From the IMG/VR virus record IMGVR_UViG_3300033984_000379, positions 45,406 to 109,405 of that record: a DNA stretch of 64,000 nt. One strand, given 5' to 3'. Positions 1 to 64,000 of the stretch are shown here, in pieces. The stretch's first letter is position 1. Each line of letters opens with the position of its first letter. The notes under the pieces are model-generated. The model had not been told where the DNA came from. It worked only from the letters and a program-made list of their open reading frames with translations, and did not search any database. Made by a program: the position numbers and the translations under genes. This DNA is from a virus.

Positions 1-195
1 AATCATGTTAATGGAATAGCTTTTAAGGATGGTAAAATTATTGCTGTACCACAAGGCTATATTAAAGATGATAAAGTAGCGATTGATAAATACAAAAAAG
101 AATATTCAGGATATTGGAGTAAAATCTTAGGGGGTGAAGGCGAAATCTCCTTCAAGGAAGACACATTGAGTGGTCTTGAACCGGAAGAGGATTAA
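1..195 (+). CDS. C-terminal end of an unrecognised protein (5' partial)
   Basis: The first 64 codons are open in frame 1 and end at TAA 193-195; the gene starts before the window. The visible part is mixed and charged, with a Lys/Asp-rich stretch, then GYWSKILGGEGE and an acidic end (LEPEED). I do not recognise the family. The next gene follows after 53 bases that hold an ATATTTAT motif, so this gene probably closes an upstream transcription unit. Confidence 0.75.
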   Translation, partial: NHVNGIAFKDGKIIAVPQGYIKDDKVAIDKYKKEYSGYWSKILGGEGEISFKEDTLSGLEPEED

Positions 196-234
196 AAAAA
201 AATTGATACTATTACTACTTTTTAGTATTTTTAT

Positions 235-248
235 GATATTTATATAAT
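235..248 (+). promoter_or_regulatory. ATATTTAT motif (candidate phage promoter)
   Basis: GATATTTATATAAT sits immediately before the ATG at 249. The same strand-oriented octamer precedes several other genes here (for example those at 7482, 29710 and 51722). If it is a -10-like element, the transcript would start at or within a few bases of the ATG. The promoter role is inferred. Confidence 0.4.
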
Positions 249-401
249 ATGGGAAGACTTAAAATTGATGACGACAAAAAAAAAGTGAAAGTTTCTGTGG
301 CTATTGACCCTGAACTACCACAATACTTTAAAGATAGGTCTATTAATTTATCTTCCCTTGTTAATAAATTATTAAAAGAATATATTAAAGATGGAAACTA
401 A
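249..401 (+). CDS. Small ribbon-helix-helix-like DNA-binding protein (50 aa)
   Basis: This is a 50-residue protein. A charged N-terminus (residues 5-13) is followed by a beta-strand-like segment KVKVSVAID (12-20) and two helices, PELPQYFKDR and NLSSLVNKLLKEYI, the layout of Arc/CopG/MetJ ribbon-helix-helix repressors and antitoxins. Such proteins bind operators as dimers through the strand. Its stop overlaps the ATG of the HNH gene by 11 bases (391-401), so the two are probably translated together. No toxin partner is visible, so a transcriptional regulator is more likely than an antitoxin. The family call is by pattern only. Confidence 0.6.
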   Translation: MGRLKIDDDKKKVKVSVAIDPELPQYFKDRSINLSSLVNKLLKEYIKDGN

Positions 402-1119
402 AGTTTGTATTAAATGTCATTTGGATAAAGAATTATCTAATTTTAGAAAACGTAAAGACTCTAAAGATGGTTTTAGAGGTGAATGTAAAGAATGTTCTTA
501 TTTATTTTGGAAAAATTATAGGGATAATAATCTTGAAATTCTGAAAGAAAAGAAAAAAAAACAATACATTGATACTAAAGAAAAAACATTATTAAGGGTT
601 AAAAAATATCGAGAAAGAAATATTACTATTATTAGAGAAAAAGATAGAGAAAGGTCCAAAGAAACACGTAAAAAAGAACCGAATAAGTATAAAATATATT
701 ATGATAAAAATAAGGAAGATATTTTACGTTATAAAAAAATATGGGCTGAAAAAAATAAAGAAGTTATTAAAGTTAAAAAAAATCATTATAACACTTTAAG
801 ATTAAAAAACGATTTAATTTTTCGTTTAAGACATACTATGAGGTCTAGACTTCGTTCATTTCTTAAAACTCGTAATATTACAAAAAAAAATAAAACTTTT
901 GATATTGTAGGTTGTTCTCCGGAATTTCTTAAAGAACATTTAGAGTCTCAATTTGTTGAAGGTATGGCCTGGGATAACAGAAAGGAATGGCATATTGACC
1001 ATATCATTCCATTATCTTCAGCAAAAACAGAAGAAGACATTTACAAGTTATGTCATTACACTAATCTCCAACCATTATGGGCTGAAGATAATATAAAAAA
1101 GAGTAACAAAATATTATAG
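391..1119 (+). CDS. HNH endonuclease with N-terminal zinc finger
   Basis: This is a 242-residue protein. The N-terminus has a CIKC ... CKEC cysteine pair typical of phage HNH enzymes. Residues 45-150 are extremely Lys/Arg-rich and helical, which fits non-specific DNA binding. The C-terminus holds the HNH core: WHIDHIIPLSSA, then CHYTNLQPLWAEDNIKKSNK, in which the H-x-D-H and final N/K positions are the expected catalytic and zinc residues. Free-standing genes of this kind in T4-like phages are usually homing endonucleases, though some act in DNA packaging. Its position among replication genes, next to a flap nuclease, fits a mobile intergenic homing gene. Confidence 0.85.
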   Translation: METKVCIKCHLDKELSNFRKRKDSKDGFRGECKECSYLFWKNYRDNNLEILKEKKKKQYIDTKEKTLLRVKKYRERNITIIREKDRERSKETRKKEPNKYKIYYDKNKEDILRYKKIWAEKNKEVIKVKKNHYNTLRLKNDLIFRLRHTMRSRLRSFLKTRNITKKNKTFDIVGCSPEFLKEHLESQFVEGMAWDNRKEWHIDHIIPLSSAKTEEDIYKLCHYTNLQPLWAEDNIKKSNKIL

Positions 1120-1128
1120 TAACAATCG

Positions 1129-2166
1129 GTGAAAAATTCACCACAAAACAAAAGAAAAGTGACCAAAACACTTCTTATTGATGGTAATAATTTACTGAAG
1201 ATTGGGGTTAAGGGGGTTAAAGACTTCTTCCACAAGGGTAAACATGTTGGGGGAACTTGGCATTTTATCAACACATTACGACGATTCGTTGATGAACAAA
1301 ACTTTGATAAAGTTGTTGTTATGTGGGATGGTAATGATAGTTCTTTAGCTCGTAAATTAATCTACCCCCAATACAAATCAAATCGAAACTTGGATATTAA
1401 CCAAGAACAAGAAAATTCATTCACGGAACAGAAAGACCGGGTAAAACAATACCTGGAGGAAGGTTTTATTCGTCAAATAATTGTGGATAACAATGAAGCT
1501 GATGATTTGATTGCGTATTATTGTCAAATATCTGAAGATGAACATAAGACAATATTCTCCGGTGATAAGGATTTAACTCAATTAATTTCGGATAAGGTAT
1601 CACTATATTCTCCATCAACTAAGATAACTTATAAAAATGGTGATAAGATAAAAATATACCATTATGACATTCCACATAGTAATATGATAACTTATAAGAT
1701 ATTGGCTGGTGATAAGTCTGATAATATTGATGGAATCTATTACTTGGGTGAGAAAACTTTAATGAAAATATTCCCTGAATTATTTGACTCCGAGGTAAAA
1801 ATTGCCGATATTCTTAAAAAGGCGGAAACCCTATTAAAGGAGGATAAAGACAACAAGGCTTTACAGAATTTATTATCGGGTAAAACAAAAAGTGGGATTT
1901 ATGGTGAAGAATATTTTTTTATTAACGAAAAAATCATAAATTTGTCCAATCCAATAATAACCGATGAGGCTAAAGAATTGGTTGAGTTGTATTATAAAGA
2001 AAGTTTAGACCCGGATGGTCGGGGATATAAGAATTTTATTAAAATGATGATGGAAGACGGGTTCTTCAAGTTTTTACCGAAAGGTGATGATGCTTGGGTA
2101 AATTTTGTCAAACCATTTCTAAAATTAACCAGAAAAGAAAAGAGAAACCACAAACAAATTAAATAA
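1129..2166 (+). CDS. 5'-3' exonuclease / flap endonuclease (T4 RNase H-like)
   Basis: This 345-residue enzyme would remove RNA primers and 5' flaps during lagging-strand synthesis. It carries the acidic motifs of the FEN/PolI 5'-nuclease family: LLIDGNN near residue 16, a VVMWDGND segment followed by KSNR basic residues, NNEADDLIAYY, FSGDKDLTQLIS, and the helix-hairpin region GDKSDNIDGI. T4 RNase H is about 305 residues, so the size fits. The start is GTG at 1129, ten bases after the HNH stop; the first internal ATG would remove the first catalytic Asp. It is followed closely by an unknown gene and the replicative helicase, which suggests a replication operon. Confidence 0.88.
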   Translation: MKNSPQNKRKVTKTLLIDGNNLLKIGVKGVKDFFHKGKHVGGTWHFINTLRRFVDEQNFDKVVVMWDGNDSSLARKLIYPQYKSNRNLDINQEQENSFTEQKDRVKQYLEEGFIRQIIVDNNEADDLIAYYCQISEDEHKTIFSGDKDLTQLISDKVSLYSPSTKITYKNGDKIKIYHYDIPHSNMITYKILAGDKSDNIDGIYYLGEKTLMKIFPELFDSEVKIADILKKAETLLKEDKDNKALQNLLSGKTKSGIYGEEYFFINEKIINLSNPIITDEAKELVELYYKESLDPDGRGYKNFIKMMMEDGFFKFLPKGDDAWVNFVKPFLKLTRKEKRNHKQIK

Positions 2167-2183
2167 TTAATAAATAAACAAAA

Positions 2184-2636
2184 ATGAAAGACCAAGAATC
2201 AGTAAAATTAGAATTTTTAATGACCGTTAACGATAACATTATCGTACAAAGATTTTTTAATGTTAGAGACTTCAATCCGGAGGCTAAATCTTCAGTTGAT
2301 TTGTATAATATTCTTTATGATTTTAAGATTGATATTGAGGACCAATTGAAGGTTAAAACCACAAATTACATGCTTGATAATATGTATGATATTATCCATA
2401 ACCCTAACATTTTGGAAACATCAGTTATTGAAGGTCCGGAGTATTTTAACATCTACATCAAACAAGGCGATGTGACAATTTGTCATAGACAGGTGGATGC
2501 GAAAATATACCCGCCTAAGATTAGATACACTGTAGATGTCCGTCCTTACTTGAAAAGTTTACTAAACTCTTTGACTGACACTTTTTCATCTCAAGAATTA
2601 AATTTTGAATATGCTGATGTTCTTTTGAAACGATAA
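2184..2636 (+). CDS. Hypothetical protein in replication operon (150 aa)
   Basis: I do not recognise this 150-residue protein. It is acidic to neutral, has no cysteine motif and no membrane segment, and ends with an amphipathic helix and AVDVLLKR-like tail. It has alternating strand-like stretches (VKLEFLMTVNDNIIVQRFFNV; YFNIYIKQGDVTICHRQV). It lies 17 bases after the flap nuclease and 27 bases before the helicase, so a replication accessory role, such as a helicase loader or single-strand binding partner, is possible. That idea rests only on position. Confidence 0.7.
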   Translation: MKDQESVKLEFLMTVNDNIIVQRFFNVRDFNPEAKSSVDLYNILYDFKIDIEDQLKVKTTNYMLDNMYDIIHNPNILETSVIEGPEYFNIYIKQGDVTICHRQVDAKIYPPKIRYTVDVRPYLKSLLNSLTDTFSSQELNFEYADVLLKR

Positions 2637-2643
2637 TATTTAT
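2636..2643 (+). promoter_or_regulatory. ATATTTAT motif before the helicase gene
   Basis: ATATTTAT overlaps the stop codon of the preceding gene and lies 20 bases before the helicase ATG. It may start a separate helicase-nrd transcript. Low certainty because the region is AT-rich. Confidence 0.3.
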
Positions 2644-2663
2644 CAATAACTAAAAGAAACATT

Positions 2664-4040
2664 ATGTCATCTAAAAAGAATTTTGATTATCTGGGAAGTA
2701 CATTTCAGATACAGTTGTTAAACCAAATTATTATTGATAAAGAATTCTCAAGGTCAATAATAGATGTTATTGAGGCAAACTATTTTGAGAATAAGTATTT
2801 TAAACTAATCATTCAGATGATTAAGGAGTACTACGTCAAATATGAACACATGCCTACTTTTGACACTTTAGAACAGATTACTAAATCTGAACTACAACAA
2901 GAAATGGCAGCTAAAATTGTGATTGATACAATCACTAAAATTAAAGAGTGCTCTGTTGAAGGCGGAGAATTTGTACAAGAAAAAGCGATGAAGTTTTGTA
3001 AACAACAAGAACTTCAAAAGGTTATGAGTAAGGCTCAAAAAATTATTGATGGTGGTGAATTTGAGAATTACGATACCGTTGAACAATTAGTTAGAACAGC
3101 GTTACAGGTTGGGGAAAGAGAAGATGGTATGTCTGATGTTTTTTACAATTTAGATGATGTTTTAAACGAAGATTATAGACATCCAATACCAATGGGTATT
3201 CCTGGTATAGATAGACTCTTAAAAGGGGGTTTAGCCAAAGGTGAAATTGGGGTTATCTTGGCGCCAACTGGTGTGGGTAAATCAACATTGTTGACTAAAA
3301 TCGCTAATCATTCATTCAATTTGGGTTATAATGTTATTCAAATATTTTTTGAGGACAATCCTAAAATTATTCAAAGAAAACACATAACATTATGGACTAA
3401 AATCCATCCTGATGATTTGACTGAAAGAAAAGAAGAAGCGATGGCTAAAGTTAGGGAAGTTGAAAGTACTATGACTAATAAGTTAATTCTTAAAAAACTT
3501 CCGTCTGATACGGTAACTATGTTACAAATAAAGAATCAGATTAGAAAGATTATTGCTGATGGTGTTAAAATTGATATGGTTTTATTGGATTATATTGATT
3601 GTGTTGTTCCGGACAGAAATTTAGGTGATGAGTGGAAGTCTGAAGGGTCAGTAATGAGAGGTTTTGAATCAATGTGTCACGAATTAGATTTAGTTGGTTG
3701 GACTGCGACACAAGGAAATAGGTCAAGTATTTCATCTGATGTTGTAACCACAGACCAAATGGGTGGGTCAATTAAGAAAGCTCAAGTGGGTCACGTTATT
3801 ATTTCTGTTGCTAAATCATTACAACAAAAAGAGATGAAACTAGCTACAATGGCGATAACAAAGTCTCGTATTGGTGATGATGGTGTTGTATTTGAGAATT
3901 GTAAATTTGATAATGGAACATTAGAAATTGATACCGAAAGTTCTGTAACATTCTTAGGTTTAGAAGAACAAACTGAAGAAAGAAATAGACAAAGAATTAA
4001 AGACTTGGTTGAAAAACGAAAATTAAACACTAAAAACTAA
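2664..4040 (+). CDS. Replicative DNA helicase (DnaB / T4 gp41-like)
   Basis: This 458-residue hexameric-type helicase would unwind the fork ahead of the phage polymerase and partner the primase at 33496. Residues 1-150 form a helical N-terminal domain as in DnaB. The RecA-like core has Walker A APTGVGKST at about 200-208, an acidic motif after it (IFFEDNP), and Walker B VLLDYIDCV near 310. Conserved late motifs follow (GWTATQGNR, then QMGGSIKKAQVGHVIISV), as in T4 gp41 and DnaB. The C-terminus is a charged tail. The gene sits 12 bases before nrdB, linking DNA unwinding and nucleotide supply in one transcript. Confidence 0.92.
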   Translation: MSSKKNFDYLGSTFQIQLLNQIIIDKEFSRSIIDVIEANYFENKYFKLIIQMIKEYYVKYEHMPTFDTLEQITKSELQQEMAAKIVIDTITKIKECSVEGGEFVQEKAMKFCKQQELQKVMSKAQKIIDGGEFENYDTVEQLVRTALQVGEREDGMSDVFYNLDDVLNEDYRHPIPMGIPGIDRLLKGGLAKGEIGVILAPTGVGKSTLLTKIANHSFNLGYNVIQIFFEDNPKIIQRKHITLWTKIHPDDLTERKEEAMAKVREVESTMTNKLILKKLPSDTVTMLQIKNQIRKIIADGVKIDMVLLDYIDCVVPDRNLGDEWKSEGSVMRGFESMCHELDLVGWTATQGNRSSISSDVVTTDQMGGSIKKAQVGHVIISVAKSLQQKEMKLATMAITKSRIGDDGVVFENCKFDNGTLEIDTESSVTFLGLEEQTEERNRQRIKDLVEKRKLNTKN

Positions 4041-4052
4041 AATATAAGTAAA

Positions 4053-5000
4053 ATGGAAAAAATATTACAAGAGAATAAAGACCGATTTGTTATATTTCCT
4101 ATTCAACATAAAGATATTTGGGAATATTATACACAACACCAAGCTGCTTTTTGGACTGCGGAAGAAATTGATTTAACTGATGATATTAGAGATTGGGAAA
4201 ATTTAACAGATAATGAAAAATATTTCATTAAAAATGTTTTATCATTCTTTGCTGCGTCAGATGGTATTGTTAATGAAAACTTGGCAGAAAACTTTTTAAA
4301 AGAAGTCCAATATCCGGAAGCAAAATTTTTTTATGGGTTTCAAATAATGATGGAAAATATACATTCTTTAACGTATTCTTTATTGATAGATACTTATATA
4401 TCTAACTCGGAGGAAAAGGATGAGTGTTTCCACGCGATTGATAGATTACCTGCTGTTCAAAAGAAAGCTGCATGGGCGTTAGATTGGATTAAAGACACTA
4501 CCTTTGAAGAAAGGTTAATAGCTTTTGCTGCTGTAGAAGGTATATTCTTTTCAGGTTCGTTTTGTGCAATATTTTGGATGAAATCAAGAGGTATTATGCC
4601 TGGATTATGTTCTGCAAATAGTCTTATTTTTAAGGATGAAAACTTACATTGTGACTTTGCAATTCATTTGTTGAATAACCACATTGAGAACAAACCGACT
4701 GAAAAAAGAATTAAAGAAATTTTATTATCAGCGTTAGATATTGAAAAAGAGTTTATTACTGAATCTTTGCCCGTATCTTTAATAGGTATGAACCATAACT
4801 TGATGAAACAATATTTAGAATTTGTTACTGACGGACTTTTAGTGAAATTCGGATGTAAAAAACAATTCAATGTTGAACAACCATTCAAATTTATGGAACA
4901 GATAGCTATTGAAACTAAAGGAAACTTTTTTGAAGGTAGAACACTTGAATATCAAAAAGCGAAATTGAATGAAACGCTATCATTTACTGACGATTTTTAA
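4053..5000 (+). CDS. nrdB: Class I ribonucleotide reductase small subunit
   Basis: This 315-residue radical-generating subunit pairs with the large subunit encoded next. Metal ligands are visible in the expected order: Asp in WTAEEIDL, Glu in [13 protein letters not shown], Glu and His in [11 protein letters not shown], then AVEGIFF and DENLHCDF. A tyrosine lies seven residues after the ENIH glutamate, the position of the radical Tyr122 in E. coli, so a tyrosyl-radical class Ia enzyme is likely. It is somewhat shorter than E. coli NrdB (about 375), as is common for this family. The order is nrdB then nrdA, the reverse of E. coli nrdAB. Confidence 0.95.
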
Positions 5001-5021
5001 TAAAAAAATATATAAATTACT

Positions 5022-7421
5022 ATGTCATTAAAGATAAAGAAAAGAAGTGGGGATGAAGTTGCCTTTAATCCCCAAAAAATTTACGGTCGTATTAAGAAAG
5101 CCTCAAAAGGACTGAATGTTAATTCTGATGAAATATTCATCAAAGTAATTACTTCAGTTCCTACTGAAGGTAACATTACGACTAAAGAGTTGGATAAGTT
5201 AATATACGAGATTGCTGCGTCATATACTGGAAGTCATCACGATTATTCAAGGTTAGCGTCATCAGTTGCGATATCATCTTACCATAAAGACAGTTATGAT
5301 AGTTTTGGTAATACTATGACAACACTACATAGTGAAGGTGTTATTCACGACAAATTAATTGAGACTATTGAAAATTATGGTTCTGAAAATATTGAAAAAT
5401 TATTAAACCACAATAACGATTATAATTTTGATTATTTTGCTTGGAAAGCATTACAAGAAATGTATTTGTTAAAGTTACCAAATGGACAAGCTATTGAAAG
5501 ACCTCAACATATGTATATGAGGATAGCTCTTTGGGTTACAGATTCTTTTGAAGAAGCTACAGAGTATTATCAATCATTGTCTGAACAAAGAATCTCAAAA
5601 GCAACACCTATTATGATTAATTCTGGGACTTTAATTCCCCAATTAGCATCTTGTGTGTTACATTATAATGACGCTGATTCAAGAAAAGGGTTATTGAATA
5701 CATTGAATGATATTTCAACATATTCATCTGATGCTGCGGGTATTGGGTTATGTATGTCAAACCAAAGAAGTAAAGAAAGTCGTATTACAACATCTGGTGG
5801 TTTTGCTGGAGGTTTATTAAAATATCTGAAAATTGTTAATGAGTCTTTAAGATTTTTTAATCAACAAGGTAGAAGACCTGGTAGTGCTGCGATTTATTTA
5901 GAACCTTGGCACAAAGATATCTATGATTTGTTAGATATTAAGAAAAACACTGGGAAAGATGAGTTAAGAGCTAGAGATTTATTCACCGCTTTATGGATTC
6001 CAGATAACTTTATGAGAGCCGTTAAAAATAACGAGGATTGGTATTTGTTTTGTCCTAATGATATTAAGAAAGCTGGTGTTAAAGCTCTACAAGAGTGTTA
6101 TGGTGATGAATACGAAACTAATTATCGTAAAGCGGTTGAATTAGGTATTGGTAAGAAAACGAAAGCGACTGAAATTTGGAATAAGATTATTGAATCTCAA
6201 GTTGAAACTGGTGTTCCGTATTTATGTTCAAAAGATAGTGCTAATAGAAAAACCAACCATCAAAACATTGGGGTAATTAAACAATCAAATTTGTGTAATG
6301 AGATTTACCAATATACCGATGAAAAAACTACAGCAATCTGTACTTTATCATCAATGGTCTTGAAAAATTTCATTATTGACGGAAAATTTGACTTTAACTT
6401 ACTATATACTGAAGTTAGAAAGGTTACCAGAACTTTAAACAAAGTTATTAACATTAATAGTTATTCAACTTCTAAAGGGGAAAAAGGTGGTTTAGAACAA
6501 AGAGCTATTGCTATTGGTACTCAAGGATTAGCGGATGTTTTTTATATTTTAGATTATATTTTCACATCTGAAGAAGCGAGAGTATTGAATAAACAGATTT
6601 TTGAGACAATTTATTTTGCTGCGATTACGGAAAGTAATGACTTATGTAAAAATGGTAAATATGAACCATATAACTTCTTTGAAGGGTCACCAATGTCTAA
6701 TGGAGTATTCCAATTTGATATGTGGGGTGTTGACCAATCTGATTTGATGTGGGATTGGAGTTCATTAAAAGAAAGTGTTAAAGAATTTGGAATTTGTAAT
6801 TCTTTATTTACAGCACAAATGCCTGTTGCGTCGTCAGCTAAAATAACAGGTTCATTTGAAATGACTGAACCGGCACATTCTGCGTTATTTAACAGACGTG
6901 TTGTTGGAGGTGAGATTTTAATTGTTAACAAGTATTTGATTAATGATTTTGAGAAATTAGGTATTTGGTCTGAAGAATTGAAAAATGATATTATTGTTGA
7001 TGGTGGTTCTATCCAACACATTAATTTCAATAAATATTTAGATTCTGAAGATAAAAATTATCTTAAAAAACTTAAAAGAACTGAACATTTAATTGCGAAG
7101 TATAAAACAATTTGGGAGATATCACAAAGAGAATTAATTGATATGGCGGCTGAAAGAGCTCCGTTCATTGACCAATCACAATCAATGAACATTTATATGG
7201 CAAATCCAACCTTATCAAAAATATCTTCGTCACATTTTCACTCTTGGGATAAAGGATTAAAAACATTATGTTATTATGTGAGAACTCAAGCCATATCAAC
7301 GGGTGCTAAACATTTAGCGATTGATATGTCTAAAATGAGTAATCCTATTGAGAAACCTAATGTTACTATAAATAACAAACCACAAGAATCTGAATTTGAG
7401 TGTTTTGGTTGTTCTTCATAA
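5022..7421 (+). CDS. nrdA: Class I ribonucleotide reductase large subunit
   Basis: This 799-residue catalytic subunit reduces ribonucleoside diphosphates to deoxy forms for phage DNA synthesis. The N-terminal 90 residues form an ATP-cone (KIKKRSGDEVAFNPQKI onward), so allosteric activity control is expected. The redox cysteines are in ASCVLHYND and AICTLSSM, and the radical cysteine is in NLCNEIY. The C-terminal tail ends ECFGCSS, a redox pair that would be re-reduced by thioredoxin or glutaredoxin; both are encoded at 61859-62460. The tail spacing CxxC is tighter than the Cx4C of E. coli NrdA. A strong terminator follows directly. Confidence 0.95.
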   Translation: MSLKIKKRSGDEVAFNPQKIYGRIKKASKGLNVNSDEIFIKVITSVPTEGNITTKELDKLIYEIAASYTGSHHDYSRLASSVAISSYHKDSYDSFGNTMTTLHSEGVIHDKLIETIENYGSENIEKLLNHNNDYNFDYFAWKALQEMYLLKLPNGQAIERPQHMYMRIALWVTDSFEEATEYYQSLSEQRISKATPIMINSGTLIPQLASCVLHYNDADSRKGLLNTLNDISTYSSDAAGIGLCMSNQRSKESRITTSGGFAGGLLKYLKIVNESLRFFNQQGRRPGSAAIYLEPWHKDIYDLLDIKKNTGKDELRARDLFTALWIPDNFMRAVKNNEDWYLFCPNDIKKAGVKALQECYGDEYETNYRKAVELGIGKKTKATEIWNKIIESQVETGVPYLCSKDSANRKTNHQNIGVIKQSNLCNEIYQYTDEKTTAICTLSSMVLKNFIIDGKFDFNLLYTEVRKVTRTLNKVININSYSTSKGEKGGLEQRAIAIGTQGLADVFYILDYIFTSEEARVLNKQIFETIYFAAITESNDLCKNGKYEPYNFFEGSPMSNGVFQFDMWGVDQSDLMWDWSSLKESVKEFGICNSLFTAQMPVASSAKITGSFEMTEPAHSALFNRRVVGGEILIVNKYLINDFEKLGIWSEELKNDIIVDGGSIQHINFNKYLDSEDKNYLKKLKRTEHLIAKYKTIWEISQRELIDMAAERAPFIDQSQSMNIYMANPTLSKISSSHFHSWDKGLKTLCYYVRTQAISTGAKHLAIDMSKMSNPIEKPNVTINNKPQESEFECFGCSS

Positions 7422-7430
7422 AGAAATAGA

Positions 7431-7460
7431 AAAAAATCACGACAATGTTCGTGATTTTTT
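7431..7460 (+). terminator. Intrinsic terminator after nrdA
   Basis: A perfect 12-bp inverted repeat (AAAAAATCACGA / TCGTGATTTTTT) with a 6-base loop ends in a T-run. It separates the replication and nucleotide genes from the tail block. Confidence 0.9.
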
Positions 7461-7469
7461 CTTTATACG

Positions 7470-7477
7470 ATATTTAT
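7470..7477 (+). promoter_or_regulatory. ATATTTAT motif before the tail block
   Basis: The octamer lies right after the nrdA terminator and four bases before the ATG of the gp25-like gene. Because the terminator isolates it, a promoter is needed here, and this motif is the only conspicuous candidate. No TAnnTTTG site is seen. Confidence 0.5.
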
Positions 7478-7481
7478 AATT

Positions 7482-7940
7482 ATGGCAGACGGATATACAT
7501 ATGGTTTAACATTTCCTTTTAGGGATTCTTTTGATGGTAAATACTTGAGTTTAACAAGTTATAGTGACGAAGAAATTAGGTCGGAATTAATACACCTTTT
7601 ACTAACAAGAAAAGGTACGAGATATTATTTACCTGATTTTGGAACTAGATTATACGAATTTATTTTTGAACCATTAGATGGTCCAACATTTTCAGATATT
7701 GATGCTGAAATACGAGATTCGGTTAATGAATATTTACCGGGTTTAACTATAACTAATATAAGTATTAATCCGGCATCGGAAGGTGATGAAGATAAAGGTT
7801 CTTATATTGGTGATAATAACGAAAGAATATTTAGAGTACCTGGTATGGCAGCTAAAGAACATACCGCTAAAGTTAAAATAGATTATAAAGTTACTGACGA
7901 TGTATTTAGAGGTGGTGATTTTGTAATAATTAATATATAA
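7482..7940 (+). CDS. Baseplate wedge protein, gp25-like
   Basis: This 152-residue protein belongs by pattern to the GPW/gp25 family. T4 gp25 is 132 residues and sits in the baseplate wedge core, where it helps nucleate sheath assembly. The diagnostic core is visible: LLTRKGTRYYLPDFGTRL, then FEPLDGPT, then an amphipathic helix IDAEIRDSVNEYLPGL and a final strand pair (AKVKIDYKV). This family is a marker of contractile-tail machines. It is the first gene of the tail block, and the gp6-like gene begins five bases later, the same pairing as in many T4-like genomes. Confidence 0.9.
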   Translation: MADGYTYGLTFPFRDSFDGKYLSLTSYSDEEIRSELIHLLLTRKGTRYYLPDFGTRLYEFIFEPLDGPTFSDIDAEIRDSVNEYLPGLTITNISINPASEGDEDKGSYIGDNNERIFRVPGMAAKEHTAKVKIDYKVTDDVFRGGDFVIINI

Positions 7941-7945
7941 GAAAT

Positions 7946-9784
7946 ATGGCTAATAAAAAAATATCCTATACAACAAGAGATTTTCAATCTCTTAGAACTG
8001 AATTAATAAATTTCACAAGAAGTTATTATCCTGAATTAATTGATAGTTTTAATGATGCTTCAGTATTTTCAGTATTATTAGATTTGAACGCTGCCGTTGC
8101 GGATAACTTACATTTCAATATTGATAGAAGTATTCAGGAAACGGTTTTGCAATACGCTCAACAAAAATCATCAATATATAATATCGCCAAAACTTATGGA
8201 TTAAAAATACCGGGACAAAGACCATCGGTTGCTTTAGTTGACTTTTCAATTACAGTTCCGGCTTATGGTGATAAAGAAGACTTAAGATATTGTGGTATTT
8301 TAAGAAGAGGGTCTCAAGCCAGTGGTGCTGGACAAGTATTTGAAACTGTCTATGATATTGATTTCGCGTCACCAATAAACGCTGAAGGATATCCAAATAG
8401 ATTAAAAATACCTAATTTTGATTCTAATAATACATTATTAAATTACACTATTGTTAAACGAGAAACTGTTGTTAATGGTGTTACAAAAGTATTTAAAAGA
8501 ACTATCACAGCTAATGATATTAAACCATTTTTTGAGTTATTTTTACCAGACAAAAATGTTTTAGGAGTTACAAGTGTTATTTTAAAAGATGGAACTCAAT
8601 ATAGTAATGTTCCGTCAATGCAGGAATTTTTAGGTTTAGATAATAGATGGTATGAAGTTAAAGCTTTAATTGAGGATAGAGTATTTGTTGAAGACCCTAC
8701 AAAAGTTTCAGATAGTCCAGGTATTAAAGTAGGTAAGTATGTGTCAACATCTGATAAATTTATAACTGAATTCACTCCGGAAGGTTTCTTTAAAATGACT
8801 TTTGGTGGTGGTAACCAATCCGCCGATGAACAATTAAGGGAGTTTGCTAGAGATGGATTTAAATTAGATTTATATAAGTATTCAAATAACCTTGCTTTAG
8901 GTAGTTCATTAAAAGCTAATTCAACTTTATTTATTCAATATAGAGTCGGTGGTGGAACTGGAAGTAATTTAGGTATAAATGTCATAACTCAATTAGGTAA
9001 TATTGACTTTTTTGTTAATGGACCTTCAGACTCAATTAATACTAGTGTTGTTAACTCCTTGAGATGTAATAATGTTACCGCGGCGATAGGTGGTGCTAAC
9101 TACCCAACAACCGAAGAAGTTAGAAATTTAGTGTCTTATAACTTTTCAGCTCAAAATAGAGCTGTAACTGTTAATGATTACGATTCTATTATTAGAACAA
9201 TGCCTTCACAATTTGGTGCTCCAGCTAAAGTTGCCATTACCGAAGAAAATAATAAGATTAAAATACAAATGCTTTCTTATGATGAGAATGGTACTCTTAC
9301 AGAAATTGTTTCAAACACATTGAAAAACAATCTTGCAAATTACCTATCTAATTATCGTATGATTAATGATTACATATCTATTGAAACTGCTAATGTGATT
9401 GATTTAGGGGTTAATATTGATGTGGTATTAGATAATAGTCAAAACCAAGGTATTGTTATCTCTAAAATTATTAATATTATTTCAGACTATTTTAATCCAT
9501 CCAATAGAGGTATGGGTGAGAATGTATTTGTTTCCGAAATTAGACGACTAATTCAAAGTGAAAATGGGGTAATTGCTATTTCAGATATTCAGTTTTTTAA
9601 TAAAATTGGGGGTCAATATTCATCATCTCAAACATCTCAAAGATACTTGGATTCAGAAACTAAACAAATTGAATTAATTGACGATACTATTTTTGCTGAA
9701 CCAAAACAAACTTATCAAATTAGATACCCTAATAAAGATATTAATGTTAGAGTTAAAAATCTAAAAACCACTAATTTCACATAG
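7946..9784 (+). CDS. Baseplate wedge protein, gp6 / baseplate J-like
   Basis: This 612-residue protein resembles T4 gp6 (660 residues), the wedge protein that links neighbouring wedges into the baseplate ring. The N-terminus has the family pattern YTTRDFQSLRTELINFTR ... DASVFSVLLDLNAAVADNL, and the middle has the J-like segment AIGGANYPTTEEVRNLVSYNF followed by AVTVNDYDSIIRTMPSQFGAP. The C-terminal third (about 490-590) contains a gp6-like dimerisation region with FVSEIRRLIQSENGV. It directly follows the gp25-like gene. Confidence 0.88.
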   Translation: MANKKISYTTRDFQSLRTELINFTRSYYPELIDSFNDASVFSVLLDLNAAVADNLHFNIDRSIQETVLQYAQQKSSIYNIAKTYGLKIPGQRPSVALVDFSITVPAYGDKEDLRYCGILRRGSQASGAGQVFETVYDIDFASPINAEGYPNRLKIPNFDSNNTLLNYTIVKRETVVNGVTKVFKRTITANDIKPFFELFLPDKNVLGVTSVILKDGTQYSNVPSMQEFLGLDNRWYEVKALIEDRVFVEDPTKVSDSPGIKVGKYVSTSDKFITEFTPEGFFKMTFGGGNQSADEQLREFARDGFKLDLYKYSNNLALGSSLKANSTLFIQYRVGGGTGSNLGINVITQLGNIDFFVNGPSDSINTSVVNSLRCNNVTAAIGGANYPTTEEVRNLVSYNFSAQNRAVTVNDYDSIIRTMPSQFGAPAKVAITEENNKIKIQMLSYDENGTLTEIVSNTLKNNLANYLSNYRMINDYISIETANVIDLGVNIDVVLDNSQNQGIVISKIINIISDYFNPSNRGMGENVFVSEIRRLIQSENGVIAISDIQFFNKIGGQYSSSQTSQRYLDSETKQIELIDDTIFAEPKQTYQIRYPNKDINVRVKNLKTTNFT

Positions 9785-9858
9785 TAATTTATTTTTTAAT
9801 ATTCTTGCTTATTTTTATAAAATAACATATTAACTATTTATTAAAAAAAAGTAATAGA

Positions 9859-12800
9859 ATGTCAAATTCATATAGAATAAGAACCAAACCTGGTGTTGAT
9901 GAATCAATAAATATTTTAATTGACCAAGAGTTTGAATATTTAGAGATTTTATCTTTAAAATTACTGCAAAGTCAAATATATACAAGACAATGTTCTGATT
10001 ATGGGGTTGTTGTAGGTCGTGTTAGTGTTAATAATGGTTTTGGTTTACCAAATGCTAAAGTATCTGTTTTTATTCCTTTAGACACGACTGATGAAGCTGA
10101 CCCTGTAATCTCTGAACTATATCCATACAAAACATTAACAGAATTAAATGATGATGGGTATAGATATAATTTACTACCTTACAAACCTTCACATAGTGGA
10201 CATGTACCTACGGGTACATTTTTTGATAGACTTGATGTCTTAATAGACCCAACTTTAATTGAGGTTTATGATAAATACTACAAATATACCACCGTAACTA
10301 ATTCAAGTGGAGATTATATGATATTTGGTATCCCAACGGGAAGTCAAACTATTGTTATGGATGTTGATTTATCAGATATTGGGGAATTTTCATTATCACC
10401 TCAAGATTTAATACGAATGGGCGCTGCGACATCTAATCAAGTTGCTGGAACAAAATTTAAAGCGTCTACTAATTTACGAGAATTACCACAATTAATTACA
10501 ATTAACAAAACAATTGATGTTAGTCCGTTATGGGGTGAACCAGGATTATGTAATTTAGGTATAACAAGAACTGATTTTGATTTATCTGGAGAAGCTAATA
10601 TTGATATTAGACCTACAGCTATATTTATGGGGTCAATCATTTCAACAAATGATAATGATTCTATAAAGGCTGGTTGTACTGTTAGAAGTAATGGGGGTTA
10701 TTTATGTGATATGATTACTGGTCCAGGTGAAATTTTAGCAATTAGACAAACCATATATCAAGATTCTTATGGTAGACCAATTTTGGAAACTGTTGATTTA
10801 GATGAGGGTGGTCAAGTTATTGATGAGAATGGAACTTGGATGGTTGATGTCCCAATGAATTTGGATTATGTTGTAACTAACGAATTTGGTGAACAAGTTA
10901 TTTCTGACGACCCTAAAAGAGGTATTCCGACTAGAGGTAAATACCGATTTAAAGTTAAATGGAATCAATCTCCTTCATTGTCTGAAAGTGTAAAAAGAGG
11001 TTATTTTTTAGTTCCTAATATTAGAGAATATGGATGGTCGGGTACTAGTAAAGACGACCCGTTTTTTATTAAAGATATTTCAACAGAGTATAGTAGTTAT
11101 CAGTTAGCTATGAAATCATATTCATTTAGTTTAGATTGGTCGGATTATGGTTATACAGGTTCTTCTTTGAATAGTAACGCTGTTATTGGTAGGCAAATGA
11201 TTCAAGATGCTATAGATTGTAAAGATACTTTCTATGATATGAAATATAATAAAGTCTATACTGTGTCCCAATTACTTGATAAGTATAGAAAAGGCTATAG
11301 TAATGATAGATTTATTGGTGTTAAAAATATTTTAGACAATAGTTGTCAGAGTGAAAATTATAAATTCCCAACAAATGATTCTAATCTGAGGTTAGATATT
11401 ATATTTATATTATTTTCATTATTAATGATGGTTTTCAGACCTATTTTGTATGTTCTTGTATTAGTAATGCACATATTATTCTTTATTTTAGAGTTACTTA
11501 AATCTTATTTAGTTTATGGCCTTGTTGGATGGGCTGCTTTTGCTGCTTACAATGCGTTTACCGCGGCTAGTGTTTCCGCGCCAGCTTTTGGTTTAACAGC
11601 AACAAATATTGCTGCGGGAGTTGCTTATCTTACTTTAGGTGTTATGTTAGTTTTTGTTAGAGATGAGTTAAAAAAAATAGATTTAAATGGTATTAATTTA
11701 CCTTTATTAACTTATCCTGATTGTGATATGTGTGATTGTGATGCAACAGGTGCAACACCAGGTAATGCCCCTGGAAATAGTAAAGTTTTAGCTAATAAAA
11801 ACAGAAGAATTCCATGTAGTACAATTACTTCAGATTTAACACCTATGAATGTTTTAATGTCAAATATTCAAATTTCACAACTAGGTACACCAATATATGA
11901 CTATCCATTTTTTGATGACGAATCGTATAAAACAGTTGCTTTTATGCAAATTTTTGCGGGTAAACAATATGTTGATAGAGCAGATGTTAGTATTGGAACC
12001 TCAAGTTTAGTTACAGCAAAATATTCAATCACTGATAGTAGTGGTAATGATAAAAACTATACTGATTATTTTTTCACTTCAAGTTTAACTTTAGCCGAAA
12101 GAATTAATTTGTTTAACACTAAAGCGAAATATTTCGACAATAGTCCAAATAACCCTGGTGGTGGTGTTAATAGAATTAGAACAACTTTCGGAATTAATTC
12201 TAATCCGGGAAAATCTCACCTTGATAATACTATTGTTATTATTGGTGATATTAATAGTTTAAGTAATTATATACCAGGTCAATTAATTAGTTTCCAAAAT
12301 CCAAATTTATCTAAAGATTTAAACACTACAAATGCTATAGCTAATCAATATGGTAATAATGCAATTACTGGAACTTCAGCTACAACTACGACGATTACGG
12401 TTAATTTCGCAAAAACAGATGGTTCAGGTAATAGTGGTGTTACATATAATAATATTGTTCAAACTGGTGATAGCGTGTATCATAAATTCCCTATTGATAT
12501 GGAATATTTCCAAGTAATTACTGGTATGACTTATGATAGTTTTTCGGCTAATTGTTCTAATGATATTGTCAATTCTTTAAACAACAGGTTTCTGAATAAT
12601 AATATGAGGGTTATTGAAATTACTGGTCAACATAGTGGTGAGGATAATTGTCAAGAAGTTCATATGGTGTCACCAATAACTAAAGTTGATGATTATAAAA
12701 ATTTATCAGTAATTATTTTAAATAGAGGTGTTGACCCATATTCTTCTAAAATTGATGTTCAGTATGATTTAAGTGTTCTATTTGGTAAAAATTTTGGAGA

Positions 12801-15015
12801 TGTTAATTCTATTGTGAAAGGTAATTATCGTATGAATATACCTGTTAATGGTAAGTTCTTAAATGTCAGTCATAACAAAACAAATTTAGTTACTAATACG
12901 GCAATTGATACTTACTCTAACCAATCTTTATATTTTAATTCTTTTTATTATACGCCAAGTAATCAGTTTAGTGCATTTACATCGGATTTACATAGTTATT
13001 ATTCAGCCTTAGATAGAAGTAATGGAAACTTCCAACCCTCAGGAAATAATTCTAATAAATTAAAAAATGTTTCTTATACTACTGGTGTTAATAGTATTAA
13101 TGGTGTTTCTGTTAAGTTTCAAAATACTTGTACTATTGACCCATATATTAAAGTTAGTGCGTATGGTTGTTTTAATTATCATTTTACGGGTAATACAACA
13201 ACAAGTGATAGGAATAGAGGTTATTTTCCATCTGAAATTATTGAAGGTGGGTCTATGGAATGGATTGATGGTACACCACCACCAAGACTTTCTTGTAGTG
13301 GTTATGGCTGTTATATAAACCCTGTTAATAAAATAAGAGCCATATATTTTTCACCAATATATAATACTACCGGAAATACTTTAACTTATAATCGTGGTTC
13401 AGGTACAACTACGAATCAAATAGTTATGAGGTCTGATAGATTACCATCATCAACAGTTGTGGATGAAACTAATTGTAATGGTTTTTTACTACAGAAAAAC
13501 AGAAATTTTCAGATATATAATATACCTGATACCGGTATTGTTGGTATTGTTTTAACAGGGTCAACTTTACCATCAATGACTGCTGGTGTTGCTGATAATA
13601 CTGCGGATAATAAAACTAGTAAAATACTTGAGTCAACCTCTTGTGGTGGGTCAGTTCCATTAGCTTGTTATGTTAATGATGGTAATGGTAATGTTACAAT
13701 AAGTGATAGTGATAGTTGTAGAACTTATAATAGTGAAAAAATATTTAGTAATGGATGTTATATTCTTGTTACAACAGTGTTTTTATCATTACTCAAAGAT
13801 TGGGGTTTATTAACAGAATGGATTTCAAGAACTAGTATTAATTTTGGTGCCTGTAGAAATGTTTGGTCACATACATTTTCAAATAATTGGGTTAATGGAA
13901 CATTATACGCTTATTCATTTAATGATGATGTAACATATAATAGTCTAAATAAACCAAGTAGTGATTATTGTAGAGATACCTTAATATTACATACTACTAA
14001 TAATTTTTATTATAGAAGTTCACCTTATGACGCTAAAAATGGTTGGTTTATAGGTAAATATAGAAATGAAAGTGGTGTTATAGAAATTCTTGGTCCGTAT
14101 GGTGATAATTTTAATAATTTACAAAATCCTACAACTATTATGGATTTAGGACCTAGAAATAATTATTTACAAGAATTAGTTATGTCGGATGAATTTGATG
14201 GGTATGTCGCTAATAGATTAAATAGTTCAACATATGGAGATGTTACCGAAATATTAAATATTCTGATTTTAAGTAGGCTGATGAATAAAAAATTTATTGA
14301 TAAGATGTTACAAATTTTTGTAGGGTCTAATATTTTAGCTTATTTTAGTAGAACTAAAAATAAAGTTGATGGGGATTATTCACAATTAATTTCAATTAAT
14401 TCTGAATTAGGTGTTTCACCTTTTCAAGCATCTAATTATCCGGATAATCCACCACCAATGCAAAGTCCAATATACATTAGTGGGTTTGAAGATACTAATT
14501 CAGTTATAGGTATTTTCTTTTCTTCAGATACTCGTATTAGAGATTTTATAACACCAAAAAGAACTGTTATAAATTCACAATTACCGGTTGGGAATAATTG
14601 TGCTTTTAATAACTTTTCAGTTTTTAGTCAAGAAGTTCCATTTTATCAATGGACTATTGAGGGTAACAAAACAATTTTTGGTAATGAAGATAATAGTTGG
14701 AATACAAATCCGATTTATGGTAAAAGTTTCTTTTCTTTTCATTATCAATCTTTAGATAGGTTAGATAGTAATTCAAGGTATTTTAGACCAACAAATATAA
14801 GTAAGAGTGAATATACTAAAGGTTATATTTATGCGGTTAGTGGTAATGGTTCTATTGATGAAAGTTATGTTAATTGGTCTCAAAACACACCTAACAAACC
14901 AAAATCAATAACAACTGGAGCTCCATTTTATTTTTATTTTGGTTTGAAAAAAGGTAAATCTGCTTACGATAGATTTACAACTAAATGGGTTGACACAACA
15001 ACAATAGTTGATTAA
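9859..15015 (+). CDS. Giant tail/baseplate protein with internal membrane segment (1718 aa)
   Basis: No full-length family is recognised. Residues about 50-130 look like a carboxypeptidase-regulatory/transthyretin-like beta domain (GVVVGRVSVNNGFGLPNAKV ... SSGDYMIFGIPTGSQTI). Residues about 512-600 are strongly hydrophobic, with three or four possible membrane helices (IIFILFSLLMMVF; YVLVLVMHILFFILELL; AAGVAYLTLGVMLVFV), followed by a Cys-Asp patch (DCDMCDCD). The remaining 1100 residues are Ser/Thr/Asn/Gly-rich and beta-like, as in fibres and tail spikes. Its position after gp6 suggests a baseplate or tail-tip component. The membrane segment could insert into the host envelope during DNA entry; this is inference. 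A weak ATATTTAT-like site (ACTATTTATTAA) lies in the 75-base gap before it. Confidence 0.8.
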   Translation: MSNSYRIRTKPGVDESINILIDQEFEYLEILSLKLLQSQIYTRQCSDYGVVVGRVSVNNGFGLPNAKVSVFIPLDTTDEADPVISELYPYKTLTELNDDGYRYNLLPYKPSHSGHVPTGTFFDRLDVLIDPTLIEVYDKYYKYTTVTNSSGDYMIFGIPTGSQTIVMDVDLSDIGEFSLSPQDLIRMGAATSNQVAGTKFKASTNLRELPQLITINKTIDVSPLWGEPGLCNLGITRTDFDLSGEANIDIRPTAIFMGSIISTNDNDSIKAGCTVRSNGGYLCDMITGPGEILAIRQTIYQDSYGRPILETVDLDEGGQVIDENGTWMVDVPMNLDYVVTNEFGEQVISDDPKRGIPTRGKYRFKVKWNQSPSLSESVKRGYFLVPNIREYGWSGTSKDDPFFIKDISTEYSSYQLAMKSYSFSLDWSDYGYTGSSLNSNAVIGRQMIQDAIDCKDTFYDMKYNKVYTVSQLLDKYRKGYSNDRFIGVKNILDNSCQSENYKFPTNDSNLRLDIIFILFSLLMMVFRPILYVLVLVMHILFFILELLKSYLVYGLVGWAAFAAYNAFTAASVSAPAFGLTATNIAAGVAYLTLGVMLVFVRDELKKIDLNGINLPLLTYPDCDMCDCDATGATPGNAPGNSKVLANKNRRIPCSTITSDLTPMNVLMSNIQISQLGTPIYDYPFFDDESYKTVAFMQIFAGKQYVDRADVSIGTSSLVTAKYSITDSSGNDKNYTDYFFTSSLTLAERINLFNTKAKYFDNSPNNPGGGVNRIRTTFGINSNPGKSHLDNTIVIIGDINSLSNYIPGQLISFQNPNLSKDLNTTNAIANQYGNNAITGTSATTTTITVNFAKTDGSGNSGVTYNNIVQTGDSVYHKFPIDMEYFQVITGMTYDSFSANCSNDIVNSLNNRFLNNNMRVIEITGQHSGEDNCQEVHMVSPITKVDDYKNLSVIILNRGVDPYSSKIDVQYDLSVLFGKNFGDVNSIVKGNYRMNIPVNGKFLNVSHNKTNLVTNTAIDTYSNQSLYFNSFYYTPSNQFSAFTSDLHSYYSALDRSNGNFQPSGNNSNKLKNVSYTTGVNSINGVSVKFQNTCTIDPYIKVSAYGCFNYHFTGNTTTSDRNRGYFPSEIIEGGSMEWIDGTPPPRLSCSGYGCYINPVNKIRAIYFSPIYNTTGNTLTYNRGSGTTTNQIVMRSDRLPSSTVVDETNCNGFLLQKNRNFQIYNIPDTGIVGIVLTGSTLPSMTAGVADNTADNKTSKILESTSCGGSVPLACYVNDGNGNVTISDSDSCRTYNSEKIFSNGCYILVTTVFLSLLKDWGLLTEWISRTSINFGACRNVWSHTFSNNWVNGTLYAYSFNDDVTYNSLNKPSSDYCRDTLILHTTNNFYYRSSPYDAKNGWFIGKYRNESGVIEILGPYGDNFNNLQNPTTIMDLGPRNNYLQELVMSDEFDGYVANRLNSSTYGDVTEILNILILSRLMNKKFIDKMLQIFVGSNILAYFSRTKNKVDGDYSQLISINSELGVSPFQASNYPDNPPPMQSPIYISGFEDTNSVIGIFFSSDTRIRDFITPKRTVINSQLPVGNNCAFNNFSVFSQEVPFYQWTIEGNKTIFGNEDNSWNTNPIYGKSFFSFHYQSLDRLDSNSRYFRPTNISKSEYTKGYIYAVSGNGSIDESYVNWSQNTPNKPKSITTGAPFYFYFGLKKGKSAYDRFTTKWVDTTTIVD

Positions 15016-15017
15016 TT

Positions 15018-16826
15018 ATGAGTAATAGAATAGATTATAGAGTTATATTAGGGTCTTTGAGATATAAATCAGCGTCAAATACTGATTTTATGTTTCAAGT
15101 CCCTCTTATTCAAACATCAAAACAAAATATTGAATATGATAAAAATATTGATGTTGATTTAGCACAAGTATATGATAATGAACGACAAAAGTCTGATATT
15201 TTTAGACCTACTTGTAAATTCTCAATATTATTTAAGAATTCATACACTGGCAGTACAAATTATGTCCCATTAGAAAATAATCTTCAATATGTTAATGAAG
15301 AAAGTTTAGCGTCATTATCTTGTGTTGACCAAAATCCTGATAATATTAGATGGGAAGGTTTTTTACAATATAATGAATTTGATTTTATTAGGAACGATTA
15401 TAATATACCTGGATATACTACACCACCTAATAATCATATAGATTTTATTTCTAAAAGTGCGTCAACATATAATTGGAATTTTTATATGACATATCCTTTT
15501 GAGAATGTTTATAATAAAAAATTACAATGTATTGAGGGTATTACTAATGAAACTTTAGATTGGGTTGCTAAAGATGGTATACCTTTTATTATTGAGAATA
15601 AAACTAATAACGGAAACAATATAATATCGTTTATTTGTCCTGTCAAACATGGACTAAATGATGGTGACGCGGTAAAATTAAATTTTTCATACAATAATAT
15701 TGATACTTTTTTAGTATATTCATTAGGAAATGATGCTTCTGGTAGTGAAAGTTTTATCTTTAATATATATGATGTAGGTTTTACTGGAACAACTTTTAAT
15801 AATAAAAAAGAAGGTACATTTAAACGAATTATAAATATTGATAGTCCTACCGATACAACGTCCATTTATTATGTTAGGAGACATAAAGTATTAACAAATA
15901 CGACTGATAATGTATTAGTTAACGCAGGATTTGAACAGAATATATTTGGGACTAAAAAAAAATATGAGAGTGGTAGTTACACCCCTAATAAATTATCTAG
16001 AGTCTCTATTAAAGAGGGGTCACAATCTTACACATTATCATTCAATTCAGATATTCAGATTAATCCAATTAGAGATAATTTGAAGAGACCTATTACTGAA
16101 TTATTTTTTACTGTTGTTTGGAAAGGGTTTTTTGGATATACTTTTGGTAGGTCAGGTTCTTCAGGGTTATATAAAATGAAACAAGGATTTGGTTTTAATT
16201 TACCTTTAGACCCAATAACTAAATTACCGACAAATTGGTGGAAAGATAGTAATAATGATTCTAATACTAATTTTACGTTATCAACTTATAATACACCTTT
16301 AGGTATTAACTCCAATGGTCAGAAAATTAATTTTACGTATGTTAATACTTTAAATGTCGGAGATACATTAGATGGTGATTTCTGTGAATGGAATTCCTAT
16401 GAACAAAAAGAAAGAGTTATTTCTAATTTATATCATAAATTAACTCACAATCCTGAAGTTTTTGACACAGGTTTAGTAAAACCATTAAATACTATTTCTG
16501 ATAAAAATAATCCATTTGGTTATTATTATCAACCTCATCATAGTTTGACGATTAGAAAATATTCTAGTTATATTGAGGAAGGGGATAAAAAAAATGTTAT
16601 AGACATACCTGATTACTCGTATTTTTCAACAACAAAAAACTTGTTTATTTGGAGGGATATTTATACTTATGGTTTTATTGACGCTGAAAAAATTGGTGTT
16701 AATTATCCATTTTTAAATGGTGTTCATTATCCTTATAGAGATATTAATTTTAGAATAATACCTGAAGGGACTAATTATAAAGAGAATACAATAATAGCTG
16801 AACCAACAATAGACGATTGTGAATAA
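15018..16826 (+). CDS. Predicted virion structural protein (602 aa)
   Basis: I recognise no family. The protein is 602 residues, rich in Asn, Tyr, Ser and Thr, with a beta-strand pattern and no membrane segment. The middle (about 170-280) includes an aromatic segment and a domain with SFICPVKHGLNDGDAVKLNF, which resembles the small beta domains found in tail proteins. It starts two bases after the giant protein and overlaps the next gene by eight bases, so it belongs to the same translational string of tail genes. Confidence 0.75.
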   Translation: MSNRIDYRVILGSLRYKSASNTDFMFQVPLIQTSKQNIEYDKNIDVDLAQVYDNERQKSDIFRPTCKFSILFKNSYTGSTNYVPLENNLQYVNEESLASLSCVDQNPDNIRWEGFLQYNEFDFIRNDYNIPGYTTPPNNHIDFISKSASTYNWNFYMTYPFENVYNKKLQCIEGITNETLDWVAKDGIPFIIENKTNNGNNIISFICPVKHGLNDGDAVKLNFSYNNIDTFLVYSLGNDASGSESFIFNIYDVGFTGTTFNNKKEGTFKRIINIDSPTDTTSIYYVRRHKVLTNTTDNVLVNAGFEQNIFGTKKKYESGSYTPNKLSRVSIKEGSQSYTLSFNSDIQINPIRDNLKRPITELFFTVVWKGFFGYTFGRSGSSGLYKMKQGFGFNLPLDPITKLPTNWWKDSNNDSNTNFTLSTYNTPLGINSNGQKINFTYVNTLNVGDTLDGDFCEWNSYEQKERVISNLYHKLTHNPEVFDTGLVKPLNTISDKNNPFGYYYQPHHSLTIRKYSSYIEEGDKKNVIDIPDYSYFSTTKNLFIWRDIYTYGFIDAEKIGVNYPFLNGVHYPYRDINFRIIPEGTNYKENTIIAEPTIDDCE

Positions 16827-17616
16827 TAAATTTACTTTTACATTACCGGAAAACGACAAATATATTAATTTACCTGTTGAAATCAAGTGGGATTTTAATG
16901 GTAAGGAAGATAGTATTGAATTATATGAAGAAGATGTTGTTAAAGAAATTATTGGTATTGCGGAAGATTTCGAAGTCTTAAGATTTTCTCACGCTTCTTA
17001 TAGTAGTGATACTAAAACAGATGTAAAATACAATTTCCATTTTTATAGTGGTGATACGACAAATATATCAGCTTCAACGGCGAGTAATTGGGTGTGTAGT
17101 TATATTCCGGAAGGTTTTACTAAATCCGAAGTTTATTATTATTCAAAACCATTCACGAAATCATTTTTTAAATTAGATTTTTACGATACAAATAATCCAA
17201 AATCACAAACTAATTATTTCACGGTTATTATACCCGTTCAACAAGGTAATACTGAAAGTGTTAGTCTTACACCATATAAACCTAATGTTAATATTCGTAT
17301 TCCATCATACAATTTAGATTATGTTGGTGATAAAGAAGGGTTTTTCTTATATTGGTTAAGAAAAAAACAATTTATTGATTTAAACACTTTTTATATGACA
17401 GCTAAATTTTTTGATGGTAGATTAGGTGTTTATGTTAAAATGATGACAGAACCACAATCAACTTTAACTCAAAAATTTACATTTGAAGGTAGTAAATATT
17501 TTTATCGTAAAGTAGTTTTAGATTACGAAACTAAAGAATATAAAATATATGATAACTTAGGTACTAGAATTGGAACTGATAGTCCCATAAAATGGTATGA
17601 ATATATAAATCCTTAA
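16819..17616 (+). CDS. Predicted tail protein (265 aa)
   Basis: This is a 265-residue beta-rich protein of unknown family. The start is GTG at 16819, overlapping the previous gene by eight bases; no ATG lies near. It begins with an Asn/Lys-rich strand pattern (KFTFTLPENDKYINLPVEIKW) and ends with FTFEGSKYFYRKVVLDYETKEY-like strands, consistent with a structural protein. It shares no clear cysteine or catalytic motif. The context is the tail block. Confidence 0.7.
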   Translation: MNNKFTFTLPENDKYINLPVEIKWDFNGKEDSIELYEEDVVKEIIGIAEDFEVLRFSHASYSSDTKTDVKYNFHFYSGDTTNISASTASNWVCSYIPEGFTKSEVYYYSKPFTKSFFKLDFYDTNNPKSQTNYFTVIIPVQQGNTESVSLTPYKPNVNIRIPSYNLDYVGDKEGFFLYWLRKKQFIDLNTFYMTAKFFDGRLGVYVKMMTEPQSTLTQKFTFEGSKYFYRKVVLDYETKEYKIYDNLGTRIGTDSPIKWYEYINP

Positions 17617-17619
17617 TTT

Positions 17620-18795
17620 ATGGAAGATAGAAATTATTATATTAAAATTTCACCTGAATTTATAAGTGGGGATATTTTTAAAACAAAATATTTAGACCCT
17701 TATACTGATAATATTGAAATACCGTTTTGTTGTGACATAACAACAAGTGCGGTTACTAAATATTATACAGGTGACACCTATGTTTATTCATCAATGACTG
17801 ATGTATTATCAGGAGGAACAGGAGGGACATCACTATTAACGGGTTTAACTATTCCTATATTTTTAACTGAAACCGCTGTTGATGTTGGTTATTATTCGGT
17901 TTTTGACGGAATGTTATTACAAAAAGAGACGATGACAAATTTCTTGTTCTCGGCAACAACTGGTAGTCCTTACACTTATTACTTTTATAACACTTCAGAT
18001 GTTGAGTTTAAGAAATATTTGGAGTTTTCATCCTACTATGTAGATTGGGGTGATGGCCATAGTTCACCTGTGACCTCAACAGCACCTAATTATTATTCAC
18101 ACACTTATTTTAGTGGTGGTAACTATACTATTAGTATGTCCGGTATGAGCCCTTGGGGTTCAAATGTGGTAAAGAAAACAATTACAGTACCATATAGTGG
18201 TATTACAGCGACAGACCCTAAAGGAACCGCTTATTTCACTCCGGCTGGTGGTAATTGGTCAGGAACATCATTAATGTATGATTATATTTTTAGTGGTGAT
18301 GAAAGTTGTGATACTTATTTAACTAACGATTATACCTTCACTACAACACCATTTTTAGTTACGGGTTATACTAAATCATCATTAAATGATTTACAAGTGT
18401 ATGGTAAATCATCTGAATTAGTTGATGGTAAATTTAGATTAAATACTCAAATTACTGGAACTACAGGTATTGTTGGGACATATTATGGAAAATCTAATGA
18501 TGGGTTATATACCAGCTATTCAATTAATGGAATGGATTACTATGATTATAATGATGGTACAACATTGTTTGCTGTTTACTCGTCTGGGATAACTCCTGAT
18601 ATGGTAATATGTTCAGCGATAACAAAAAATGAAGTTTTACTTAATGTAATTGACGAACCTGAAGTCCAATCAAATATCTTTATTGAAAGAGGTAAATTAT
18701 CTGGTTTAGAGAGATTAGAACGAATGGGTGAGATTGATAGTTTGGGTGATTTAGAGAAATATGGGTATGGATTTTTTAATGTTATAAAAATATAA
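17620..18795 (+). CDS. Tail protein with PKD-like domain (391 aa)
   Basis: This is a 391-residue protein. Residues about 135-195 show a PKD/immunoglobulin-like fold: YYVDWGDGHSSP, then YYSHTYFSGGNYTISM and VVKKTITVPY. WGDG followed by a HTYxxxGxYT segment is the PKD signature. PKD domains are common in surface adhesins of Bacteroidota and in tail fibres, where they act as spacers or binding modules. The C-terminus (about 350-391) is a separate charged segment with LERLERMGEIDSLGDLEKYG. It sits three bases after the preceding gene, and an ATATTTAT motif follows it. Confidence 0.75.
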   Translation: MEDRNYYIKISPEFISGDIFKTKYLDPYTDNIEIPFCCDITTSAVTKYYTGDTYVYSSMTDVLSGGTGGTSLLTGLTIPIFLTETAVDVGYYSVFDGMLLQKETMTNFLFSATTGSPYTYYFYNTSDVEFKKYLEFSSYYVDWGDGHSSPVTSTAPNYYSHTYFSGGNYTISMSGMSPWGSNVVKKTITVPYSGITATDPKGTAYFTPAGGNWSGTSLMYDYIFSGDESCDTYLTNDYTFTTTPFLVTGYTKSSLNDLQVYGKSSELVDGKFRLNTQITGTTGIVGTYYGKSNDGLYTSYSINGMDYYDYNDGTTLFAVYSSGITPDMVICSAITKNEVLLNVIDEPEVQSNIFIERGKLSGLERLERMGEIDSLGDLEKYGYGFFNVIKI

Positions 18796-18800
18796 TATTG

Positions 18801-18808
18801 ATATTTAT
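18801..18808 (+). promoter_or_regulatory. ATATTTAT motif inside the tail block
   Basis: ATATTTATATATAAATAATAAAC follows the stop of the PKD gene and lies 36 bases before the next ATG. It may boost expression of the second half of the tail genes. Confidence 0.35.
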
Positions 18809-18844
18809 ATATAAATAATAAACGAATTAATAACAATATAAAAC

Positions 18845-19753
18845 ATGTCGGTAGGAAGTTACGGAACTATAAGACCAAGTGATGTCAGTCCAGAGGATGT
18901 GGAAATAATTTTAAATTATACACCTAGTCGTGATTATACAGATAATTTTCTTTTAACAAAATTAGACGCTAAATCAATACTTAGACCTTATTATAATAAT
19001 GATAAAACAGGTGGAAACGCCAATGTTGAAATATTAGGTGGGTTATATAATTTAAGATTACCAGCTGAACAATTTAACAAAATTGGTATTTACACATTAA
19101 TGATAAGACCAGCACAAATCAGAACTAAAATTTTGGATTGTGGTGTATTATCGTCATTACCTAATGTTAAAGGTATTATTATTGATTTAAACAATGTTCC
19201 TACTGATTTTAGAAATAAATTTGTTAATCAAGGTTTAGTTGGTTTTAGAATTGAATATTTAAATTCAGATGGTACAAAAATACCTAATTTTTTTAGGATT
19301 ATAACCTCATCATTCTTTTGTGAACCGGTTATTCAGAATTTAACTAATACATCTCAAAAAGCTATACGATATAGATACACAGATAGTAATAGTAATTTAA
19401 TTTATTGTACTGTTTCACCATCGTCAGCGCCATCAAACAAACCAAATGCGACACCTTATATAGGTCAACCAGACCAAAATATTATTATTACTAATACATT
19501 CTTCAACCCTATTAGTGTTGATATTGAAATTGCGGAACATGATATTTCTACATTGGCAATTGCATTGTATGGTAATCAAACAAAATCTATTGATGATGGT
19601 ATCTATACTATATACGATACTCAAAATAATATTTACAAACAATATAACTTATACGAAATTAGAGACCAATTTAACGCTTTATTGTATGAAGTTAGACAAG
19701 ATAGAGGAAATAATATTGATTTCAGTAAAAACTTTACAAATATTACACAATAA
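18845..19753 (+). CDS. Predicted virion structural protein (302 aa)
   Basis: I do not recognise this 302-residue protein. The N-terminus (SVGSYGTIRPSDVSPEDVEIILNYTPSRDYTDN) is followed by beta-rich sequence, and the C-terminus is a helix-like segment (YNLYEIRDQFNALLYEVRQDRG). Its stop TAA shares one base with the ATG of the next large gene (TAATG), implying translational coupling. A wedge, tail-completion or connector role is possible, but only on position. Confidence 0.7.
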   Translation: MSVGSYGTIRPSDVSPEDVEIILNYTPSRDYTDNFLLTKLDAKSILRPYYNNDKTGGNANVEILGGLYNLRLPAEQFNKIGIYTLMIRPAQIRTKILDCGVLSSLPNVKGIIIDLNNVPTDFRNKFVNQGLVGFRIEYLNSDGTKIPNFFRIITSSFFCEPVIQNLTNTSQKAIRYRYTDSNSNLIYCTVSPSSAPSNKPNATPYIGQPDQNIIITNTFFNPISVDIEIAEHDISTLAIALYGNQTKSIDDGIYTIYDTQNNIYKQYNLYEIRDQFNALLYEVRQDRGNNIDFSKNFTNITQ

Positions 19754-22700
19754 TGGCGTTAATAAAATATAAAAATCCCCCAATCGTTCCTGCGACAGGA
19801 GCTGGAACATTCTCCGATGACCTAGTAGGGTTTCAATTGGTGACTGGTGGTGGTTTAACGCAAGGAAATTTTGAGTTTACACAATCAATTACTGAAAAGA
19901 ACAATAGGACTTTTAATACAGGTAATTTTTCAAATCCAATATCCTTAGAGGGTTTAGGTGTTGAGAGTGTTGCACAATCAAAAGCGATATTTGAGAAAAA
20001 CTTTAATGTTTACCCGAATTACGATTTAAGTGATATTACAAATTTTACTTTATACGGTTCAATGGTTAAGAGAATATCCTCATCAATTGAAACGATATTG
20101 ACTAAATTCCCGGCAGGTATTGAATCTACTTTTATGGGTTCAAATTATGTAACGGGTGAAACGGCTTCAAATATTTCATATAGTGAGATTGATGATACAA
20201 CAACTTTTGAGTTAAGTGTGTCTAAAATCCGTAATCCGTTTGATGTTGACTTTACAACCAATTCAACCAGAAACTTACAGTTAAGAGAAGTTCAGGTTTC
20301 GTCATTAAGGAATATGACTACTCAGTATGCGAAATATTCGTTATATTTCAATGGTGAGGGTTATGAATTAAATGGTATTATACCGACAACATCATCAAGT
20401 AGTGGAATTTTAACTTTAAAAGTTACAGGTAATCCATTTTCAGGTCAATCATTTAGTTATACTGATTTTATTGTTAGACCTAATGATTTTGAATCAAATA
20501 AAGTATTTATTGATGGTTTAGATGAGGTTGAAAAGTTTTTATTAAATAGAAATATTACTCCTAAATACACGGCAGTATTTAAAGTTCCTAAAGATGCTGA
20601 TGACGGTACTTATTATACTTTAAATCAAGAGGTTACTTGGCCGATAGAAGGTGTGTGGAATTTAGACATTTCAAGTAATTCATTTAATAATTATTTAACA
20701 ACATTGAATACAATTAGTGAATCTATGGATTCATATAAGACTAATTTAATTTCAAGGTTTTTAACAACTGGAGCATTTAAAGAGTTTGACACATCTGACC
20801 AAAAGATGGAAAAAGTTCTTCAAATTTACGGACGAGGGTTTGATGAGACTAAAAAATTCATAAACGGATTGGCGTATATGAATTCTGTTAATTATAATGT
20901 TGGGAATGATATTCCATCTAAATTACTTAAAAATTTAGCACAAACACTAGGTTGGAACACTAATATTTCACCAACATCTGAAGACGACTTTTTAAGTTCG
21001 GTTTTTGGTGAAAAAAATAATGAAAAATCAAAATTTACAGGTATTTCAACACCGGCAACACCGGATGAGTTGAATTATCAGTTTTATAGGAATTTAATTA
21101 TGAATTCCGCATATCTTTTCAAGGCAAAGGGGACTAGAAAATCAATTGAAATGTTAATGAGATTGATTGGTGCTCCGGATGCTTTAGTTGAATTTAATGA
21201 ACACATTTATTTGGCTGACCAAAAGATTAATATAAATAATTTCAATACACAATACGCTGAAATTTCAGGGGGTACTTATGCTAAAGAATTACCAACACTT
21301 GAAGCTGGTAACACTTTTAAGATTAAGGGTGAGATATTTACAGGGTTTACAACCGAAACAGTTATTAAAGATGTAAACATAAGTAGAGGGCAATATCCTG
21401 TTGATGAAGAGGGTTATCCTTCATCACCAATTAATACTGATGAATTTTTCTTTGAAAAAGGTAGTGGTTGGTTTGAATCAACACCAAAACATAGGTCACC
21501 TGAACAAGTTGATTTAACTAATAGTGTTTTCACTGGTAGTAATCCTAGTTATCAAACTACCTTAACGCCATATTCATATGGTCAAGAGTATTTTGATAGG
21601 TTTAGAACATTACCATATATGAATTTAGGATATTCGTTAACTCTAACCATTGACAACAATAAAAGTTGGGTTGATAGTGAGGTTGGGTTAAGGTCTAATT
21701 TAGATGGGGGTTATAATGCACAATATTATACTAGTGATGATAAACTAGTTTTAAATGCTAAAAATGTTGATTTATTTTTAAATCCGGCACAAGGATTAGT
21801 TTACGATGTATGGTATATGTCAAGAACTTATAATTATCCAATTCCGAGTGAAGGTTTAAAAACATATCCTGAATACCCACAAAGAGGTGGAGTTGACTGG
21901 ACAGATATTAATCCACAACCTGATAGAAAAACATTTTTTGAGTTCGCTCAAACATTTTGGAATACAACTATTAATGTTAGAAATAGACAATTTGCGACAG
22001 ATGGGGGAACGATGGGTTATCCTACACTCCAATCAATATATTGGAAATATTTAGAGTCTGAAAAAAACGCTGGTATCAAAAATGATAACTTTAACTACGA
22101 CACTATGATGGAGTATGTTAATGGAATTGGTGATTATTGGGTTAGATTAGTTGAACAAATGATACCTGCGAGTACTATTTGGAATACTGGGGTAAAAATA
22201 GAGAATTCTATATTTCATAGACAAAAATATGCTTGGAGAAGACAAAGAGGATGTCAATTCATTCCTACTCCTTGTAATCCATGTCAATTAACGACAAATA
22301 TATACACCTATGATTGTCCAAATCAGTCTGTTGAATGTTTTAAATATCCTTGGGAGACTAATTCAAGTACACAATCATTCAATGGTGTTTTAGGTACTGT
22401 GTTAACTAATTATTTAACAAGTCAAGATTATACATTGGATAATTGTATAATAGATAGTATAAATAGTGATTGGTATGTTGATTTACGACTTGACGATACT
22501 ATTGTTGTTAAACAATACTTTTTCTCTGGTCAAGGCGGGCCTAACGGAGGGAATAGTTCGCCTAGTAAAACACAATGGGATGTTGCGTTATCAACAGCGT
22601 TAACTAGTTTATTAACTTATGGCTATGAGTATACTTTAACAAGTAATACTGTAACTGTTTATAACAAAATCTGTTCTAAAAATACTTCAGGTATTAATTT

Positions 22701-22767
22701 CAAGTTAAATGTTGGTGTTGATTTCACGATAAACTGTCCTGTTTATACTAAATCTTTATACGAATAA
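19753..22767 (+). CDS. Large baseplate/tail protein (1004 aa)
   Basis: This 1004-residue structural protein has a conserved-looking core at about 330-490: FLTTGAFKEFDTSDQKMEKVLQIYGRGFDETKKFI, then LLKNLAQTLGWN, and then AYLFKAKGTRKSIEMLMRLIGAP. The last part, a helix-turn segment about being placed in a ring with KGT-x-K-S-I, resembles baseplate proteins of the P2 gpI/tail protein I group, but the match is weak. The C-terminus (about 830-1000) has a cysteine-rich insertion CQFIPTPCNPCQ and a Ser/Thr-rich beta region. It opens the adhesin-rich half of the tail block. Confidence 0.75.
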   Translation: MALIKYKNPPIVPATGAGTFSDDLVGFQLVTGGGLTQGNFEFTQSITEKNNRTFNTGNFSNPISLEGLGVESVAQSKAIFEKNFNVYPNYDLSDITNFTLYGSMVKRISSSIETILTKFPAGIESTFMGSNYVTGETASNISYSEIDDTTTFELSVSKIRNPFDVDFTTNSTRNLQLREVQVSSLRNMTTQYAKYSLYFNGEGYELNGIIPTTSSSSGILTLKVTGNPFSGQSFSYTDFIVRPNDFESNKVFIDGLDEVEKFLLNRNITPKYTAVFKVPKDADDGTYYTLNQEVTWPIEGVWNLDISSNSFNNYLTTLNTISESMDSYKTNLISRFLTTGAFKEFDTSDQKMEKVLQIYGRGFDETKKFINGLAYMNSVNYNVGNDIPSKLLKNLAQTLGWNTNISPTSEDDFLSSVFGEKNNEKSKFTGISTPATPDELNYQFYRNLIMNSAYLFKAKGTRKSIEMLMRLIGAPDALVEFNEHIYLADQKININNFNTQYAEISGGTYAKELPTLEAGNTFKIKGEIFTGFTTETVIKDVNISRGQYPVDEEGYPSSPINTDEFFFEKGSGWFESTPKHRSPEQVDLTNSVFTGSNPSYQTTLTPYSYGQEYFDRFRTLPYMNLGYSLTLTIDNNKSWVDSEVGLRSNLDGGYNAQYYTSDDKLVLNAKNVDLFLNPAQGLVYDVWYMSRTYNYPIPSEGLKTYPEYPQRGGVDWTDINPQPDRKTFFEFAQTFWNTTINVRNRQFATDGGTMGYPTLQSIYWKYLESEKNAGIKNDNFNYDTMMEYVNGIGDYWVRLVEQMIPASTIWNTGVKIENSIFHRQKYAWRRQRGCQFIPTPCNPCQLTTNIYTYDCPNQSVECFKYPWETNSSTQSFNGVLGTVLTNYLTSQDYTLDNCIIDSINSDWYVDLRLDDTIVVKQYFFSGQGGPNGGNSSPSKTQWDVALSTALTSLLTYGYEYTLTSNTVTVYNKICSKNTSGINFKLNVGVDFTINCPVYTKSLYE

Positions 22768-22786
22768 AATAAATAAAATAATATAA

Positions 22787-24991
22787 ATGAGTTGTTTTTT
22801 ATCATATACACAAAGTGTAACCGGGGATTGTTCCAATACTAATGTTGGTGCTTTTACTATTAATATTAATGGTGAAGCACCGGACTATATTATACAATGG
22901 TTAAGTCCACCTTTAGGTACAATTGCTTTGGGTGCTGGTGTTACAGCTTATACTCAAACTAATTTATCGGGGGGAACTTATAGTTTTAATGTTATTGACT
23001 CTTGTTTACCTACTAATACAACACAACCAATTAATATTTATATTTCTACAGGTACTTGTGTTAGTTTAAACAATGTGGTTAATACATTATGTGGTAGTAA
23101 TAATGGTACTTTAACAGCTGAAAATAGTAACTTTTACGACACCTCAGAATTTTATTTATACGAAACAACTAATGGTTATATAACATCTGGTTCGTCCTTT
23201 GGTAATTCATTCACTTTTAATGATTTGTCACCTGGGTTTTATTATGTCGTTGGTAATGATGGTGGAGGATGTACGGGTAAATCAGAAACTTGTATTATAA
23301 AAAGTTCAACAACAATTGATTATGGTTTTTATATTGTAAATGACGCTGGGTGTGCTGTAAATTCAGGTAAAGTTTTTATAACCGGTTTAACAGGTAACCC
23401 CCCATATACTTATTTATGGAGTAATGGTGCGGTTACAGATTCTATTAGTGGTTTAACTGCTGGGTATTATAGTGTTTCTGTTACTGATAGTACTTATTGT
23501 ACAATATCAAAAAGTGCTATGGTTATTGATGTACCATCAGTTGGTTTAGGAGCTTTTGTTGTTACAAGTCCTTCATGTTTCACTAGTGATGGTGAGGTTG
23601 AGGTTATAATAACAGGAGGAACAGCACCATATTATTATTTAGGGTCTAATGGACAATCATATATATCTTTCAGTACTTCTCAAACATTTACAGGTTTAGG
23701 TGGGGGATTATTCACGGTAACTGTAACGGACGCTGGATTATGTAGTTTTACAAGTTCAATTTCTGTTTTAGTTCCAAATGGATTTAGTATTGCGACTATT
23801 GGTATAATAAATTCTAGTTGTAATAATTATGATGGGTCTATTTCACCGATTAGTTTATTTGGTGGTAGTGGGAATTATGTTTATAGTTTAACTTATCCTG
23901 ATGGACATACAATTTCTCAATCTACTACTAATAGTAATTGGTCGTTTAATGGATTATCAGGTGGAACATACACATTAAGTATTAATGACGGGACTTGTTC
24001 TTTTGTGAGTGCTTACACTATTGATAACCAAGTTAAATATACCTTAAGTACCTCAACAACTGGGGTAACTTGTGGTTTAGATAATGGTTCGGTAACTTTA
24101 ACTATTGGTTCTGGAGGAACACCACCATATTTATATGAGATTGATGGACAATCAATAAGTACGTCATTTACCTCACATACCTTTAATAATTTAAGTTATG
24201 GGTCTAATATGGCTTCGGTTACAGATTCATCAACACTTATTTGTAAACAAAATACTCCTTTTTTTATTGATGGTAGTTCAGGCGTTGATTTTACTTTAAA
24301 TAGTACAAATGCAACCAATGGTTCTAATGGGACTATTTCAACATTAATTACAAGTGGTGAACCACCATTCACTTTAGAATGGAGTAATAATGTAAATGGT
24401 CAAACAGGTTTAACCATAACTAATTTATCCGCGTCAACATATACCCTTAAAGTTACTGATAGTAATAGTTGTGTTAAAACTCAAAGTGTTGTAATTAATG
24501 GTTCTGTGATTTTAGGTTCTTACCAAACATATGAAATATGTGAGGATATTTTTAGTGATACAACTACATTAGGTAAAAAAGGTCCTAAAGAAATGTTAAA
24601 CGAAGGATTTTATGATTTAACTTCAGATTTTACGGATTGTATTCTTAATAACGCCATTTTTACTGTTATGGTTGACATAAGTGGAGTTACGGCATCAACC
24701 GAGTTTTATACAGGGTATACTTTAAATGATTATCCTACTGATAGTGTATATGAAACCGAATTATCTAATTTAATTGAGAGTTATCCACAAATTGGGGATG
24801 TTATTCTTATTCATTCTGAAAATACTATTGTGATAAAAACAAGTTGTGAAACTGAATATTTGGTTGATACGAGTATTAAAACATATCTTAAGATTAATTA
24901 TGATATTTCTTGTGTTGTTGCGGATTGTGTACCACCTGTGCCTTGTACAACAGATTTTGTTATGAGTGGTTATAGTTATAATATTTCTTAA
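22787..24991 (+). CDS. SprB-repeat tail adhesin (734 aa)
   Basis: This 734-residue protein is built largely of repeats of about 70-90 residues that fit the SprB repeat known from the Flavobacterium gliding adhesin. Each has a pattern like NGxVxxxxxGGxPPYxYxWSNG ... TxxxxGLxxGxYxVxVTDxxxC. Clear copies include GNPPYTYLWSNG with LTAGYYSVSVTDS, GGTAPYYYLGSNG with GGGLFTVTVTD, GGTPPYLYEIDGQ, and SGEPPFTLEWSNN with LSASTYTLKVTDSN; together at least five lie between about residues 190 and 570. The C-terminal 170 residues form another domain. A role in binding the host surface is likely. Confidence 0.82.
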   Translation: MSCFLSYTQSVTGDCSNTNVGAFTININGEAPDYIIQWLSPPLGTIALGAGVTAYTQTNLSGGTYSFNVIDSCLPTNTTQPINIYISTGTCVSLNNVVNTLCGSNNGTLTAENSNFYDTSEFYLYETTNGYITSGSSFGNSFTFNDLSPGFYYVVGNDGGGCTGKSETCIIKSSTTIDYGFYIVNDAGCAVNSGKVFITGLTGNPPYTYLWSNGAVTDSISGLTAGYYSVSVTDSTYCTISKSAMVIDVPSVGLGAFVVTSPSCFTSDGEVEVIITGGTAPYYYLGSNGQSYISFSTSQTFTGLGGGLFTVTVTDAGLCSFTSSISVLVPNGFSIATIGIINSSCNNYDGSISPISLFGGSGNYVYSLTYPDGHTISQSTTNSNWSFNGLSGGTYTLSINDGTCSFVSAYTIDNQVKYTLSTSTTGVTCGLDNGSVTLTIGSGGTPPYLYEIDGQSISTSFTSHTFNNLSYGSNMASVTDSSTLICKQNTPFFIDGSSGVDFTLNSTNATNGSNGTISTLITSGEPPFTLEWSNNVNGQTGLTITNLSASTYTLKVTDSNSCVKTQSVVINGSVILGSYQTYEICEDIFSDTTTLGKKGPKEMLNEGFYDLTSDFTDCILNNAIFTVMVDISGVTASTEFYTGYTLNDYPTDSVYETELSNLIESYPQIGDVILIHSENTIVIKTSCETEYLVDTSIKTYLKINYDISCVVADCVPPVPCTTDFVMSGYSYNIS

Positions 24992-25002
24992 ATAAATTAC
25001 AT

Positions 25003-25302
25003 ATGACATCAATTGATTTATATTCTATTAGTGGTTTAAATTATCCATATACTGTTTATGTTTGTGATGTATATGGAAATCAGTGTATTTTAGTGTCAGT
25101 TATTTCTTCAAATGTTCCACCATATAATACAATATTATTACCACCATTATTTGACCACGCGCCTGCGGTTGGAATCAAAATCATCACATCAGATGGTTGT
25201 GAAAGATTTAAGGTCTTTAATTGTGTTTTAATTTATAAACAATTCCAAGATTTGGAGTTATTTGAGTTTATGGATGGTATTCAATATGATTTCCAAAATT
25301 AA
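25003..25302 (+). CDS. Small tail-block protein, paralogue of the minus-strand gene at 33198-33413 (99 aa)
   Basis: This is a 99-residue protein of unknown family. Its core YTVYVCDVYGNQCILVSVISS and later IKIITSDGCERFKVF align with [21 protein letters not shown] and [15 protein letters not shown] of the 71-residue protein encoded on the other strand at 33198-33413. The cysteine and GCE positions correspond. Both lie beside repeat-rich adhesin genes. It may be a small capping or adaptor subunit of a fibre; that role is a guess. Confidence 0.75.
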   Translation: MTSIDLYSISGLNYPYTVYVCDVYGNQCILVSVISSNVPPYNTILLPPLFDHAPAVGIKIITSDGCERFKVFNCVLIYKQFQDLELFEFMDGIQYDFQN

Positions 25303-25373
25303 AGTATTTATTAATATGGAAAATTATTTAATTTGTCAATAATTTTCTTATAATTTATTGAATATTAAAATTT

Positions 25374-26378
25374 ATGGGTTTTATTAATGAATGTGGTGTT
25401 ATTACAATATTTCCTATGTCGGTTGAATGTGGTGATTATACTAATCCGACAACTCCAATTTCAAATAACGGGGAGGTATCAATTAATATAACAGGTGGAA
25501 CACCGCCTTATGATATTACTTGGACGAATAATGGTAGTAAAACAGCTACATTAATTAATTTACCACCTGGTAATTATACCGCGACAGTTACTGATTACTG
25601 GAAAGACTTTACAGGGGTTACTACATGTGTTTTAAGTGCTCAATCTTATAATTATTTATTGAATCAATGTTGTCCACCAACATTATATTGGAAATTACCT
25701 AATTTAACACCTACTAATTTAACAGGTGCTACAGTGACAGGTGATTGTACAGGTCTTAATGTTATTATATCGGGAATGACTAATGATTTAAGAAATTGTT
25801 ATTGTGATTACGAAATACCGACTTGTATTACCGATAAGTATAGTGCTGAAACTCAAACTTGTGGAAGAAAAACTATTAAATATAATGCTGGTAGTGGAGT
25901 TTATTATTGGTTTGTACAAAACTTGGATTATAACTTTTCTGTTTATAAGATAGAACCAAGTGTAACTTCAGGTAGTTATAACATATATAATTATAGTGGT
26001 TGTTGTTCTCAATCATATATGACAGGATTTACTAATAATAGTGTTTTTAGTTCAGATTGTGGTCCATTCACAGGAACTGGGTTATTTGATTGGTATAACA
26101 GAACTGTTTTAAATGTTGGGTTAAATAATAATTATTTATTCTACCCTTATTACAATAGTGGAACGACCAAATGTATGGTGAGTGGTGGTAGTAACCAAGA
26201 AATTGTTACAATATCATCAAATTATAATGTTTTAGGTAAATATATTAAAATTGTTAAAACACCAAATGATATTTCATATAATGTTACATCATTAGTTGAT
26301 TTACCACCAACAGTGACTTGGACACCGGGTATAATCTATAGTGGTTGCTCTTGGGATTATTTCTATAATAGAAGTTAA
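25374..26378 (+). CDS. SprB-repeat tail protein (334 aa)
   Basis: This is a 334-residue protein. Residues about 25-90 form one SprB-like repeat: NNGEVSINITGGTPPYDITWTNNG, then LINLPPGNYTATVTDY. The rest is Cys/Tyr/Asn-rich (NQCCPPTLYW, CYCDYEIPTC, SGCCSQSYM) with an even cysteine spacing that could support disulphides or metal sites. No membrane segment is seen. A start at 25374 fits because no in-frame codon precedes it closely and the previous gene ends at 25302; AGTATTTATTAATATGG in the gap resembles the ATATTTAT motif. Confidence 0.72.
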   Translation: MGFINECGVITIFPMSVECGDYTNPTTPISNNGEVSINITGGTPPYDITWTNNGSKTATLINLPPGNYTATVTDYWKDFTGVTTCVLSAQSYNYLLNQCCPPTLYWKLPNLTPTNLTGATVTGDCTGLNVIISGMTNDLRNCYCDYEIPTCITDKYSAETQTCGRKTIKYNAGSGVYYWFVQNLDYNFSVYKIEPSVTSGSYNIYNYSGCCSQSYMTGFTNNSVFSSDCGPFTGTGLFDWYNRTVLNVGLNNNYLFYPYYNSGTTKCMVSGGSNQEIVTISSNYNVLGKYIKIVKTPNDISYNVTSLVDLPPTVTWTPGIIYSGCSWDYFYNRS

Positions 26379-26396
26379 AATAAAAAAAAATAATAT

Positions 26397-28652
26397 ATGG
26401 CGTTTTCAGCTTCAACATGTGTAACAAATTTAGGTGGTATTGATATTAATTCTACCGTTAAAATACGAACCTATCCTGGTGAGATTCAAATAGGCGGTGA
26501 TATTATATTATCGGCTATGACGGGAGTTAATTGTCCTTATACAATTACTGGTATTCCAAACGGAACTACAGAATTACAAATATATGTACCCGGGACTAAT
26601 GTTTGTGGGTATATAGATATTTCTGATAATGATTTATGTAATACTTGTGATTTAGGGTTTGATTCTTTTACATCATCAACCATTGGAAATATAGTTGTTG
26701 GTAATTTAACAGGTAGTTGTCAAAACCCCATAACGGATTATCGTATTCTTTGGTTTGGTCCTAGTGAGTCTATGGAGGTTGTCTCAACAAATGTTGCTCG
26801 TATATCGGGTAAAGGCTCTGCTTTCACTTATAATTATCAACATCCTTTAACCGGAATTAGTTCTTTACCTATGGAACAAGGGTATTACAGACCTGTAATA
26901 GACAAAGTTAGAATCAATGGGGTTAATTTTTCATATACCGGAGGGACAGGTTATGTTCCGGCAGATTTGGAATGTTTTGATAGTTTACCTGTTTATGTTT
27001 CAGGTTATACTTGTGAAAATGGTAAGGAGACGATAGGTGATTACACACATAGAGTTAATTTTACATCAACAGGAAGTGGTTTAAGTCCAACACCTCTTAC
27101 ATCAACTTTCATATTATCTGGTGGTACTACCAATTTTTTCGCTTGGAAATTTAAAGGAGAGATTATTCCTGACCAATTAAAATTAACATTTTTTGGAACT
27201 GAGTATGGTTTAGAACCAATAATTTTGGAATGGTGGGAAGTTGGAAGTATTCCCAGTTTAAATACTGCGATAATTCAAAATACCAATACTTTTCCAAAAT
27301 CTGCAAACACTATTAGTTATATTTCTAAAGTGACTACTTTAACTGGTCTAACGATAAATGATGGTGATAGGATATTGTTAGAAGTTATTCCTTCTAAAAC
27401 AAATTTTAATACTAATTGGGATTTTTATTTTACTTGTTTAGAAACATTTAATTGTGATACATGTTTAGATAGTTATGAGAATGAAAGTTATAAAATTGTT
27501 GGTAGTTCTATTACTGGAATTACAGGTACCTGTGGTAATATTGATATTAGTGTAACTATTAGTGGTTGTAATGAATCAACCCTTTTAAATTCTGATTTAA
27601 TTAAATATTTTTATCAAAACCCCCCGGAATCTAATGTTATAAATAACCATTATTATGTTAGACCTTTTACTTTCCCTTTAAACAACTTTTCTGATTTAAG
27701 ATTTAATGGGTACAGATGTTCACCTAGGGGTTTTGGGGGTATTATAAATTGTTCAAATTCAGGTAATTATATTTCTTTTGAAAAAACTGTTACCACAATA
27801 CCACCAATTCAAGGGAATATTTATATGGAATTTAGTGGAAGTTCTAGTTTAACAGATTTTAACTCTTTTTATAATGGTTATTTATATTGGAAAAATAGTC
27901 CAAGTTATTCTGGTTCTACTGATAATACAAATTATGATTATTATCGTTATTGGATATTACCGATATCTACAGCAACAGGTGATACTTATTGTGGTGATAG
28001 TACTACTTATTATGATTATTATATTCATTATCCGACAGCTGTTGTAACAACAGGATTAACAGGTAGTGGTTATTGGTTAAATATAACTATGCCAACAATT
28101 AGTGATGGTATTTTACCAAATAGTTGTGAGTTACAATGTGATTATTGGAGAATTGAAAGAGTAGGTATAATAAATACTTCCTCAACAGGTTCAACTAATA
28201 ATCGTAAAATTTATAGTAATCGGGGTGCTAAATATCAATCACCATTTCAAATATGGGATACTGGTCGGAGTAATAATCCTAGTACTAGTGGTGAGATTAT
28301 TAGTTATTTACGGGTGAATAATAATATGTTAAATACAATACCTTCATCGGGTAGTAGTAATACTTTAATACATAGTTTGTCTGGTCAAACATGTGATTAT
28401 AGTTCTTACGGGGTTTTTAATACCAATGGTAGAACACCACCGACAGATGACGGTTTATATTATTATGAAAAAAATTTATATGCGGTTAAATTACAATTAA
28501 CAAACCCTTCGGATGTTAGAGATTTTGATATTTATATGTCACCAATTAATAACTTTGTCTACTCTGGTTATCCCGGAAACCCAAACTATGAATTAGCCTA
28601 TAGTTATTCAGGGGGAAGTGTTGTTTATTCAAGTTCAACTTACATAATTTAA
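26397..28652 (+). CDS. Predicted tail fibre/adhesin protein (751 aa)
   Basis: This 751-residue protein is rich in Thr, Ser, Asn, Tyr and Gly with a long beta pattern and no recognised enzyme domain. Regularly spaced cysteines occur throughout, for example CNTCDLGF, CDTCLDSYEN and ELQCDYWRIERV. The sequence type resembles its neighbours, which suggests one adhesin family that has diverged. It starts 18 bases after the previous stop with an A-rich leader. Confidence 0.7.
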   Translation: MAFSASTCVTNLGGIDINSTVKIRTYPGEIQIGGDIILSAMTGVNCPYTITGIPNGTTELQIYVPGTNVCGYIDISDNDLCNTCDLGFDSFTSSTIGNIVVGNLTGSCQNPITDYRILWFGPSESMEVVSTNVARISGKGSAFTYNYQHPLTGISSLPMEQGYYRPVIDKVRINGVNFSYTGGTGYVPADLECFDSLPVYVSGYTCENGKETIGDYTHRVNFTSTGSGLSPTPLTSTFILSGGTTNFFAWKFKGEIIPDQLKLTFFGTEYGLEPIILEWWEVGSIPSLNTAIIQNTNTFPKSANTISYISKVTTLTGLTINDGDRILLEVIPSKTNFNTNWDFYFTCLETFNCDTCLDSYENESYKIVGSSITGITGTCGNIDISVTISGCNESTLLNSDLIKYFYQNPPESNVINNHYYVRPFTFPLNNFSDLRFNGYRCSPRGFGGIINCSNSGNYISFEKTVTTIPPIQGNIYMEFSGSSSLTDFNSFYNGYLYWKNSPSYSGSTDNTNYDYYRYWILPISTATGDTYCGDSTTYYDYYIHYPTAVVTTGLTGSGYWLNITMPTISDGILPNSCELQCDYWRIERVGIINTSSTGSTNNRKIYSNRGAKYQSPFQIWDTGRSNNPSTSGEIISYLRVNNNMLNTIPSSGSSNTLIHSLSGQTCDYSSYGVFNTNGRTPPTDDGLYYYEKNLYAVKLQLTNPSDVRDFDIYMSPINNFVYSGYPGNPNYELAYSYSGGSVVYSSSTYII

Positions 28653-28665
28653 AAAATAAAAAACA

Positions 28666-29682
28666 ATGTATAATACAACTCTATATAATTTTTGTTTAAC
28701 CTCAAGCGTGGACAATACACAAATTCACTTCAACCCTAATGGGGCTGACGATAATGATTTTAATAAATGGATTTCAGATGACTTAACCTATTCTGTCATA
28801 TGGAATAATACAATTAATCGTTGGCAAGTAACAGGTGGGACATTGGATTATTCAATATATTCAGGAACTGAATATCCCCCACTTAACGGATGGTATATTT
28901 TAGGTGCTAGTGGGTCTGTAACAGCAAATGAGGGTGTTTGTCCGACTTTAAATACTAACACGGTATCAGTTAATCTTAATCACCCACTTTGTTCTTGTGA
29001 TGGGTCCATAATCGTTAATACATCCGGAGGTTATCCACCATATTTATATTCTATAGATAATGGGGTGTCGTATATTGATTTTCCGTTATTTACTAATTTA
29101 TGTTCAGGTTTATATACTGTAAAGGTTGTTGATGTATCTGGAAATACTTTAACTAATCCGGTTACATTAAATCCACCTACACCACCAACGACATATTCAT
29201 TAAAGTTGTCAACAACAAGTACTACTATAGTGAATACACCGACAACTATGACAACATTATATTCAAGTGTTGTTAATGTAACACCAACATTACCTGATGG
29301 AGTTACATTAACCTTTAATTTAAGTCATAATGATTTATTTACGATATCACCAAGTGGTAATACTGCGACGATAGTTACAAATAGTGTAATGACTAAAAAT
29401 GAGGTAACTCAAGTATTAACTAATAGTGGGACAACAACAGGAGCAACTAATTTTAATTTAACTCAAGGTTGTCAAGGTTTATTATTATACCAAACAGGGT
29501 TAACTGAAAATTGGAATACTGTAAGTATGACAAATAGTGATACGATAGTTATTAATACGACAACAACAATTAATAAAAATGTAATATTAACCCCTTGTGA
29601 TATTGCGACATCAAATGACACTTACGTCATTAGTAACGCAAGTATTTCGGGTTGTGGTTGTTGTAATGTAATTATTAATTAA
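28666..29682 (+). CDS. SprB-repeat tail protein (338 aa)
   Basis: This is a 338-residue protein. A SprB-like repeat lies at about 100-165: LCSCDGSIIVNTSGGYPPYLYSIDNG, then FTNLCSGLYTVKVVDVSG and a closing PVTLNPPTPPTTY linker. The N-terminal 90 residues have a compact beta domain with an aromatic patch (WKSGGTLDYS-like pattern in the translation WQVTGGTLDYSIYSG). The C-terminus ends in GCGCCNVIIN. It closes the set of at least three SprB-type genes between 22.8 and 29.7 kb. Confidence 0.75.
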   Translation: MYNTTLYNFCLTSSVDNTQIHFNPNGADDNDFNKWISDDLTYSVIWNNTINRWQVTGGTLDYSIYSGTEYPPLNGWYILGASGSVTANEGVCPTLNTNTVSVNLNHPLCSCDGSIIVNTSGGYPPYLYSIDNGVSYIDFPLFTNLCSGLYTVKVVDVSGNTLTNPVTLNPPTPPTTYSLKLSTTSTTIVNTPTTMTTLYSSVVNVTPTLPDGVTLTFNLSHNDLFTISPSGNTATIVTNSVMTKNEVTQVLTNSGTTTGATNFNLTQGCQGLLLYQTGLTENWNTVSMTNSDTIVINTTTTINKNVILTPCDIATSNDTYVISNASISGCGCCNVIIN

Positions 29683-29696
29683 AAAAAATAATAAAG

Positions 29697-29704
29697 ATAT
29701 TTAT
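29697..29704 (+). promoter_or_regulatory. ATATTTAT motif before gene at 29710
   Basis: GATATTTATC lies five bases before the ATG, in a 27-base A-rich gap. It fits the motif seen before the gp25-like gene. Confidence 0.4.
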
Positions 29705-29709
29705 CAAAT

Positions 29710-31965
29710 ATGGGATTTATAATTAAAAATACATCGGGGTTGATTAGTACACGATTAACGGATGCAGGTAGGTTGAAATTATCACAAGGAAATTTCAACA
29801 TTTCTTATTTTCAGGTTGGTGATAGTGAGGTATCTTACAATTCATTACCTAATACTTACAATCAATTTACTACTAATATATTAGAACCTAATTTCAATTC
29901 ACAGAATTTAGCTGGTGTTCCGCAATCAAATATGCAGAATGTAAAATATCCTTATTATGTGGATGGGACTACAGGTAATACATACGGGATTCCAACGATG
30001 GCTTCAGCTCCAAGTTCTATTTACAATAGAGCTGCAATGAGAGGATTTTTTACTGGTGATACAACGGCAACAACAATTAATTGGAGTGCTTTAACTAGTA
30101 ATGAATATGTTATTAATTCTAATTATATTGTTGAAATGTCAGGTTTAACTGGTGGAACAACAATTAAGGTTATAACTTCTGGTTGTAATTCAAATAGTGT
30201 TAGATTACCTTTAAGTGGTGATTTAATTACTATATACTATAATGGACTTGGTAAAAGTAATTGTTATTGTAATCAGTCAAGTAGTGCTTGTACTATGTCA
30301 ATGAATAGTTGTTATCCAATGATGACTTATAGAATTATTGATGTTTGTTTGGATGTATTAACATTGGATAGAAAAACACCTGATTTTAGTTATTTAAGTG
30401 GAACTTGTTATTACGCTAGAACTTTAGTTTATCCACCAAATATGACATCATTATATGATAGTAGTACACCATCAGAACATTGGAGTGATAGTGTATTAAA
30501 CTTTGAGTCTACTTGTTATGTTGATGAATTTGATGTTAAGGTTTGGAATATGAATATTCCGTGGTCTGAAAATCCAGCTGGGTTGATATCTACTCAAAAC
30601 AAAGATTATACTAATTTTGGGTCTATAACTTATTTGGGTACTAAAGAATACCTTGGTTATATGTCAAATAGTGGTCAAACAGATACTAGTTCTACTTATT
30701 ATGTAAATTCATTTGGTGAGATTGTAACCGTTGAACCTAAAGACCAAAAAGCTATTGCAATTATACATTATACTAATCAGTCAATTGATTTATTTTATGG
30801 TGAAAAATTTGCGTTAGAACCTTATGATGCTAATACACCTGAAGAAAATACTGGTGAAGCAAGAAACTTTAAGTTACATTTACCTTGGTTGATGTGGCAT
30901 AAAAATCCTGAATGTTGTTTGGGACAAACTTTTTGGGTTGACCCAGCTGGTTTTGATGACAAAAACTTATTTGAGGTTCAATATATTGAATCAACAAAAA
31001 ATACGGATATGAATAAACCAGGTATTAGATATTATCATTTATGGGATAAAAACGCTAATCCGGATGGATATCCAAATAGAGTTGGGAAAGTATTTCCTGA
31101 CCAAAAAATCATTGTGATTGATGATGAAGAAATAATTGCTGCGATGTCATATAAGTCAAATCGTAATTGGACTTTACCGGCACCTAAAGTTTCTTTACTC
31201 ACACCAAATACTTGTGACTCAACAACAAATCAAAGTTCCACAGGTATATTAACGGATGATACCGAGTATTTGTATGTGACTTATAGATTAAGTAACTCAA
31301 CAACCTTTACGGACTCATTACATTGTAATTATTATTCAAAAATACAAGGTCCTAATAATCTGTGTTCTGGATTACCAAGTCAAAATGTTGGTGTAAGATT
31401 TGGGGGTGAGTTTAATTGTTTAAATCAAATTCCTGAAGGTTCATCGGTGTTACAAAATGGTTTTTATGCTGATAAATTTGAAATTATTTGTCAAAAAATG
31501 AATAGTGATGGTAGACCAGATTCGTCAGAATGGAAAATACTTGATTTTACTGACCAAATTAGTGGTTCAAGTATAAATGATTTTATAACTATGAGTGGAT
31601 TAACAGGTTCAACATTTGTAATAACACAAGAGGATTATACTAACGCCCCTTATTATGATTTAAGTGATGATATTATTTTACCAACGGGTTCAACAATGTC
31701 ACTTAATTTTGGTGATGAATATTATTTTTATGGGTCTATTGAGACGGATATTCAAGCAACGATTTATGAAATGAAATATAAGGTTAATTTAGGTCAATCT
31801 GAATTTCAAGCAACTTCAAATCCGACTTGGTCAAATGGTGAAACATCATATATTACTGAAGTTGGTCTTTACGATAAGGATTTTAATCTTATGATTATAT
31901 CAAAGCTACAATCTCCTGTTTTACGACAGGGAATTCAACAGTTTTTAGTAAAATTTGATTTTTAA
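29710..31965 (+). CDS. Predicted virion protein (751 aa), last of the tail block
   Basis: This is a 751-residue protein. The N-terminus GFIIKNTSGLISTRLTDAGR followed by KLSQGNFNISYFQVGDSEV has the look of a tail-attached protein that starts with a short linker domain; I cannot place it in a named family. The middle contains LPWLMWHKNPECCLG and a strand-rich region with GKVFPDQKIIVIDDEEIIAAMSYKSN. The C-terminus TEVGLYDKDFNLMIISKL followed by PVLRQGIQQFLVKFDF resembles the end of fibre-attachment proteins. The resolvase gene begins immediately after its stop. Confidence 0.72.
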   Translation: MGFIIKNTSGLISTRLTDAGRLKLSQGNFNISYFQVGDSEVSYNSLPNTYNQFTTNILEPNFNSQNLAGVPQSNMQNVKYPYYVDGTTGNTYGIPTMASAPSSIYNRAAMRGFFTGDTTATTINWSALTSNEYVINSNYIVEMSGLTGGTTIKVITSGCNSNSVRLPLSGDLITIYYNGLGKSNCYCNQSSSACTMSMNSCYPMMTYRIIDVCLDVLTLDRKTPDFSYLSGTCYYARTLVYPPNMTSLYDSSTPSEHWSDSVLNFESTCYVDEFDVKVWNMNIPWSENPAGLISTQNKDYTNFGSITYLGTKEYLGYMSNSGQTDTSSTYYVNSFGEIVTVEPKDQKAIAIIHYTNQSIDLFYGEKFALEPYDANTPEENTGEARNFKLHLPWLMWHKNPECCLGQTFWVDPAGFDDKNLFEVQYIESTKNTDMNKPGIRYYHLWDKNANPDGYPNRVGKVFPDQKIIVIDDEEIIAAMSYKSNRNWTLPAPKVSLLTPNTCDSTTNQSSTGILTDDTEYLYVTYRLSNSTTFTDSLHCNYYSKIQGPNNLCSGLPSQNVGVRFGGEFNCLNQIPEGSSVLQNGFYADKFEIICQKMNSDGRPDSSEWKILDFTDQISGSSINDFITMSGLTGSTFVITQEDYTNAPYYDLSDDIILPTGSTMSLNFGDEYYFYGSIETDIQATIYEMKYKVNLGQSEFQATSNPTWSNGETSYITEVGLYDKDFNLMIISKLQSPVLRQGIQQFLVKFDF

Positions 31966-31966
31966 T

Positions 31967-32569
31967 ATGAGAAAAACTCTAAAAGAAAGTCCTAAAGTAT
32001 TAGGATTAGATGTGTCAAGTAAAACAATTGGTATCGCATTATTTGATATTGAAAGTAAAGAATTATTGGAATTAACCCATGTATCTCCAATACCAAAACC
32101 AAAAAAGGAGAATAAAATTGAGGAATTATTGGTTAAAGCTGATATTTTTAGGTCAAAACTTTTAACCTATCAAAATTTGGGAATTACTAAAGTGGTTATT
32201 GAAGAACCATTAATGAATTCAAATAATGTATACACTGTCGCTACATTACTTAGATTTAATACTTTAATATGTCGTGAGATTTATGATGTGTTGGGAATTG
32301 TTCCTGAATTTATTTCAACATACAATTCAAGGAAATTTGCGTTTCCTGATTTGGTACAATTAAACGATAAAGGTAAAAAAGTTTTATTTGGTGGATTACC
32401 AAAAGACATTGATAAAAAAATGATTATTTGGGAATTGGTCGCGAAAATGGAACCACAGATAACTTGGTTATATACAAGAAATAATACACTCAAAAAAGAA
32501 AACTTTGACCAAACAGACGCTTACGCTTGTGTTGTCGGACAAATGAGAATGGATGAGGTTTGGAAATAA
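31967..32569 (+). CDS. RuvC-like Holliday junction resolvase (200 aa)
   Basis: This RNase H-fold endonuclease would cut branched DNA before packaging. The first catalytic acid is in VLGLDVSSKTIGIALFD, the next in VVIEEPL, and the last in NFDQTDAYACVVGQ, the acid order expected for RuvC/poxvirus-type resolvases. The size is close to the usual 160-200 residues. I choose ATG 31967 just after the upstream TAA; a TTG at 31955 would add four residues and overlap the tail gene. It is unusual to find it tied to the tail operon, which would make it a late gene, sensible for resolving replicated DNA at packaging time. Confidence 0.85.
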   Translation: MRKTLKESPKVLGLDVSSKTIGIALFDIESKELLELTHVSPIPKPKKENKIEELLVKADIFRSKLLTYQNLGITKVVIEEPLMNSNNVYTVATLLRFNTLICREIYDVLGIVPEFISTYNSRKFAFPDLVQLNDKGKKVLFGGLPKDIDKKMIIWELVAKMEPQITWLYTRNNTLKKENFDQTDAYACVVGQMRMDEVWK

Positions 32570-32600
32570 AAAAAATATCGGTTAATAGCCGATATTTTTT
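32570..32600. terminator. Bidirectional terminator between converging genes
   Basis: A 12-bp stem (AAAAAATATCGG / CCGATATTTTTT) with a 7-base loop has A-runs on one side and T-runs on the other, so it can end the plus-strand tail-resolvase transcript and the minus-strand pair at 32615-33413. Confidence 0.9.
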
Positions 32601-32614
32601 TTATATTAAGTTTT

Positions 32615-33196
32615 TTATTCAGGACATATGATGTCACCATCTATCACATCAAATCTAACATTACTAACAAAATTACAAGGACGAACAACTGGTGTTGGTG
32701 TAGGTGTCGGAGTTGGTGTAGGGGTAGGCGTAGGAGTAGGGTCAACACTAATAGTTGCGTCAATACCAAGATTTAAACAATAATTTGTTGGTGTTGGTGT
32801 TGGTGTTGGTGTTGGAGTTGGTGTCGGCGTTGGTGTCGGCGTTGGTGTTGGTAATACAACATCACAATCAAACATAGCACTAAAATCCAATAAACTACAA
32901 TTATTAGTTGGTGTTGGTGTAGGTGGGGGACAGGTATTACTATTAAAGTATGTATCACAAAGGTCTGGACAAGTTGATACGCAAGGTGATTTACCAGCTA
33001 ATAAACAACTACCATCCAAAACTGATGATAAACACCATTGAGTATTACCTGAAGAATAGTATATAAATAAACTATTTGACTCTCCGGTCCAATATAATTG
33101 ACCATTATGAGTACCGGCAGAATAATAATTATTATCGTATGAGTAATATCCGGTGTCGCTTATACAATAAGCTGAAAAACATGTTTCTGTTGTCAT
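32615..33196 (-). CDS. Cysteine-rich protein with Pro-Thr repeat linkers (193 aa)
   Basis: This is a 193-residue protein on the minus strand. Residues 1-75 form an aromatic, cysteine-bearing domain ([40 protein letters not shown]). Three Pro-Thr runs follow (about 91-97, 116-137 and 153-168), separated by short cysteine segments. The layout looks like a string of small folded modules joined by rigid PT linkers, as in cell-wall or virion-surface decoration proteins. No signal peptide is evident, which favours a virion location over secretion. The PT runs are encoded by imperfect GGTGTT-type hexamers, prone to slippage. It follows its partner gene by two bases. Confidence 0.75.
32689..32851 (-). 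repeat. Imperfect hexamer repeats encoding Pro-Thr linkers
   Basis: Two blocks (about 32689-32740 and 32787-32851) consist of repeated GGTGTT, GGTGTA, GGTGTC and GGCGTT units on the plus strand, read on the minus strand as alternating Pro and Thr codons. Being hexameric, gain or loss of a unit keeps the frame and changes linker length. A shorter block lies at about 32909-32930. Confidence 0.85.
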
Positions 33197-33197
33197 A

Positions 33198-33413
33198 TTA
33201 AAGTGTTAAAATTTTGATAATTTCACAACCATTATCGTCAATCACCTTTAATTTATATGATAATTGATTTAACATAATAGATGGAACATCAATATCTGCG
33301 GGAAATGTTGAAATTGTTGCACGATAAATACATTGAGTTGAAGTGTTACTACAGATATAAATATCAAATGGTGTCGCCCCAGTAATATCGTTTATTGTTA
33401 TAGTTATTGGCAT
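33198..33413 (-). CDS. Small protein, paralogue of the tail-block gene at 25003-25302 (71 aa)
   Basis: This 71-residue minus-strand protein begins [19 protein letters not shown] and ends [10 protein letters not shown]. It matches the 99-residue tail-block protein in strand order and in the positions of two cysteines (YIC/YVC, TQC/NQC) and the C-terminal GCE. It is the first gene of a two-gene minus-strand unit with the PT-repeat protein, so the pair may form one fibre or decoration module. An ATAAATAT (ATATTTAT on the minus strand) lies 14 bases before its start. Confidence 0.75.
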
Positions 33414-33427
33414 TTTAGGTTTTATTA

Positions 33428-33435
33428 ATAAATAT
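33428..33435 (-). promoter_or_regulatory. Minus-strand ATATTTAT motif
   Basis: Read on the minus strand this is TATATTTATTAATAAAAC, 14 bases before the ATG at 33413. It keeps the same orientation relative to its gene as the plus-strand copies, which supports a directional signal. Confidence 0.45.
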
Positions 33436-33495
33436 AGTGTAAAAAAAAATCTTATAAAGTTTTGATAATCTAATTTTTTTAATTAATATTGCAGT

Positions 33496-34389
33496 ATGGA
33501 TGAATTTGATGTAATATTAGAAATACTATCTGACTTCTTGGGAGACCCAAAGAAGGTGTATGAACATAGTTCACAAATATCGTTCAACTGCCCAAATTGT
33601 GATGGTGATGAGAATAAAGGTAATTTAGAAGTTAATATTGAAAAGGGTGTATTCAAGTGCTGGAGTTGTGAATCCGAGGGAACACACGGAACAGTTGGTA
33701 AATTATTTGATTTATATGGTAACTCGCAATTAAAAAAAGAGTATGAGATTATACGACCTGATGAGTTCAAGAAAGTTGAGAAGAAAGTTGAGAAGTTAAG
33801 ATTACCTGATAGTTATACTTTATTCAAGGATAGTAGTCCGAGATACCCAATAAGAAATCAAGCTTACAATTACTTAAAAAATAGAGGTATAACAGATGAA
33901 ATTATTGAAAAATACAATATTGGTTTTTGCGATACGGGAAGTCATTCCGGGAGAATAGTTATACCATCGTATAATAAGAAAGGTGAATTAAATTATTATA
34001 TTGCAAGGTCTTGGGATGTTAATAGTCGTGCCAAATATAAAAACCCGAAAACACCAAAAGATGAAATTATCTTCAACGAGAACTTAATTAAGTGGAGTAT
34101 GGATATATATTTGGTTGAAGGAGCATTTGATTCGGTATTTAAGTCAAATAGTATTCCGATGTTGGGAAAACACATGTCAACATTATTATTTGAAACATTA
34201 TATGATAGAGCGAAAGCTAATATCATTATCGCATTAGATGGTGACGCTTACGATAGTGCGTTAAAATTATATCACACCTTAAATGGTGGTGAATTATATG
34301 GTAGAATAAAAATAGTTAAACTGCCTAAAGATAAAGATATTGCCGACCTTAAAGGGGAAATTGATGAATATTATATTGAAATAAAATGA
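33496..34389 (+). CDS. DNA primase (zinc finger plus TOPRIM)
   Basis: This 297-residue primase would make RNA primers for the lagging strand with the helicase at 2664. A DnaG-type zinc finger is at about 32-65 (FNCPNCDGDENKG ... FKCWSCESEGTHG). The core follows with a conserved turn (NRGITDEIIEKYNIGFCD), and the TOPRIM metal acids are in YLVEGAFDSVF and IIALDGDAYDSA. It lacks any fused helicase domain and the long C-terminal helicase-binding region of bacterial DnaG. Its stop overlaps the next ATG by four bases (ATGA). Confidence 0.9.
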   Translation: MDEFDVILEILSDFLGDPKKVYEHSSQISFNCPNCDGDENKGNLEVNIEKGVFKCWSCESEGTHGTVGKLFDLYGNSQLKKEYEIIRPDEFKKVEKKVEKLRLPDSYTLFKDSSPRYPIRNQAYNYLKNRGITDEIIEKYNIGFCDTGSHSGRIVIPSYNKKGELNYYIARSWDVNSRAKYKNPKTPKDEIIFNENLIKWSMDIYLVEGAFDSVFKSNSIPMLGKHMSTLLFETLYDRAKANIIIALDGDAYDSALKLYHTLNGGELYGRIKIVKLPKDKDIADLKGEIDEYYIEIK

Positions 34390-34721
34390 TAGGTGAAATG
34401 GTTGGTATATATTTGACACAAAACTTGGGTAGTCTAACCAAGGTAGAAATTCCTTTGTTTAAAAATATACCTAATAAGTTTTATTACGATAAAAATTTAG
34501 AATTACAATTTGAGTTTGACCAACACAATTATGTGTGGGTAAATCCTTATCTTTGGATTTTTATTGGTGATATGTTCTCATTAGAAGATGATGAAATTTC
34601 ATTACATATCAGAGACTGGTTAATGAAAAATTTAGAGATTAATTATAAATTTGAGGTCCAATCAAATTACACTAACAATACCTTTTGGAATAACATACAA
34701 AAAACACTATGGGAGAATTAA
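34386..34721 (+). CDS. Hypothetical protein (111 aa)
   Basis: I do not recognise this 111-residue protein. It has no cysteines, is rich in Asn and aromatic residues (YVWVNPYLWIFIGDMF) and has one amphipathic helix near the end (LHIRDWLMKNLEINY). It overlaps the primase by four bases and the following nuclease by 13, so all three are translationally coupled. A primase- or nuclease-associated factor is possible. Confidence 0.7.
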   Translation: MIGEMVGIYLTQNLGSLTKVEIPLFKNIPNKFYYDKNLELQFEFDQHNYVWVNPYLWIFIGDMFSLEDDEISLHIRDWLMKNLEINYKFEVQSNYTNNTFWNNIQKTLWEN

Positions 34722-35578
34722 ACAATGTTGCTAAAGAGATTAGAGAGATAATCAAAAACAAACAACAAGAACTTCAGTTAACCTTTGTTGAGGATACGCA
34801 TACCTACACAATGGCTGATAAAAATGGCGAATTAAGAAGTGATTGGCCTTCGGTATCAAAAGTTATAAAACTATTCTATGATGAATTTCCAGCTCAAGAA
34901 ATTTCGTTTAAGAAAGCTAAAGGTGACTTGGAAGTGCAACAACAACTGTTGGACGAATGGAAAGCTGCCGGTGATTACTCAACAAATATGGGTAGTAGAG
35001 TTCATTTCCTATTGGAACAAAAAACCATTGATATGTTTGGGGGTTATAAAGAAGTTAGACAACCTATATTTGATTGTGACTTTGAACAAATCCTAAAAAG
35101 TGATGCGATGGTTTCAGCCGGAAGTGACTACTTAGAATTAATGGTTAAACGGGGGGCTGTATTATTAGATACGGAGATGGTCTTGGGTTCACCTGAATTA
35201 AAATATACCGGTCAGCCAGATAAAGTGTGGTTGATAAATGGTAAAGATGATTCTGAGATAGGTTTGATAATCACAGACTGGAAAAGTAACAAGAAAAAGA
35301 ACTTTGAGAGTAACCATTTTACAAAACCAATGCGACCTCCATTTCAGAAACACCCAAATAACGCACTTGGTCATTACTTTACTCAACTACCATTTTATGC
35401 TAAATTATTATTAGATATGTTGAAAGGTAGTAAATATGAAGATATTAAACTCCTTGGATGTATTATTGTGTTGGTTAAAGATGATGGTAGTTATGAAGAA
35501 TTTAGAGTTCCTAAAGAAGTTATAACAACAATACTTGATATGGATATGAGTAATTATTTGACAACACTAAAAAAATAA
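34709..35578 (+). CDS. PD-(D/E)XK nuclease, RecB/Cas4-like
   Basis: This is a 289-residue nuclease. Visible motifs are His99 in GSRVHFLL, Asp171 in GQPDKVWL, Asp190 and Lys192 in IITDWKSNKK, and the QLPFYAKLL motif downstream, the H-D-(D/E)xK-QxxxY order of the RecB/Cas4 branch. These enzymes resect or trim DNA ends, and phage members act in recombination or replication. It has no Cas4-style cysteine cluster for an iron-sulphur centre. It is coupled to the primase string. A recombination exonuclease is the best guess; the exact polarity cannot be read from sequence. Confidence 0.8.
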   Translation: MGELNNVAKEIREIIKNKQQELQLTFVEDTHTYTMADKNGELRSDWPSVSKVIKLFYDEFPAQEISFKKAKGDLEVQQQLLDEWKAAGDYSTNMGSRVHFLLEQKTIDMFGGYKEVRQPIFDCDFEQILKSDAMVSAGSDYLELMVKRGAVLLDTEMVLGSPELKYTGQPDKVWLINGKDDSEIGLIITDWKSNKKKNFESNHFTKPMRPPFQKHPNNALGHYFTQLPFYAKLLLDMLKGSKYEDIKLLGCIIVLVKDDGSYEEFRVPKEVITTILDMDMSNYLTTLKK

Positions 35579-35592
35579 ATTATAATTTGAAT

Positions 35593-35685
35593 ATGGAAAC
35601 AATAACATTTACTTGGGAGTGTAATTCAACACTACCTAATTCGGAACAAATAAAAATTAATTATATTATTAACTATGGAAATTAA
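35593..35685 (+). CDS. Possible 30-residue leader-like ORF
   Basis: ATG 35593 opens a 30-codon frame (METITFTWECNS ... YIINYGN) that ends inside the start of the zinc-ribbon gene, overlapping it by 11 bases. The tight overlap resembles other gene joints here and would couple translation. It is short, and no homologue is known to me. Confidence 0.4.
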   Translation: METITFTWECNSTLPNSEQIKINYIINYGN

Positions 35686-35908
35686 CCAACCAAGAATTGA
35701 CTTAAAGAAACAACCGACGATGTCGTGTGAGGAATGTAAATCAGAAATCTTTCAAGAAATCGTATTGATTAAAAAAGTCCCTAAACTATTAACCGGAAGT
35801 CTTGAAGACACCATCGTGCCCTTTCCAAGTTATCGTTGTGCTGATTGTGGTCATATGAATGAGGATTTTAGATTATTTGATGAAACTAATAAAACAAATT
35901 TGGTATAA
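35675..35908 (+). CDS. Small zinc-ribbon protein (77 aa)
   Basis: This is a 77-residue protein with two CxxC pairs (Cys18/Cys21 and Cys55/Cys58), a zinc ribbon fold. Between them lies a hydrophobic helix-like loop (VLIKKVPKLLTGSLEDTIVPF). Such small phage ribbons often modify host RNA polymerase or bind nucleic acid, but nothing here fixes the target. It precedes a host-type promoter, so it may close the primase unit. Confidence 0.7.
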   Translation: MEINQPRIDLKKQPTMSCEECKSEIFQEIVLIKKVPKLLTGSLEDTIVPFPSYRCADCGHMNEDFRLFDETNKTNLV

Positions 35909-35930
35909 TTAAATAAAAGTATTATCTTTG
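35899..35930 (+). promoter_or_regulatory. Bacteroidota-type promoter before gene at 35955
   Basis: TTTG (35899-35902), 20 bases, then TATCTTTG (35923-35930), 24 bases before the ATG. This matches the Bacteroidota sigma consensus TTTG-N19-21-TAnnTTTG exactly. Confidence 0.85.
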
Positions 35931-35954
35931 TCAAACAATTAAAAACTACTTATT

Positions 35955-36209
35955 ATGGCTAAAGAGAAATTATACAGAAGCGTTAACGGAGAGTATTTAT
36001 ACCTATTCAATTGGATTGGTGGTGGATTCAACGATGTGTGGGCTAAAAGTAAAAGAGAAGCTTATTCTAAGGTGGTGAGAGAACACAAAGAACACGAGAA
36101 GAAATACCCAACTCATGTTAAGTTGAGACCAGATTATAAGACTATGAGAAAATGCACTTATAGTGAATATCAGGAACAAAACAAAATGGGTTGGATGATG
36201 AGTATGTAA
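35955..36209 (+). CDS. Hypothetical small early protein (84 aa)
   Basis: This is an 84-residue basic protein with no recognised family. It begins with a beta hairpin pattern (KLYRSVNGEYLYLFNWIGGG) and continues with a long Lys/Glu-rich helix (KREAYSKVVREHKEHEKKYP). It has its own strong host-type promoter, the usual sign of an early phage gene that acts on host functions. Confidence 0.75.
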   Translation: MAKEKLYRSVNGEYLYLFNWIGGGFNDVWAKSKREAYSKVVREHKEHEKKYPTHVKLRPDYKTMRKCTYSEYQEQNKMGWMMSM

Positions 36210-36479
36210 AAACTACTTGAGTAAGTGGGAGTGGTGATATGAACGAAGACAATACTGCAAAAACAGAGAGAAATGCTCATACTCAAAATAATAGTGCCTT
36301 AAGATGCACTATTTAATGCAATTACATAAGAAAAACCAAGACGTGTATAATATAGTGCGATTTACTGCTCTTTTTATTGAAGTTTTAAAAATTAGTATTA
36401 CATTTGCATGAAATAATGCTTTATAATGCACTTGTCAGAATTAATAAAAACCAGCAAGTAATAAAACAAATTTGATTTA
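36210..36479 (+). other. Non-coding stretch with repeated ATAGTGC elements
   Basis: No convincing gene is seen in these 270 bases. They hold a perfect 8-bp inverted repeat, AATAGTGC (36290-36297) and GCACTATT (36306-36313), with an 8-base loop, a further ATAGTGC at 36352-36358, and ATGCACT at 36304-36310 and again at 36426-36432, beyond the promoter at 36377-36406. The elements surround that promoter and could be operators or part of a small RNA. A 25-codon ATG frame at 36239-36316 is too weak to call. Confidence 0.5.
36377..36406 (+). promoter_or_regulatory. Bacteroidota-type promoter before gene at 36480
   Basis: TTG (36377-36379), 19 bases, then TACATTTG (36399-36406). The expected transcript would have a leader of about 65-70 bases, longer than at the other promoters here, which contains one ATGCACT element. 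Confidence 0.8.
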
Positions 36480-36653
36480 ATGAAAGACCAATATGTTATT
36501 ATAGACCTTAGGAATATGGACTTTATGAAAGATAAAGATGGTAAAATCAATTATTACGATACGGAAGAAGAAGCTTGTAGCGTATGTGGAATATATGAAT
36601 TTGAGAACGCCTGGGTGATGAAATTAATTTATAACCATATTGAACCGGAATAA
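36480..36653 (+). CDS. Hypothetical small early protein (57 aa)
   Basis: This 57-residue acidic protein (MKDQYVIIDLRN at the start; a CSVCG motif near residue 34; end NHIEPE) has no family I recognise. A lone CxxC could bind a metal as a dimer or pair with another site. It lies downstream of a strong host-type promoter and 11 bases before the next gene. Confidence 0.65.
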   Translation: MKDQYVIIDLRNMDFMKDKDGKINYYDTEEEACSVCGIYEFENAWVMKLIYNHIEPE

Positions 36654-36664
36654 AATATAGACAT

Positions 36665-36913
36665 ATGAAAGCGAAATTAACTTTTGATTTAGATAATCCG
36701 GATGATGTTACAAAACACCTCCGAGCTGTAAAGTCTTTAGATTTAGCGGTCGCAATCTTTGATATTATCCAACTTAAAAAAAAGTTAGAGAGAAGATTTG
36801 AAAACCAAGATAATACTAACAATGATGTATTTGATGGTATTCAAGAATACGCTAACGAGATAGGTAATATCCTGGACGAACATAGTATTGACATTAATGA
36901 ATTGTTAGATTAG
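36665..36913 (+). CDS. Hypothetical protein (82 aa)
   Basis: This is an 82-residue acidic, mostly helical protein (AKLTFDLDNPDDVTKHLRAV near the start; IGNILDEHSIDINELLD at the end). The start, with a strand then DPDD-type turn and helix, is common among small phage proteins that sit with DNA-metabolism genes. It ends the small early transcript: a terminator begins five bases after its stop. Confidence 0.7.
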   Translation: MKAKLTFDLDNPDDVTKHLRAVKSLDLAVAIFDIIQLKKKLERRFENQDNTNNDVFDGIQEYANEIGNILDEHSIDINELLD

Positions 36914-36917
36914 AACT

Positions 36918-36940
36918 ACCCTCTTTACGGAGGGTTTTTT
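36918..36940 (+). terminator. Intrinsic terminator
   Basis: ACCCTC, a 6-base loop and GAGGGT followed by seven T's. GC-rich for this genome, directly after the stop at 36913. Confidence 0.88.
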
Positions 36941-36988
36941 TATTTGACATTGATAAATTAATTTACTATTATTAGTAAAAACTATAAT

Positions 36989-37546
36989 ATGAAATTAAAA
37001 GAATTTATTGAAGTTGTTGTAGCTGGTAATAATGATAATGTTACCGGGGTTACTTTATATGGTGAACAGTTACTACCTTATAAAGATATTATAAAAAAAT
37101 GTGATGAGTTTAGTGGTTGTGATGAGTTAATTATTTTAACGATGCCTGTTGCTAAGGGTAACAATGGTGAAATTTACAGTGCTCAAACTATTAAATTATC
37201 GGACTTAATGAAATTTAAAGGTAGGTGTTATTTATTATCCTTGGATTTAACACCTACGATGTATAACCCTAACAAATTATTAACACCTGTTAAAAATGGT
37301 GCGGGTATTTCACCGACATTCTATAACCCTGAAACATTTGAGCCTTATAAACACATTATACTAACTTGGAGTCCGGAAATGGCTCAAGATTTAAGTGGTG
37401 TAAATCCTGAAGATACTCTAAAAAACAATATTCGTATGTTGTTGGATGATGTTTTAGCGAACCCTGCGGAGTATCAAATTAAAGGTGATAGAGGTGTAAT
37501 GATTAGAGGGATATTTGAGATTGATGAAACAACAAAAAAACTATAA
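36989..37546 (+). CDS. Hypothetical protein upstream of gp47-like gene (185 aa)
   Basis: I do not recognise this 185-residue protein. It has an internal duplication: DLTPTMYNPNKLLTP at about 88-102 and ISPTFYNPETFEP at about 109-122. A loose promoter (TTTG at 36943-36946, 20 bases, TATTATTA) lies after the terminator. It precedes the recombination nuclease by one base, so it probably belongs to that operon. Confidence 0.7.
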   Translation: MKLKEFIEVVVAGNNDNVTGVTLYGEQLLPYKDIIKKCDEFSGCDELIILTMPVAKGNNGEIYSAQTIKLSDLMKFKGRCYLLSLDLTPTMYNPNKLLTPVKNGAGISPTFYNPETFEPYKHIILTWSPEMAQDLSGVNPEDTLKNNIRMLLDDVLANPAEYQIKGDRGVMIRGIFEIDETTKKL

Positions 37547-37547
37547 T

Positions 37548-38327
37548 ATGATAAACACTATTGTTCATTTTTCTGATTTACATATCAGACTATACAAAGA
37601 CCATGACTTATATCGGAAAATCCTAACAGAGATGTTGGATAAGTTCAGAGAGATAAAACCTTGTAGAATTGTATTTACTGGTGACCTGGTCCATAGTAAG
37701 AATCAATTAACACCAGAACTTATTGATATTGTTGCTTGGTTATTAACTGAATGTTCATCAATAGCCAAAACAATACTAATACCGGGCAATCATGACGCCT
37801 TAATCAATAATAACGAGAGGTTAGATAGTATAACCCCCATTGTTAATTCGTTAAACAATTCAAATATTGTTTATTATAAAGACCGGGGAGTTTATGAGGA
37901 TGATAATGTATCTTGGTGTGTTTATTCACAATTTCAAGGAAACATCCCCCCGGAGATTAACGAAGCTAAAGGTGTTAAGGTTGGGTTATTCCACGGACCT
38001 ATTCAGGGAATGAAAACGGATTTAGGTTTTGATTTTGGTGAAGAGGGTTATGAGATATCAAAATTTGATGGTTTAGATGTTGTTTTATGTGGGGATATCC
38101 ATAAAAGACAGGAGTTTAAGATTAAAAATGGTAAGGGGTATATGATTGGTTCTACTTTACAGAATAATATGGGTGAGAATATAGATAAACACGGATTTGG
38201 TATTTTAGATATTAACACTATGAATTATGATTATGTTGATTTGTATAACCCAAAACCATTTTTATCATTTAGAATAAACTCAATTGAGGATATAACAAAT
38301 GAAGCTGAAAGATTAGTGAATGTTTAA
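37548..38327 (+). CDS. Recombination endonuclease subunit, gp47/SbcD/Mre11-like
   Basis: This 259-residue metallophosphoesterase would process DNA ends together with the gp46-like ATPase at 40090. The metal-binding motifs appear in order: FSDLHIR, FTGDLVHS, PGNHDAL, LFHGPIQ and LCGDIHKR. The start is ATG 37548, immediately after the previous stop; an earlier in-frame ATG at 37515 lies inside the preceding gene. T4 gp47 is about 340 residues, so the C-terminal capping domain is short here. In T4 these genes are neighbours; here four genes lie between them. Confidence 0.9.
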   Translation: MINTIVHFSDLHIRLYKDHDLYRKILTEMLDKFREIKPCRIVFTGDLVHSKNQLTPELIDIVAWLLTECSSIAKTILIPGNHDALINNNERLDSITPIVNSLNNSNIVYYKDRGVYEDDNVSWCVYSQFQGNIPPEINEAKGVKVGLFHGPIQGMKTDLGFDFGEEGYEISKFDGLDVVLCGDIHKRQEFKIKNGKGYMIGSTLQNNMGENIDKHGFGILDINTMNYDYVDLYNPKPFLSFRINSIEDITNEAERLVNV

Positions 38328-38344
38328 TATAATAAATCATTACA

Positions 38345-38872
38345 ATGTCAAAATTAACTTATAACCGAAAAGGGGTTACTTATAATCCAATAAAATATTG
38401 GAAGACTGATTATGTGACTGAAGTTGCGATATACCAAGGTAGTAGGGGTGAAAATCCGGAGTTGGACTTCATTGTAAAATACAAAGAGGAGAACAAAAGA
38501 TTAAGAACCCCATCACATACTCATTGGATTGTGGATTTACTAGTAAAGTCAGAATACAGTAAGGAACTTCTATTATCGTATATTGATGATATGATTAAAA
38601 TCTATGATGAAACAACTGCCTTTAAGAGTGTTGAGGATAGAAATTCGTATAGTTTAAAACATATTTCAAGGATTGGGTCAAAATACAATAGACTTAATGG
38701 TAATGGTTATTATACCATTGAAACACTAACCACATTTATTGAGTTGTTCTCAATTTGCGAGAAACAGGCAACAGGTGCGTTTATGTTCCGGGGTTTATTA
38801 ACATTGATTAAAGAATATTGTGAGGGTAAGAAAGACTTTTATCAGGTTGTGGGTTATTCAAAACGAGTTTAA
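38345..38872 (+). CDS. Hypothetical protein between gp47 and gp46 genes (175 aa)
   Basis: I recognise no family in this 175-residue basic protein. It has a helical pattern in the middle (LLLSYIDDMIKIYDETTAFKS) and a HISRIGSKYNRLNGNGYYTI segment. Its position between the recombination subunits suggests a role in DNA metabolism, but nothing in the sequence proves that. Confidence 0.65.
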   Translation: MSKLTYNRKGVTYNPIKYWKTDYVTEVAIYQGSRGENPELDFIVKYKEENKRLRTPSHTHWIVDLLVKSEYSKELLLSYIDDMIKIYDETTAFKSVEDRNSYSLKHISRIGSKYNRLNGNGYYTIETLTTFIELFSICEKQATGAFMFRGLLTLIKEYCEGKKDFYQVVGYSKRV

Positions 38873-38874
38873 TT

Positions 38875-39501
38875 ATGGATATCATTATTGACAAGAAACA
38901 TCATAAGGACCTTACATCTTATTGTAAGTTAAACGACATAACAGATATTAATGACTTCGTAAATAAGTGTTTTAAGTCCGGATTTGACACAAAAAGGTAT
39001 GGTCTTATAGGAAATACCCCAGAACCAAAAACAATTGAAATTGAGGTCATAAAAGAAGTCCCGGTTGAAGTTATTAAGGAGGTTGAAAAGATTGTTGAAG
39101 TCCCAGGACCGGTTCGGGAGGTTGAAGTTATCAAAGAGGTTGAAAAGATTGTGATTAAGGAGGTTTTCATTCAGGATTCCGTCCCAAATTTAGACAATAT
39201 TTGGGACAAAGATAAGTTACTGGAAACAATACAAGGGTTGGAAGATGATAAACAAAGACTTTCCACTAAAATTGATGAAATGACCAACGAGATACAAGAA
39301 TTTTCCACTAAAACGGAAGAAACGGTAAAAATTTTCCAAGATAACCAAAAATCTTTGCAAACCACTTTACTCAATCTGAAAAAAGAACTAAAATTGAAAG
39401 ACGAAAAAATTTCAGAATTAGAAAATAAATTAACGACCCCCAATGCTGATGGACAGAGAGCCATTTATATGAACGGGTCAAACATTAAACAAACATTATA
39501 A
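38875..39501 (+). CDS. Coiled-coil protein with EVIKEVEK repeats (208 aa)
   Basis: This is a 208-residue protein. Residues 1-45 are a small N-terminal domain that looks like a compact helical DNA-binding or dimerisation module (LTSYCKLNDITDINDFVNKCF). Residues about 55-100 repeat short Val/Lys/Glu units (KEVPVEVIKEVEK, VEVPGPVREVEVIKEVEK), a pattern of extended, proline-broken linkers. Residues 110-190 form a coiled coil with regular heptads. It probably oligomerises. It is two bases before the next gene. Partner unknown. Confidence 0.7.
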   Translation: MDIIIDKKHHKDLTSYCKLNDITDINDFVNKCFKSGFDTKRYGLIGNTPEPKTIEIEVIKEVPVEVIKEVEKIVEVPGPVREVEVIKEVEKIVIKEVFIQDSVPNLDNIWDKDKLLETIQGLEDDKQRLSTKIDEMTNEIQEFSTKTEETVKIFQDNQKSLQTTLLNLKKELKLKDEKISELENKLTTPNADGQRAIYMNGSNIKQTL

Positions 39502-39502
39502 T

Positions 39503-39859
39503 ATGGTACAATTATTAGTATGGACGATTATGGCTTATGGAATAACAAACATTGTTGTTTATGGAAGTATCTTCAATGGTCCAAGAGATTTTATTAGGGA
39601 ATGGTCTGAATCCGATAAACCTTTTAACGAATTTGCTGGATTTGTTAGGAATATGACATCATGTGTAATGTGTTTCGGCGTTTGGGTTGGCTTCTTTTTA
39701 GGACTTTTTATATATTCACCAGTCAATCAATTACTTGGTGTAGATGTATATTCTTCTTGGTTCTTTGACGGAATGTTATCATCCGGGGGAGTATGGATTA
39801 TTAATTCAATCGTAGAATGGTTTGAGGAAAACAGACCAGTAAATAAACATAATAACTAA
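39503..39859 (+). CDS. Membrane protein, DUF1360-like (118 aa)
   Basis: This 118-residue protein has membrane segments at about 2-22 (LLVWTIMAYGITNIVVYGSIF), 53-73 and 83-101. The central segment TSCVMCFGVWVGFFLGL carries the C-x-x-C-x-x-x-W pattern typical of the DUF1360 family of small membrane proteins found in phages and bacteria. The function of that family is unknown. Its place in a replication-recombination operon is odd for a membrane protein. Confidence 0.7.
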   Translation: MVQLLVWTIMAYGITNIVVYGSIFNGPRDFIREWSESDKPFNEFAGFVRNMTSCVMCFGVWVGFFLGLFIYSPVNQLLGVDVYSSWFFDGMLSSGGVWIINSIVEWFEENRPVNKHNN

Positions 39860-39871
39860 AAATCAAATACA

Positions 39872-40078
39872 ATGGCAACATCTAAAAAAAGAGGGGGAGC
39901 AAAAGCTCACAAACAAAGAGTAGCGACAAGAAATCAAGCTATTAATTCAGCCAAAACTAAATTCCAAAAAGAGTATGCTGAAATGGTTAAAACTAAAATG
40001 GAAGAGTTGAAAGTTCAGTATGAAACACAACAAGGTCAAAAAGAAATCACAGCAGAAGTTGTAGAAACAATTAAATAG
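39872..40078 (+). CDS. Small basic protein (68 aa)
   Basis: This is a 68-residue, Lys/Gln/Thr-rich protein. The first 30 residues are very basic (TSKKRGGAKAHKQRVATRNQ) and the rest is a single long helix (KTKFQKEYAEMVKTKMEEL). It could bind nucleic acid. Start ATG 39872 has an A-rich leader. No family recognised. Confidence 0.65.
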   Translation: MATSKKRGGAKAHKQRVATRNQAINSAKTKFQKEYAEMVKTKMEELKVQYETQQGQKEITAEVVETIK

Positions 40079-40089
40079 TAAATTATTTT

Positions 40090-42420
40090 ATGAAATACGA
40101 TTTAGAAATAGAAAAATTAGATAATCCTTATATTCAAGTAGTCTGGGAAGATTTCGCTGAGAATTTTACACAAGAAAAGATTAAAAGTGTAAAACACTAT
40201 TTTCAGAAAAAATATCTTACTAGTAATGTGAATATTATTACAAAGACTAAAGTTACCCAGGAGACGACACATTCTGTTGATATTTCGTTTAATATCTTGG
40301 ATAGTAATTATCAATTGGAATTGGTTAAATCGTATTTAAAATCAAAGAATAATGAAAATTATTACGATGAGGTTTGTGCGTTAAATGCCCAAGTGGATAA
40401 CAATATGTTATTGACCCAAACCGAAGCAACACCATTCAAGAAATGGTATATCAAAAACATTGAATTTTCAAACTTCTTATCTTATGGTGAGAATCAAAGA
40501 TTGGATTTTGAGAAATGTGATGGTATATCTGTTGTGGAATCAAATCCCCCAAACTTTGGTGGTAAAACAGTTCTATCGGTTGATTTATTATTATTCTTAT
40601 TCTTTAATGAAACAACAAAAACTTCAAAGGCTGAAGAAATTTTTAATAGATTTTCTGATAAGAATAAGGTATCTGTAAAGGGTGAAATAATCATTGATGG
40701 TGATGAATATGTTATTGTTAGAAACATTGAAAGAAAGAAGACTAAAGCCGGTGAATGGTCAGTTAAAACAGAATTAGATTTCTTTAAGAAACTATATGAT
40801 GGTAGCTTACAAAATTTTACTGGTGAACAAAGAAGGGAGACTGAAAGTTTTATTAAAACATCTATTGGAACCAAGGACGATTTCTTGATGACTATACTAA
40901 CTACCGCTAGTAATTTAGAGGAGTTAATTGACGCTAAACCAACGGCCAGAGGTCAAGTATTATCCAGGTTCATGGGGTTGGACTTCCTTAAGAAAAAGGA
41001 AGAGGTTGGTAAAGAGTTATATAGTCAATTCTCAAAATCAATGTTATCAAACATTTATAATACTGAATCACTAAAAACTGATAACGAAAATTGTCAAGAC
41101 AATATCACAACATTACTTGACCAGAACAATGAATTAAATCCAAAACTAGTTGATGTTATGGAGAGAATTCTTAAAGGTCATGATTATAGAGATTCTTTAT
41201 TAAAGAATAAACATACTGATATTGATGCTGAAATTAGTAGGTTATCACCGGATACGGTTAATTCTGAAATTGATACATTAAAATTTGATAAGGGAAAAGT
41301 TGTTACACAATTAGAAAACCTGAAAGTGGTGGAACCAACATCGTTTTATCATGAAGATGAACACGATAAGGTTAAAGAAGAATATGATATTGCTTACAAG
41401 GAAAAAGTTGTTGTTGATAACAAAATAAAAACCTTGGAAGAATTGAAAAGTTCTGTTGGTGATGGGATTAAATGTGAACATTGTGGTATTGAGCTAATGA
41501 ACGCAACAATTACTCAATCAAAAATTGGGGAACTTGACGGATTTATCATACGCAAAGACGAAATTTTGGGGTTAATGACTGATTTATCCACCAAAGAACA
41601 AAGTTTTACCAAACTAAAAAAAGAATTTGATGAATATGAGAAAAACAAACTCATCAAAGAAAAGTACGAATTAAATATTGAATCTTATGATTTGAAAATC
41701 AAGAACTTAAGTGACAAGTTATCCAGGTATTACGAACTTCAGGAGAAGATATCCGAAAACCAAAAAACTGAAACCTTATTGATTAAAGCCGGTCTTAAAA
41801 TTGATGAACTTGAAAAAGAGAAATATTCTATCAAAAAAACAATTGATGATAACATTAATAAAGTCGGTATAAATAACGATAAGATTAAAGAGAATAATAT
41901 TAAGATAAATAAAATCGCTGAAGAATCTGAAAAGGAAAAAATTTATAAAATCTATTTAGAAATTTATGGTAAAAATGGTATAACTAAATCAATTATGAAG
42001 ACTATGATGCCACTTATAAATTCTGAACTTCAAAGGTTATTACAGGATAGTTGTCACTTTAGACTTGAGGTTAAAATCAATGATAAGAACGAGGTTGATT
42101 TCGTTATGGTAGATAACAATTCCCAAGTTGAAAAGAGTATGTCATCCGGGTCTGGGTATGAAAGAACCATTGCTTCATTAGCTCTTAGAGCCGTGTTAAG
42201 TAAAATATGTTCATTGCCAAAACCAAATATTATGGTAATGGATGAGGTGTTTGGTAAGATTTCCAACGATAACCTGGAAATGGTTGGGGAATTCTTTATC
42301 AAAATTAAAGAATACTTTGAAAGGATATTCCTTATTACTCATAACCCTTTGGTTAACAATTGGGCTGATAATGTTGTTAAGATTAAAAAGGAAGATAACA
42401 TTAGTTATGTTAGTCAGTAA
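40090..42420 (+). CDS. Recombination ATPase, gp46/SbcC/Rad50-like
   Basis: This is a 776-residue SMC-like ATPase. About 110 N-terminal residues precede the ABC half (IKNIEFSNFLSYGENQRLDF at about 121-140), an extension absent from T4 gp46. The P-loop is SNPPNFGGKT (151-160), in which the first and fourth glycines of the usual GPNGAGKS are Pro and Phe. A zinc hook CEHC lies near 462 between two coiled-coil arms. The signature motif is MSSGSGYERTIASLALR and Walker B is IMVMDEVFG. With the gp47-like protein it would resect DNA for recombination-dependent replication. A terminator follows. Confidence 0.9.
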   Translation: MKYDLEIEKLDNPYIQVVWEDFAENFTQEKIKSVKHYFQKKYLTSNVNIITKTKVTQETTHSVDISFNILDSNYQLELVKSYLKSKNNENYYDEVCALNAQVDNNMLLTQTEATPFKKWYIKNIEFSNFLSYGENQRLDFEKCDGISVVESNPPNFGGKTVLSVDLLLFLFFNETTKTSKAEEIFNRFSDKNKVSVKGEIIIDGDEYVIVRNIERKKTKAGEWSVKTELDFFKKLYDGSLQNFTGEQRRETESFIKTSIGTKDDFLMTILTTASNLEELIDAKPTARGQVLSRFMGLDFLKKKEEVGKELYSQFSKSMLSNIYNTESLKTDNENCQDNITTLLDQNNELNPKLVDVMERILKGHDYRDSLLKNKHTDIDAEISRLSPDTVNSEIDTLKFDKGKVVTQLENLKVVEPTSFYHEDEHDKVKEEYDIAYKEKVVVDNKIKTLEELKSSVGDGIKCEHCGIELMNATITQSKIGELDGFIIRKDEILGLMTDLSTKEQSFTKLKKEFDEYEKNKLIKEKYELNIESYDLKIKNLSDKLSRYYELQEKISENQKTETLLIKAGLKIDELEKEKYSIKKTIDDNINKVGINNDKIKENNIKINKIAEESEKEKIYKIYLEIYGKNGITKSIMKTMMPLINSELQRLLQDSCHFRLEVKINDKNEVDFVMVDNNSQVEKSMSSGSGYERTIASLALRAVLSKICSLPKPNIMVMDEVFGKISNDNLEMVGEFFIKIKEYFERIFLITHNPLVNNWADNVVKIKKEDNISYVSQ

Positions 42421-42433
42421 AATAATTTTTATT

Positions 42434-42468
42434 AATAACCATCAAATTACTTGATGGTTATTTTTTTT
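42434..42468 (+). terminator. Intrinsic terminator after gp46-like gene
   Basis: A 12-bp perfect stem (AATAACCATCAA / TTGATGGTTATT) with a 5-base loop and a long T-run. Its right arm also contains the TTG of the next promoter. Confidence 0.9.
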
Positions 42469-42481
42469 ATGTTTACATTTG
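42451..42481 (+). promoter_or_regulatory. Bacteroidota-type promoter for the split helicase cassette
   Basis: TTG (42451-42453), 20 bases, TACATTTG (42474-42481), 28 bases before the ATG at 42510. The upstream element overlaps the terminator stem. Confidence 0.8.
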
Positions 42482-42509
42482 TACTCTAATCAAATACTAA
42501 AACAATAAA

Positions 42510-43493
42510 ATGGAAAATAGTTTATATCCTAAAGTTAGTTACGACCGAATGTTTATTTATGCTTGGTATGAGAAAACCAATGAATATGAAACTAAATTTG
42601 GTGAACACTGGGTGAAAGCAGATGTTGACCCTAAAACTGATATTGACAAATATGTTAGAAGTTCTATGAATAGACGAAAAGACCTTTTTGATGATGGGAC
42701 TATTGTTGTTGAATCAATATGGGATGTAACAGAATATTCTAAAAAATATGATAAATATTACCCTAAATCACATGTTGATGATAAGATTCGTAAAGAAATC
42801 GGGTATGTTAAACAAAGTGAGGTTCATAATCTTCACTTTGCAATTTTAGTTGAGAAAGTAAATGAGATTCTTAACAAAGAAAATCAACAAAAACCTGAAG
42901 TAGGTTTATCTACAGCACAATACGATGATGCGGTTTTAGTTTTGAACGCTATTGACAATGGTAAACGTGTAATTTTTTCTGAATTAGCGGCAAGATATGG
43001 TAAAACGATTTGGTCTTCAGCGATAGCTGTTGAGACGGGTATTCCAATTGTTATTGTAGCTTCTTATGTGTTAACATCATTTACCTCGTTCAAAAATGAT
43101 ATTATGGATTTTCAACAATTTCAAAACATTAAGACTGTTGATACTTCGGATGGCGATTATAAAGAACAAATTAAAAAATACGTAGATGAAGGAAAACAAG
43201 TTATGGTATTTCTATCACTATGTAATGGTATAGGTCGTAATGACCGTATTAACTTCTTAAATAACCTTAATGTTCAAAGATTAGTTTTTGTTGATGAAGC
43301 GGATTATGGTGCTCACCAAAAGAAACAATTTGAAGCTTTAAAGGCATTAGTGAGTAATGATGATATTTTGATATTAATGACCGGAACTAACTCAGATAGA
43401 GCTTCATCAGATTGGGATATTGATTTTATGTTGTCTACAACATATTTTGAACTTTTAGTCAATAAAAAAGAGTCCATGGCTTTGGTTAATTAA
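42510..43493 (+). CDS. SF2 helicase N-terminal half of a restriction-like enzyme (327 aa)
   Basis: Residues about 1-110 form a domain (FIYAWY ... KFGEHWV ... YVRSSMNRRKDLFDDG ... IWDVTEYSKKYDKYY ... VDDKIRKEIG) that distantly suggests a GIY-YIG/T5orf172-type nuclease; this is uncertain. Residues 130-327 are the first RecA lobe of an SF2 helicase: a Q-like GLSTAQYDDA, Walker A ARYGKT (161-166), DEAD-like VDEADYG near 260 and motif III LMTGTN near 290. The second lobe is missing but is encoded by the next gene in the same reading frame after two in-frame stops. Helicases of this type occur in type ISP and IIG restriction systems. Confidence 0.78.
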   Translation: MENSLYPKVSYDRMFIYAWYEKTNEYETKFGEHWVKADVDPKTDIDKYVRSSMNRRKDLFDDGTIVVESIWDVTEYSKKYDKYYPKSHVDDKIRKEIGYVKQSEVHNLHFAILVEKVNEILNKENQQKPEVGLSTAQYDDAVLVLNAIDNGKRVIFSELAARYGKTIWSSAIAVETGIPIVIVASYVLTSFTSFKNDIMDFQQFQNIKTVDTSDGDYKEQIKKYVDEGKQVMVFLSLCNGIGRNDRINFLNNLNVQRLVFVDEADYGAHQKKQFEALKALVSNDDILILMTGTNSDRASSDWDIDFMLSTTYFELLVNKKESMALVN

Positions 43494-43512
43494 TATATTA
43501 TAACTATTTTTG
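43481..43512 (+). promoter_or_regulatory. Bacteroidota-type promoter between the helicase halves
   Basis: TTTG (43481-43484, inside the end of the upstream gene), 20 bases, TATTTTTG (43505-43512), 23 bases before the ATG at 43536. An exact consensus match that would give the second half its own transcript. Confidence 0.8.
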
Positions 43513-43535
43513 ATAAAAAATAAAAAATCAATATT

Positions 43536-44780
43536 ATGTTAAAGTTTTTCAAAAAAGATATTAAAAGAGATTTAATATACGCTTCAGTTCAGGGGTATCA
43601 ATTAGATTTGAGACCGGTTGTTGAAAAAGCAAAACAACTTCATTCTAACCATGATGAATTACCATCTTGGCGTAAACTTGTGGAAAACCCTAAAAAAGGT
43701 AAAGGTTGGTTTGTTACATTACTGGAGGGCATGTTCAAAGGAAAACATAATCTTAATGGAATTAATGTTGAGAATCTTGTGGATTCAACTAATGGAGAAT
43801 TATCAAATCGTCGTGTTACTATGATGTTTTTTCCGGATAATACTAAAGTTGCTAATCTTATAACTATTGGTAAAATAGCCCAAGAAACTTTGGGAGGTTG
43901 GAAAATTAAAGTCCTTAACGGGATGACGGTTAAAGATAATTCTGAATGTGAACAAAAAGTTAAAGAATGTATAGAATCTACTGATGATAATGTTTTGATT
44001 ATCTCATCTAAAATGGCTCAACGGTCTTTTTCCCAAAGTTTAATAACGGAAGTTTATTTAGCTTATGATAATGGTCAAGATGGTGCAACAATTCAAAAGA
44101 TGTCCAGAGGTTTGACTTCAAATACTTCTGATAAAATAGCTCGTATTTTTTCATTATCATTTGACCCTAATCGTGATGATAAAATAGATACTTTAGTATT
44201 TCAAGCAGCTTTAAATCAGGTTGAAAAGAAAGGTAAAACAGATATTCGAAAAGAATTACGAAGAGTGTATGAGTCAATTGACATTTATTCTTGTAATGAT
44301 GATGGTGCGTTTAAGTTAAATGTTGATGATTATGTCAAACAAGCACTTGAGAAAAAAGGTATTTTTCGTGTTATGGGTAAAAAGTCTGACCTTACTATGC
44401 TTAGTAAAGAACAACTAAATGCTTTGGCTCAAGGTAATGTGAGTTTTCTTCGTAATGAAATGAAAGAAAAAACTGAAATTGGTAAAACAAAAGACCCTTT
44501 ACCTAAAAACATTGGTAAAACAGAAACGGAAAAACCTAATGATAAAGAAATTAACAAAGTTCGTGAGGTTATTATTAGTATTATTGAACATTCTGATATT
44601 ATTATGTTAGCAGCTAAAAATCAGGGAGGTAAAAATATTATTGAAGCTTTAGCCATCATTGAAAAAAATAATTGGACTTCAATAATAGAAAAAGAATTTG
44701 AAGTGAGATATGATGTTATTAAGTATGTATTTACGATGGGGGTTATAAAGAATGAGTGGGTTGATATTCTTCACGGATAA
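43536..44780 (+). CDS. SF2 helicase C-terminal half of a restriction-like enzyme (414 aa)
   Basis: This is a 414-residue protein. The first 230 residues look like the second RecA lobe of an SF2 helicase: TMMFFPDNTKVANLITIGKIA, then NVLIISSKMAQRSFS and motif VI-like GATIQKMSRGLTS at about 185-197. The C-terminal 170 residues are helical and charged, a likely coupling domain. It continues the upstream gene in the same frame but has its own promoter and ATG, so it is a separate protein rather than a read-through. Reassembly of the two halves into one motor is likely. Confidence 0.75.
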   Translation: MLKFFKKDIKRDLIYASVQGYQLDLRPVVEKAKQLHSNHDELPSWRKLVENPKKGKGWFVTLLEGMFKGKHNLNGINVENLVDSTNGELSNRRVTMMFFPDNTKVANLITIGKIAQETLGGWKIKVLNGMTVKDNSECEQKVKECIESTDDNVLIISSKMAQRSFSQSLITEVYLAYDNGQDGATIQKMSRGLTSNTSDKIARIFSLSFDPNRDDKIDTLVFQAALNQVEKKGKTDIRKELRRVYESIDIYSCNDDGAFKLNVDDYVKQALEKKGIFRVMGKKSDLTMLSKEQLNALAQGNVSFLRNEMKEKTEIGKTKDPLPKNIGKTETEKPNDKEINKVREVIISIIEHSDIIMLAAKNQGGKNIIEALAIIEKNNWTSIIEKEFEVRYDVIKYVFTMGVIKNEWVDILHG

Positions 44781-44781
44781 T

Positions 44782-44812
44782 TTTGGATATTAAATATTAT
44801 TACCTATTTTTG
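44782..44812 (+). promoter_or_regulatory. Bacteroidota-type promoter before methyltransferase gene
   Basis: TTTG (44782-44785), 19 bases, TATTTTTG (44805-44812), 17 bases before the ATG at 44830. The leader would be only about 10-13 bases. Confidence 0.82.
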
Positions 44813-44829
44813 TAAAAAAAAAAGAAATT

Positions 44830-46005
44830 ATGTTTTCACGAATAAAATTTGATATTAGTGCTATGGTTACTGATATTTATAGTAAAATACCTCAAGAGAT
44901 GTTTGAGTCTGATGTAACTACTTTTGTAGATATACAAGCGGCTGGATTACAATTTATCATTCCTTTAATAGAGATACTTCGTAAGAAAGGACATTCTGAC
45001 GATAACATTCGTAATAGAGTGTATGCTTATGCCGAGAATGATTTATATTTAAATTACGTTATGTTTAAATATAAGGGCTTACCAATAACGTATAAAATAT
45101 ATGATGAAAAAATTAATATGAAATTTGATGTTGTAATTGGTAATCCACCTTATAATAAACAAGTTGGACCTAAAAAAACTCAACCTGTGTGGCCTAAATT
45201 TGTTGAAAAATCTTTTGATATGTGTAAGGAAGACGGTTACGTTAGTTTAATACATCCAAATGGATGGAGAAATTTTGATGGAAAGTTTAAGGATATTCAA
45301 AAATTATTATTATCTAAATGTGTTAAATATATTAATATGAATTCACCTAGTGATGGTGTAGAAGTATTTAAAGCTCAAATTGCTTTTGATTATTATCTTA
45401 TACAAAATAAAAGTCATGAAAATGAATTGGTTGATATTGTTGATTATGATGATAAATTACACAATATTGACATTAGAAATTTTGATTTTATACCAAATAG
45501 TAATATAGATTTAGTTTATTCTTTAGTTGCTAAAGAAGGTGAGGAGACTGTTAAAATTTTACATAGTTATTCTGATTATGAAACCAGAAAAAATTATATG
45601 TCAAAAGTTAGGACTGAAGAACATATTTACCCTTGTGTGTATACTGTAAAAACTAATGACACATTAACATATTTTTATAGCAATAAAAACGATAACGGAC
45701 ATTTTGGCGTTCCCAAAGTAATATGGGGTAACGGTGCTAGTTATGGTGTGATTATTGACGAAAATGGTGAATATGGTTTGACACAGTTCTCATACGCTAT
45801 TGTTGATGAACCTAATAATTTACCGTTAATAAAAAAAGTATTGCAAAGTAAGTGTTTTATTCAGAATATTATGGGGTATTATGGTGGTACAACGTTAATA
45901 ATATTTAACAGAAAAATTATCTCAACATTTCGTAAAGATTTTTGGAAAGAATTTCTTGATGAAAATAACAATGTTATAGAACCAAAACTTACAGATGTTA
46001 AATAA
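44830..46005 (+). CDS. N6-adenine DNA methyltransferase with NPPY motif (391 aa)
   Basis: This is a 391-residue protein of the Eco57I/type ISP-like gamma methyltransferase group. The catalytic motif IV is NPPY (105-108) in FDVVIGNPPYNKQ. A motif I-like segment, TFVDIQAAGLQF at about 31-42, is degenerate: the usual D-x-x-x-G-G-G-Q-F glycines are mostly lost. The spacing to GHSDDNIRNRVYAYAEN is still conserved. The C-terminal 200 residues fit a target-recognition domain, ending with the WGNGASYGVIIDENGEYG and YYGGTTLIIFNRKI segments. SAM binding may therefore be weak, or supplied by the next gene's product. It overlaps that gene by 11 bases. Confidence 0.82.
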   Translation: MFSRIKFDISAMVTDIYSKIPQEMFESDVTTFVDIQAAGLQFIIPLIEILRKKGHSDDNIRNRVYAYAENDLYLNYVMFKYKGLPITYKIYDEKINMKFDVVIGNPPYNKQVGPKKTQPVWPKFVEKSFDMCKEDGYVSLIHPNGWRNFDGKFKDIQKLLLSKCVKYINMNSPSDGVEVFKAQIAFDYYLIQNKSHENELVDIVDYDDKLHNIDIRNFDFIPNSNIDLVYSLVAKEGEETVKILHSYSDYETRKNYMSKVRTEEHIYPCVYTVKTNDTLTYFYSNKNDNGHFGVPKVIWGNGASYGVIIDENGEYGLTQFSYAIVDEPNNLPLIKKVLQSKCFIQNIMGYYGGTTLIIFNRKIISTFRKDFWKEFLDENNNVIEPKLTDVK

Positions 46006-46417
46006 ATATAAAAAACATATAAGAGACAGAGTTTATATGTCGGGTATTGATAGAGATAAACTTAGAATTAAACAAACTGCTGAGGTATTTACACCTCAGC
46101 ATCTTGTTATAACAACATTAGATAAATTGGAATTAGAAAATCCGGAATTATTTACTGACCCAACAAAAACTTTTATAGATAATAGTTGTGGTGATGGTGA
46201 GTTCCTGGGGGAGATTGTAATACGAAAGATGGAACGTAGTGGTTGTACATTAGAACAAGCTTTATCAACCACTTATGGTGTTGATATAATGGAAGATAAT
46301 ATTGAGGAATGTAAAAAGAGATTGGCTGGTCCTACACCTACTGAAGAAATATACAGAATCCTTAATAAAAATATTGTTTGTCACGATGGTTTAACTTATA
46401 ATTACGATTTTAATTAA
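45995..46417 (+). CDS. SAM-binding half of an N6-adenine methyltransferase (140 aa)
   Basis: This is a 140-residue protein with the N-terminal motifs of the same methyltransferase type: motif X region KQTAEVFTPQHLV, a perfect motif I FIDNSCGDGEFL at about 60-71, motif II YGVDIMEDNIEEC and motif III NKNIVCHDGLTYNY. It stops just where motif IV (NPPY) should follow. It could be a truncated remnant, but the clean overlap with the upstream gene and the intact motifs suggest a functional partner. In ordinary enzymes this part comes first, so the order here is circularly permuted across two genes. Confidence 0.78.
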   Translation: MLNKYKKHIRDRVYMSGIDRDKLRIKQTAEVFTPQHLVITTLDKLELENPELFTDPTKTFIDNSCGDGEFLGEIVIRKMERSGCTLEQALSTTYGVDIMEDNIEECKKRLAGPTPTEEIYRILNKNIVCHDGLTYNYDFN

Positions 46418-46422
46418 AAAAA

Positions 46423-46453
46423 TTTGGTAATTCAAAAAAAGGTGTTATCTTTG
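46423..46453 (+). promoter_or_regulatory. Bacteroidota-type promoter before acidic protein and sigma factor
   Basis: TTTG (46423-46426), 19 bases, TATCTTTG (46446-46453), 18 bases before ATG 46472. It shows that an upstream in-frame ATG at 46424 lies within the promoter and is not the start. Confidence 0.85.
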
Positions 46454-46471
46454 ATAAAAATAAATGACACT

Positions 46472-47032
46472 ATGAAAACTCAAACAAAATACATCTTATT
46501 TGTTTTTACTAAACAAGATAATTTAAATGAATTAGTAACATTGATTGCTGAAGAACTTACACCAATTTCTTATTCCCCTAAGATTAATTATTATTATGAT
46601 AATCAATCTATGATATTCACATTTGATTCCCAGGAAGAATTTGGTGATATTAAAGAGTATGTTGACATTCTGTTTGACGACTTAGATATGACATATGTGT
46701 TATTACCTTACAACACTGACAATATGTCATACAATACACCTATTGATGTGTCAAATCATTTATTTGACCTAAATTTACCTGAAGATGTGTCAGGTAATAT
46801 TGATGCGGGGCGAAAATTGTTACATGATGAATTAACTGACAACGTTATGTCATTTTTCAAAAAGATTGAATTTAATGAAGAAATTGACGAAGATGATGAT
46901 GAAGATATTTTATTAAAACAAATAAAACCATTACCTTTGACCTTGGACAACATTTTAGATAAAATAAATGATTGCGGGATTTCTTCTCTAACAAATGATG
47001 AATTAAATTTATTAAACAAATACTCTAAATAA
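46472..47032 (+). CDS. Acidic protein upstream of the sigma factor (186 aa)
   Basis: This 186-residue protein is strongly acidic at about 120-160 (IEFNEEIDEDDDEDILLKQI). The N-terminal 110 residues have an alternating strand-helix pattern (YILFVFTKQDNLNELVTLIAEEL; SMIFTFDSQEEFGDIKEYVDILF), somewhat like a ferredoxin fold. The stop is three bases before the sigma gene, so it may be co-translated and could act as an anti-sigma or sigma-assistance factor; this is inference from position. I recognise no family. Confidence 0.7.
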   Translation: MKTQTKYILFVFTKQDNLNELVTLIAEELTPISYSPKINYYYDNQSMIFTFDSQEEFGDIKEYVDILFDDLDMTYVLLPYNTDNMSYNTPIDVSNHLFDLNLPEDVSGNIDAGRKLLHDELTDNVMSFFKKIEFNEEIDEDDDEDILLKQIKPLPLTLDNILDKINDCGISSLTNDELNLLNKYSK

Positions 47033-47035
47033 TAT

Positions 47036-47836
47036 ATGAAAACTAAAAGCTATTCAATTCCGATTAATCAAGAAGAAATTAATGTTTATCTTAAAGATAT
47101 TCGTAAGATAAAAGTTATGACTCCTGAACGAGAGAGAGAACTATCAGCACTTATAAGTTCTGGGACATTAACTGAAAAAGAAATTCAACAAGTTAATAAG
47201 GAACTTTTGGAAGGTAACTTACGATTTGTAATTACGGTCGCTAAACAATATCAAAACCAAGGATTACCATTTCCTGACTTAATCGCTGAAGGTAATTTAG
47301 GTCTTATGAAAGCCATTCATAATTTTGACTGGTCAAAAAACCTAAGATTTATTTCTTATGCTGTATGGTGGGTTAAACAATCTATTTTACAATCATTGAA
47401 TGATAATGCTAGAACTATACGACTACCGGTTAATGTTGTTCAGGATTTACATCGTGCTAAGAAAGAGATTGAAAATAATGGTGGAAAACTTGAAGATAAG
47501 TTTCAAAATTTACCATCAATGATATGTTTAGATATGAGTATTAATGAAGATGGTGACACTTTAGTTGACATAATTAAAAACGACCAAGCGGATATGCCGG
47601 ATGAAATATTTAATAGTAAGGATTTATTAAAACAAAAACTTATGTCTTTATTACATATGTTAAATGAAAGAGAAAAAATCATTATTGAGGATTATTTTGG
47701 ATTGTCGGGTGCACCAAGAACACTTGAGGATATTGGTAATGATTTTGGATTAACTAAAGAAAGGGTTAGACAAATCAAAGAGAAGTCAATTAGATTTTTA
47801 AGAAACAATTCTAAAGAATTATTTGATTATGTATAA
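47036..47836 (+). CDS. Bacteroidota primary-type RNA polymerase sigma factor (266 aa)
   Basis: This is a 266-residue sigma-70 protein close in size to Bacteroidota RpoD (about 287). Region 1.2 is NVYLKDIRKIKVMTPERER, region 2 runs from about 57 to 130 with LRFVITVAKQYQNQGLP, PDLIAEGNLGLMKAI and FISYAVWWVKQSILQSL, and the helix-turn-helix of region 4 is TLEDIGNDFGLTKERVRQIKEKSIRFL near 225-251. Region 3 is shortened and divergent. It could redirect host RNA polymerase to phage promoters or keep host-type promoters active. Its own upstream promoter is host-type. A terminator follows. Confidence 0.92.
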   Translation: MKTKSYSIPINQEEINVYLKDIRKIKVMTPERERELSALISSGTLTEKEIQQVNKELLEGNLRFVITVAKQYQNQGLPFPDLIAEGNLGLMKAIHNFDWSKNLRFISYAVWWVKQSILQSLNDNARTIRLPVNVVQDLHRAKKEIENNGGKLEDKFQNLPSMICLDMSINEDGDTLVDIIKNDQADMPDEIFNSKDLLKQKLMSLLHMLNEREKIIIEDYFGLSGAPRTLEDIGNDFGLTKERVRQIKEKSIRFLRNNSKELFDYV

Positions 47837-47856
47837 GATTAAATGAAAAAATATAG

Positions 47857-47892
47857 AAACCTTCTATTTATTATAATAGAAGGTTTTTTATT
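47857..47892 (+). terminator. Intrinsic terminator after the sigma factor gene
   Basis: A 12-bp perfect stem (AAACCTTCTATT / AATAGAAGGTTT) with a 6-base loop and T-rich tail. Confidence 0.88.
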
Positions 47893-47913
47893 TTTAGTAA
47901 AAAAGAAATATTT

Positions 47914-48186
47914 ATGAAAACAATTGTTAATTTTATTGATGTATGGGGTAACCGAATAGTATTTTTACTAGTATTGGTTATTTTTATGAAAACTTGTACC
48001 ACAAATGGGAAAGTTGATAAGGTGGCTCAAAGAGTGGATTCTTTAGAGGTAACACTAACTGAAGGTATTAAGATTGAGGGCTTAAAATCTGAAAAAAGAA
48101 TGATTCAGTCAACGGATAGAAAAATTTTAGATGTTCAACGACAGACTGAAATTGATAAAGAATTAAACAAACTTATAAAGAAATAA
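47914..48186 (+). CDS. Membrane-anchored small protein (90 aa)
   Basis: This 90-residue protein has an N-terminal membrane helix (about 12-27, IVFLLVLVIFMKTC) with a cysteine right after it, then a helical coiled-coil-like domain (KVDKVAQRVDSLEVTLTEG). It has the layout of a small anchored spacer such as an i-spanin, but the cysteine is not in a classical lipobox. Its stop TAA shares a base with the next start. An ATATTTAT motif (47908-47915) overlaps its ATG. Confidence 0.65.
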   Translation: MKTIVNFIDVWGNRIVFLLVLVIFMKTCTTNGKVDKVAQRVDSLEVTLTEGIKIEGLKSEKRMIQSTDRKILDVQRQTEIDKELNKLIKK

Positions 48187-49124
48187 TGAATTTAATTTGG
48201 AAGTGGTTAAAAGAAAATCCGATAAGGTCAATGTTTTTAATACCAATTTTATTGGTTACGGTAATATCCATATCACATGTTGTTGCTTGGTATTCATTAT
48301 CTAACCCAATTAGTTGGGCTATTTATCTATCTATAGCTATTGAAGCGGCTGCGATGACAGCATTGGTAGCTGCAACTAATAGAATTAAAGGTGGAGTCTG
48401 GATAATGTTTGGTTTAGTAACTTTAATTCAGATGATTGGTAATATATTCTTCTCATATAAAGAGATTGATTCTAATAGTGACTTATTTAAGTCTTGGGTT
48501 GAATTAACTAGTCCTATTTGGGAACTGTTAGGTTCTGATATTAACGATGTGGTGTCATTAAAAAGATGGTTAGCGTTTTTAGAAGGTGGGTTATTACCTA
48601 TAATTTCTTTAACTTCTTTGCACTTTTTTGTTAAATATGATGAACTTGACCTGGAGAATAAAAAAGTTTTAAATGAAGTTTTTGAAGAAAAAAAAAATGA
48701 ATCTGAAGATTTAGATGATTCTATTAATGAATCAATTGATGTTGAAGTTATGGAATCTGAAGATTTAGAAACTGAAGATATTCTTGAATCTGAAGTGTTA
48801 AAACTTGAAAGTAATATTGAAGAAGTTATAGAGGATGAGGTTCAAGATGTCACCGACACAAATGTCACCGACACAAATGTCGGAGACATAACTGAAAGTG
48901 TTACTAACACTGACCTTATCAGTGAAGAACAACAAAGAATAATTGATAATACTAATTTAAGTAATTTAGAGTATGTTAAAAAAATGCTCGGAATTCCAAA
49001 CCCTATTACACAAACTACAGAACCGGAAATTGAAAAAGAAGACGAAATTATAATTGATGACAATACTAATGATGGTGAAATTTCAGATAATAAAGTAAGA
49101 CTAACTTATACAAAAAATAGTTAA
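48186..49124 (+). CDS. Polytopic membrane protein with acidic tail (312 aa)
   Basis: This is a 312-residue protein with about four membrane segments in the first 150 residues (FLIPILLVTVISISHVVAWY, AIYLSIAIEAAAMTALVAA, WIMFGLVTLIQMIGNIFF, and LLPIISLTSLHFFV). Residues about 160-312 are highly acidic, with short Glu-Asp repeats and VTDTN units encoded by a 15-bp repeat. A holin or host-membrane modifier is possible given the neighbouring amidase-like gene, but holins are usually smaller. The acidic tail would lie in the cytoplasm or bind a basic partner. Confidence 0.65.
   Translation: MNLIWKWLKENPIRSMFLIPILLVTVISISHVVAWYSLSNPISWAIYLSIAIEAAAMTALVAATNRIKGGVWIMFGLVTLIQMIGNIFFSYKEIDSNSDLFKSWVELTSPIWELLGSDINDVVSLKRWLAFLEGGLLPIISLTSLHFFVKYDELDLENKKVLNEVFEEKKNESEDLDDSINESIDVEVMESEDLETEDILESEVLKLESNIEEVIEDEVQDVTDTNVTDTNVGDITESVTNTDLISEEQQRIIDNTNLSNLEYVKKMLGIPNPITQTTEPEIEKEDEIIIDDNTNDGEISDNKVRLTYTKNS
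48847..48889 (+). repeat. 15-bp direct repeat in the acidic tail
   Basis: ATGTCACCGACACAA occurs twice in tandem (48847-48876), then a diverged third copy ATGTCGGAGACAT. It encodes VTDTN-VTDTN-VGDIT. CCGACA and TGTCGG also form a 6-bp inverted repeat (48868-48873 and 48878-48883). This is internal to a gene and not a CRISPR. Confidence 0.8.
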
Positions 49125-49151
49125 TCATAAATATTTTTAATTCATCATAAA

Positions 49152-49748
49152 ATGGTTGAAATAATTAAATATGGTAAGTTCAAACCTAAAGGAAAACAAA
49201 AAAAGAAACGACAAATAATATTAACTCATACCTCAAGAAATATTAATGATTATCTATTGATGTTAAAACATAGGTATAATGGGAAATATAGTAGAATACC
49301 CAATTATATTATAACTCAAGATGGTAAAGTATTACAATTATTGGGTAATGGGGAGTACTCAACATATTTTCAAGATTTAAATGTTGATAGAAATTCGGTT
49401 ATTATATGTTTAGAAAATTTGGGATGGTTACAAAAAGAACCAATGACAGGTAATTATATTAATTGGATTGGTGATATTTATAAAGGAAATACCATTGATA
49501 AAAAATGGAGAGACTATTATTTTTGGCATCCATATTCAGATAGTCAAATGAACTCGTTAAGTTTTTTATGTAAAAAAATATTAAAAGAAATTTCGATTAA
49601 AACACAAATTATAAGTAATAATACTAAAATAACTAATATTGAAAAACATGAAGGGATTGTAACGAGAAGTAATTTTAATCTTAATTTTACAGATGTTAGT
49701 CCCGCATTTAATTTTGATAACTTTATAAAACAAATAGAAAATGAATAG
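49152..49748 (+). CDS. N-acetylmuramoyl-L-alanine amidase-fold protein (198 aa)
   Basis: This is a 198-residue amidase_2/T7 lysozyme-like protein that would cut peptidoglycan if active. Family landmarks are IILTHTSRN at about 23-31, with the first zinc His, YIITQDGKVLQLLGNG near 54-69 and the NSVIICLENLGWL segment that resembles the active-site strand. The C-terminal motif VTRSNFNLNFTDVSPAFNF lies where GHRDVxPxRKTDPGxxF normally lies, but the His expected as the second zinc ligand is Arg. The catalytic zinc site thus looks incomplete. It overlaps the next gene by eight bases. Confidence 0.72.
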   Translation: MVEIIKYGKFKPKGKQKKKRQIILTHTSRNINDYLLMLKHRYNGKYSRIPNYIITQDGKVLQLLGNGEYSTYFQDLNVDRNSVIICLENLGWLQKEPMTGNYINWIGDIYKGNTIDKKWRDYYFWHPYSDSQMNSLSFLCKKILKEISIKTQIISNNTKITNIEKHEGIVTRSNFNLNFTDVSPAFNFDNFIKQIENE

Positions 49749-50316
49749 TTCACACGATGAAATTAAAAAATTACTAAAAGCTTCAAGAACCTTATTAAGT
49801 AATGATAAATTAAATGAAGACATTAATACTATTAGAAAACAATATAGTCTTCTAACTGAAGATGATACTACTACTAAATTAGATTTGTCTAAATCTGTTG
49901 AAGATAAAATTGATGATGATACCGAAAGTAGTGATGATAAATCTCAAACTTATAGAATTTCAGGTGGATTATTATCATTACATGGTAAAAGTCAAACAGA
50001 CTTAGAATTAACTACAGATGAAAAATTAGCGTTCCAAGAAACTATGGATGATTTTGTTGCGGAAGTTGCGGATTTAGTTGATTTCAATAAGTTAAATGTT
50101 TATCCAAATAATGTTGAATGGTCTGGTAAAATTATTGACGCTAATATTGATTTCTTCTTTTCAATAGGTGAGGAAAATGGTGTTTATATTAATGGTGATA
50201 TGATAAAAACGGATGATGAATTTTTAGAAATGATTAATAAATTAAAAACTTTTTACGAAAAATTTAAATCAAAATGGGCTACTATATTAGCTGATAGAAA
50301 AAAAACGATTAAGTAA
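49741..50316 (+). CDS. Hypothetical protein near the amidase-like gene (191 aa)
   Basis: This is a 191-residue, mainly helical protein rich in Lys, Asp and Glu (HDEIKKLLKASRTLLSND; DDTESSDDKSQTY). The C-terminal half has strands (EWSGKIIDANIDFFFSIGEENG). No cysteines, membrane segments or known family are seen. It lies between amidase-like and membrane-anchored genes and is probably late. Confidence 0.6.
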   Translation: MNSSHDEIKKLLKASRTLLSNDKLNEDINTIRKQYSLLTEDDTTTKLDLSKSVEDKIDDDTESSDDKSQTYRISGGLLSLHGKSQTDLELTTDEKLAFQETMDDFVAEVADLVDFNKLNVYPNNVEWSGKIIDANIDFFFSIGEENGVYINGDMIKTDDEFLEMINKLKTFYEKFKSKWATILADRKKTIK

Positions 50317-50317
50317 T

Positions 50318-50947
50318 ATGAAGAATTTTTTAAATTCTATTGACCTTAAAACTCTATTAATTATAGGGTTAATAATTTTATTAGTATTTAGTAAAGGTTG
50401 TAAAGACGATAATGATGTTAAAGGTGGTACTACAACTATTGGAGGTAAAACATATCAAGATGTCAAACATACAGTGGATACTATTATAGTTCCAAAAATT
50501 CAAATTGAATACAGACCTGGTAAGACTATTTATAAAGAGAGACCTATATTTGTTTCAATGCCAAGAGAAGTTGATACTGCGTTTATATTAAAAGATTATT
50601 ATTCTAAAGTTGTTTATAAAGACACTTTAAAGTTAAAAGATAGTTTAGGTTACATATCAGTTATTGATACTATTAGTGAGAATAAAATAAAAGGTAGAGT
50701 TTGGAATTCACAGGTTAATCAAATAATAATTAAAGATACTAAAATAGTTAAAGAAATACCGGTTAATCAATTATATATTGGGGGTGTTGCCGGATTTGAT
50801 AGAGTTAATATTGTTAATTATGTTGGTCCTACTTTAACATTGAAAACAAAAAAAGATAAGTTATATTCTTTAGGTGTTGGATATGGAACAAATAAACAAA
50901 TATCTATCCAAGGTGGGATATTTTGGAAAATAAAACTAAAAAAATAA
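50318..50947 (+). CDS. Membrane-anchored protein with beta-rich C-terminus (209 aa)
   Basis: This 209-residue protein has one N-terminal hydrophobic helix (about 10-26, LKTLLIIGLIILLVFSKGC) with a cysteine immediately after it. The middle is Lys/Asp-rich and the end is a run of beta hairpins (GVAGFDRVNIV, LGVGYGTNKQ, IQGGIFWKIKL). An inner-membrane anchor spanning the periplasm and ending in a beta region recalls unimolecular spanins, which fuse the two host membranes in lysis. That reading is inference. The lipobox match is poor. Confidence 0.6.
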   Translation: MKNFLNSIDLKTLLIIGLIILLVFSKGCKDDNDVKGGTTTIGGKTYQDVKHTVDTIIVPKIQIEYRPGKTIYKERPIFVSMPREVDTAFILKDYYSKVVYKDTLKLKDSLGYISVIDTISENKIKGRVWNSQVNQIIIKDTKIVKEIPVNQLYIGGVAGFDRVNIVNYVGPTLTLKTKKDKLYSLGVGYGTNKQISIQGGIFWKIKLKK

Positions 50948-51192
50948 TGGCACTTACATCTACAGAAAAAAAAGAAATTGAAGTCTTGATTAGAAAAGAA
51001 ATTAAAGATTTCTTGGGGTCTAACACTGTTCAACAACATGAACAAAAGATTATTGATATGTTATCTAAAGAATTGAAACGAGGTAAACTTGAAGGTGATG
51101 TTAAAGACATTGTTGTAAAAGTTTTTAGAGAATTCTATAACTTTATGTGGACTCAAAGAGGGTATTGGGAACCAAGACTAAAAAACGCTTAA
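50947..51192 (+). CDS. Hypothetical small structural-block protein (81 aa)
   Basis: This is an 81-residue helical protein (TSTEKKEIEVLIRKEIKDFL near the start, FYNFMWTQRGYWEPRLKNA at the end). The true start is ATG 50947, sharing a base with the previous stop (TAATG); an upstream in-frame ATG at 50923 is inside the preceding gene. The repetitive Lys/Glu helices suggest a small oligomeric protein. No family is recognised. Confidence 0.7.
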   Translation: MALTSTEKKEIEVLIRKEIKDFLGSNTVQQHEQKIIDMLSKELKRGKLEGDVKDIVVKVFREFYNFMWTQRGYWEPRLKNA

Positions 51193-51193
51193 A

Positions 51194-51697
51194 ATGGGAA
51201 ATTTTACAGATAATTTAAAAAGTGCTATTCCAGGTGAGATGGCTAAAGCTGGTGTGCTTAGTAAAGGTACTGAAGGTATGTTAGCTTCAAGTGAATTTGT
51301 TAGAGGTTTAGGTGAAGACGAAGAAGTTGAAGAAGCGACAGGCGCTGGTTCAGCTGGGCAAATATCTCAACCATTATTTTCTAAAGTTGAAGCTACTGAA
51401 GCGACAGGGTCTGGGTCTTCAGGTTCATATGAAACTCCGGCGGCTTGGGCTAAAACTATGAGTAAAAAAAATTGGAGAGGTAAATCAAAACCATTAATAC
51501 CTGGAGGTAAATTCGTCCAAGTAAAATCTAAATGTAAAAAGTTTCCATATTGTAATCAGGGTGATATTAAAGCTTTGAAAATATTTGAGGATGAAACGAT
51601 TAAAAAAATTATTAGTAAAGTGAGTAAATCACATAACATAAGTGAAAATGTTATTAAAACTATTTTAGCTTATGAATATGAACAAATTAAAAAATAA
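51194..51697 (+). CDS. Predicted virion-associated protein with EATGxGSxG repeats (167 aa)
   Basis: This is a 167-residue protein. Two copies of an EATGxGSxG motif (EATGAGSAGQ and EATGSGSSGS) lie in a disordered middle with ETPAAWAKT. A compact C-terminal domain has the cysteines CKKFPYC and a helical end (ISKVSKSHNISENVIKTILAYEYEQ). Short Gly/Ala/Ser repeats next to a small folded domain are common in head or neck proteins. It starts a base after the previous gene and is followed by an ATATTTAT motif, so it is probably late. Confidence 0.65.
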   Translation: MGNFTDNLKSAIPGEMAKAGVLSKGTEGMLASSEFVRGLGEDEEVEEATGAGSAGQISQPLFSKVEATEATGSGSSGSYETPAAWAKTMSKKNWRGKSKPLIPGGKFVQVKSKCKKFPYCNQGDIKALKIFEDETIKKIISKVSKSHNISENVIKTILAYEYEQIKK

Positions 51698-51699
51698 AG

Positions 51700-51707
51700 A
51701 TATTTAT
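51700..51707 (+). promoter_or_regulatory. ATATTTAT motif before gene at 51722
   Basis: GATATTTATAATAAAAC, 14 bases before the ATG. The same core with AATAAAAC also occurs before the gene at 56568 and before the minus-strand gene ending at 33198. Confidence 0.45.
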
Positions 51708-51721
51708 AATAAAACTTAAAA

Positions 51722-52912
51722 ATGAAAAAATTAAATACAACTTACTTAGATAATTTAATTGGAAAAATATTAAATGAGACTTTAGAAGAAAAAGCTGATA
51801 AACTGGTTTCAAAAATAAATGAACTTGGTGGTATTGGTTCAGATGATGAATTCTCTGAAGACGAATGGATTGATGTTAATAATTTGGAGGAAGGTGAAGT
51901 GGGAGATTTTCCGAAACACCAAGCTTTTGATTATGTTGAGGAAGAAGAAGGTAATGAGGATGAAAAACCTGGTTATGTTAACCAATTAGATGATGAAACT
52001 TGCAAATATCATATGAAAAATTTTGGTCCTGACGATGAAATGACTAAGGAATTTTGTAAATCTGAAATGACTGAAACTTTAAAAGGGAAACAAAAAGTTT
52101 TGGATAAAAACAAAAACAATAAGATTGATTCTGAAGACTTTAAGTTATTAAGAAAAGGTGTTCAAAATGAATCTGTATGTCCTAAATGTGGGATGGAAGA
52201 TTGTAAATGTAATCACAAAAAAACAACTAAAGAGTCTATTAAATTAACTGAATCTGAAATGGTTAATTTAATTGAAAAAATAATATTAGAACAAAAAACT
52301 CAAGACAATATAAAAAGTATTGGAATGGCTAAAGGTTATGACAAATACAACCAAGTTCATAAAAAATCAGGTAAAGAAAATGAGGATAGTCTTAAAGATG
52401 TTGCTAAAAAAATGAAAGATTATGTTGCAGCTGGTTCTAAAGGTGAATATACTGAAAATCCTACACATTTCCCAAAAGGTAATGGTGAGTTAGCGAAAAT
52501 GTCAAAAAAAACTTATACGATGTCAGACGCTGGTAAAGAATTCATTGATGACTTTATGAGACCAGGTATGGAGAATTTAGATTATGATGAAATTCACCCT
52601 AATGACGAATGGATGAAAAAAACTATTGAAGGTTCATCTGAAACAGGTAATAGTTCAGAATATGCTAACGCTGTGAAAACAGATGTTAATTCAAGGATTA
52701 ATAAAAAGAGAGAAGAAAATAAATTCGCTAAAGCTAAACGAATGGCTTATAACAAATCTAAACAACCTGTTGTTATGGATAAAACTGGTGAAGAAACAGG
52801 AAAAGGTCTTAACATTAAGACTGAATCGGTTAATGATAAGACTCAAAACAAAATTAATGAAGAATTTGATAAAATGAAATCATTAATATCTTACAATAGG
52901 AAGACTCAATAA
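51722..52912 (+). CDS. Predicted head-associated protein with EF-hand-like loop (396 aa)
   Basis: This is a 396-residue, charged, largely helical protein. The N-terminus (YLDNLIGKILNETLEEK) resembles T4 capsid-targeting peptides, which end in a Leu/Ile-x-Glu protease site. An EF-hand-like calcium loop DKNKNNKIDSED lies at about 127-138. A cysteine set (CPKCGMEDCKCNH) follows near 155-166, and near 178 a second motif LTESEMVNLIEKIILEQ resembles the start of the protein at 63673. The last 200 residues look disordered. A role inside the head or in the scaffold is a guess. Confidence 0.65.
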   Translation: MKKLNTTYLDNLIGKILNETLEEKADKLVSKINELGGIGSDDEFSEDEWIDVNNLEEGEVGDFPKHQAFDYVEEEEGNEDEKPGYVNQLDDETCKYHMKNFGPDDEMTKEFCKSEMTETLKGKQKVLDKNKNNKIDSEDFKLLRKGVQNESVCPKCGMEDCKCNHKKTTKESIKLTESEMVNLIEKIILEQKTQDNIKSIGMAKGYDKYNQVHKKSGKENEDSLKDVAKKMKDYVAAGSKGEYTENPTHFPKGNGELAKMSKKTYTMSDAGKEFIDDFMRPGMENLDYDEIHPNDEWMKKTIEGSSETGNSSEYANAVKTDVNSRINKKREENKFAKAKRMAYNKSKQPVVMDKTGEETGKGLNIKTESVNDKTQNKINEEFDKMKSLISYNRKTQ

Positions 52913-52937
52913 TTTACATATTAAAAAACACCTCTAT

Positions 52938-52977
52938 AATTCTCCATATACATAAAAACTATATGGAGAATTTTTTT
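52938..52977 (+). terminator. Intrinsic terminator that contains the next start codon
   Basis: A 13-bp perfect stem AATTCTCCATATA (52938-52950) and TATATGGAGAATT (52960-52972), a 9-base loop and a run of seven T's. The ATG of the gene at 52963 lies in the right arm, so termination or stem formation and translation of that gene cannot both occur freely. Confidence 0.85.
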
Positions 52978-53430
52978 AATTATATTACAAAACCATTAAC
53001 CTCTGATGATGTGGATACTTGGTTACGAATTAACAACATAATACCTGAAAAACTGGAATTGTTTTCAGACTTTTCTCATTCCTTAAATTTCTTGATTTTA
53101 GACACTTATTTAGGTGAAAACAACCTCAATAATGAAACTAAAATAACTTTAACGGAAAATGATAATACAGCTCATTTTGAGTGGTGTTGGGGTAAAGTTA
53201 TTGATAACTTCAATAAAGAAAATATAGAATTCTACTCTGAAGGAGACCACTACGATTACTTCCTATCATTCTTCAACGAGGTATTTTATAATCAACGAGA
53301 TTCAACGATTAGACAAACAATAGGTGACTTTTTCAAGGATTTATTTAATCTTGATAAGTCATTTACTAAATCTGATTTAGATATGATTACAACAATATAT
53401 AAATTATTGGATAAACATATTAAAAAATAA
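52963..53430 (+). CDS. Hypothetical protein whose start is in a terminator stem (155 aa)
   Basis: I do not recognise this 155-residue acidic protein. It is rich in Asp, Asn, Leu and Phe with a helix-rich pattern (TSDDVDTWLRINNIIPEKLEL; SDLDMITTIYKLLDKHI). No other ATG, GTG or TTG start lies close in frame upstream, and an ORF of this length in frame is unlikely to be chance. It may be expressed only when the terminator is read through or when the stem opens. Confidence 0.6.
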   Translation: MENFFNYITKPLTSDDVDTWLRINNIIPEKLELFSDFSHSLNFLILDTYLGENNLNNETKITLTENDNTAHFEWCWGKVIDNFNKENIEFYSEGDHYDYFLSFFNEVFYNQRDSTIRQTIGDFFKDLFNLDKSFTKSDLDMITTIYKLLDKHIKK

Positions 53431-53498
53431 CTTTACAATTAGGGAAAATAAAATTATTTTTCATTCTATAAACAATAAATTAATAAAAAACAAATTAG

Positions 53499-53675
53499 AT
53501 GGAAACATTAGAACAAATCAAAGTTTTGACTGAAGAATTATCAGTTAATGTTACTAAATTTTACAAAGGTAACGATAGTGCTGGAACTAGAGCTAGAAAA
53601 ACTTCTCAAGAACTTAAAACTTTATTACAGACATTAAGAACTGAAATTTTAGACAAAAGAAAAAAAATTGAGTAA
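53499..53675 (+). CDS. Histone H1-like DNA-binding protein of the Bacteroidota type (58 aa)
   Basis: This is a 58-residue protein with the pattern of the small Hc1/histone H1-like proteins common in Bacteroidota: a leading acidic helix, then YKGNDSAGTRARKTSQELKT and a Lys/Arg-rich end (LRTEILDKRKKIE). In that family GN-x-x-AGTRARK is the conserved core. It would bind DNA, perhaps compacting phage DNA or competing with the host protein. It was easy to miss because of its size. Its stop shares a base with the next start (TAATG). A near-consensus TATTTTTC lies upstream at about 53455-53462. Confidence 0.8.
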   Translation: METLEQIKVLTEELSVNVTKFYKGNDSAGTRARKTSQELKTLLQTLRTEILDKRKKIE

Positions 53676-53863
53676 TGAGCGATATTAATACATTATATTT
53701 ATTTGTATTTATTTTCTCAATACTGGTTATTTTAAGGTCAGTTATCAAGTTAATAAGTTCACTATTTAAAGAAGTACCTGAAAAATACTCATTATATTAT
53801 GGTGAACTTATATTTCTTGGTTTGTCAATATCATACATAACAACATACATTATACAACATTAA
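53675..53863 (+). CDS. Small membrane protein (62 aa)
   Basis: This is a 62-residue protein with two membrane helices, about 5-20 (LYLFVFIFSILVILRSVI) and 42-58 (LIFLGLSISYITTYI), and a short polar loop between. Two-helix proteins of this size include holins and holin-like modifiers. Its separation from the amidase-like gene by about 4 kb makes a holin call uncertain. Confidence 0.65.
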   Translation: MSDINTLYLFVFIFSILVILRSVIKLISSLFKEVPEKYSLYYGELIFLGLSISYITTYIIQH

Positions 53864-53865
53864 CT

Positions 53866-54306
53866 ATGAGTTTATATAAAGAATTTTCCGCATTACTACC
53901 TTACTTACAATCTGTAAGAAAATTACAGAATTATTTAAGTTTTGATGTTAGTTTTCCGTTATCTTGGAAATTACCTAAAAAATATATTGAGGAGGACAAG
54001 GTGATGGAACAAGAAGCTAAAATAAAGGATAACCGTCTATTTTCTTTTGTTTCTGAAATAACTGAAGATGGTATTGAAAAGATTACTCAAAACATTCAAA
54101 ATATTATAAAATATAATTTAGAAAGAGAAGAAAAAGAAACTTTGTTTAAGAATAAAGTTGATGAGTTAAAAGTTATTTTTGAAAAACAAAACTTAAGAAA
54201 TCTTAAAAATTTAAAATTTGATTTACTGAATAGTATTAATATTGATTTAGATGATGAACAAGAAGAACACAAAAAACCTAATGTGGTTGGAGAAAGAGAA
54301 GATTAA
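53866..54306 (+). CDS. Hypothetical coiled-coil protein (146 aa)
   Basis: This is a 146-residue protein with an N-terminal domain (FDVSFPLSWKLPKKYIEE) and a long charged coiled coil (EKITQNIQNIIKYNLEREEKE; KNLKFDLLNSINIDL). No family is recognised. It overlaps the next small gene by 26 bases and belongs to the 53.5-54.8 kb string. Confidence 0.65.
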   Translation: MSLYKEFSALLPYLQSVRKLQNYLSFDVSFPLSWKLPKKYIEEDKVMEQEAKIKDNRLFSFVSEITEDGIEKITQNIQNIIKYNLEREEKETLFKNKVDELKVIFEKQNLRNLKNLKFDLLNSINIDLDDEQEEHKKPNVVGERED

Positions 54307-54442
54307 AGATGATATCCGATTAACAAATGATAAGGATAAACTTATTAATCAAATTAAACAATTAGGTAAAGATAATATTTTACCTAAACCACCTAAAAAA
54401 ATAACATTATGGCAGAAGATAAAGAGGATACTATTGGGGTAA
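54281..54442 (+). CDS. Hypothetical small basic protein (53 aa)
   Basis: This frame begins at ATG 54281 (MWLEKEKIKDD), overlapping the previous gene by 26 bases; an in-frame ATG pair at 54251 would overlap it more. The protein is Lys/Asp-rich with a proline turn (ILPKPPKKITLWQKIKRILLG) and an amphipathic basic end that could associate with a membrane. It overlaps the next gene by 34 bases, which is large even here. Confidence 0.5.
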   Translation: MWLEKEKIKDDIRLTNDKDKLINQIKQLGKDNILPKPPKKITLWQKIKRILLG

Positions 54443-54765
54443 TGGAAAAATTGGCGTTAATTTCTGACGCCATTGATTCCTTATTTCCGAAAGGGAAAAG
54501 AGTGATTTTACTTGAGTTAGGTAAAGATGAATATCAATCTGTTAGTCAAAATTTCAGAATGGGTGACAGAGGTAATAAAAAATTTAGTATTGATATTTCA
54601 GGGACTGAATTTATTTTTTTGTCGGATGAGTTGTTAATTGACGGTGTAGATACACTTTTGAATAACCCCTCCCAACCAGTAAATCGTATAAGTATTTTCT
54701 CTGGGCTGTTGAAGAGTCTTTCACAAACATACAATCGTATTTTTTCTCGGAAAAAAATAGATTAG
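54409..54765 (+). CDS. Hypothetical protein (118 aa)
   Basis: This is a 118-residue protein of unknown family with a helix-strand pattern (VMEKLALISDAIDSLFPKGKR, then VILLELGKDEYQSVSQNF and FSIDISGTEFIFLSDELL). Its last 52 codons run opposite to the end of a convincing minus-strand gene (54611-55285), an antisense overlap of 155 bases. A plus-strand terminator lies 137 bases beyond its stop, inside that opposite gene. Confidence 0.65.
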   Translation: MAEDKEDTIGVMEKLALISDAIDSLFPKGKRVILLELGKDEYQSVSQNFRMGDRGNKKFSIDISGTEFIFLSDELLIDGVDTLLNNPSQPVNRISIFSGLLKSLSQTYNRIFSRKKID

Positions 54766-55285
54766 ATATTGTATCAATAAATCTTAAAGAATCTTTTTCA
54801 TTCTTAAAGGTAAATAATTTAAGGTCGTCATCATTTTGTAAGACGATTTTATTATTTAATTTAGATAATAATTTAAGACCTGGTTTATTCAGGTATTTTT
54901 TAATGAACTCTTTAGAGTTCATTTTTTTATTTTGTGACAAATCTAAAAATAATTCTTCTGTTTTATATTTTACAATTTTAGAAATGGTATATTCATTATC
55001 GTCAAGATTTATTTTAACTTGACGACCATAATCATCTTTAAGATAAATGGGTGTGTGATTTTTTGGGGTTTTTTCTATGTAAGCAATTTCGTATTCTGAA
55101 TAATATCCATTTTCATATTGTTTTTCAAATATTACTTCGTTGGATTCTTTAATAAGTTTATCAAAAAACTCATCACCTTTTTTACGAGTGATAAATTTTT
55201 TGATAACTTTTTTTTGGGATTTATTCTTGAATAGAATAATCCGGAAGTTGTAATTTATTTTATTATTTTCGGGTAAATTTGACAT
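54611..55285 (-). CDS. Hypothetical minus-strand protein next to dnaJ (224 aa)
   Basis: This is a 224-residue charged protein, strongly Lys-rich, with no known family. I choose ATG 55285 (MSNLPENNK), which overlaps the end of dnaJ by 23 bases; an earlier ATG at 55309 overlaps more. It contains repeated Lys-Ile-strand segments and ends with YLYDLLVGRGYSKVYLHRQL. The last 155 bases are antisense to the plus-strand gene at 54409-54765. It is probably co-transcribed with dnaJ and could be a chaperone substrate, but that is speculation. Confidence 0.65.
   Translation of the reverse strand: MSNLPENNKINYNFRIILFKNKSQKKVIKKFITRKKGDEFFDKLIKESNEVIFEKQYENGYYSEYEIAYIEKTPKNHTPIYLKDDYGRQVKINLDDNEYTISKIVKYKTEELFLDLSQNKKMNSKEFIKKYLNKPGLKLLSKLNNKIVLQNDDDLKLFTFKNEKDSLRFIDTISNLFFSEKKYDCMFVKDSSTAQRKYLYDLLVGRGYSKVYLHRQLTTHPTKK
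54902..54928 (+). terminator. Plus-strand terminator within an antisense gene
   Basis: AATGAACTC (54902-54910), a 4-base loop and GAGTTCATT (54915-54923) with a T-run to 54928. It would stop the plus-strand 53.5-54.8 kb transcript, but it lies in the coding sequence of the minus-strand gene, where it encodes part of MNSKEFIKK. Confidence 0.75.
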
Positions 55286-56180
55286 ATAATTTAATAAATA
55301 GGTCACCACTATTAAAAAATCCTTTTGATTTAACTCTCAAAGGTTTTGAGGTGTCAAATTCTGAAGGTAGTTTAATTGAGATATTACCTTTTGGATGTGG
55401 TATGGTTAATGAAGGTTTATTTAAGTCTTCAAGATTAAGGAATGAGTTATAAACCAAATCATTACCGGATTTCTCAAAATCACTTTCAGGTTGTAAATTA
55501 ACTTTAAGAACTAGATTACCGTACATTCCATCATTAAAATTACCTTTACCTTGTAATTTAAGGAATTGTCCATTATCAATTCCGTGTGGTAATTTAATTG
55601 AAATAGTTTCAATGACATTTTTAGTTGTTTCACCATGACAAGTATTACATACATTTTTATATGTAAATCCATTACCATAACAGGAATTACAAGCTTGTCT
55701 AACCATTTGGATAAACATACCAGTTCCCATCCTTTTTACTGTAAATCCTTGACCATTACAACCATTGCAATTTGTTCGTTCACCACCTTGACCATTACAT
55801 GTATCACATTTATGTTTTCTTGAGAATGTGATGGTTTTATCGTTACCATTGTATGACTCTAATGTTCCAACATGAACATCAACAATAGTGTCAGGAACAA
55901 CCCTTTGTTGTTGTGTATGAAAATGATTACCAAACATTTCATCAAAGGGATTAAATCCTCCACCACCCATATTTGCGAATGGGTTTCTTCTTTGATTATC
56001 GTATTGATTTCGTTTATTTTCGTCACCTATCGTATCAAATGCTACAGAAATTTTCTTAAACATTTCCTCATCACCACCTTTATCGGGGTGATGTTGGATT
56101 GCTTTTTTCTTATACGCTTTTTTTATTTCTTCTTGGGTTGCGGTTTCTGAGACCTCAAGAGTTTCATAATAATTTTCCAC
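55263..56180 (-). CDS. dnaJ: DnaJ-like co-chaperone (305 aa)
   Basis: This is a 305-residue protein with all parts of a type I DnaJ. The J-domain is at 1-65 with HPD at 31-33, followed by a Gly/Phe segment (FANMGGGGFNPF). Four zinc-finger repeats follow (CDTCNGQG, CNGCNGQG, CNSCYGNG, CNTCHGE) between about 126 and 190, and then two C-terminal substrate-binding domains (VIETISIKLPHGIDNGQF; NLEDLNKPSLTIPHPKG). It is shorter than E. coli DnaJ (376). It would recruit the host DnaK to phage proteins or complexes. No DnaK or GrpE gene is in this window. Confidence 0.93.
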   Translation of the reverse strand: MENYYETLEVSETATQEEIKKAYKKKAIQHHPDKGGDEEMFKKISVAFDTIGDENKRNQYDNQRRNPFANMGGGGFNPFDEMFGNHFHTQQQRVVPDTIVDVHVGTLESYNGNDKTITFSRKHKCDTCNGQGGERTNCNGCNGQGFTVKRMGTGMFIQMVRQACNSCYGNGFTYKNVCNTCHGETTKNVIETISIKLPHGIDNGQFLKLQGKGNFNDGMYGNLVLKVNLQPESDFEKSGNDLVYNSFLNLEDLNKPSLTIPHPKGNISIKLPSEFDTSKPLRVKSKGFFNSGDLFIKLYVKFTRK

Positions 56181-56191
56181 TGATGATGTTA

Positions 56192-56416
56192 TTAAAACAA
56201 TGCGATTATATCCTTAAATAATTTTATTGAACCATAGATAGCTGCGAATAAAATATAAGATGATAATACAATCATAGACCAATGGGTTGTACTTAAACCT
56301 TTTTTACAAGAGCTACAACCTTTTTCTTTTGTTGTACTAACTGATTCTGATACATTTATTGGGTCAATAATTTCAAAATTTTTGATATCAGAATCTGGGA
56401 TTTCAATGATTTTCAT
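56192..56416 (-). CDS. Small membrane protein with CxxC pair (74 aa)
   Basis: This is a 74-residue protein with an acidic N-terminus (IIEIPDSDIKNFEIIDPI), a CSSCKK motif near 35, and one membrane helix (about 50-68, MIVLSSYILFAAIYGSIKLF). It lies 12 bases upstream of dnaJ on the same strand. It may be a membrane-tethered redox or metal-binding partner; no family is recognised. Confidence 0.65.
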   Translation of the reverse strand: MKIIEIPDSDIKNFEIIDPINVSESVSTTKEKGCSSCKKGLSTTHWSMIVLSSYILFAAIYGSIKLFKDIIALF

Positions 56417-56542
56417 AATATTAATATTTTTTAGTTTAATACTTAAATATAGTAATTAATTAAAATAAATCCAACAATTGAGTGTTGATTTTTTTATTTT
56501 ATGTTTAGTGAGTTTAAATATTGATATTTTTCTTAAAACCTT

Positions 56543-56550
56543 ATATTTAT
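56543..56550 (+). promoter_or_regulatory. ATATTTAT motif before gene at 56568
   Basis: TATATTTATAATAAAAAC, 17 bases before the ATG, in the 150-base gap between divergent genes. No TAnnTTTG site is present for the plus strand. Confidence 0.45.
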
Positions 56551-56567
56551 AATAAAAACTAAATAAA

Positions 56568-58022
56568 ATGAATTTCATTAAATTATTATCTAATCTGATA
56601 GTTGAAGATTCTAAATTTGAGAATCTATATAACAAATACGTTGAGGTTAAAGACAAAAAAAACCCAGAAGTTAAGAAAAAGGGATTACCTTTTGATATGT
56701 TTAAAAAATTAATATTTGCTGACCCAACAACAAGAGTTCCCCAAGGTTTTGATGTTGACGGTGCTCAAGTAGCGGACATGGATTCTGTTAAAGTTGGTAA
56801 ATATGTTCAATGGATTATCAATACTTTTGGTAAGTTACCAACAACTATTACTGATGTTGAACCTGGAACACCTGAATATAAAGAACAAGTTAAAGAATTG
56901 GTTAGATTATATTTGGAGGATTTGGACCACTTGAAAACTTTATTGGAGAAGTATGAAAGGTTTAAAGGTAGTTTACAAGACCCTACTAAAAAAGATATTA
57001 ATAAAGTTAATTCTGTTGAAGAATTAATGACTTTACCTATCGTTGTTTCAGACGAAGGTGATACGATAGAATTAGATTTATATCGTGGTAAAAAAGTTAA
57101 AAAAGTTAAAGGAGAAGATTCAACATCTCCAGCTCAAGATAAATTTAAATTCCCTGGTGCTGAAATATTAAGAGATAACGGTGAGTATACATTAATTAAA
57201 ATTGCTGACAAAGGACAAATAGGTTCTGATGCGGCGTCTTATTTTGGTGGTTATGATGGTAAAGCACAGGCTGGTGAAACTAACTGGTGTACAGCTGCTA
57301 AAGACTCCGGTTACTCAAAAACTTATAGAAACCAAGGTCCTTTATATATTTTCATTGCTAATGACCCTAAAGGTCAAGTTGGTGAAAAAACTGGATTACC
57401 TTCAGAAAGATACCAATTCCACTTTCCTAGTAACCAATTTAGAGATAGATTTCAAAACAGTGGAAATATTGATGTTGTTAAATTTATGAATGGTTCGTTT
57501 GCGGATTTTAAAGATTTATTAAAAACTGAATTTTTACGAATTGGTGGAACTACTAGTGGTGGAGACGGTGGAAGACTTAGTGGTAGTAAAATAGAAATTA
57601 AATTCCCTGGGAATGTTTCATTATACGAACAAATATATGGTGTTGAAAAAGATTTACAAGGACAATTCAACGAGATAATTAATACATTGCCGGATGATAT
57701 TGAATCATTGGTGATTAAAAACACTACAAGTATGGATGTAGCTTTAGATGTTCCTGAATCTATTGGTAATTATAAAAATTTACAAACTTTAACTCTACTT
57801 AATTTGGTTAAAACATTACCTGAATCAATTGGTAATTTGACAGATTTACAATATTTGATTTTAACTGACAACCCTTCAATTGAGAAGATACCTGCAAGTG
57901 TTGCTAAATTACAGGATTTAGTTTTTATTAACTTACAAAGAAGTAACCGTGGTGTAGAAATACCAGCTGAGGTTAAGGAGTTATTAGAGGATTCTTCAGA
58001 TGGTTTTTACGCTATGAAGTAA
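56568..58022 (+). CDS. WCTA-domain and leucine-rich-repeat protein, paralogue 1 (484 aa)
   Basis: This is a 484-residue protein. The N-terminus (FIKLLSNLIVED) resembles a capsid-targeting peptide ending in Ile-Val-Glu. A region at about 205-290 has a conserved-looking core, TNWCTAAKDSGYSKTYRNQG followed by PLYIFI and YQFHFPSNQF, found also in its neighbour. The C-terminal 100 residues form three leucine-rich repeats (SIGNYKNLQTLTLLNLVKTL; SIGNLTDLQYLILTDN; KLQDLVFINLQRSN). LRRs are binding modules, and the WCTA segment is of unknown function. It could be an injected or head-packaged effector; that is inference. Confidence 0.7.
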   Translation: MNFIKLLSNLIVEDSKFENLYNKYVEVKDKKNPEVKKKGLPFDMFKKLIFADPTTRVPQGFDVDGAQVADMDSVKVGKYVQWIINTFGKLPTTITDVEPGTPEYKEQVKELVRLYLEDLDHLKTLLEKYERFKGSLQDPTKKDINKVNSVEELMTLPIVVSDEGDTIELDLYRGKKVKKVKGEDSTSPAQDKFKFPGAEILRDNGEYTLIKIADKGQIGSDAASYFGGYDGKAQAGETNWCTAAKDSGYSKTYRNQGPLYIFIANDPKGQVGEKTGLPSERYQFHFPSNQFRDRFQNSGNIDVVKFMNGSFADFKDLLKTEFLRIGGTTSGGDGGRLSGSKIEIKFPGNVSLYEQIYGVEKDLQGQFNEIINTLPDDIESLVIKNTTSMDVALDVPESIGNYKNLQTLTLLNLVKTLPESIGNLTDLQYLILTDNPSIEKIPASVAKLQDLVFINLQRSNRGVEIPAEVKELLEDSSDGFYAMK

Positions 58023-58027
58023 AATAC

Positions 58028-58058
58028 TTTGATTTCATATTTTTTTTATCTATCTTTG
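58028..58058 (+). promoter_or_regulatory. Bacteroidota-type promoter before LRR paralogue 2
   Basis: TTTG (58028-58031), 19 bases, TATCTTTG (58051-58058), 20 bases before the ATG at 58079. It lies just after the stop of paralogue 1, so the two copies have different promoter classes. Confidence 0.85.
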
Positions 58059-58078
58059 ATATTATAAATAAATTTGAG

Positions 58079-59467
58079 ATGAACACAACAACAAAAACCT
58101 TAAGTAGGTTTCAAATTTTATACGATAGATATGTTAGAAAAGGTGGTATTGATACTGCCTTTTCTAGTTTATCAAAAACACATTTATCTTTTGATGTGTT
58201 AAAGTTATTGATATCTTACGACCCCACCACAAAAACCCCAAATGATTTTGATTACGCTAAAGCTTCCGTTGATGATATGACGGATGTTAAAGTTGGTCAA
58301 TATACTAAATGGTTTATAAAACATTATTTGAACCCGGAGATTACGGAATTAATTGAAATTAATCAGGGTATTGATTATCTTACTGAAGATGTTAATAGTG
58401 AGAGATATCAATTAGTTATTAAGGAATACCGTAGAAGATTTGAGGAAGATTTGATGGGTGTTAAAAACGATTTAGTTAATTACAGAAAATATAAATTTCA
58501 CATTCCGGAAGACAAAAGAGACATTAACAAACTCAATACTCATTTATTGAGTAAAGTTATTAATGATATCCCTAGTAATATTATTGAGAAGAAGAATAGG
58601 GAGACCTTAAAGAATGAAATACGATTGGTTCGTGAGGGTTTTTATCATCCTGGTGCGACAATTGAGATTCAGGGGTCTGAATATACTTTAATTAAGATTG
58701 AGGGCGATGGTGACAAACAAGCTGAAGCCGCTTCTTGGTATGGGGGTTATTACGATTTTATAAATGGTGAGAGTAAATGGTGTACTTCACCACCTGACTC
58801 TAATTTTTTCCGAACTTATATTAAGCAAGGACCTCTTTATATTATATTAAAGAATAAAGATGAACTTAGTAAGAGAACTGGGTTACCTATTGAGAGATAT
58901 CAATTTCATTTTCAAAGTAATCAATTTATGGATAGACATAATCAACCAATACCGCTGGTTCAGTATTTTAATGGTCATCTAAAGGATTTTAAGGACTATT
59001 TTAAGAAAGATTTTACTAAAGCCTTAATGAGTGGTGACGGGAATAGAGTTGAGATTAATTACCCTGAAACATCATCAGGTAAGTTCGTCGCAATATATGG
59101 TTTTGATAATATATTTGATTCGTTACCGGAGGATATTAGTCATCTTATTATCAGTAATAAATCAAAAGAAAAAGTATCATTTAAAATACCTGAAACTATT
59201 AATAGATTTAAGAACCTAACCGCTTTATTATTACAAAATATTGTTAGTGAATTACCTGAAAGTATCGGGGAATTAACTAAATTGAGATTTGTATCTTTAT
59301 GTGGGAATAAGTCTTTGGAAGAAATACCAGAATCTGTTGGAAATTTACCCGAATTACTTTTTATAAATCTTAAAGATTGTAATCCGAGACTAGTGATTCC
59401 TAAAAACATAACTGACAATATGTTATATGAAGGAAATGGTTATTATTGTAAAAAAAATATATTATGA
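58079..59467 (+). CDS. WCTA-domain and leucine-rich-repeat protein, paralogue 2 (462 aa)
   Basis: This 462-residue protein matches its upstream neighbour end to end: ISYDPTTKTPNDFDYAKASV against IFADPTTRVPQGFDVDGAQV, SKWCTSPPDS against TNWCTAAKDS, GLPIERYQFHFQSNQF against GLPSERYQFHFPSNQF, and three leucine-rich repeats at the end (PESIGELTKLRFVSLCGNKSL). It lacks the hydrophobic N-terminal peptide of paralogue 1 (it starts TTTKTLSRFQILYDRYV). A tandem duplication followed by divergence is the simplest explanation. The host-type promoter predicts earlier expression than for paralogue 1. Confidence 0.72.
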   Translation: MNTTTKTLSRFQILYDRYVRKGGIDTAFSSLSKTHLSFDVLKLLISYDPTTKTPNDFDYAKASVDDMTDVKVGQYTKWFIKHYLNPEITELIEINQGIDYLTEDVNSERYQLVIKEYRRRFEEDLMGVKNDLVNYRKYKFHIPEDKRDINKLNTHLLSKVINDIPSNIIEKKNRETLKNEIRLVREGFYHPGATIEIQGSEYTLIKIEGDGDKQAEAASWYGGYYDFINGESKWCTSPPDSNFFRTYIKQGPLYIILKNKDELSKRTGLPIERYQFHFQSNQFMDRHNQPIPLVQYFNGHLKDFKDYFKKDFTKALMSGDGNRVEINYPETSSGKFVAIYGFDNIFDSLPEDISHLIISNKSKEKVSFKIPETINRFKNLTALLLQNIVSELPESIGELTKLRFVSLCGNKSLEEIPESVGNLPELLFINLKDCNPRLVIPKNITDNMLYEGNGYYCKKNIL

Positions 59468-59754
59468 AAAATGTAGAAGTAGAGTTATACCTCAATCAGT
59501 TTATTAAGTTTTTTGATAATAACCCTAACGACCTAATGAATTTAATTGGGGATTTAGGTAAAGAAGAATTTTATCTTAAAGTTAAGGAACAATCATATTT
59601 GAATGTTGAGAATGGTGAGGAACCATCATTAACCCAAAAACAACTTATTGCGATTGTTGTTAAGATGAAAAAACGAGATATTAATGATGATGAGGTTAAA
59701 TTATTTGAGAAAATATTCAAGGATACAAAATTTGGTCCATTATGTTTGAATTAG
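59464..59754 (+). CDS. Hypothetical protein (96 aa)
   Basis: This is a 96-residue, acidic, helical protein (ELYLNQFIKFFDNNPNDLMNL; LIAIVVKMKKRDINDDEVKLF). It overlaps the LRR paralogue by four bases (ATGA) and so is probably co-expressed with it. A four-helix small protein is plausible. No family is recognised. The promoter for the next gene starts two bases after its stop. Confidence 0.65.
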   Translation: MKNVEVELYLNQFIKFFDNNPNDLMNLIGDLGKEEFYLKVKEQSYLNVENGEEPSLTQKQLIAIVVKMKKRDINDDEVKLFEKIFKDTKFGPLCLN

Positions 59755-59755
59755 T

Positions 59756-59787
59756 TTTGTTTATTAATTAAAAAAAAATTACTTTTG
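59756..59787 (+). promoter_or_regulatory. Bacteroidota-type promoter before PcfJ-like gene
   Basis: TTTG (59756-59759), 20 bases, TACTTTTG (59780-59787), 21 bases before the ATG at 59809. Confidence 0.85.
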
Positions 59788-59808
59788 TAAGGTTTAATAC
59801 AATTTACG

Positions 59809-61536
59809 ATGGAAGAACTTTATAAATATATAATTGAAACTTATCATGTTACAGAATATGATGATACAACTCCCGTCCAAAGGGAGATATCTGACGACCC
59901 ATTTGAGGATAATGGTCGGTATTATGATATGGAAGGACTTGAGTATGTAATCAAAGGAAACTATACAACAAAAGAAAAATTTGAAGAAAACCTTAAAAAC
60001 AAATTAGCTGTAGTTGAAATAAAAAGAAAAAGTGTTTACGTAACTAAAACTGAAGATAAAATTAGTTTTAAACTTTTCACATATAGTAGAAGACGACGAC
60101 TAAATGGTCGGGGTTTTAAAAGTGATAATAGTGTTAGGTTTGTAACTTTTAATGTTAAGACTAATTCACTATATTCTGGACATATGACGAATTACACATC
60201 CAAAAAAAAGGTTAATAAAAGAATTCGTAGAAACAACTTTTGGGAAAGTCCTTTAAACTTGATAAAACATTTAATGAACACAATGTTTTATGGGAGTTTA
60301 AGTAATAAAAAACTTAAGGAAAAAATGACCGAAAAACACGAGGTTATCGGAATATCAATGAATATTTTTTTAAGTAATATCCCAGGTGTTGTTATTAACC
60401 CATCTTATAGTGATGATGAAAACTTATACAAAAGATATTTGGAATATTCAGGTATTAAGTATTCAAATAACTGGAAAGTGTTTATGGAGATTTTCCCCCA
60501 AGTTACAAAAAAAGATTTGGTAAAACACAAGTTAAAGTTTATTGATGCGTTTATGACTAAAAATGGTGTCAGTGGTGAAAAACTAAAAAGGGTTTTACAT
60601 ACGGTTAAAGAATGTAATATGGAGTCATTACATTATGCTTATCGTTTATTGGGGGAGAAATTTGTGAATTCCCAAAGTGATGACTTTATGAAACAGGTTA
60701 TTGAGACCTCGGTGTTTAAATACTACTATATGCCGGAGTTTGCATTTAAGAATGATAAAGAGAAAAGAAATGTTGTTGAGGTTATGAAGTTAGTTATGAT
60801 GAAACATATAACATCTAACACTTTCAACGACCATATAAATATGATAACCCAAATAAGATTATTTGAGGATTTTACTTGGAAGTCGAAAACTTATGATGAG
60901 TTTAATAATGAACATTATGATTTGACCAATAAGGTTAGTCATTATACTCAAGGGGATTTCACTAGAAAATATGATGAAAAATTTGTAAATACTATTGAGA
61001 AACCTATTGTGTTAGATTACATTTATTATCCAGTTGTATTAAAAACATCTATTGACTATAATTCGGAGTCGGTGACGCAATCAAATTGTGTTAAGACTTA
61101 TATTAAAAGAGAGGAGTCAATAATCATTTCACTTAGGAGAGATGAAATCACTGGTGAAAGAGTTACCATTGAATATATTGTAGGTCATAATGGTGAAAAA
61201 GTCTTTGACATTGTAAGAATCCAGACATTAGGTAGATTTAATCAAGGTATTGATGAAGTTTGGCATAATGTTGTGGCTAAATTAGATGATAGAATTAATG
61301 ATTATTTATTACATAATGAGTTTACTTTACCGGTTATGAATGTTGTTGTAGGTGGTAGAGAATTTGATACTGAATGTGAGGTTACTGATAATATTAAAAT
61401 GAAACATTATATGGACCAAAGTAATAGAACCGATTTTGGTTATCAACTAAAATGGGATAAAGATTTAAGTAGGTTAAAAGATAATGTAAATACTGATGAC
61501 CAAGAAGAAACTCACGACTGGATTGATTTTTTTTAA
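59809..61536 (+). CDS. PcfJ-like protein (575 aa)
   Basis: This is a 575-residue protein. The C-terminal region (about 410-500) fits PcfJ-like proteins known from conjugative plasmids and phages: QSNCVKTYIKREESIIISLRR, then RVTIEYIVGHNGEKVFDIVR and QTLGRFNQG. PcfJ has no established molecular function. The N-terminal 200 residues are basic, with a beta segment (KRKSVYVTKTEDKISFKLFTYSR). It has a strong host-type promoter and starts the operon with thioredoxin and glutaredoxin. Confidence 0.65.
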   Translation: MEELYKYIIETYHVTEYDDTTPVQREISDDPFEDNGRYYDMEGLEYVIKGNYTTKEKFEENLKNKLAVVEIKRKSVYVTKTEDKISFKLFTYSRRRRLNGRGFKSDNSVRFVTFNVKTNSLYSGHMTNYTSKKKVNKRIRRNNFWESPLNLIKHLMNTMFYGSLSNKKLKEKMTEKHEVIGISMNIFLSNIPGVVINPSYSDDENLYKRYLEYSGIKYSNNWKVFMEIFPQVTKKDLVKHKLKFIDAFMTKNGVSGEKLKRVLHTVKECNMESLHYAYRLLGEKFVNSQSDDFMKQVIETSVFKYYYMPEFAFKNDKEKRNVVEVMKLVMMKHITSNTFNDHINMITQIRLFEDFTWKSKTYDEFNNEHYDLTNKVSHYTQGDFTRKYDEKFVNTIEKPIVLDYIYYPVVLKTSIDYNSESVTQSNCVKTYIKREESIIISLRRDEITGERVTIEYIVGHNGEKVFDIVRIQTLGRFNQGIDEVWHNVVAKLDDRINDYLLHNEFTLPVMNVVVGGREFDTECEVTDNIKMKHYMDQSNRTDFGYQLKWDKDLSRLKDNVNTDDQEETHDWIDFF

Positions 61537-61539
61537 GAT

Positions 61540-61857
61540 ATGGAAGAGATAAAGATAAGAAAACATTGTGTAAAATTATTTAAGGAACGATATGGTTCCT
61601 ATCCTTCTATTGTTAATACTTATAACTCATTAAGTGGGGAAGTTATTAATAAATTAATTGACAAATCACACCTGTTATGGTATAATGATTATGTTGATTT
61701 AGATGGGGGTATAAATAATATTGAAAAATTAGTTGAATATGATTCAACAGGTATATTTATTTATATTAAGAATGGTAATGTTCTATTCTTAACAACAATA
61801 AACAAAAAAAACATTGTAGATTTTACGCTACATAATTTAATTAAAAAAAGTAAATAA
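61540..61857 (+). CDS. Hypothetical protein (105 aa)
   Basis: This is a 105-residue protein with no recognised family. It is rich in Asn, Lys and Leu with strand-helix alternation (HCVKLFKERYGSYPSIVNTY; GIFIYIKNGNVLFLTTI). It lies three bases after the PcfJ-like gene and one before thioredoxin, so it is co-transcribed with both. Confidence 0.65.
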   Translation: MEEIKIRKHCVKLFKERYGSYPSIVNTYNSLSGEVINKLIDKSHLLWYNDYVDLDGGINNIEKLVEYDSTGIFIYIKNGNVLFLTTINKKNIVDFTLHNLIKKSK

Positions 61858-61858
61858 A

Positions 61859-62173
61859 ATGGAGATTACAACAGAAGAATTAAAAAGAAAAATTGAAAAT
61901 GGTGAAAAATTGGTTATTGATTTTCACGCAGCATTTTGTGTACCTTGTAGACAAATGAAACCAATCTTTGAAAGAATTGCTACAGAATATCAAGAACAAA
62001 ATTCAGATGTACAATTATACACTATGGATGTTGAAGCTAATATGGCGTTCGCAAAATCATTGGGTATTAGAAATATTCCTATGATTAAAACTTTTGCTAA
62101 TGGTACTGAAACTTATTCTAGAGTGGGAACACATACTGAAGAAGAAATTAAAAATGTTATTGAAACCGTATAA
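61859..62173 (+). CDS. trxA: Thioredoxin
   Basis: This is a 104-residue thioredoxin. The active site is CVPC (Cys27-Cys30) in FHAAFCVPCRQMKP, in place of the usual WCGPC, and the cis-proline loop is NIPMIKTF. The length matches the family. It would use NADPH and the host reductase to reduce the phage ribonucleotide reductase. The missing Gly and Trp suggest changed redox potential or partner choice. It is one base after the previous gene and adjoins glutaredoxin. Confidence 0.92.
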   Translation: MEITTEELKRKIENGEKLVIDFHAAFCVPCRQMKPIFERIATEYQEQNSDVQLYTMDVEANMAFAKSLGIRNIPMIKTFANGTETYSRVGTHTEEEIKNVIETV

Positions 62174-62175
62174 TT

Positions 62176-62460
62176 ATGGATAAATTATTAATTGTCTTTA
62201 CGATGAAGGGTTGTCCTTATTGTGTTGAATTAAAAAATAAAATAAAGGAAAGTGATATTGATTTCGTTGAACGCGATATTGATAAACATAAGGATGAATA
62301 TGATATGTTTGTTGAAATAACAGAAAACGAATTTGTTCCAGCCTTTATGATTGTTGAAAGTCCTGACAAAGAACCAACTTCATTGTTATTTGCACCGGAA
62401 AGAGATTTTAATGAAATTGATGAAGGTTTGACAATTATTAAAGAACATTTTAATAAATAA
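62176..62460 (+). CDS. Glutaredoxin-like protein
   Basis: This is a 94-residue glutaredoxin-fold protein. CPYC (Cys13-Cys16) lies in TMKGCPYCVELKNKI, followed by the DFVERDIDKHK strand-helix pattern and an EFVPAFMI segment where the usual TVP cis-proline loop sits. It is likely an electron donor to NrdA, or a T4 NrdC-like redoxin. The usual glutathione-binding GG-x-DD at the end is not clear, and Bacteroidota often lack glutathione, so a redoxin for another thiol is possible. It starts two bases after thioredoxin. Confidence 0.88.
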   Translation: MDKLLIVFTMKGCPYCVELKNKIKESDIDFVERDIDKHKDEYDMFVEITENEFVPAFMIVESPDKEPTSLLFAPERDFNEIDEGLTIIKEHFNK

Positions 62461-62490
62461 AAAATCCCCTTAATTGGGGATTTTCTTTTT
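62461..62490. terminator. Bidirectional terminator between converging genes
   Basis: AAAATCCCC and GGGGATTTT (9-bp stem, 6-base loop), with A's before and T's after. It can end the PcfJ-thioredoxin-glutaredoxin transcript and the minus-strand gene at 62489-63316. Confidence 0.9.
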
Positions 62491-63316
62491 AGAATACTAC
62501 TAAGTCTTTTACTCTATCTCTTATCAACCAGGGTTTATCTCCAAATGGTATTGTGATATCTTCAATGATATCGTAAGATAAAATACCATGTTGAAATTTA
62601 CTAATGTTAAAATCAAAAACATCCAATATCAAAGATTTAATGGTTTCTTCTTTATATATTCCATTTGATTTAATTCTAATATTAAAATCTTCATCTTTAT
62701 TTTGAGATAATGAAAACTTAAATGTTATTTCTGACGCACCAATAATATCAAAAATTTGGTTACAAATATATTCTGAATAATAAAGATTACTTCTACCCAT
62801 AGATAAGCTATGTCCATAAGGGAATTCTGATGTTATATTTAAAGGATTGTAAGTGTAGTAATCAAGATTTGATACATTCTCTTCAGAGAAGTCAATTTCA
62901 GGTTCTAATTGGTGTGTATAGTTAACTGAATGAAATTTATAATCAGTTGTTGAGTTTTGAACAAAATCGGTAACATCTTTATGGTAGTAAGGTCTAATAT
63001 TGTTTGAATATAATGTGAAGAAATGTTCATCTTTTTTAACTAATTCGTGTTTATAGATGATTAAATCAATTATATTAATGTGTTCATAACCGAATATTGT
63101 TAATAGTGTTTTATATTCAGTCATAAATTCTTCTTTAACTGTCATTATGTCTAAGATTTCTTCACAATTTGTCATACCATTGACAACTAAAAAACGACCA
63201 CAGTCAACCACTTCAATTACAACATCGTATTGTGTAGTTTTATTTATTTTTTTAACTATAAAATCTGCGAATAGATTTACAATTCCTCTGTTAGAATTTT
63301 TATTAATATACTTCAT
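62489..63316 (-). CDS. Hypothetical minus-strand protein (275 aa)
   Basis: I do not recognise this 275-residue protein. It is acidic, with strand-helix alternation (YDVVIEVVDCGRFLVV; TFKFSLSQNKDEDFNIRIK), a YGHSLSMGRSNLYYSEYICNQ segment near 170, and a C-terminal DITIPFGDKPWLIRDRVKDL. This order is faintly reminiscent of S-adenosylmethionine synthetase domains, but key nucleotide-binding motifs are not seen and I do not call it. A TTATTTATATAAT element on its own strand lies about 35 bases upstream of the start. Confidence 0.7.
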   Translation of the reverse strand: MKYINKNSNRGIVNLFADFIVKKINKTTQYDVVIEVVDCGRFLVVNGMTNCEEILDIMTVKEEFMTEYKTLLTIFGYEHINIIDLIIYKHELVKKDEHFFTLYSNNIRPYYHKDVTDFVQNSTTDYKFHSVNYTHQLEPEIDFSEENVSNLDYYTYNPLNITSEFPYGHSLSMGRSNLYYSEYICNQIFDIIGASEITFKFSLSQNKDEDFNIRIKSNGIYKEETIKSLILDVFDFNISKFQHGILSYDIIEDITIPFGDKPWLIRDRVKDLVVF

Positions 63317-63366
63317 AATTTTTGTTTTATGTTAATTAATAAACAAAATAAAATATTATATAAATA

Positions 63367-63395
63367 AAAAAAAGGAGAAATAATCTCCTTTTTTT
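63367..63395 (-). terminator. Terminator for the small minus-strand gene
   Basis: A 12-bp stem (AAAAAAAGGAGA / TCTCCTTTTTTT) with a 5-base loop. It lies 19 bases past the stop of the gene at 63415-63558 and, reading on the minus strand, ends in a T-run. Confidence 0.85.
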
Positions 63396-63414
63396 GTTAA
63401 TGATTGTCGTTATA

Positions 63415-63558
63415 CTACTTTTTAGTATAATAACGCTCAACTACTTTACGAACTGACTCTTGAATTGGCTGAGTTTGAGGTTGAGCCGGTGCTGGAGTTT
63501 GGTTAGTTTGTTGTGTAGTTTGTGTCTGATTTTGTTTATTTTTACAACCACATGACAT
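63415..63558 (-). CDS. Small Gln/Thr/Pro-rich protein with CGC start (47 aa)
   Basis: A 47-residue minus-strand protein. It starts MSCGCKNK, continues with a low-complexity Gln/Thr/Pro stretch (QTQTTQQTNQTPAPAQPQ) and ends in a basic helix (ESVRKVVERYYTKK). It has its own terminator and a correctly oriented ATATTTAT motif 32 bases upstream, so it is very likely a real gene. The CGC pair might bind metal or anchor the protein. Function unknown. Confidence 0.7.
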   Translation of the reverse strand: MSCGCKNKQNQTQTTQQTNQTPAPAQPQTQPIQESVRKVVERYYTKK

Positions 63559-63590
63559 AGTACTAAAGTGTTAGAAGTTTATTGATAATG

Positions 63591-63598
63591 ATAAATAT
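63591..63598 (-). promoter_or_regulatory. Minus-strand ATATTTAT motif
   Basis: Read on the minus strand this is GATATTTATC, 32 bases before the ATG at 63558. Its orientation matches the gene it precedes. Confidence 0.45.
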
Positions 63599-63637
63599 CA
63601 ATCAAAATAGATTAATGTCAAGATTACAAATAATATA

Positions 63638-63668
63638 TTGATATATTTATAAAAATATGATACATTTG
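63638..63668 (+). promoter_or_regulatory. Bacteroidota-type promoter next to the start at 63673
   Basis: TTG (63638-63640), 20 bases, TACATTTG (63661-63668), only four bases before the ATG at 63673. A transcript starting at the usual distance from this element would have almost no leader. Confidence 0.8.
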
Positions 63669-63672
63669 CCTT

Positions 63673-64000
63673 ATGAAAAAAATTAAATTAACCGAACAAG
63701 GTTTACATAAATTAATCAGAACTATTGTTGAACAAGTTGAGGAAACATACCTTAAAGTTCCGGCTGAACAATATCGTGATTTATTAGAAAAAGCGAGTAA
63801 TGACCCAAGTCTTTTAGCCAGAATAAAAACTTTAAAGGGGAAGTCACTTATTATTGTTGGAGATTTGAAATTAAAAGGTTTACCGATTGATAATTTAGGA
63901 AACATTAAAGTTGTTCAAGGTTCATTAGATATTAGTGATACAAATATCAGAGACCTTAAAGGTGTTGAGGTAACAGGTTATGTTACGGATTGGAATACAC
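63673..64000 (+). CDS. Start of a protein with repeat-like beta segments (3' partial)
   Basis: The first 109 codons are visible. The N-terminus (KKIKLTEQGLHKLIRTIVEQ) resembles an internal segment of the 51722 protein (LTESEMVNLIEKIILEQ) and T4 capsid-targeting peptides with an Ile-Val-Glu end. From residue 50 on, repeats like LIIVGDLKLKGLPIDNLGNIK and VVQGSLDISDTNIRDLKGVE suggest a parallel beta or receptor-L-like solenoid. The gene continues beyond the window. The ATG is the only plausible start. Confidence 0.7.
   Translation, partial: MKKIKLTEQGLHKLIRTIVEQVEETYLKVPAEQYRDLLEKASNDPSLLARIKTLKGKSLIIVGDLKLKGLPIDNLGNIKVVQGSLDISDTNIRDLKGVEVTGYVTDWNT

What the first reader, a model, noticed from the sequence alone, without database searches (positions are those of the whole stretch)
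42510..46417. Restriction-modification-like cassette split into four genes, with a permuted methyltransferase
Seen: an SF2 helicase lobe 1 (Walker A ARYGKT, VDEAD, LMTGTN) ends at 43493. Lobe 2 (QKMSRGLTS) starts at 43536 in the same frame after two in-frame stops (43491-43493 and 43521-43523), with a consensus promoter between them. Next come an NPPY methyltransferase with a degenerate motif I (DIQAAGLQF) and then a 140-residue protein with perfect motifs X, I, II and III (DNSCGDGEF) that stops just before motif IV. Known: single-chain type ISP/IIG enzymes carry nuclease, helicase, methyltransferase and target-recognition parts in one polypeptide. Inference: this phage encodes a dissociated version whose parts reassemble, perhaps as a counter-defence methylase with a motor, or a weapon against rival DNA.
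Basis: partly seen in the sequence, partly recalled or inferred. Interest (0 to 1): 0.85.

Follow-up and report, generated by a model that had tools for sequence, protein, structure and literature searches.

The report
Phage restriction-like enzyme in four pieces
A phage carries a DNA-methylating and probably DNA-cutting machine whose motor and methylase are each encoded in separate pieces, and the same pieces recur, split or joined, in many other phages and, without the motor split, in bacteria and archaea.

Summary
Four ORFs (42510-46417) encode helicase lobe 1, helicase lobe 2, a 391-aa NPPY methyltransferase with a broken motif I, and a 140-aa protein with intact motifs X and I. The stops are no assembly quirk: of 50 distinct helicases of this family with both lobes recognised, 32 are split between the lobes, 28 of those 32 in different frames; a tree needs about 10 changes between split and fused. 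Read through, the two ORFs model as one SF2 motor. The 391-aa protein models as a whole gamma-class adenine methyltransferase fold but lacks motif X and a working motif I. The separate half has both motifs in 154 of 155 cases, the attached half in 6 of 99. A cellular operon half-methylase-helicase occurs in 38 of 59 bacterial or archaeal loci; its attached motif I is broken (K for G), and the three helicases tested carry a GIY-YIG domain. Some phages hold up to five methylase genes with divergent recognition regions. I read it as a dissociated ATP-dependent restriction-modification-like complex with its SAM site supplied in trans. Nuclease activity, docking and role are inferred.

The parts
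42474..42481 (+). TAnnTTTG promoter-like element upstream of the lobe-1 gene
   Evidence: consensus recalled
42510..43493 (+). ORF 1, 327 aa: N-terminal GIY-YIG-like domain (aa about 12-106) plus SF2 helicase lobe 1 (Walker A GKT 42999-43007, VDEAD 43290-43304, LMTGT 43374-43388)
   Evidence: phrog_22930 2e-11
42510..42839 (+). N-terminal domain: FIY, KFG, R/K, WD, DDxxR, E-x-H, conserved in the family; probable divergent GIY-YIG (T5orf172/MUG113-like) nuclease, not shown
43494..43535 (+). inter-lobe gap with a second in-frame TAA (43521-43523) and a TAnnTTTG element (43505-43512)
43536..44780 (+). ORF 2, 414 aa: SF2 helicase lobe 2 (QKMSR 44094-44108) plus a C-terminal helical extension
44805..44812 (+). 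TAnnTTTG promoter-like element upstream of the methyltransferase gene
44830..46005 (+). ORF 3, 391 aa: gamma-class N6-adenine methyltransferase fold with target-recognition region; motif I broken (44929-44955), motif X absent, NPPY intact (45142-45153)
   Evidence: Pfam Eco57I 3.5e-14
45995..46417 (+). ORF 4, 140 aa: separate SAM-binding half (motif X EVFTP 46082-46096, motif I DNSCGDGEF 46178-46204, II, III), no motif IV
   Evidence: phrog_11371 4e-17

Best explanation
The four genes encode one dissociated, ATP-dependent restriction-modification-like complex. ORF 1 and ORF 2 are the two RecA lobes of a single SF2 DNA motor made as two polypeptides; lobe 1 carries an N-terminal, probably GIY-YIG-type, nuclease. 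ORF 3 is the modification and specificity subunit: catalytic NPPY motif plus target-recognition region. Its own SAM-binding half has decayed, and ORF 4, a homologue of that half kept as a free subunit, supplies the SAM site in trans. The phage would use it to methylate its own DNA at sites set by ORF 3 and to cut DNA lacking the mark (host or rival DNA). Shown here: the parts, their conservation, the split-fused series, the complete motor fold, the complete methylase fold with broken SAM motifs, the linkage. Inferred: assembly, trans supply of SAM, nuclease activity, biological role.
For: Motor: the read-through of ORFs 1 and 2 folds with pLDDT 84.6 and pTM 0.84 and matches RadD 7r7j (Z 20.2, 332 residues, 3.7 A) and type ISP LlaBIII 4xqk (Z 18.3, 399 residues, 5.2 A); relatives hold both lobes in one chain, 18 of 50. 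Motif residues in the mixed set of split and fused rows: Walker A K 49 of 51, DEAD-box first D 46 of 46, motif VI R 48 of 48. Methylase: ORF 3 matches M.TaqI 2np6 (Z 21.4, 323 residues, 5.5 A; model 3..375) and CamA 7lni (Z 21.8, 363 residues, 7.2 A). Trans SAM site: separate halves have X and I intact in 154 of 155, attached halves in 6 of 99 (after dropping 8 contig-cut fragments); of 48 cellular attached halves 45 have K for the first G of motif I, and all 45 stand with a separate half. In the P-SSM2 type the NPPY protein begins at motif IV and a separate half follows; in Aeromonas phage Ah1 the two are one permuted chain. Linkage: 77 of 85 distinct separate halves with at least 1.3 kb upstream adjoin an NPPY gene, 76 directly downstream of one. 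Nuclease: of 47 family N-domains (of 60 distinct) MUG113 is hit by 7 and T5orf172 by 6 at E up to 0.5, best 1.1e-5; cellular helicases exceed Pfam's cutoffs in 3 of 3 tested.
Against: The window's own N-domain hits no nuclease family, and its class does not match the proven GIY-YIG classes by profile (hhalign probability 11 and 2); a small intermediate class gives 75. Six of 99 attached halves have both SAM motifs, five of them beside a separate half (L014, L015, L016, L023, L033), and 32 more keep motif I without X, so the separate half is not only a stand-in for a broken one. In L163 a separate half stands beside a methylase with intact motif I. In 4 of 50 helicase loci (L095, L096, L115, L116) the record fragment holds a methylase but no separate half, L115 with both attached motifs broken; these fragments are 7.6-58 kb, so a distant copy is not excluded. 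The one separate half without intact motif I is L008. The joined model of ORF 3 plus ORF 4 (pTM 0.68) does not say which half sits in the active site. No activity data.
Confidence: 0.57

Rival explanations
1. Counter-defence methylase with a motor: the complex only methylates phage DNA against host restriction, the helicase helping to scan or remodel DNA, and the N-terminal domain is not a nuclease.
For: Window-class N-domain has no family hit and weak profile links. Several NPPY genes with divergent recognition regions in one locus (7 of 50 loci have two or more) suit broad self-methylation. NPPY plus half pairs without a recognised helicase on the fetched stretch are common.
Against: N-domain residues are strongly conserved (K29 46 of 46, G31 46 of 46; D90, D91 and R94 37 of the 37 rows with a letter there), other members carry a recognisable GIY-YIG domain and some loci a separate gene that looks like a PD-(D/E)xK nuclease (label by eye).
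Confidence: 0.26
2. Leftover of permutation by duplication: ORF 4 is the second copy of an old duplication and ORF 3 keeps its own, now poor, SAM half; ORF 4 has no role in trans.
For: All stages are present: attached plus separate half, broken attached half, no attached half, and a fused permuted chain. The half profile, after iteration that took in attached halves, matches the start of NPPY proteins (1e-33 in L014). Four loci have a methylase and no half on the fragment.
Against: The separate half is the conserved copy (154 of 155), the attached the decayed one; cellular operons keep both, 38 of 59 loci with the helicase too (recounted).
Confidence: 0.12
3. Decaying pseudogene cassette or sequencing error: the stops inactivate a former single-chain enzyme.
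For: Two in-frame TAA between the lobes in the window; fused relatives exist.
Against: 32 of 50 distinct helicases are split, 28 of 32 out of frame, in L135 with three methylase genes between the lobes; helicase motifs are kept on both sides. S-CAM7, a cultured phage, is annotated with the same four genes.
Confidence: 0.03

Closest known systems
[quoted passage not shown]
   Same: SF2 translocase, then gamma-class adenine methyltransferase, then target-recognition region; the motor model matches LlaBIII (Z 18.3) and the methylase model too (Z 17.1).
   Different: ISP is one chain with an N-terminal Mrr-like nuclease (PMC3874165, passages). Here: four chains, no Mrr-like nuclease recognised, and an extra SAM-binding half.
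PADLOC REase_MTase_IIG model PDLC03626 (single chain, 1359 positions)
   Same: Cellular helicases match positions 151-805 (L158) and 180-799 (L178), cellular methylases 1009-1359 (L158) and 860-1358 (L178); the single-chain phage protein of L008 matches 1001-1123.
   Different: Window lobes do not hit it at E up to 0.01; it is a one-chain model.
Cellular operon half - methylase - helicase (Bifidobacterium, Clostridia, Bacteroidales, Saccharibacteria and others; no name found)
   Same: Same three components; separate half intact, attached motif I broken.
   Different: Half gene first; helicase in one ORF, with an above-cutoff GIY-YIG domain in the three tested.
Circularly permuted M.EcoKI-like adenine methylases of jumbo phages (PMC7824862, passages)
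   Same: Motif order IV..., then X-I-II-III, as in Ah1 and in the gene order here.
   Different: The passages seen describe permuted methylases; they mention no separate half, helicase partner or array.

Membership tests
Type ISP R-M enzyme | nuclease, motor, methylase and TRD in one polypeptide | tested here: not met
   four ORFs
Type ISP R-M enzyme | N-terminal Mrr-like PD-(Q/E)xK nuclease | tested here: inconclusive
   no Mrr hit; relatives' N-domain is GIY-YIG; the domain was not compared by fold on its own
Type ISP R-M enzyme | SF2 translocase | tested here: met
   as two chains
Type ISP R-M enzyme | gamma-class MTase with C-terminal TRD | tested here: met
   fold:
Type ISP R-M enzyme | ATP-dependent translocation and cleavage | not testable with these tools
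   needs biochemistry
Gamma-class N6-adenine methyltransferase (ORF 3 alone) | motif IV (N/D)PP(Y/F) | tested here: met
   NPPY; 112 of 119 distinct family ORFs have an NPPY-like motif
Gamma-class N6-adenine methyltransferase (ORF 3 alone) | intact motifs X and I in the same chain | tested here: not met
   DIQAAGLQF, no FTP
GIY-YIG nuclease (T5orf172/MUG113) | Pfam gathering score | tested here: not met
   window N-domain no hit; cellular relatives pass, 3 of 3
GIY-YIG nuclease (T5orf172/MUG113) | order of motifs and of secondary structure: Y on strand 1, KxG on strand 2, R/K on helix 1, acidic residues on the helix after strand 3 | tested here: inconclusive
   DSSP of model and alignments agree; profile tests weak
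Permuted single-chain adenine methylase | IV... and X-III in one chain | tested here: not met
   separate genes in the window; one chain in Ah1
Cellular half-methylase-helicase operon | three genes in the order half, methylase, helicase | tested here: not met
   same components, other order and split helicase

The most novel reading that the evidence does not exclude
A combinatorial restriction-modification machine: one motor-nuclease and one universal SAM-binding half serve several interchangeable methylase-recognition subunits. Its genes form cassettes in which the divergent recognition region lies between two conserved blocks (the attached half upstream, the start of the separate half gene downstream), so that phages can add or swap specificities by homologous recombination. 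The recurrent split of the motor between its two RecA lobes would be part of this modularity, letting lobe dosage or partners vary.
Probability: 0.3. Interest if true: 0.87.

Novelty: new variant of a known kind. Interest (0 to 1): 0.75.

Why it matters
If right, it shows an SF2 motor that works as two separately made lobes and that has switched between split and fused repeatedly, a methyltransferase whose SAM site comes from another polypeptide in phages and in cellular operons, and living intermediates of the duplication route to permuted methyltransferases. Each becomes testable with four small genes. It would also add a widespread operon type to the restriction-modification inventory and suggest that large phages carry, and diversify, such systems.

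Tried and rejected
Rejected: alternative genetic code (54 ATG ORFs of at least 100 aa end 48 TAA, 4 TAG, 2 TGA; the gap has two TAA). Rejected: assembly artefact.

Led nowhere: the single-protein searches with lobe 2 and NPPY each found one locus, in the 282-kb record with an identical copy. Lobe-2 pattern scan of 84,980 cellular species: 15 stretches matched, 0 relatives; it used one pattern and does not exclude distant homologues (the cellular helicases were found through the half gene). Mixed alignments A8 and A10 were not used for folding: A8 placed attached halves on the separate half, A10 was judged from its conserved columns only; A9 was checked and used. PDB sequence searches with the three N-domain profiles gave no nuclease; one gave 1,2-dihydroxy-3-keto-5-methylthiopentene dioxygenases at 3e-4, which I take as chance. 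The NPPY gene is present once in the window's 109-kb record and the half once in the 282-kb relative, so no array is seen here. The motif count uses regular expressions on related sequences and is not a test of independence. The tree is a quick one with long-branch warnings, 22 of 47 inner branches starred. The set of 50 helicases holds only loci where both lobe models hit: 12 more distinct single chains of at least 600 aa with lobe 1 alone recognised were left out, so 50 overstates the split share.
Full report
WHAT IS THERE. The window lies in a 109,405-base virus record of IMG/VR. Four ORFs follow a gp46/SbcC-like gene and precede a gene with a DUF6576 end and a sigma factor gene. ORF 1 (42510-43493, 327 aa) carries GKT, VDEAD and LMTGT; ORF 2 (43536-44780, 414 aa) carries QKMSR. 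They share a frame but are separated by TAA at 43491-43493 and TAA at 43521-43523. ORF 3 (44830-46005, 391 aa) hits Pfam Eco57I (3.5e-14) and has NPPY, a broken motif I and no motif X. ORF 4 (45995-46417, 140 aa) overlaps ORF 3 by 11 nt and has intact motifs X and I; it hits phrog_11371 over positions 277-382 of 383. TAnnTTTG elements (Bacteroidota type, recalled) precede ORFs 1, 2 and 3.

THE SPLIT IS REAL AND RECURRENT. Synechococcus phage S-CAM7, a cultured phage, is annotated with four genes in the same order. An alignment of the half gene found 296 relatives in the viral contigs, of which 80 loci were kept; an alignment of lobe 2 found 62 loci. After removal of identical sequences and of loci in which one of the two lobe models did not hit, 50 helicases remain: 32 with the lobes in two ORFs and 18 in one chain. 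Near-copies remain among them (for example L113 and L129). A further 12 distinct single chains of at least 600 aa, with only lobe 1 recognised, were left out; with them the split share would be 32 of 62. In 28 of the 32 the second ORF is in another frame; gaps run from overlaps to 3,851 bases, and in L135 three methylase genes lie between the lobes. Several gaps hold TATAAT-like elements, for example L124, L097, L101, L105 and L132 (by eye). On a quick maximum-likelihood tree the label changes at least 10 times, 7 times if only starred branches are trusted (shuffled mean 15). The tree carries long-branch warnings and cannot tell fission from fusion. Gene order among the 50: lobe1-lobe2-methylase-half in 18, fused helicase-methylase-half in 14, other or contig-cut arrangements in 18.

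ONE MOTOR FROM TWO ORFS. The read-through of ORFs 1 and 2, aligned with 75 rows from relatives (17 fused chains, 28 lobe-1 and 30 lobe-2 ORFs), folds with mean pLDDT 84.6 and pTM 0.84. It matches RadD (7r7j, Z 20.2, 3.7 A over 332 residues) and LlaBIII (4xqk, Z 18.3, 5.2 A over 399). The alignment contains natural single chains, so docking of the lobes is expected rather than independently shown. Motif residues in the mixed set: Walker A lysine 49 of 51, first D of the DEAD box 46 of 46, motif VI arginine 48 of 48.

THE N-TERMINAL DOMAIN. Of 47 family N-domains (of 60 distinct ones listed), 7 hit MUG113 and 6 hit T5orf172 at E up to 0.5, best 1.1e-5; both are GIY-YIG families (recalled). Cellular helicases with the same neighbours exceed Pfam's cutoffs in the 3 tested, and the phage MUG113-type class matches them at hhalign probability 98.8. 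The window's class does not: probability 11 against the phage class and 2 against the cellular class. A small intermediate class gives 75. The order of conserved residues (Y17, K29, G31, R/K50, W71-D72, D90-D91-R94, E104-H106) on the predicted strand-strand-helix-strand-helix pattern fits GIY-YIG. I call it probable, not shown.

THE METHYLASE AND ITS FREE HALF. ORF 3 plus ORF 4, joined for modelling by one frame step, folds with pLDDT 81.9 and pTM 0.68. Residues 3-375 match M.TaqI (2np6, Z 21.4, 5.5 A over 323), and CamA matches over 1-384 (7lni, Z 21.8, 7.2 A over 363), so ORF 3 has a whole gamma-class fold including its decayed first half. ORF 4 forms a second first half by secondary structure; its docking cannot be judged from this model. 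Across viral and cellular loci, after dropping 8 contig-cut fragments, the separate half has motifs X and I intact in 154 of 155 (98 of 99 viral, exception L008; 56 of 56 cellular). The attached half has both in 6 of 99: of 52 viral (4 of them without an NPPY match to the pattern), 6 have both, 32 lack X, 14 lack both; of 47 cellular, 44 have X but a broken motif I and 3 (L163, L204, L213) keep motif I without X. Counted by whole ORF, 45 of 48 cellular attached halves have K for the first G of motif I, and each of these 45 loci also has a separate half. L163 has a separate half beside a methylase with intact motif I. Five of the 6 fully intact attached halves stand beside a separate half; L056 does not. 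The sequences are related, so this is a pattern and not a count of events.

In the P-SSM2 type the NPPY protein begins at motif IV and a separate half follows; in Ah1 both are one chain in the order NPPY part then half. These two cases are the best evidence that the half works with the NPPY part. Of 85 distinct separate halves with at least 1.3 kb upstream, 77 adjoin an NPPY gene (110 of 120 before removal of identical ones). Against this, 4 of the 50 helicase loci (L095, L096, L115, L116) have a methylase and no separate half on the record fragment; a search of those four records found the attached half only.

CELLULAR RELATIVES. A half alignment found 59 loci in one-genome-per-species contigs. 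In 38 of 59 a half, a methylase and a helicase ORF follow in that order; 9 have half and methylase without a recognised helicase on the locus; 12 have less (from the searches). The 38 include Bifidobacterium, Clostridia, Bacteroidales, Saccharibacteria, Olsenella, Treponema and one Pacearchaeota. PADLOC's single-chain REase_MTase_IIG model PDLC03626 covers the helicase (151-805 in L158, 180-799 in L178) and the methylase (1009-1359, 860-1358). NCBIfam names none of the seven proteins scanned at its cutoff.

ARRAYS. Seven of the 50 phage loci have two or more NPPY ORFs (L008, L106, L113, L124, L129, L135, L146). In L124 five copies follow the helicase, the last cut by the contig end; the four complete ones are 79-84% identical in the first third of the alignment and 11-35% in the middle third. 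The four are each followed by a remnant of the start of a half gene: two read MLNKVIHHARNREYMSG (compare MLNKYKKHIRDRVYMSG in the window), two have diverged and stop early; then comes a stretch shared with the next copy. L113, L107, L135 and L147 show the same contrast between conserved starts and divergent remainders. The window's record has one copy.

HOW IT MOST LIKELY WORKS. ORF 3 chooses the site and catalyses methyl transfer with SAM held by ORF 4; the motor made of ORFs 1 and 2 moves along DNA from unmodified sites and the N-domain cuts. Steps shown: components, folds, conservation, linkage. Steps inferred: assembly, trans SAM supply, cleavage, and use against host or rival DNA. A purely protective methylase with a motor is the main rival.

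LITERATURE. Type ISP is described as one chain with an Mrr-like nuclease, translocase, gamma MTase and TRD (PMC3874165, passages). Permuted adenine methylases in jumbo phages are reported (PMC7824862, passages). Permutation in the evolution of restriction systems is discussed in PMC6158711 (passages). Searches listed no paper that, by title or start of abstract, describes a free SAM half, a helicase split between its lobes, or such arrays; other papers in those lists were not opened, and subscription journals and REBASE were not searchable.

Noticed in passing
L124:3311-9184: Tandem array of five NPPY methylase genes (last one cut) with conserved starts and divergent recognition regions; four are followed by a remnant of the start of the half gene.
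   Followed up: partly
L135:1064-7281: Helicase lobe 1 and lobe 2 separated by three methylase genes.
   Followed up: partly
L007:4050-4652; L009:5977-6540: In some phages a separate gene that looks like a PD-(D/E)xK nuclease (by eye) sits beside the half and the methylase.
   Followed up: no
L158:7986-12679 and similar cellular loci: Cellular three-gene operon half, methylase with broken motif I, GIY-YIG helicase, in several phyla, without a curated name in the libraries scanned.
   Followed up: partly
window 40090-47836: T4-like surroundings: SbcC/gp46-like ATPase upstream, a protein with a DUF6576 C-terminus and a sigma-70 family factor downstream; elsewhere DnaB-like helicase, primase and ribonucleotide reductase.
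   Followed up: no
window 9859-15015, 22787-24991, 26397-28652, 59809-61536: Large ORFs (1718, 734, 751, 575 aa) without a PHROGs hit at E up to 0.001.
   Followed up: no
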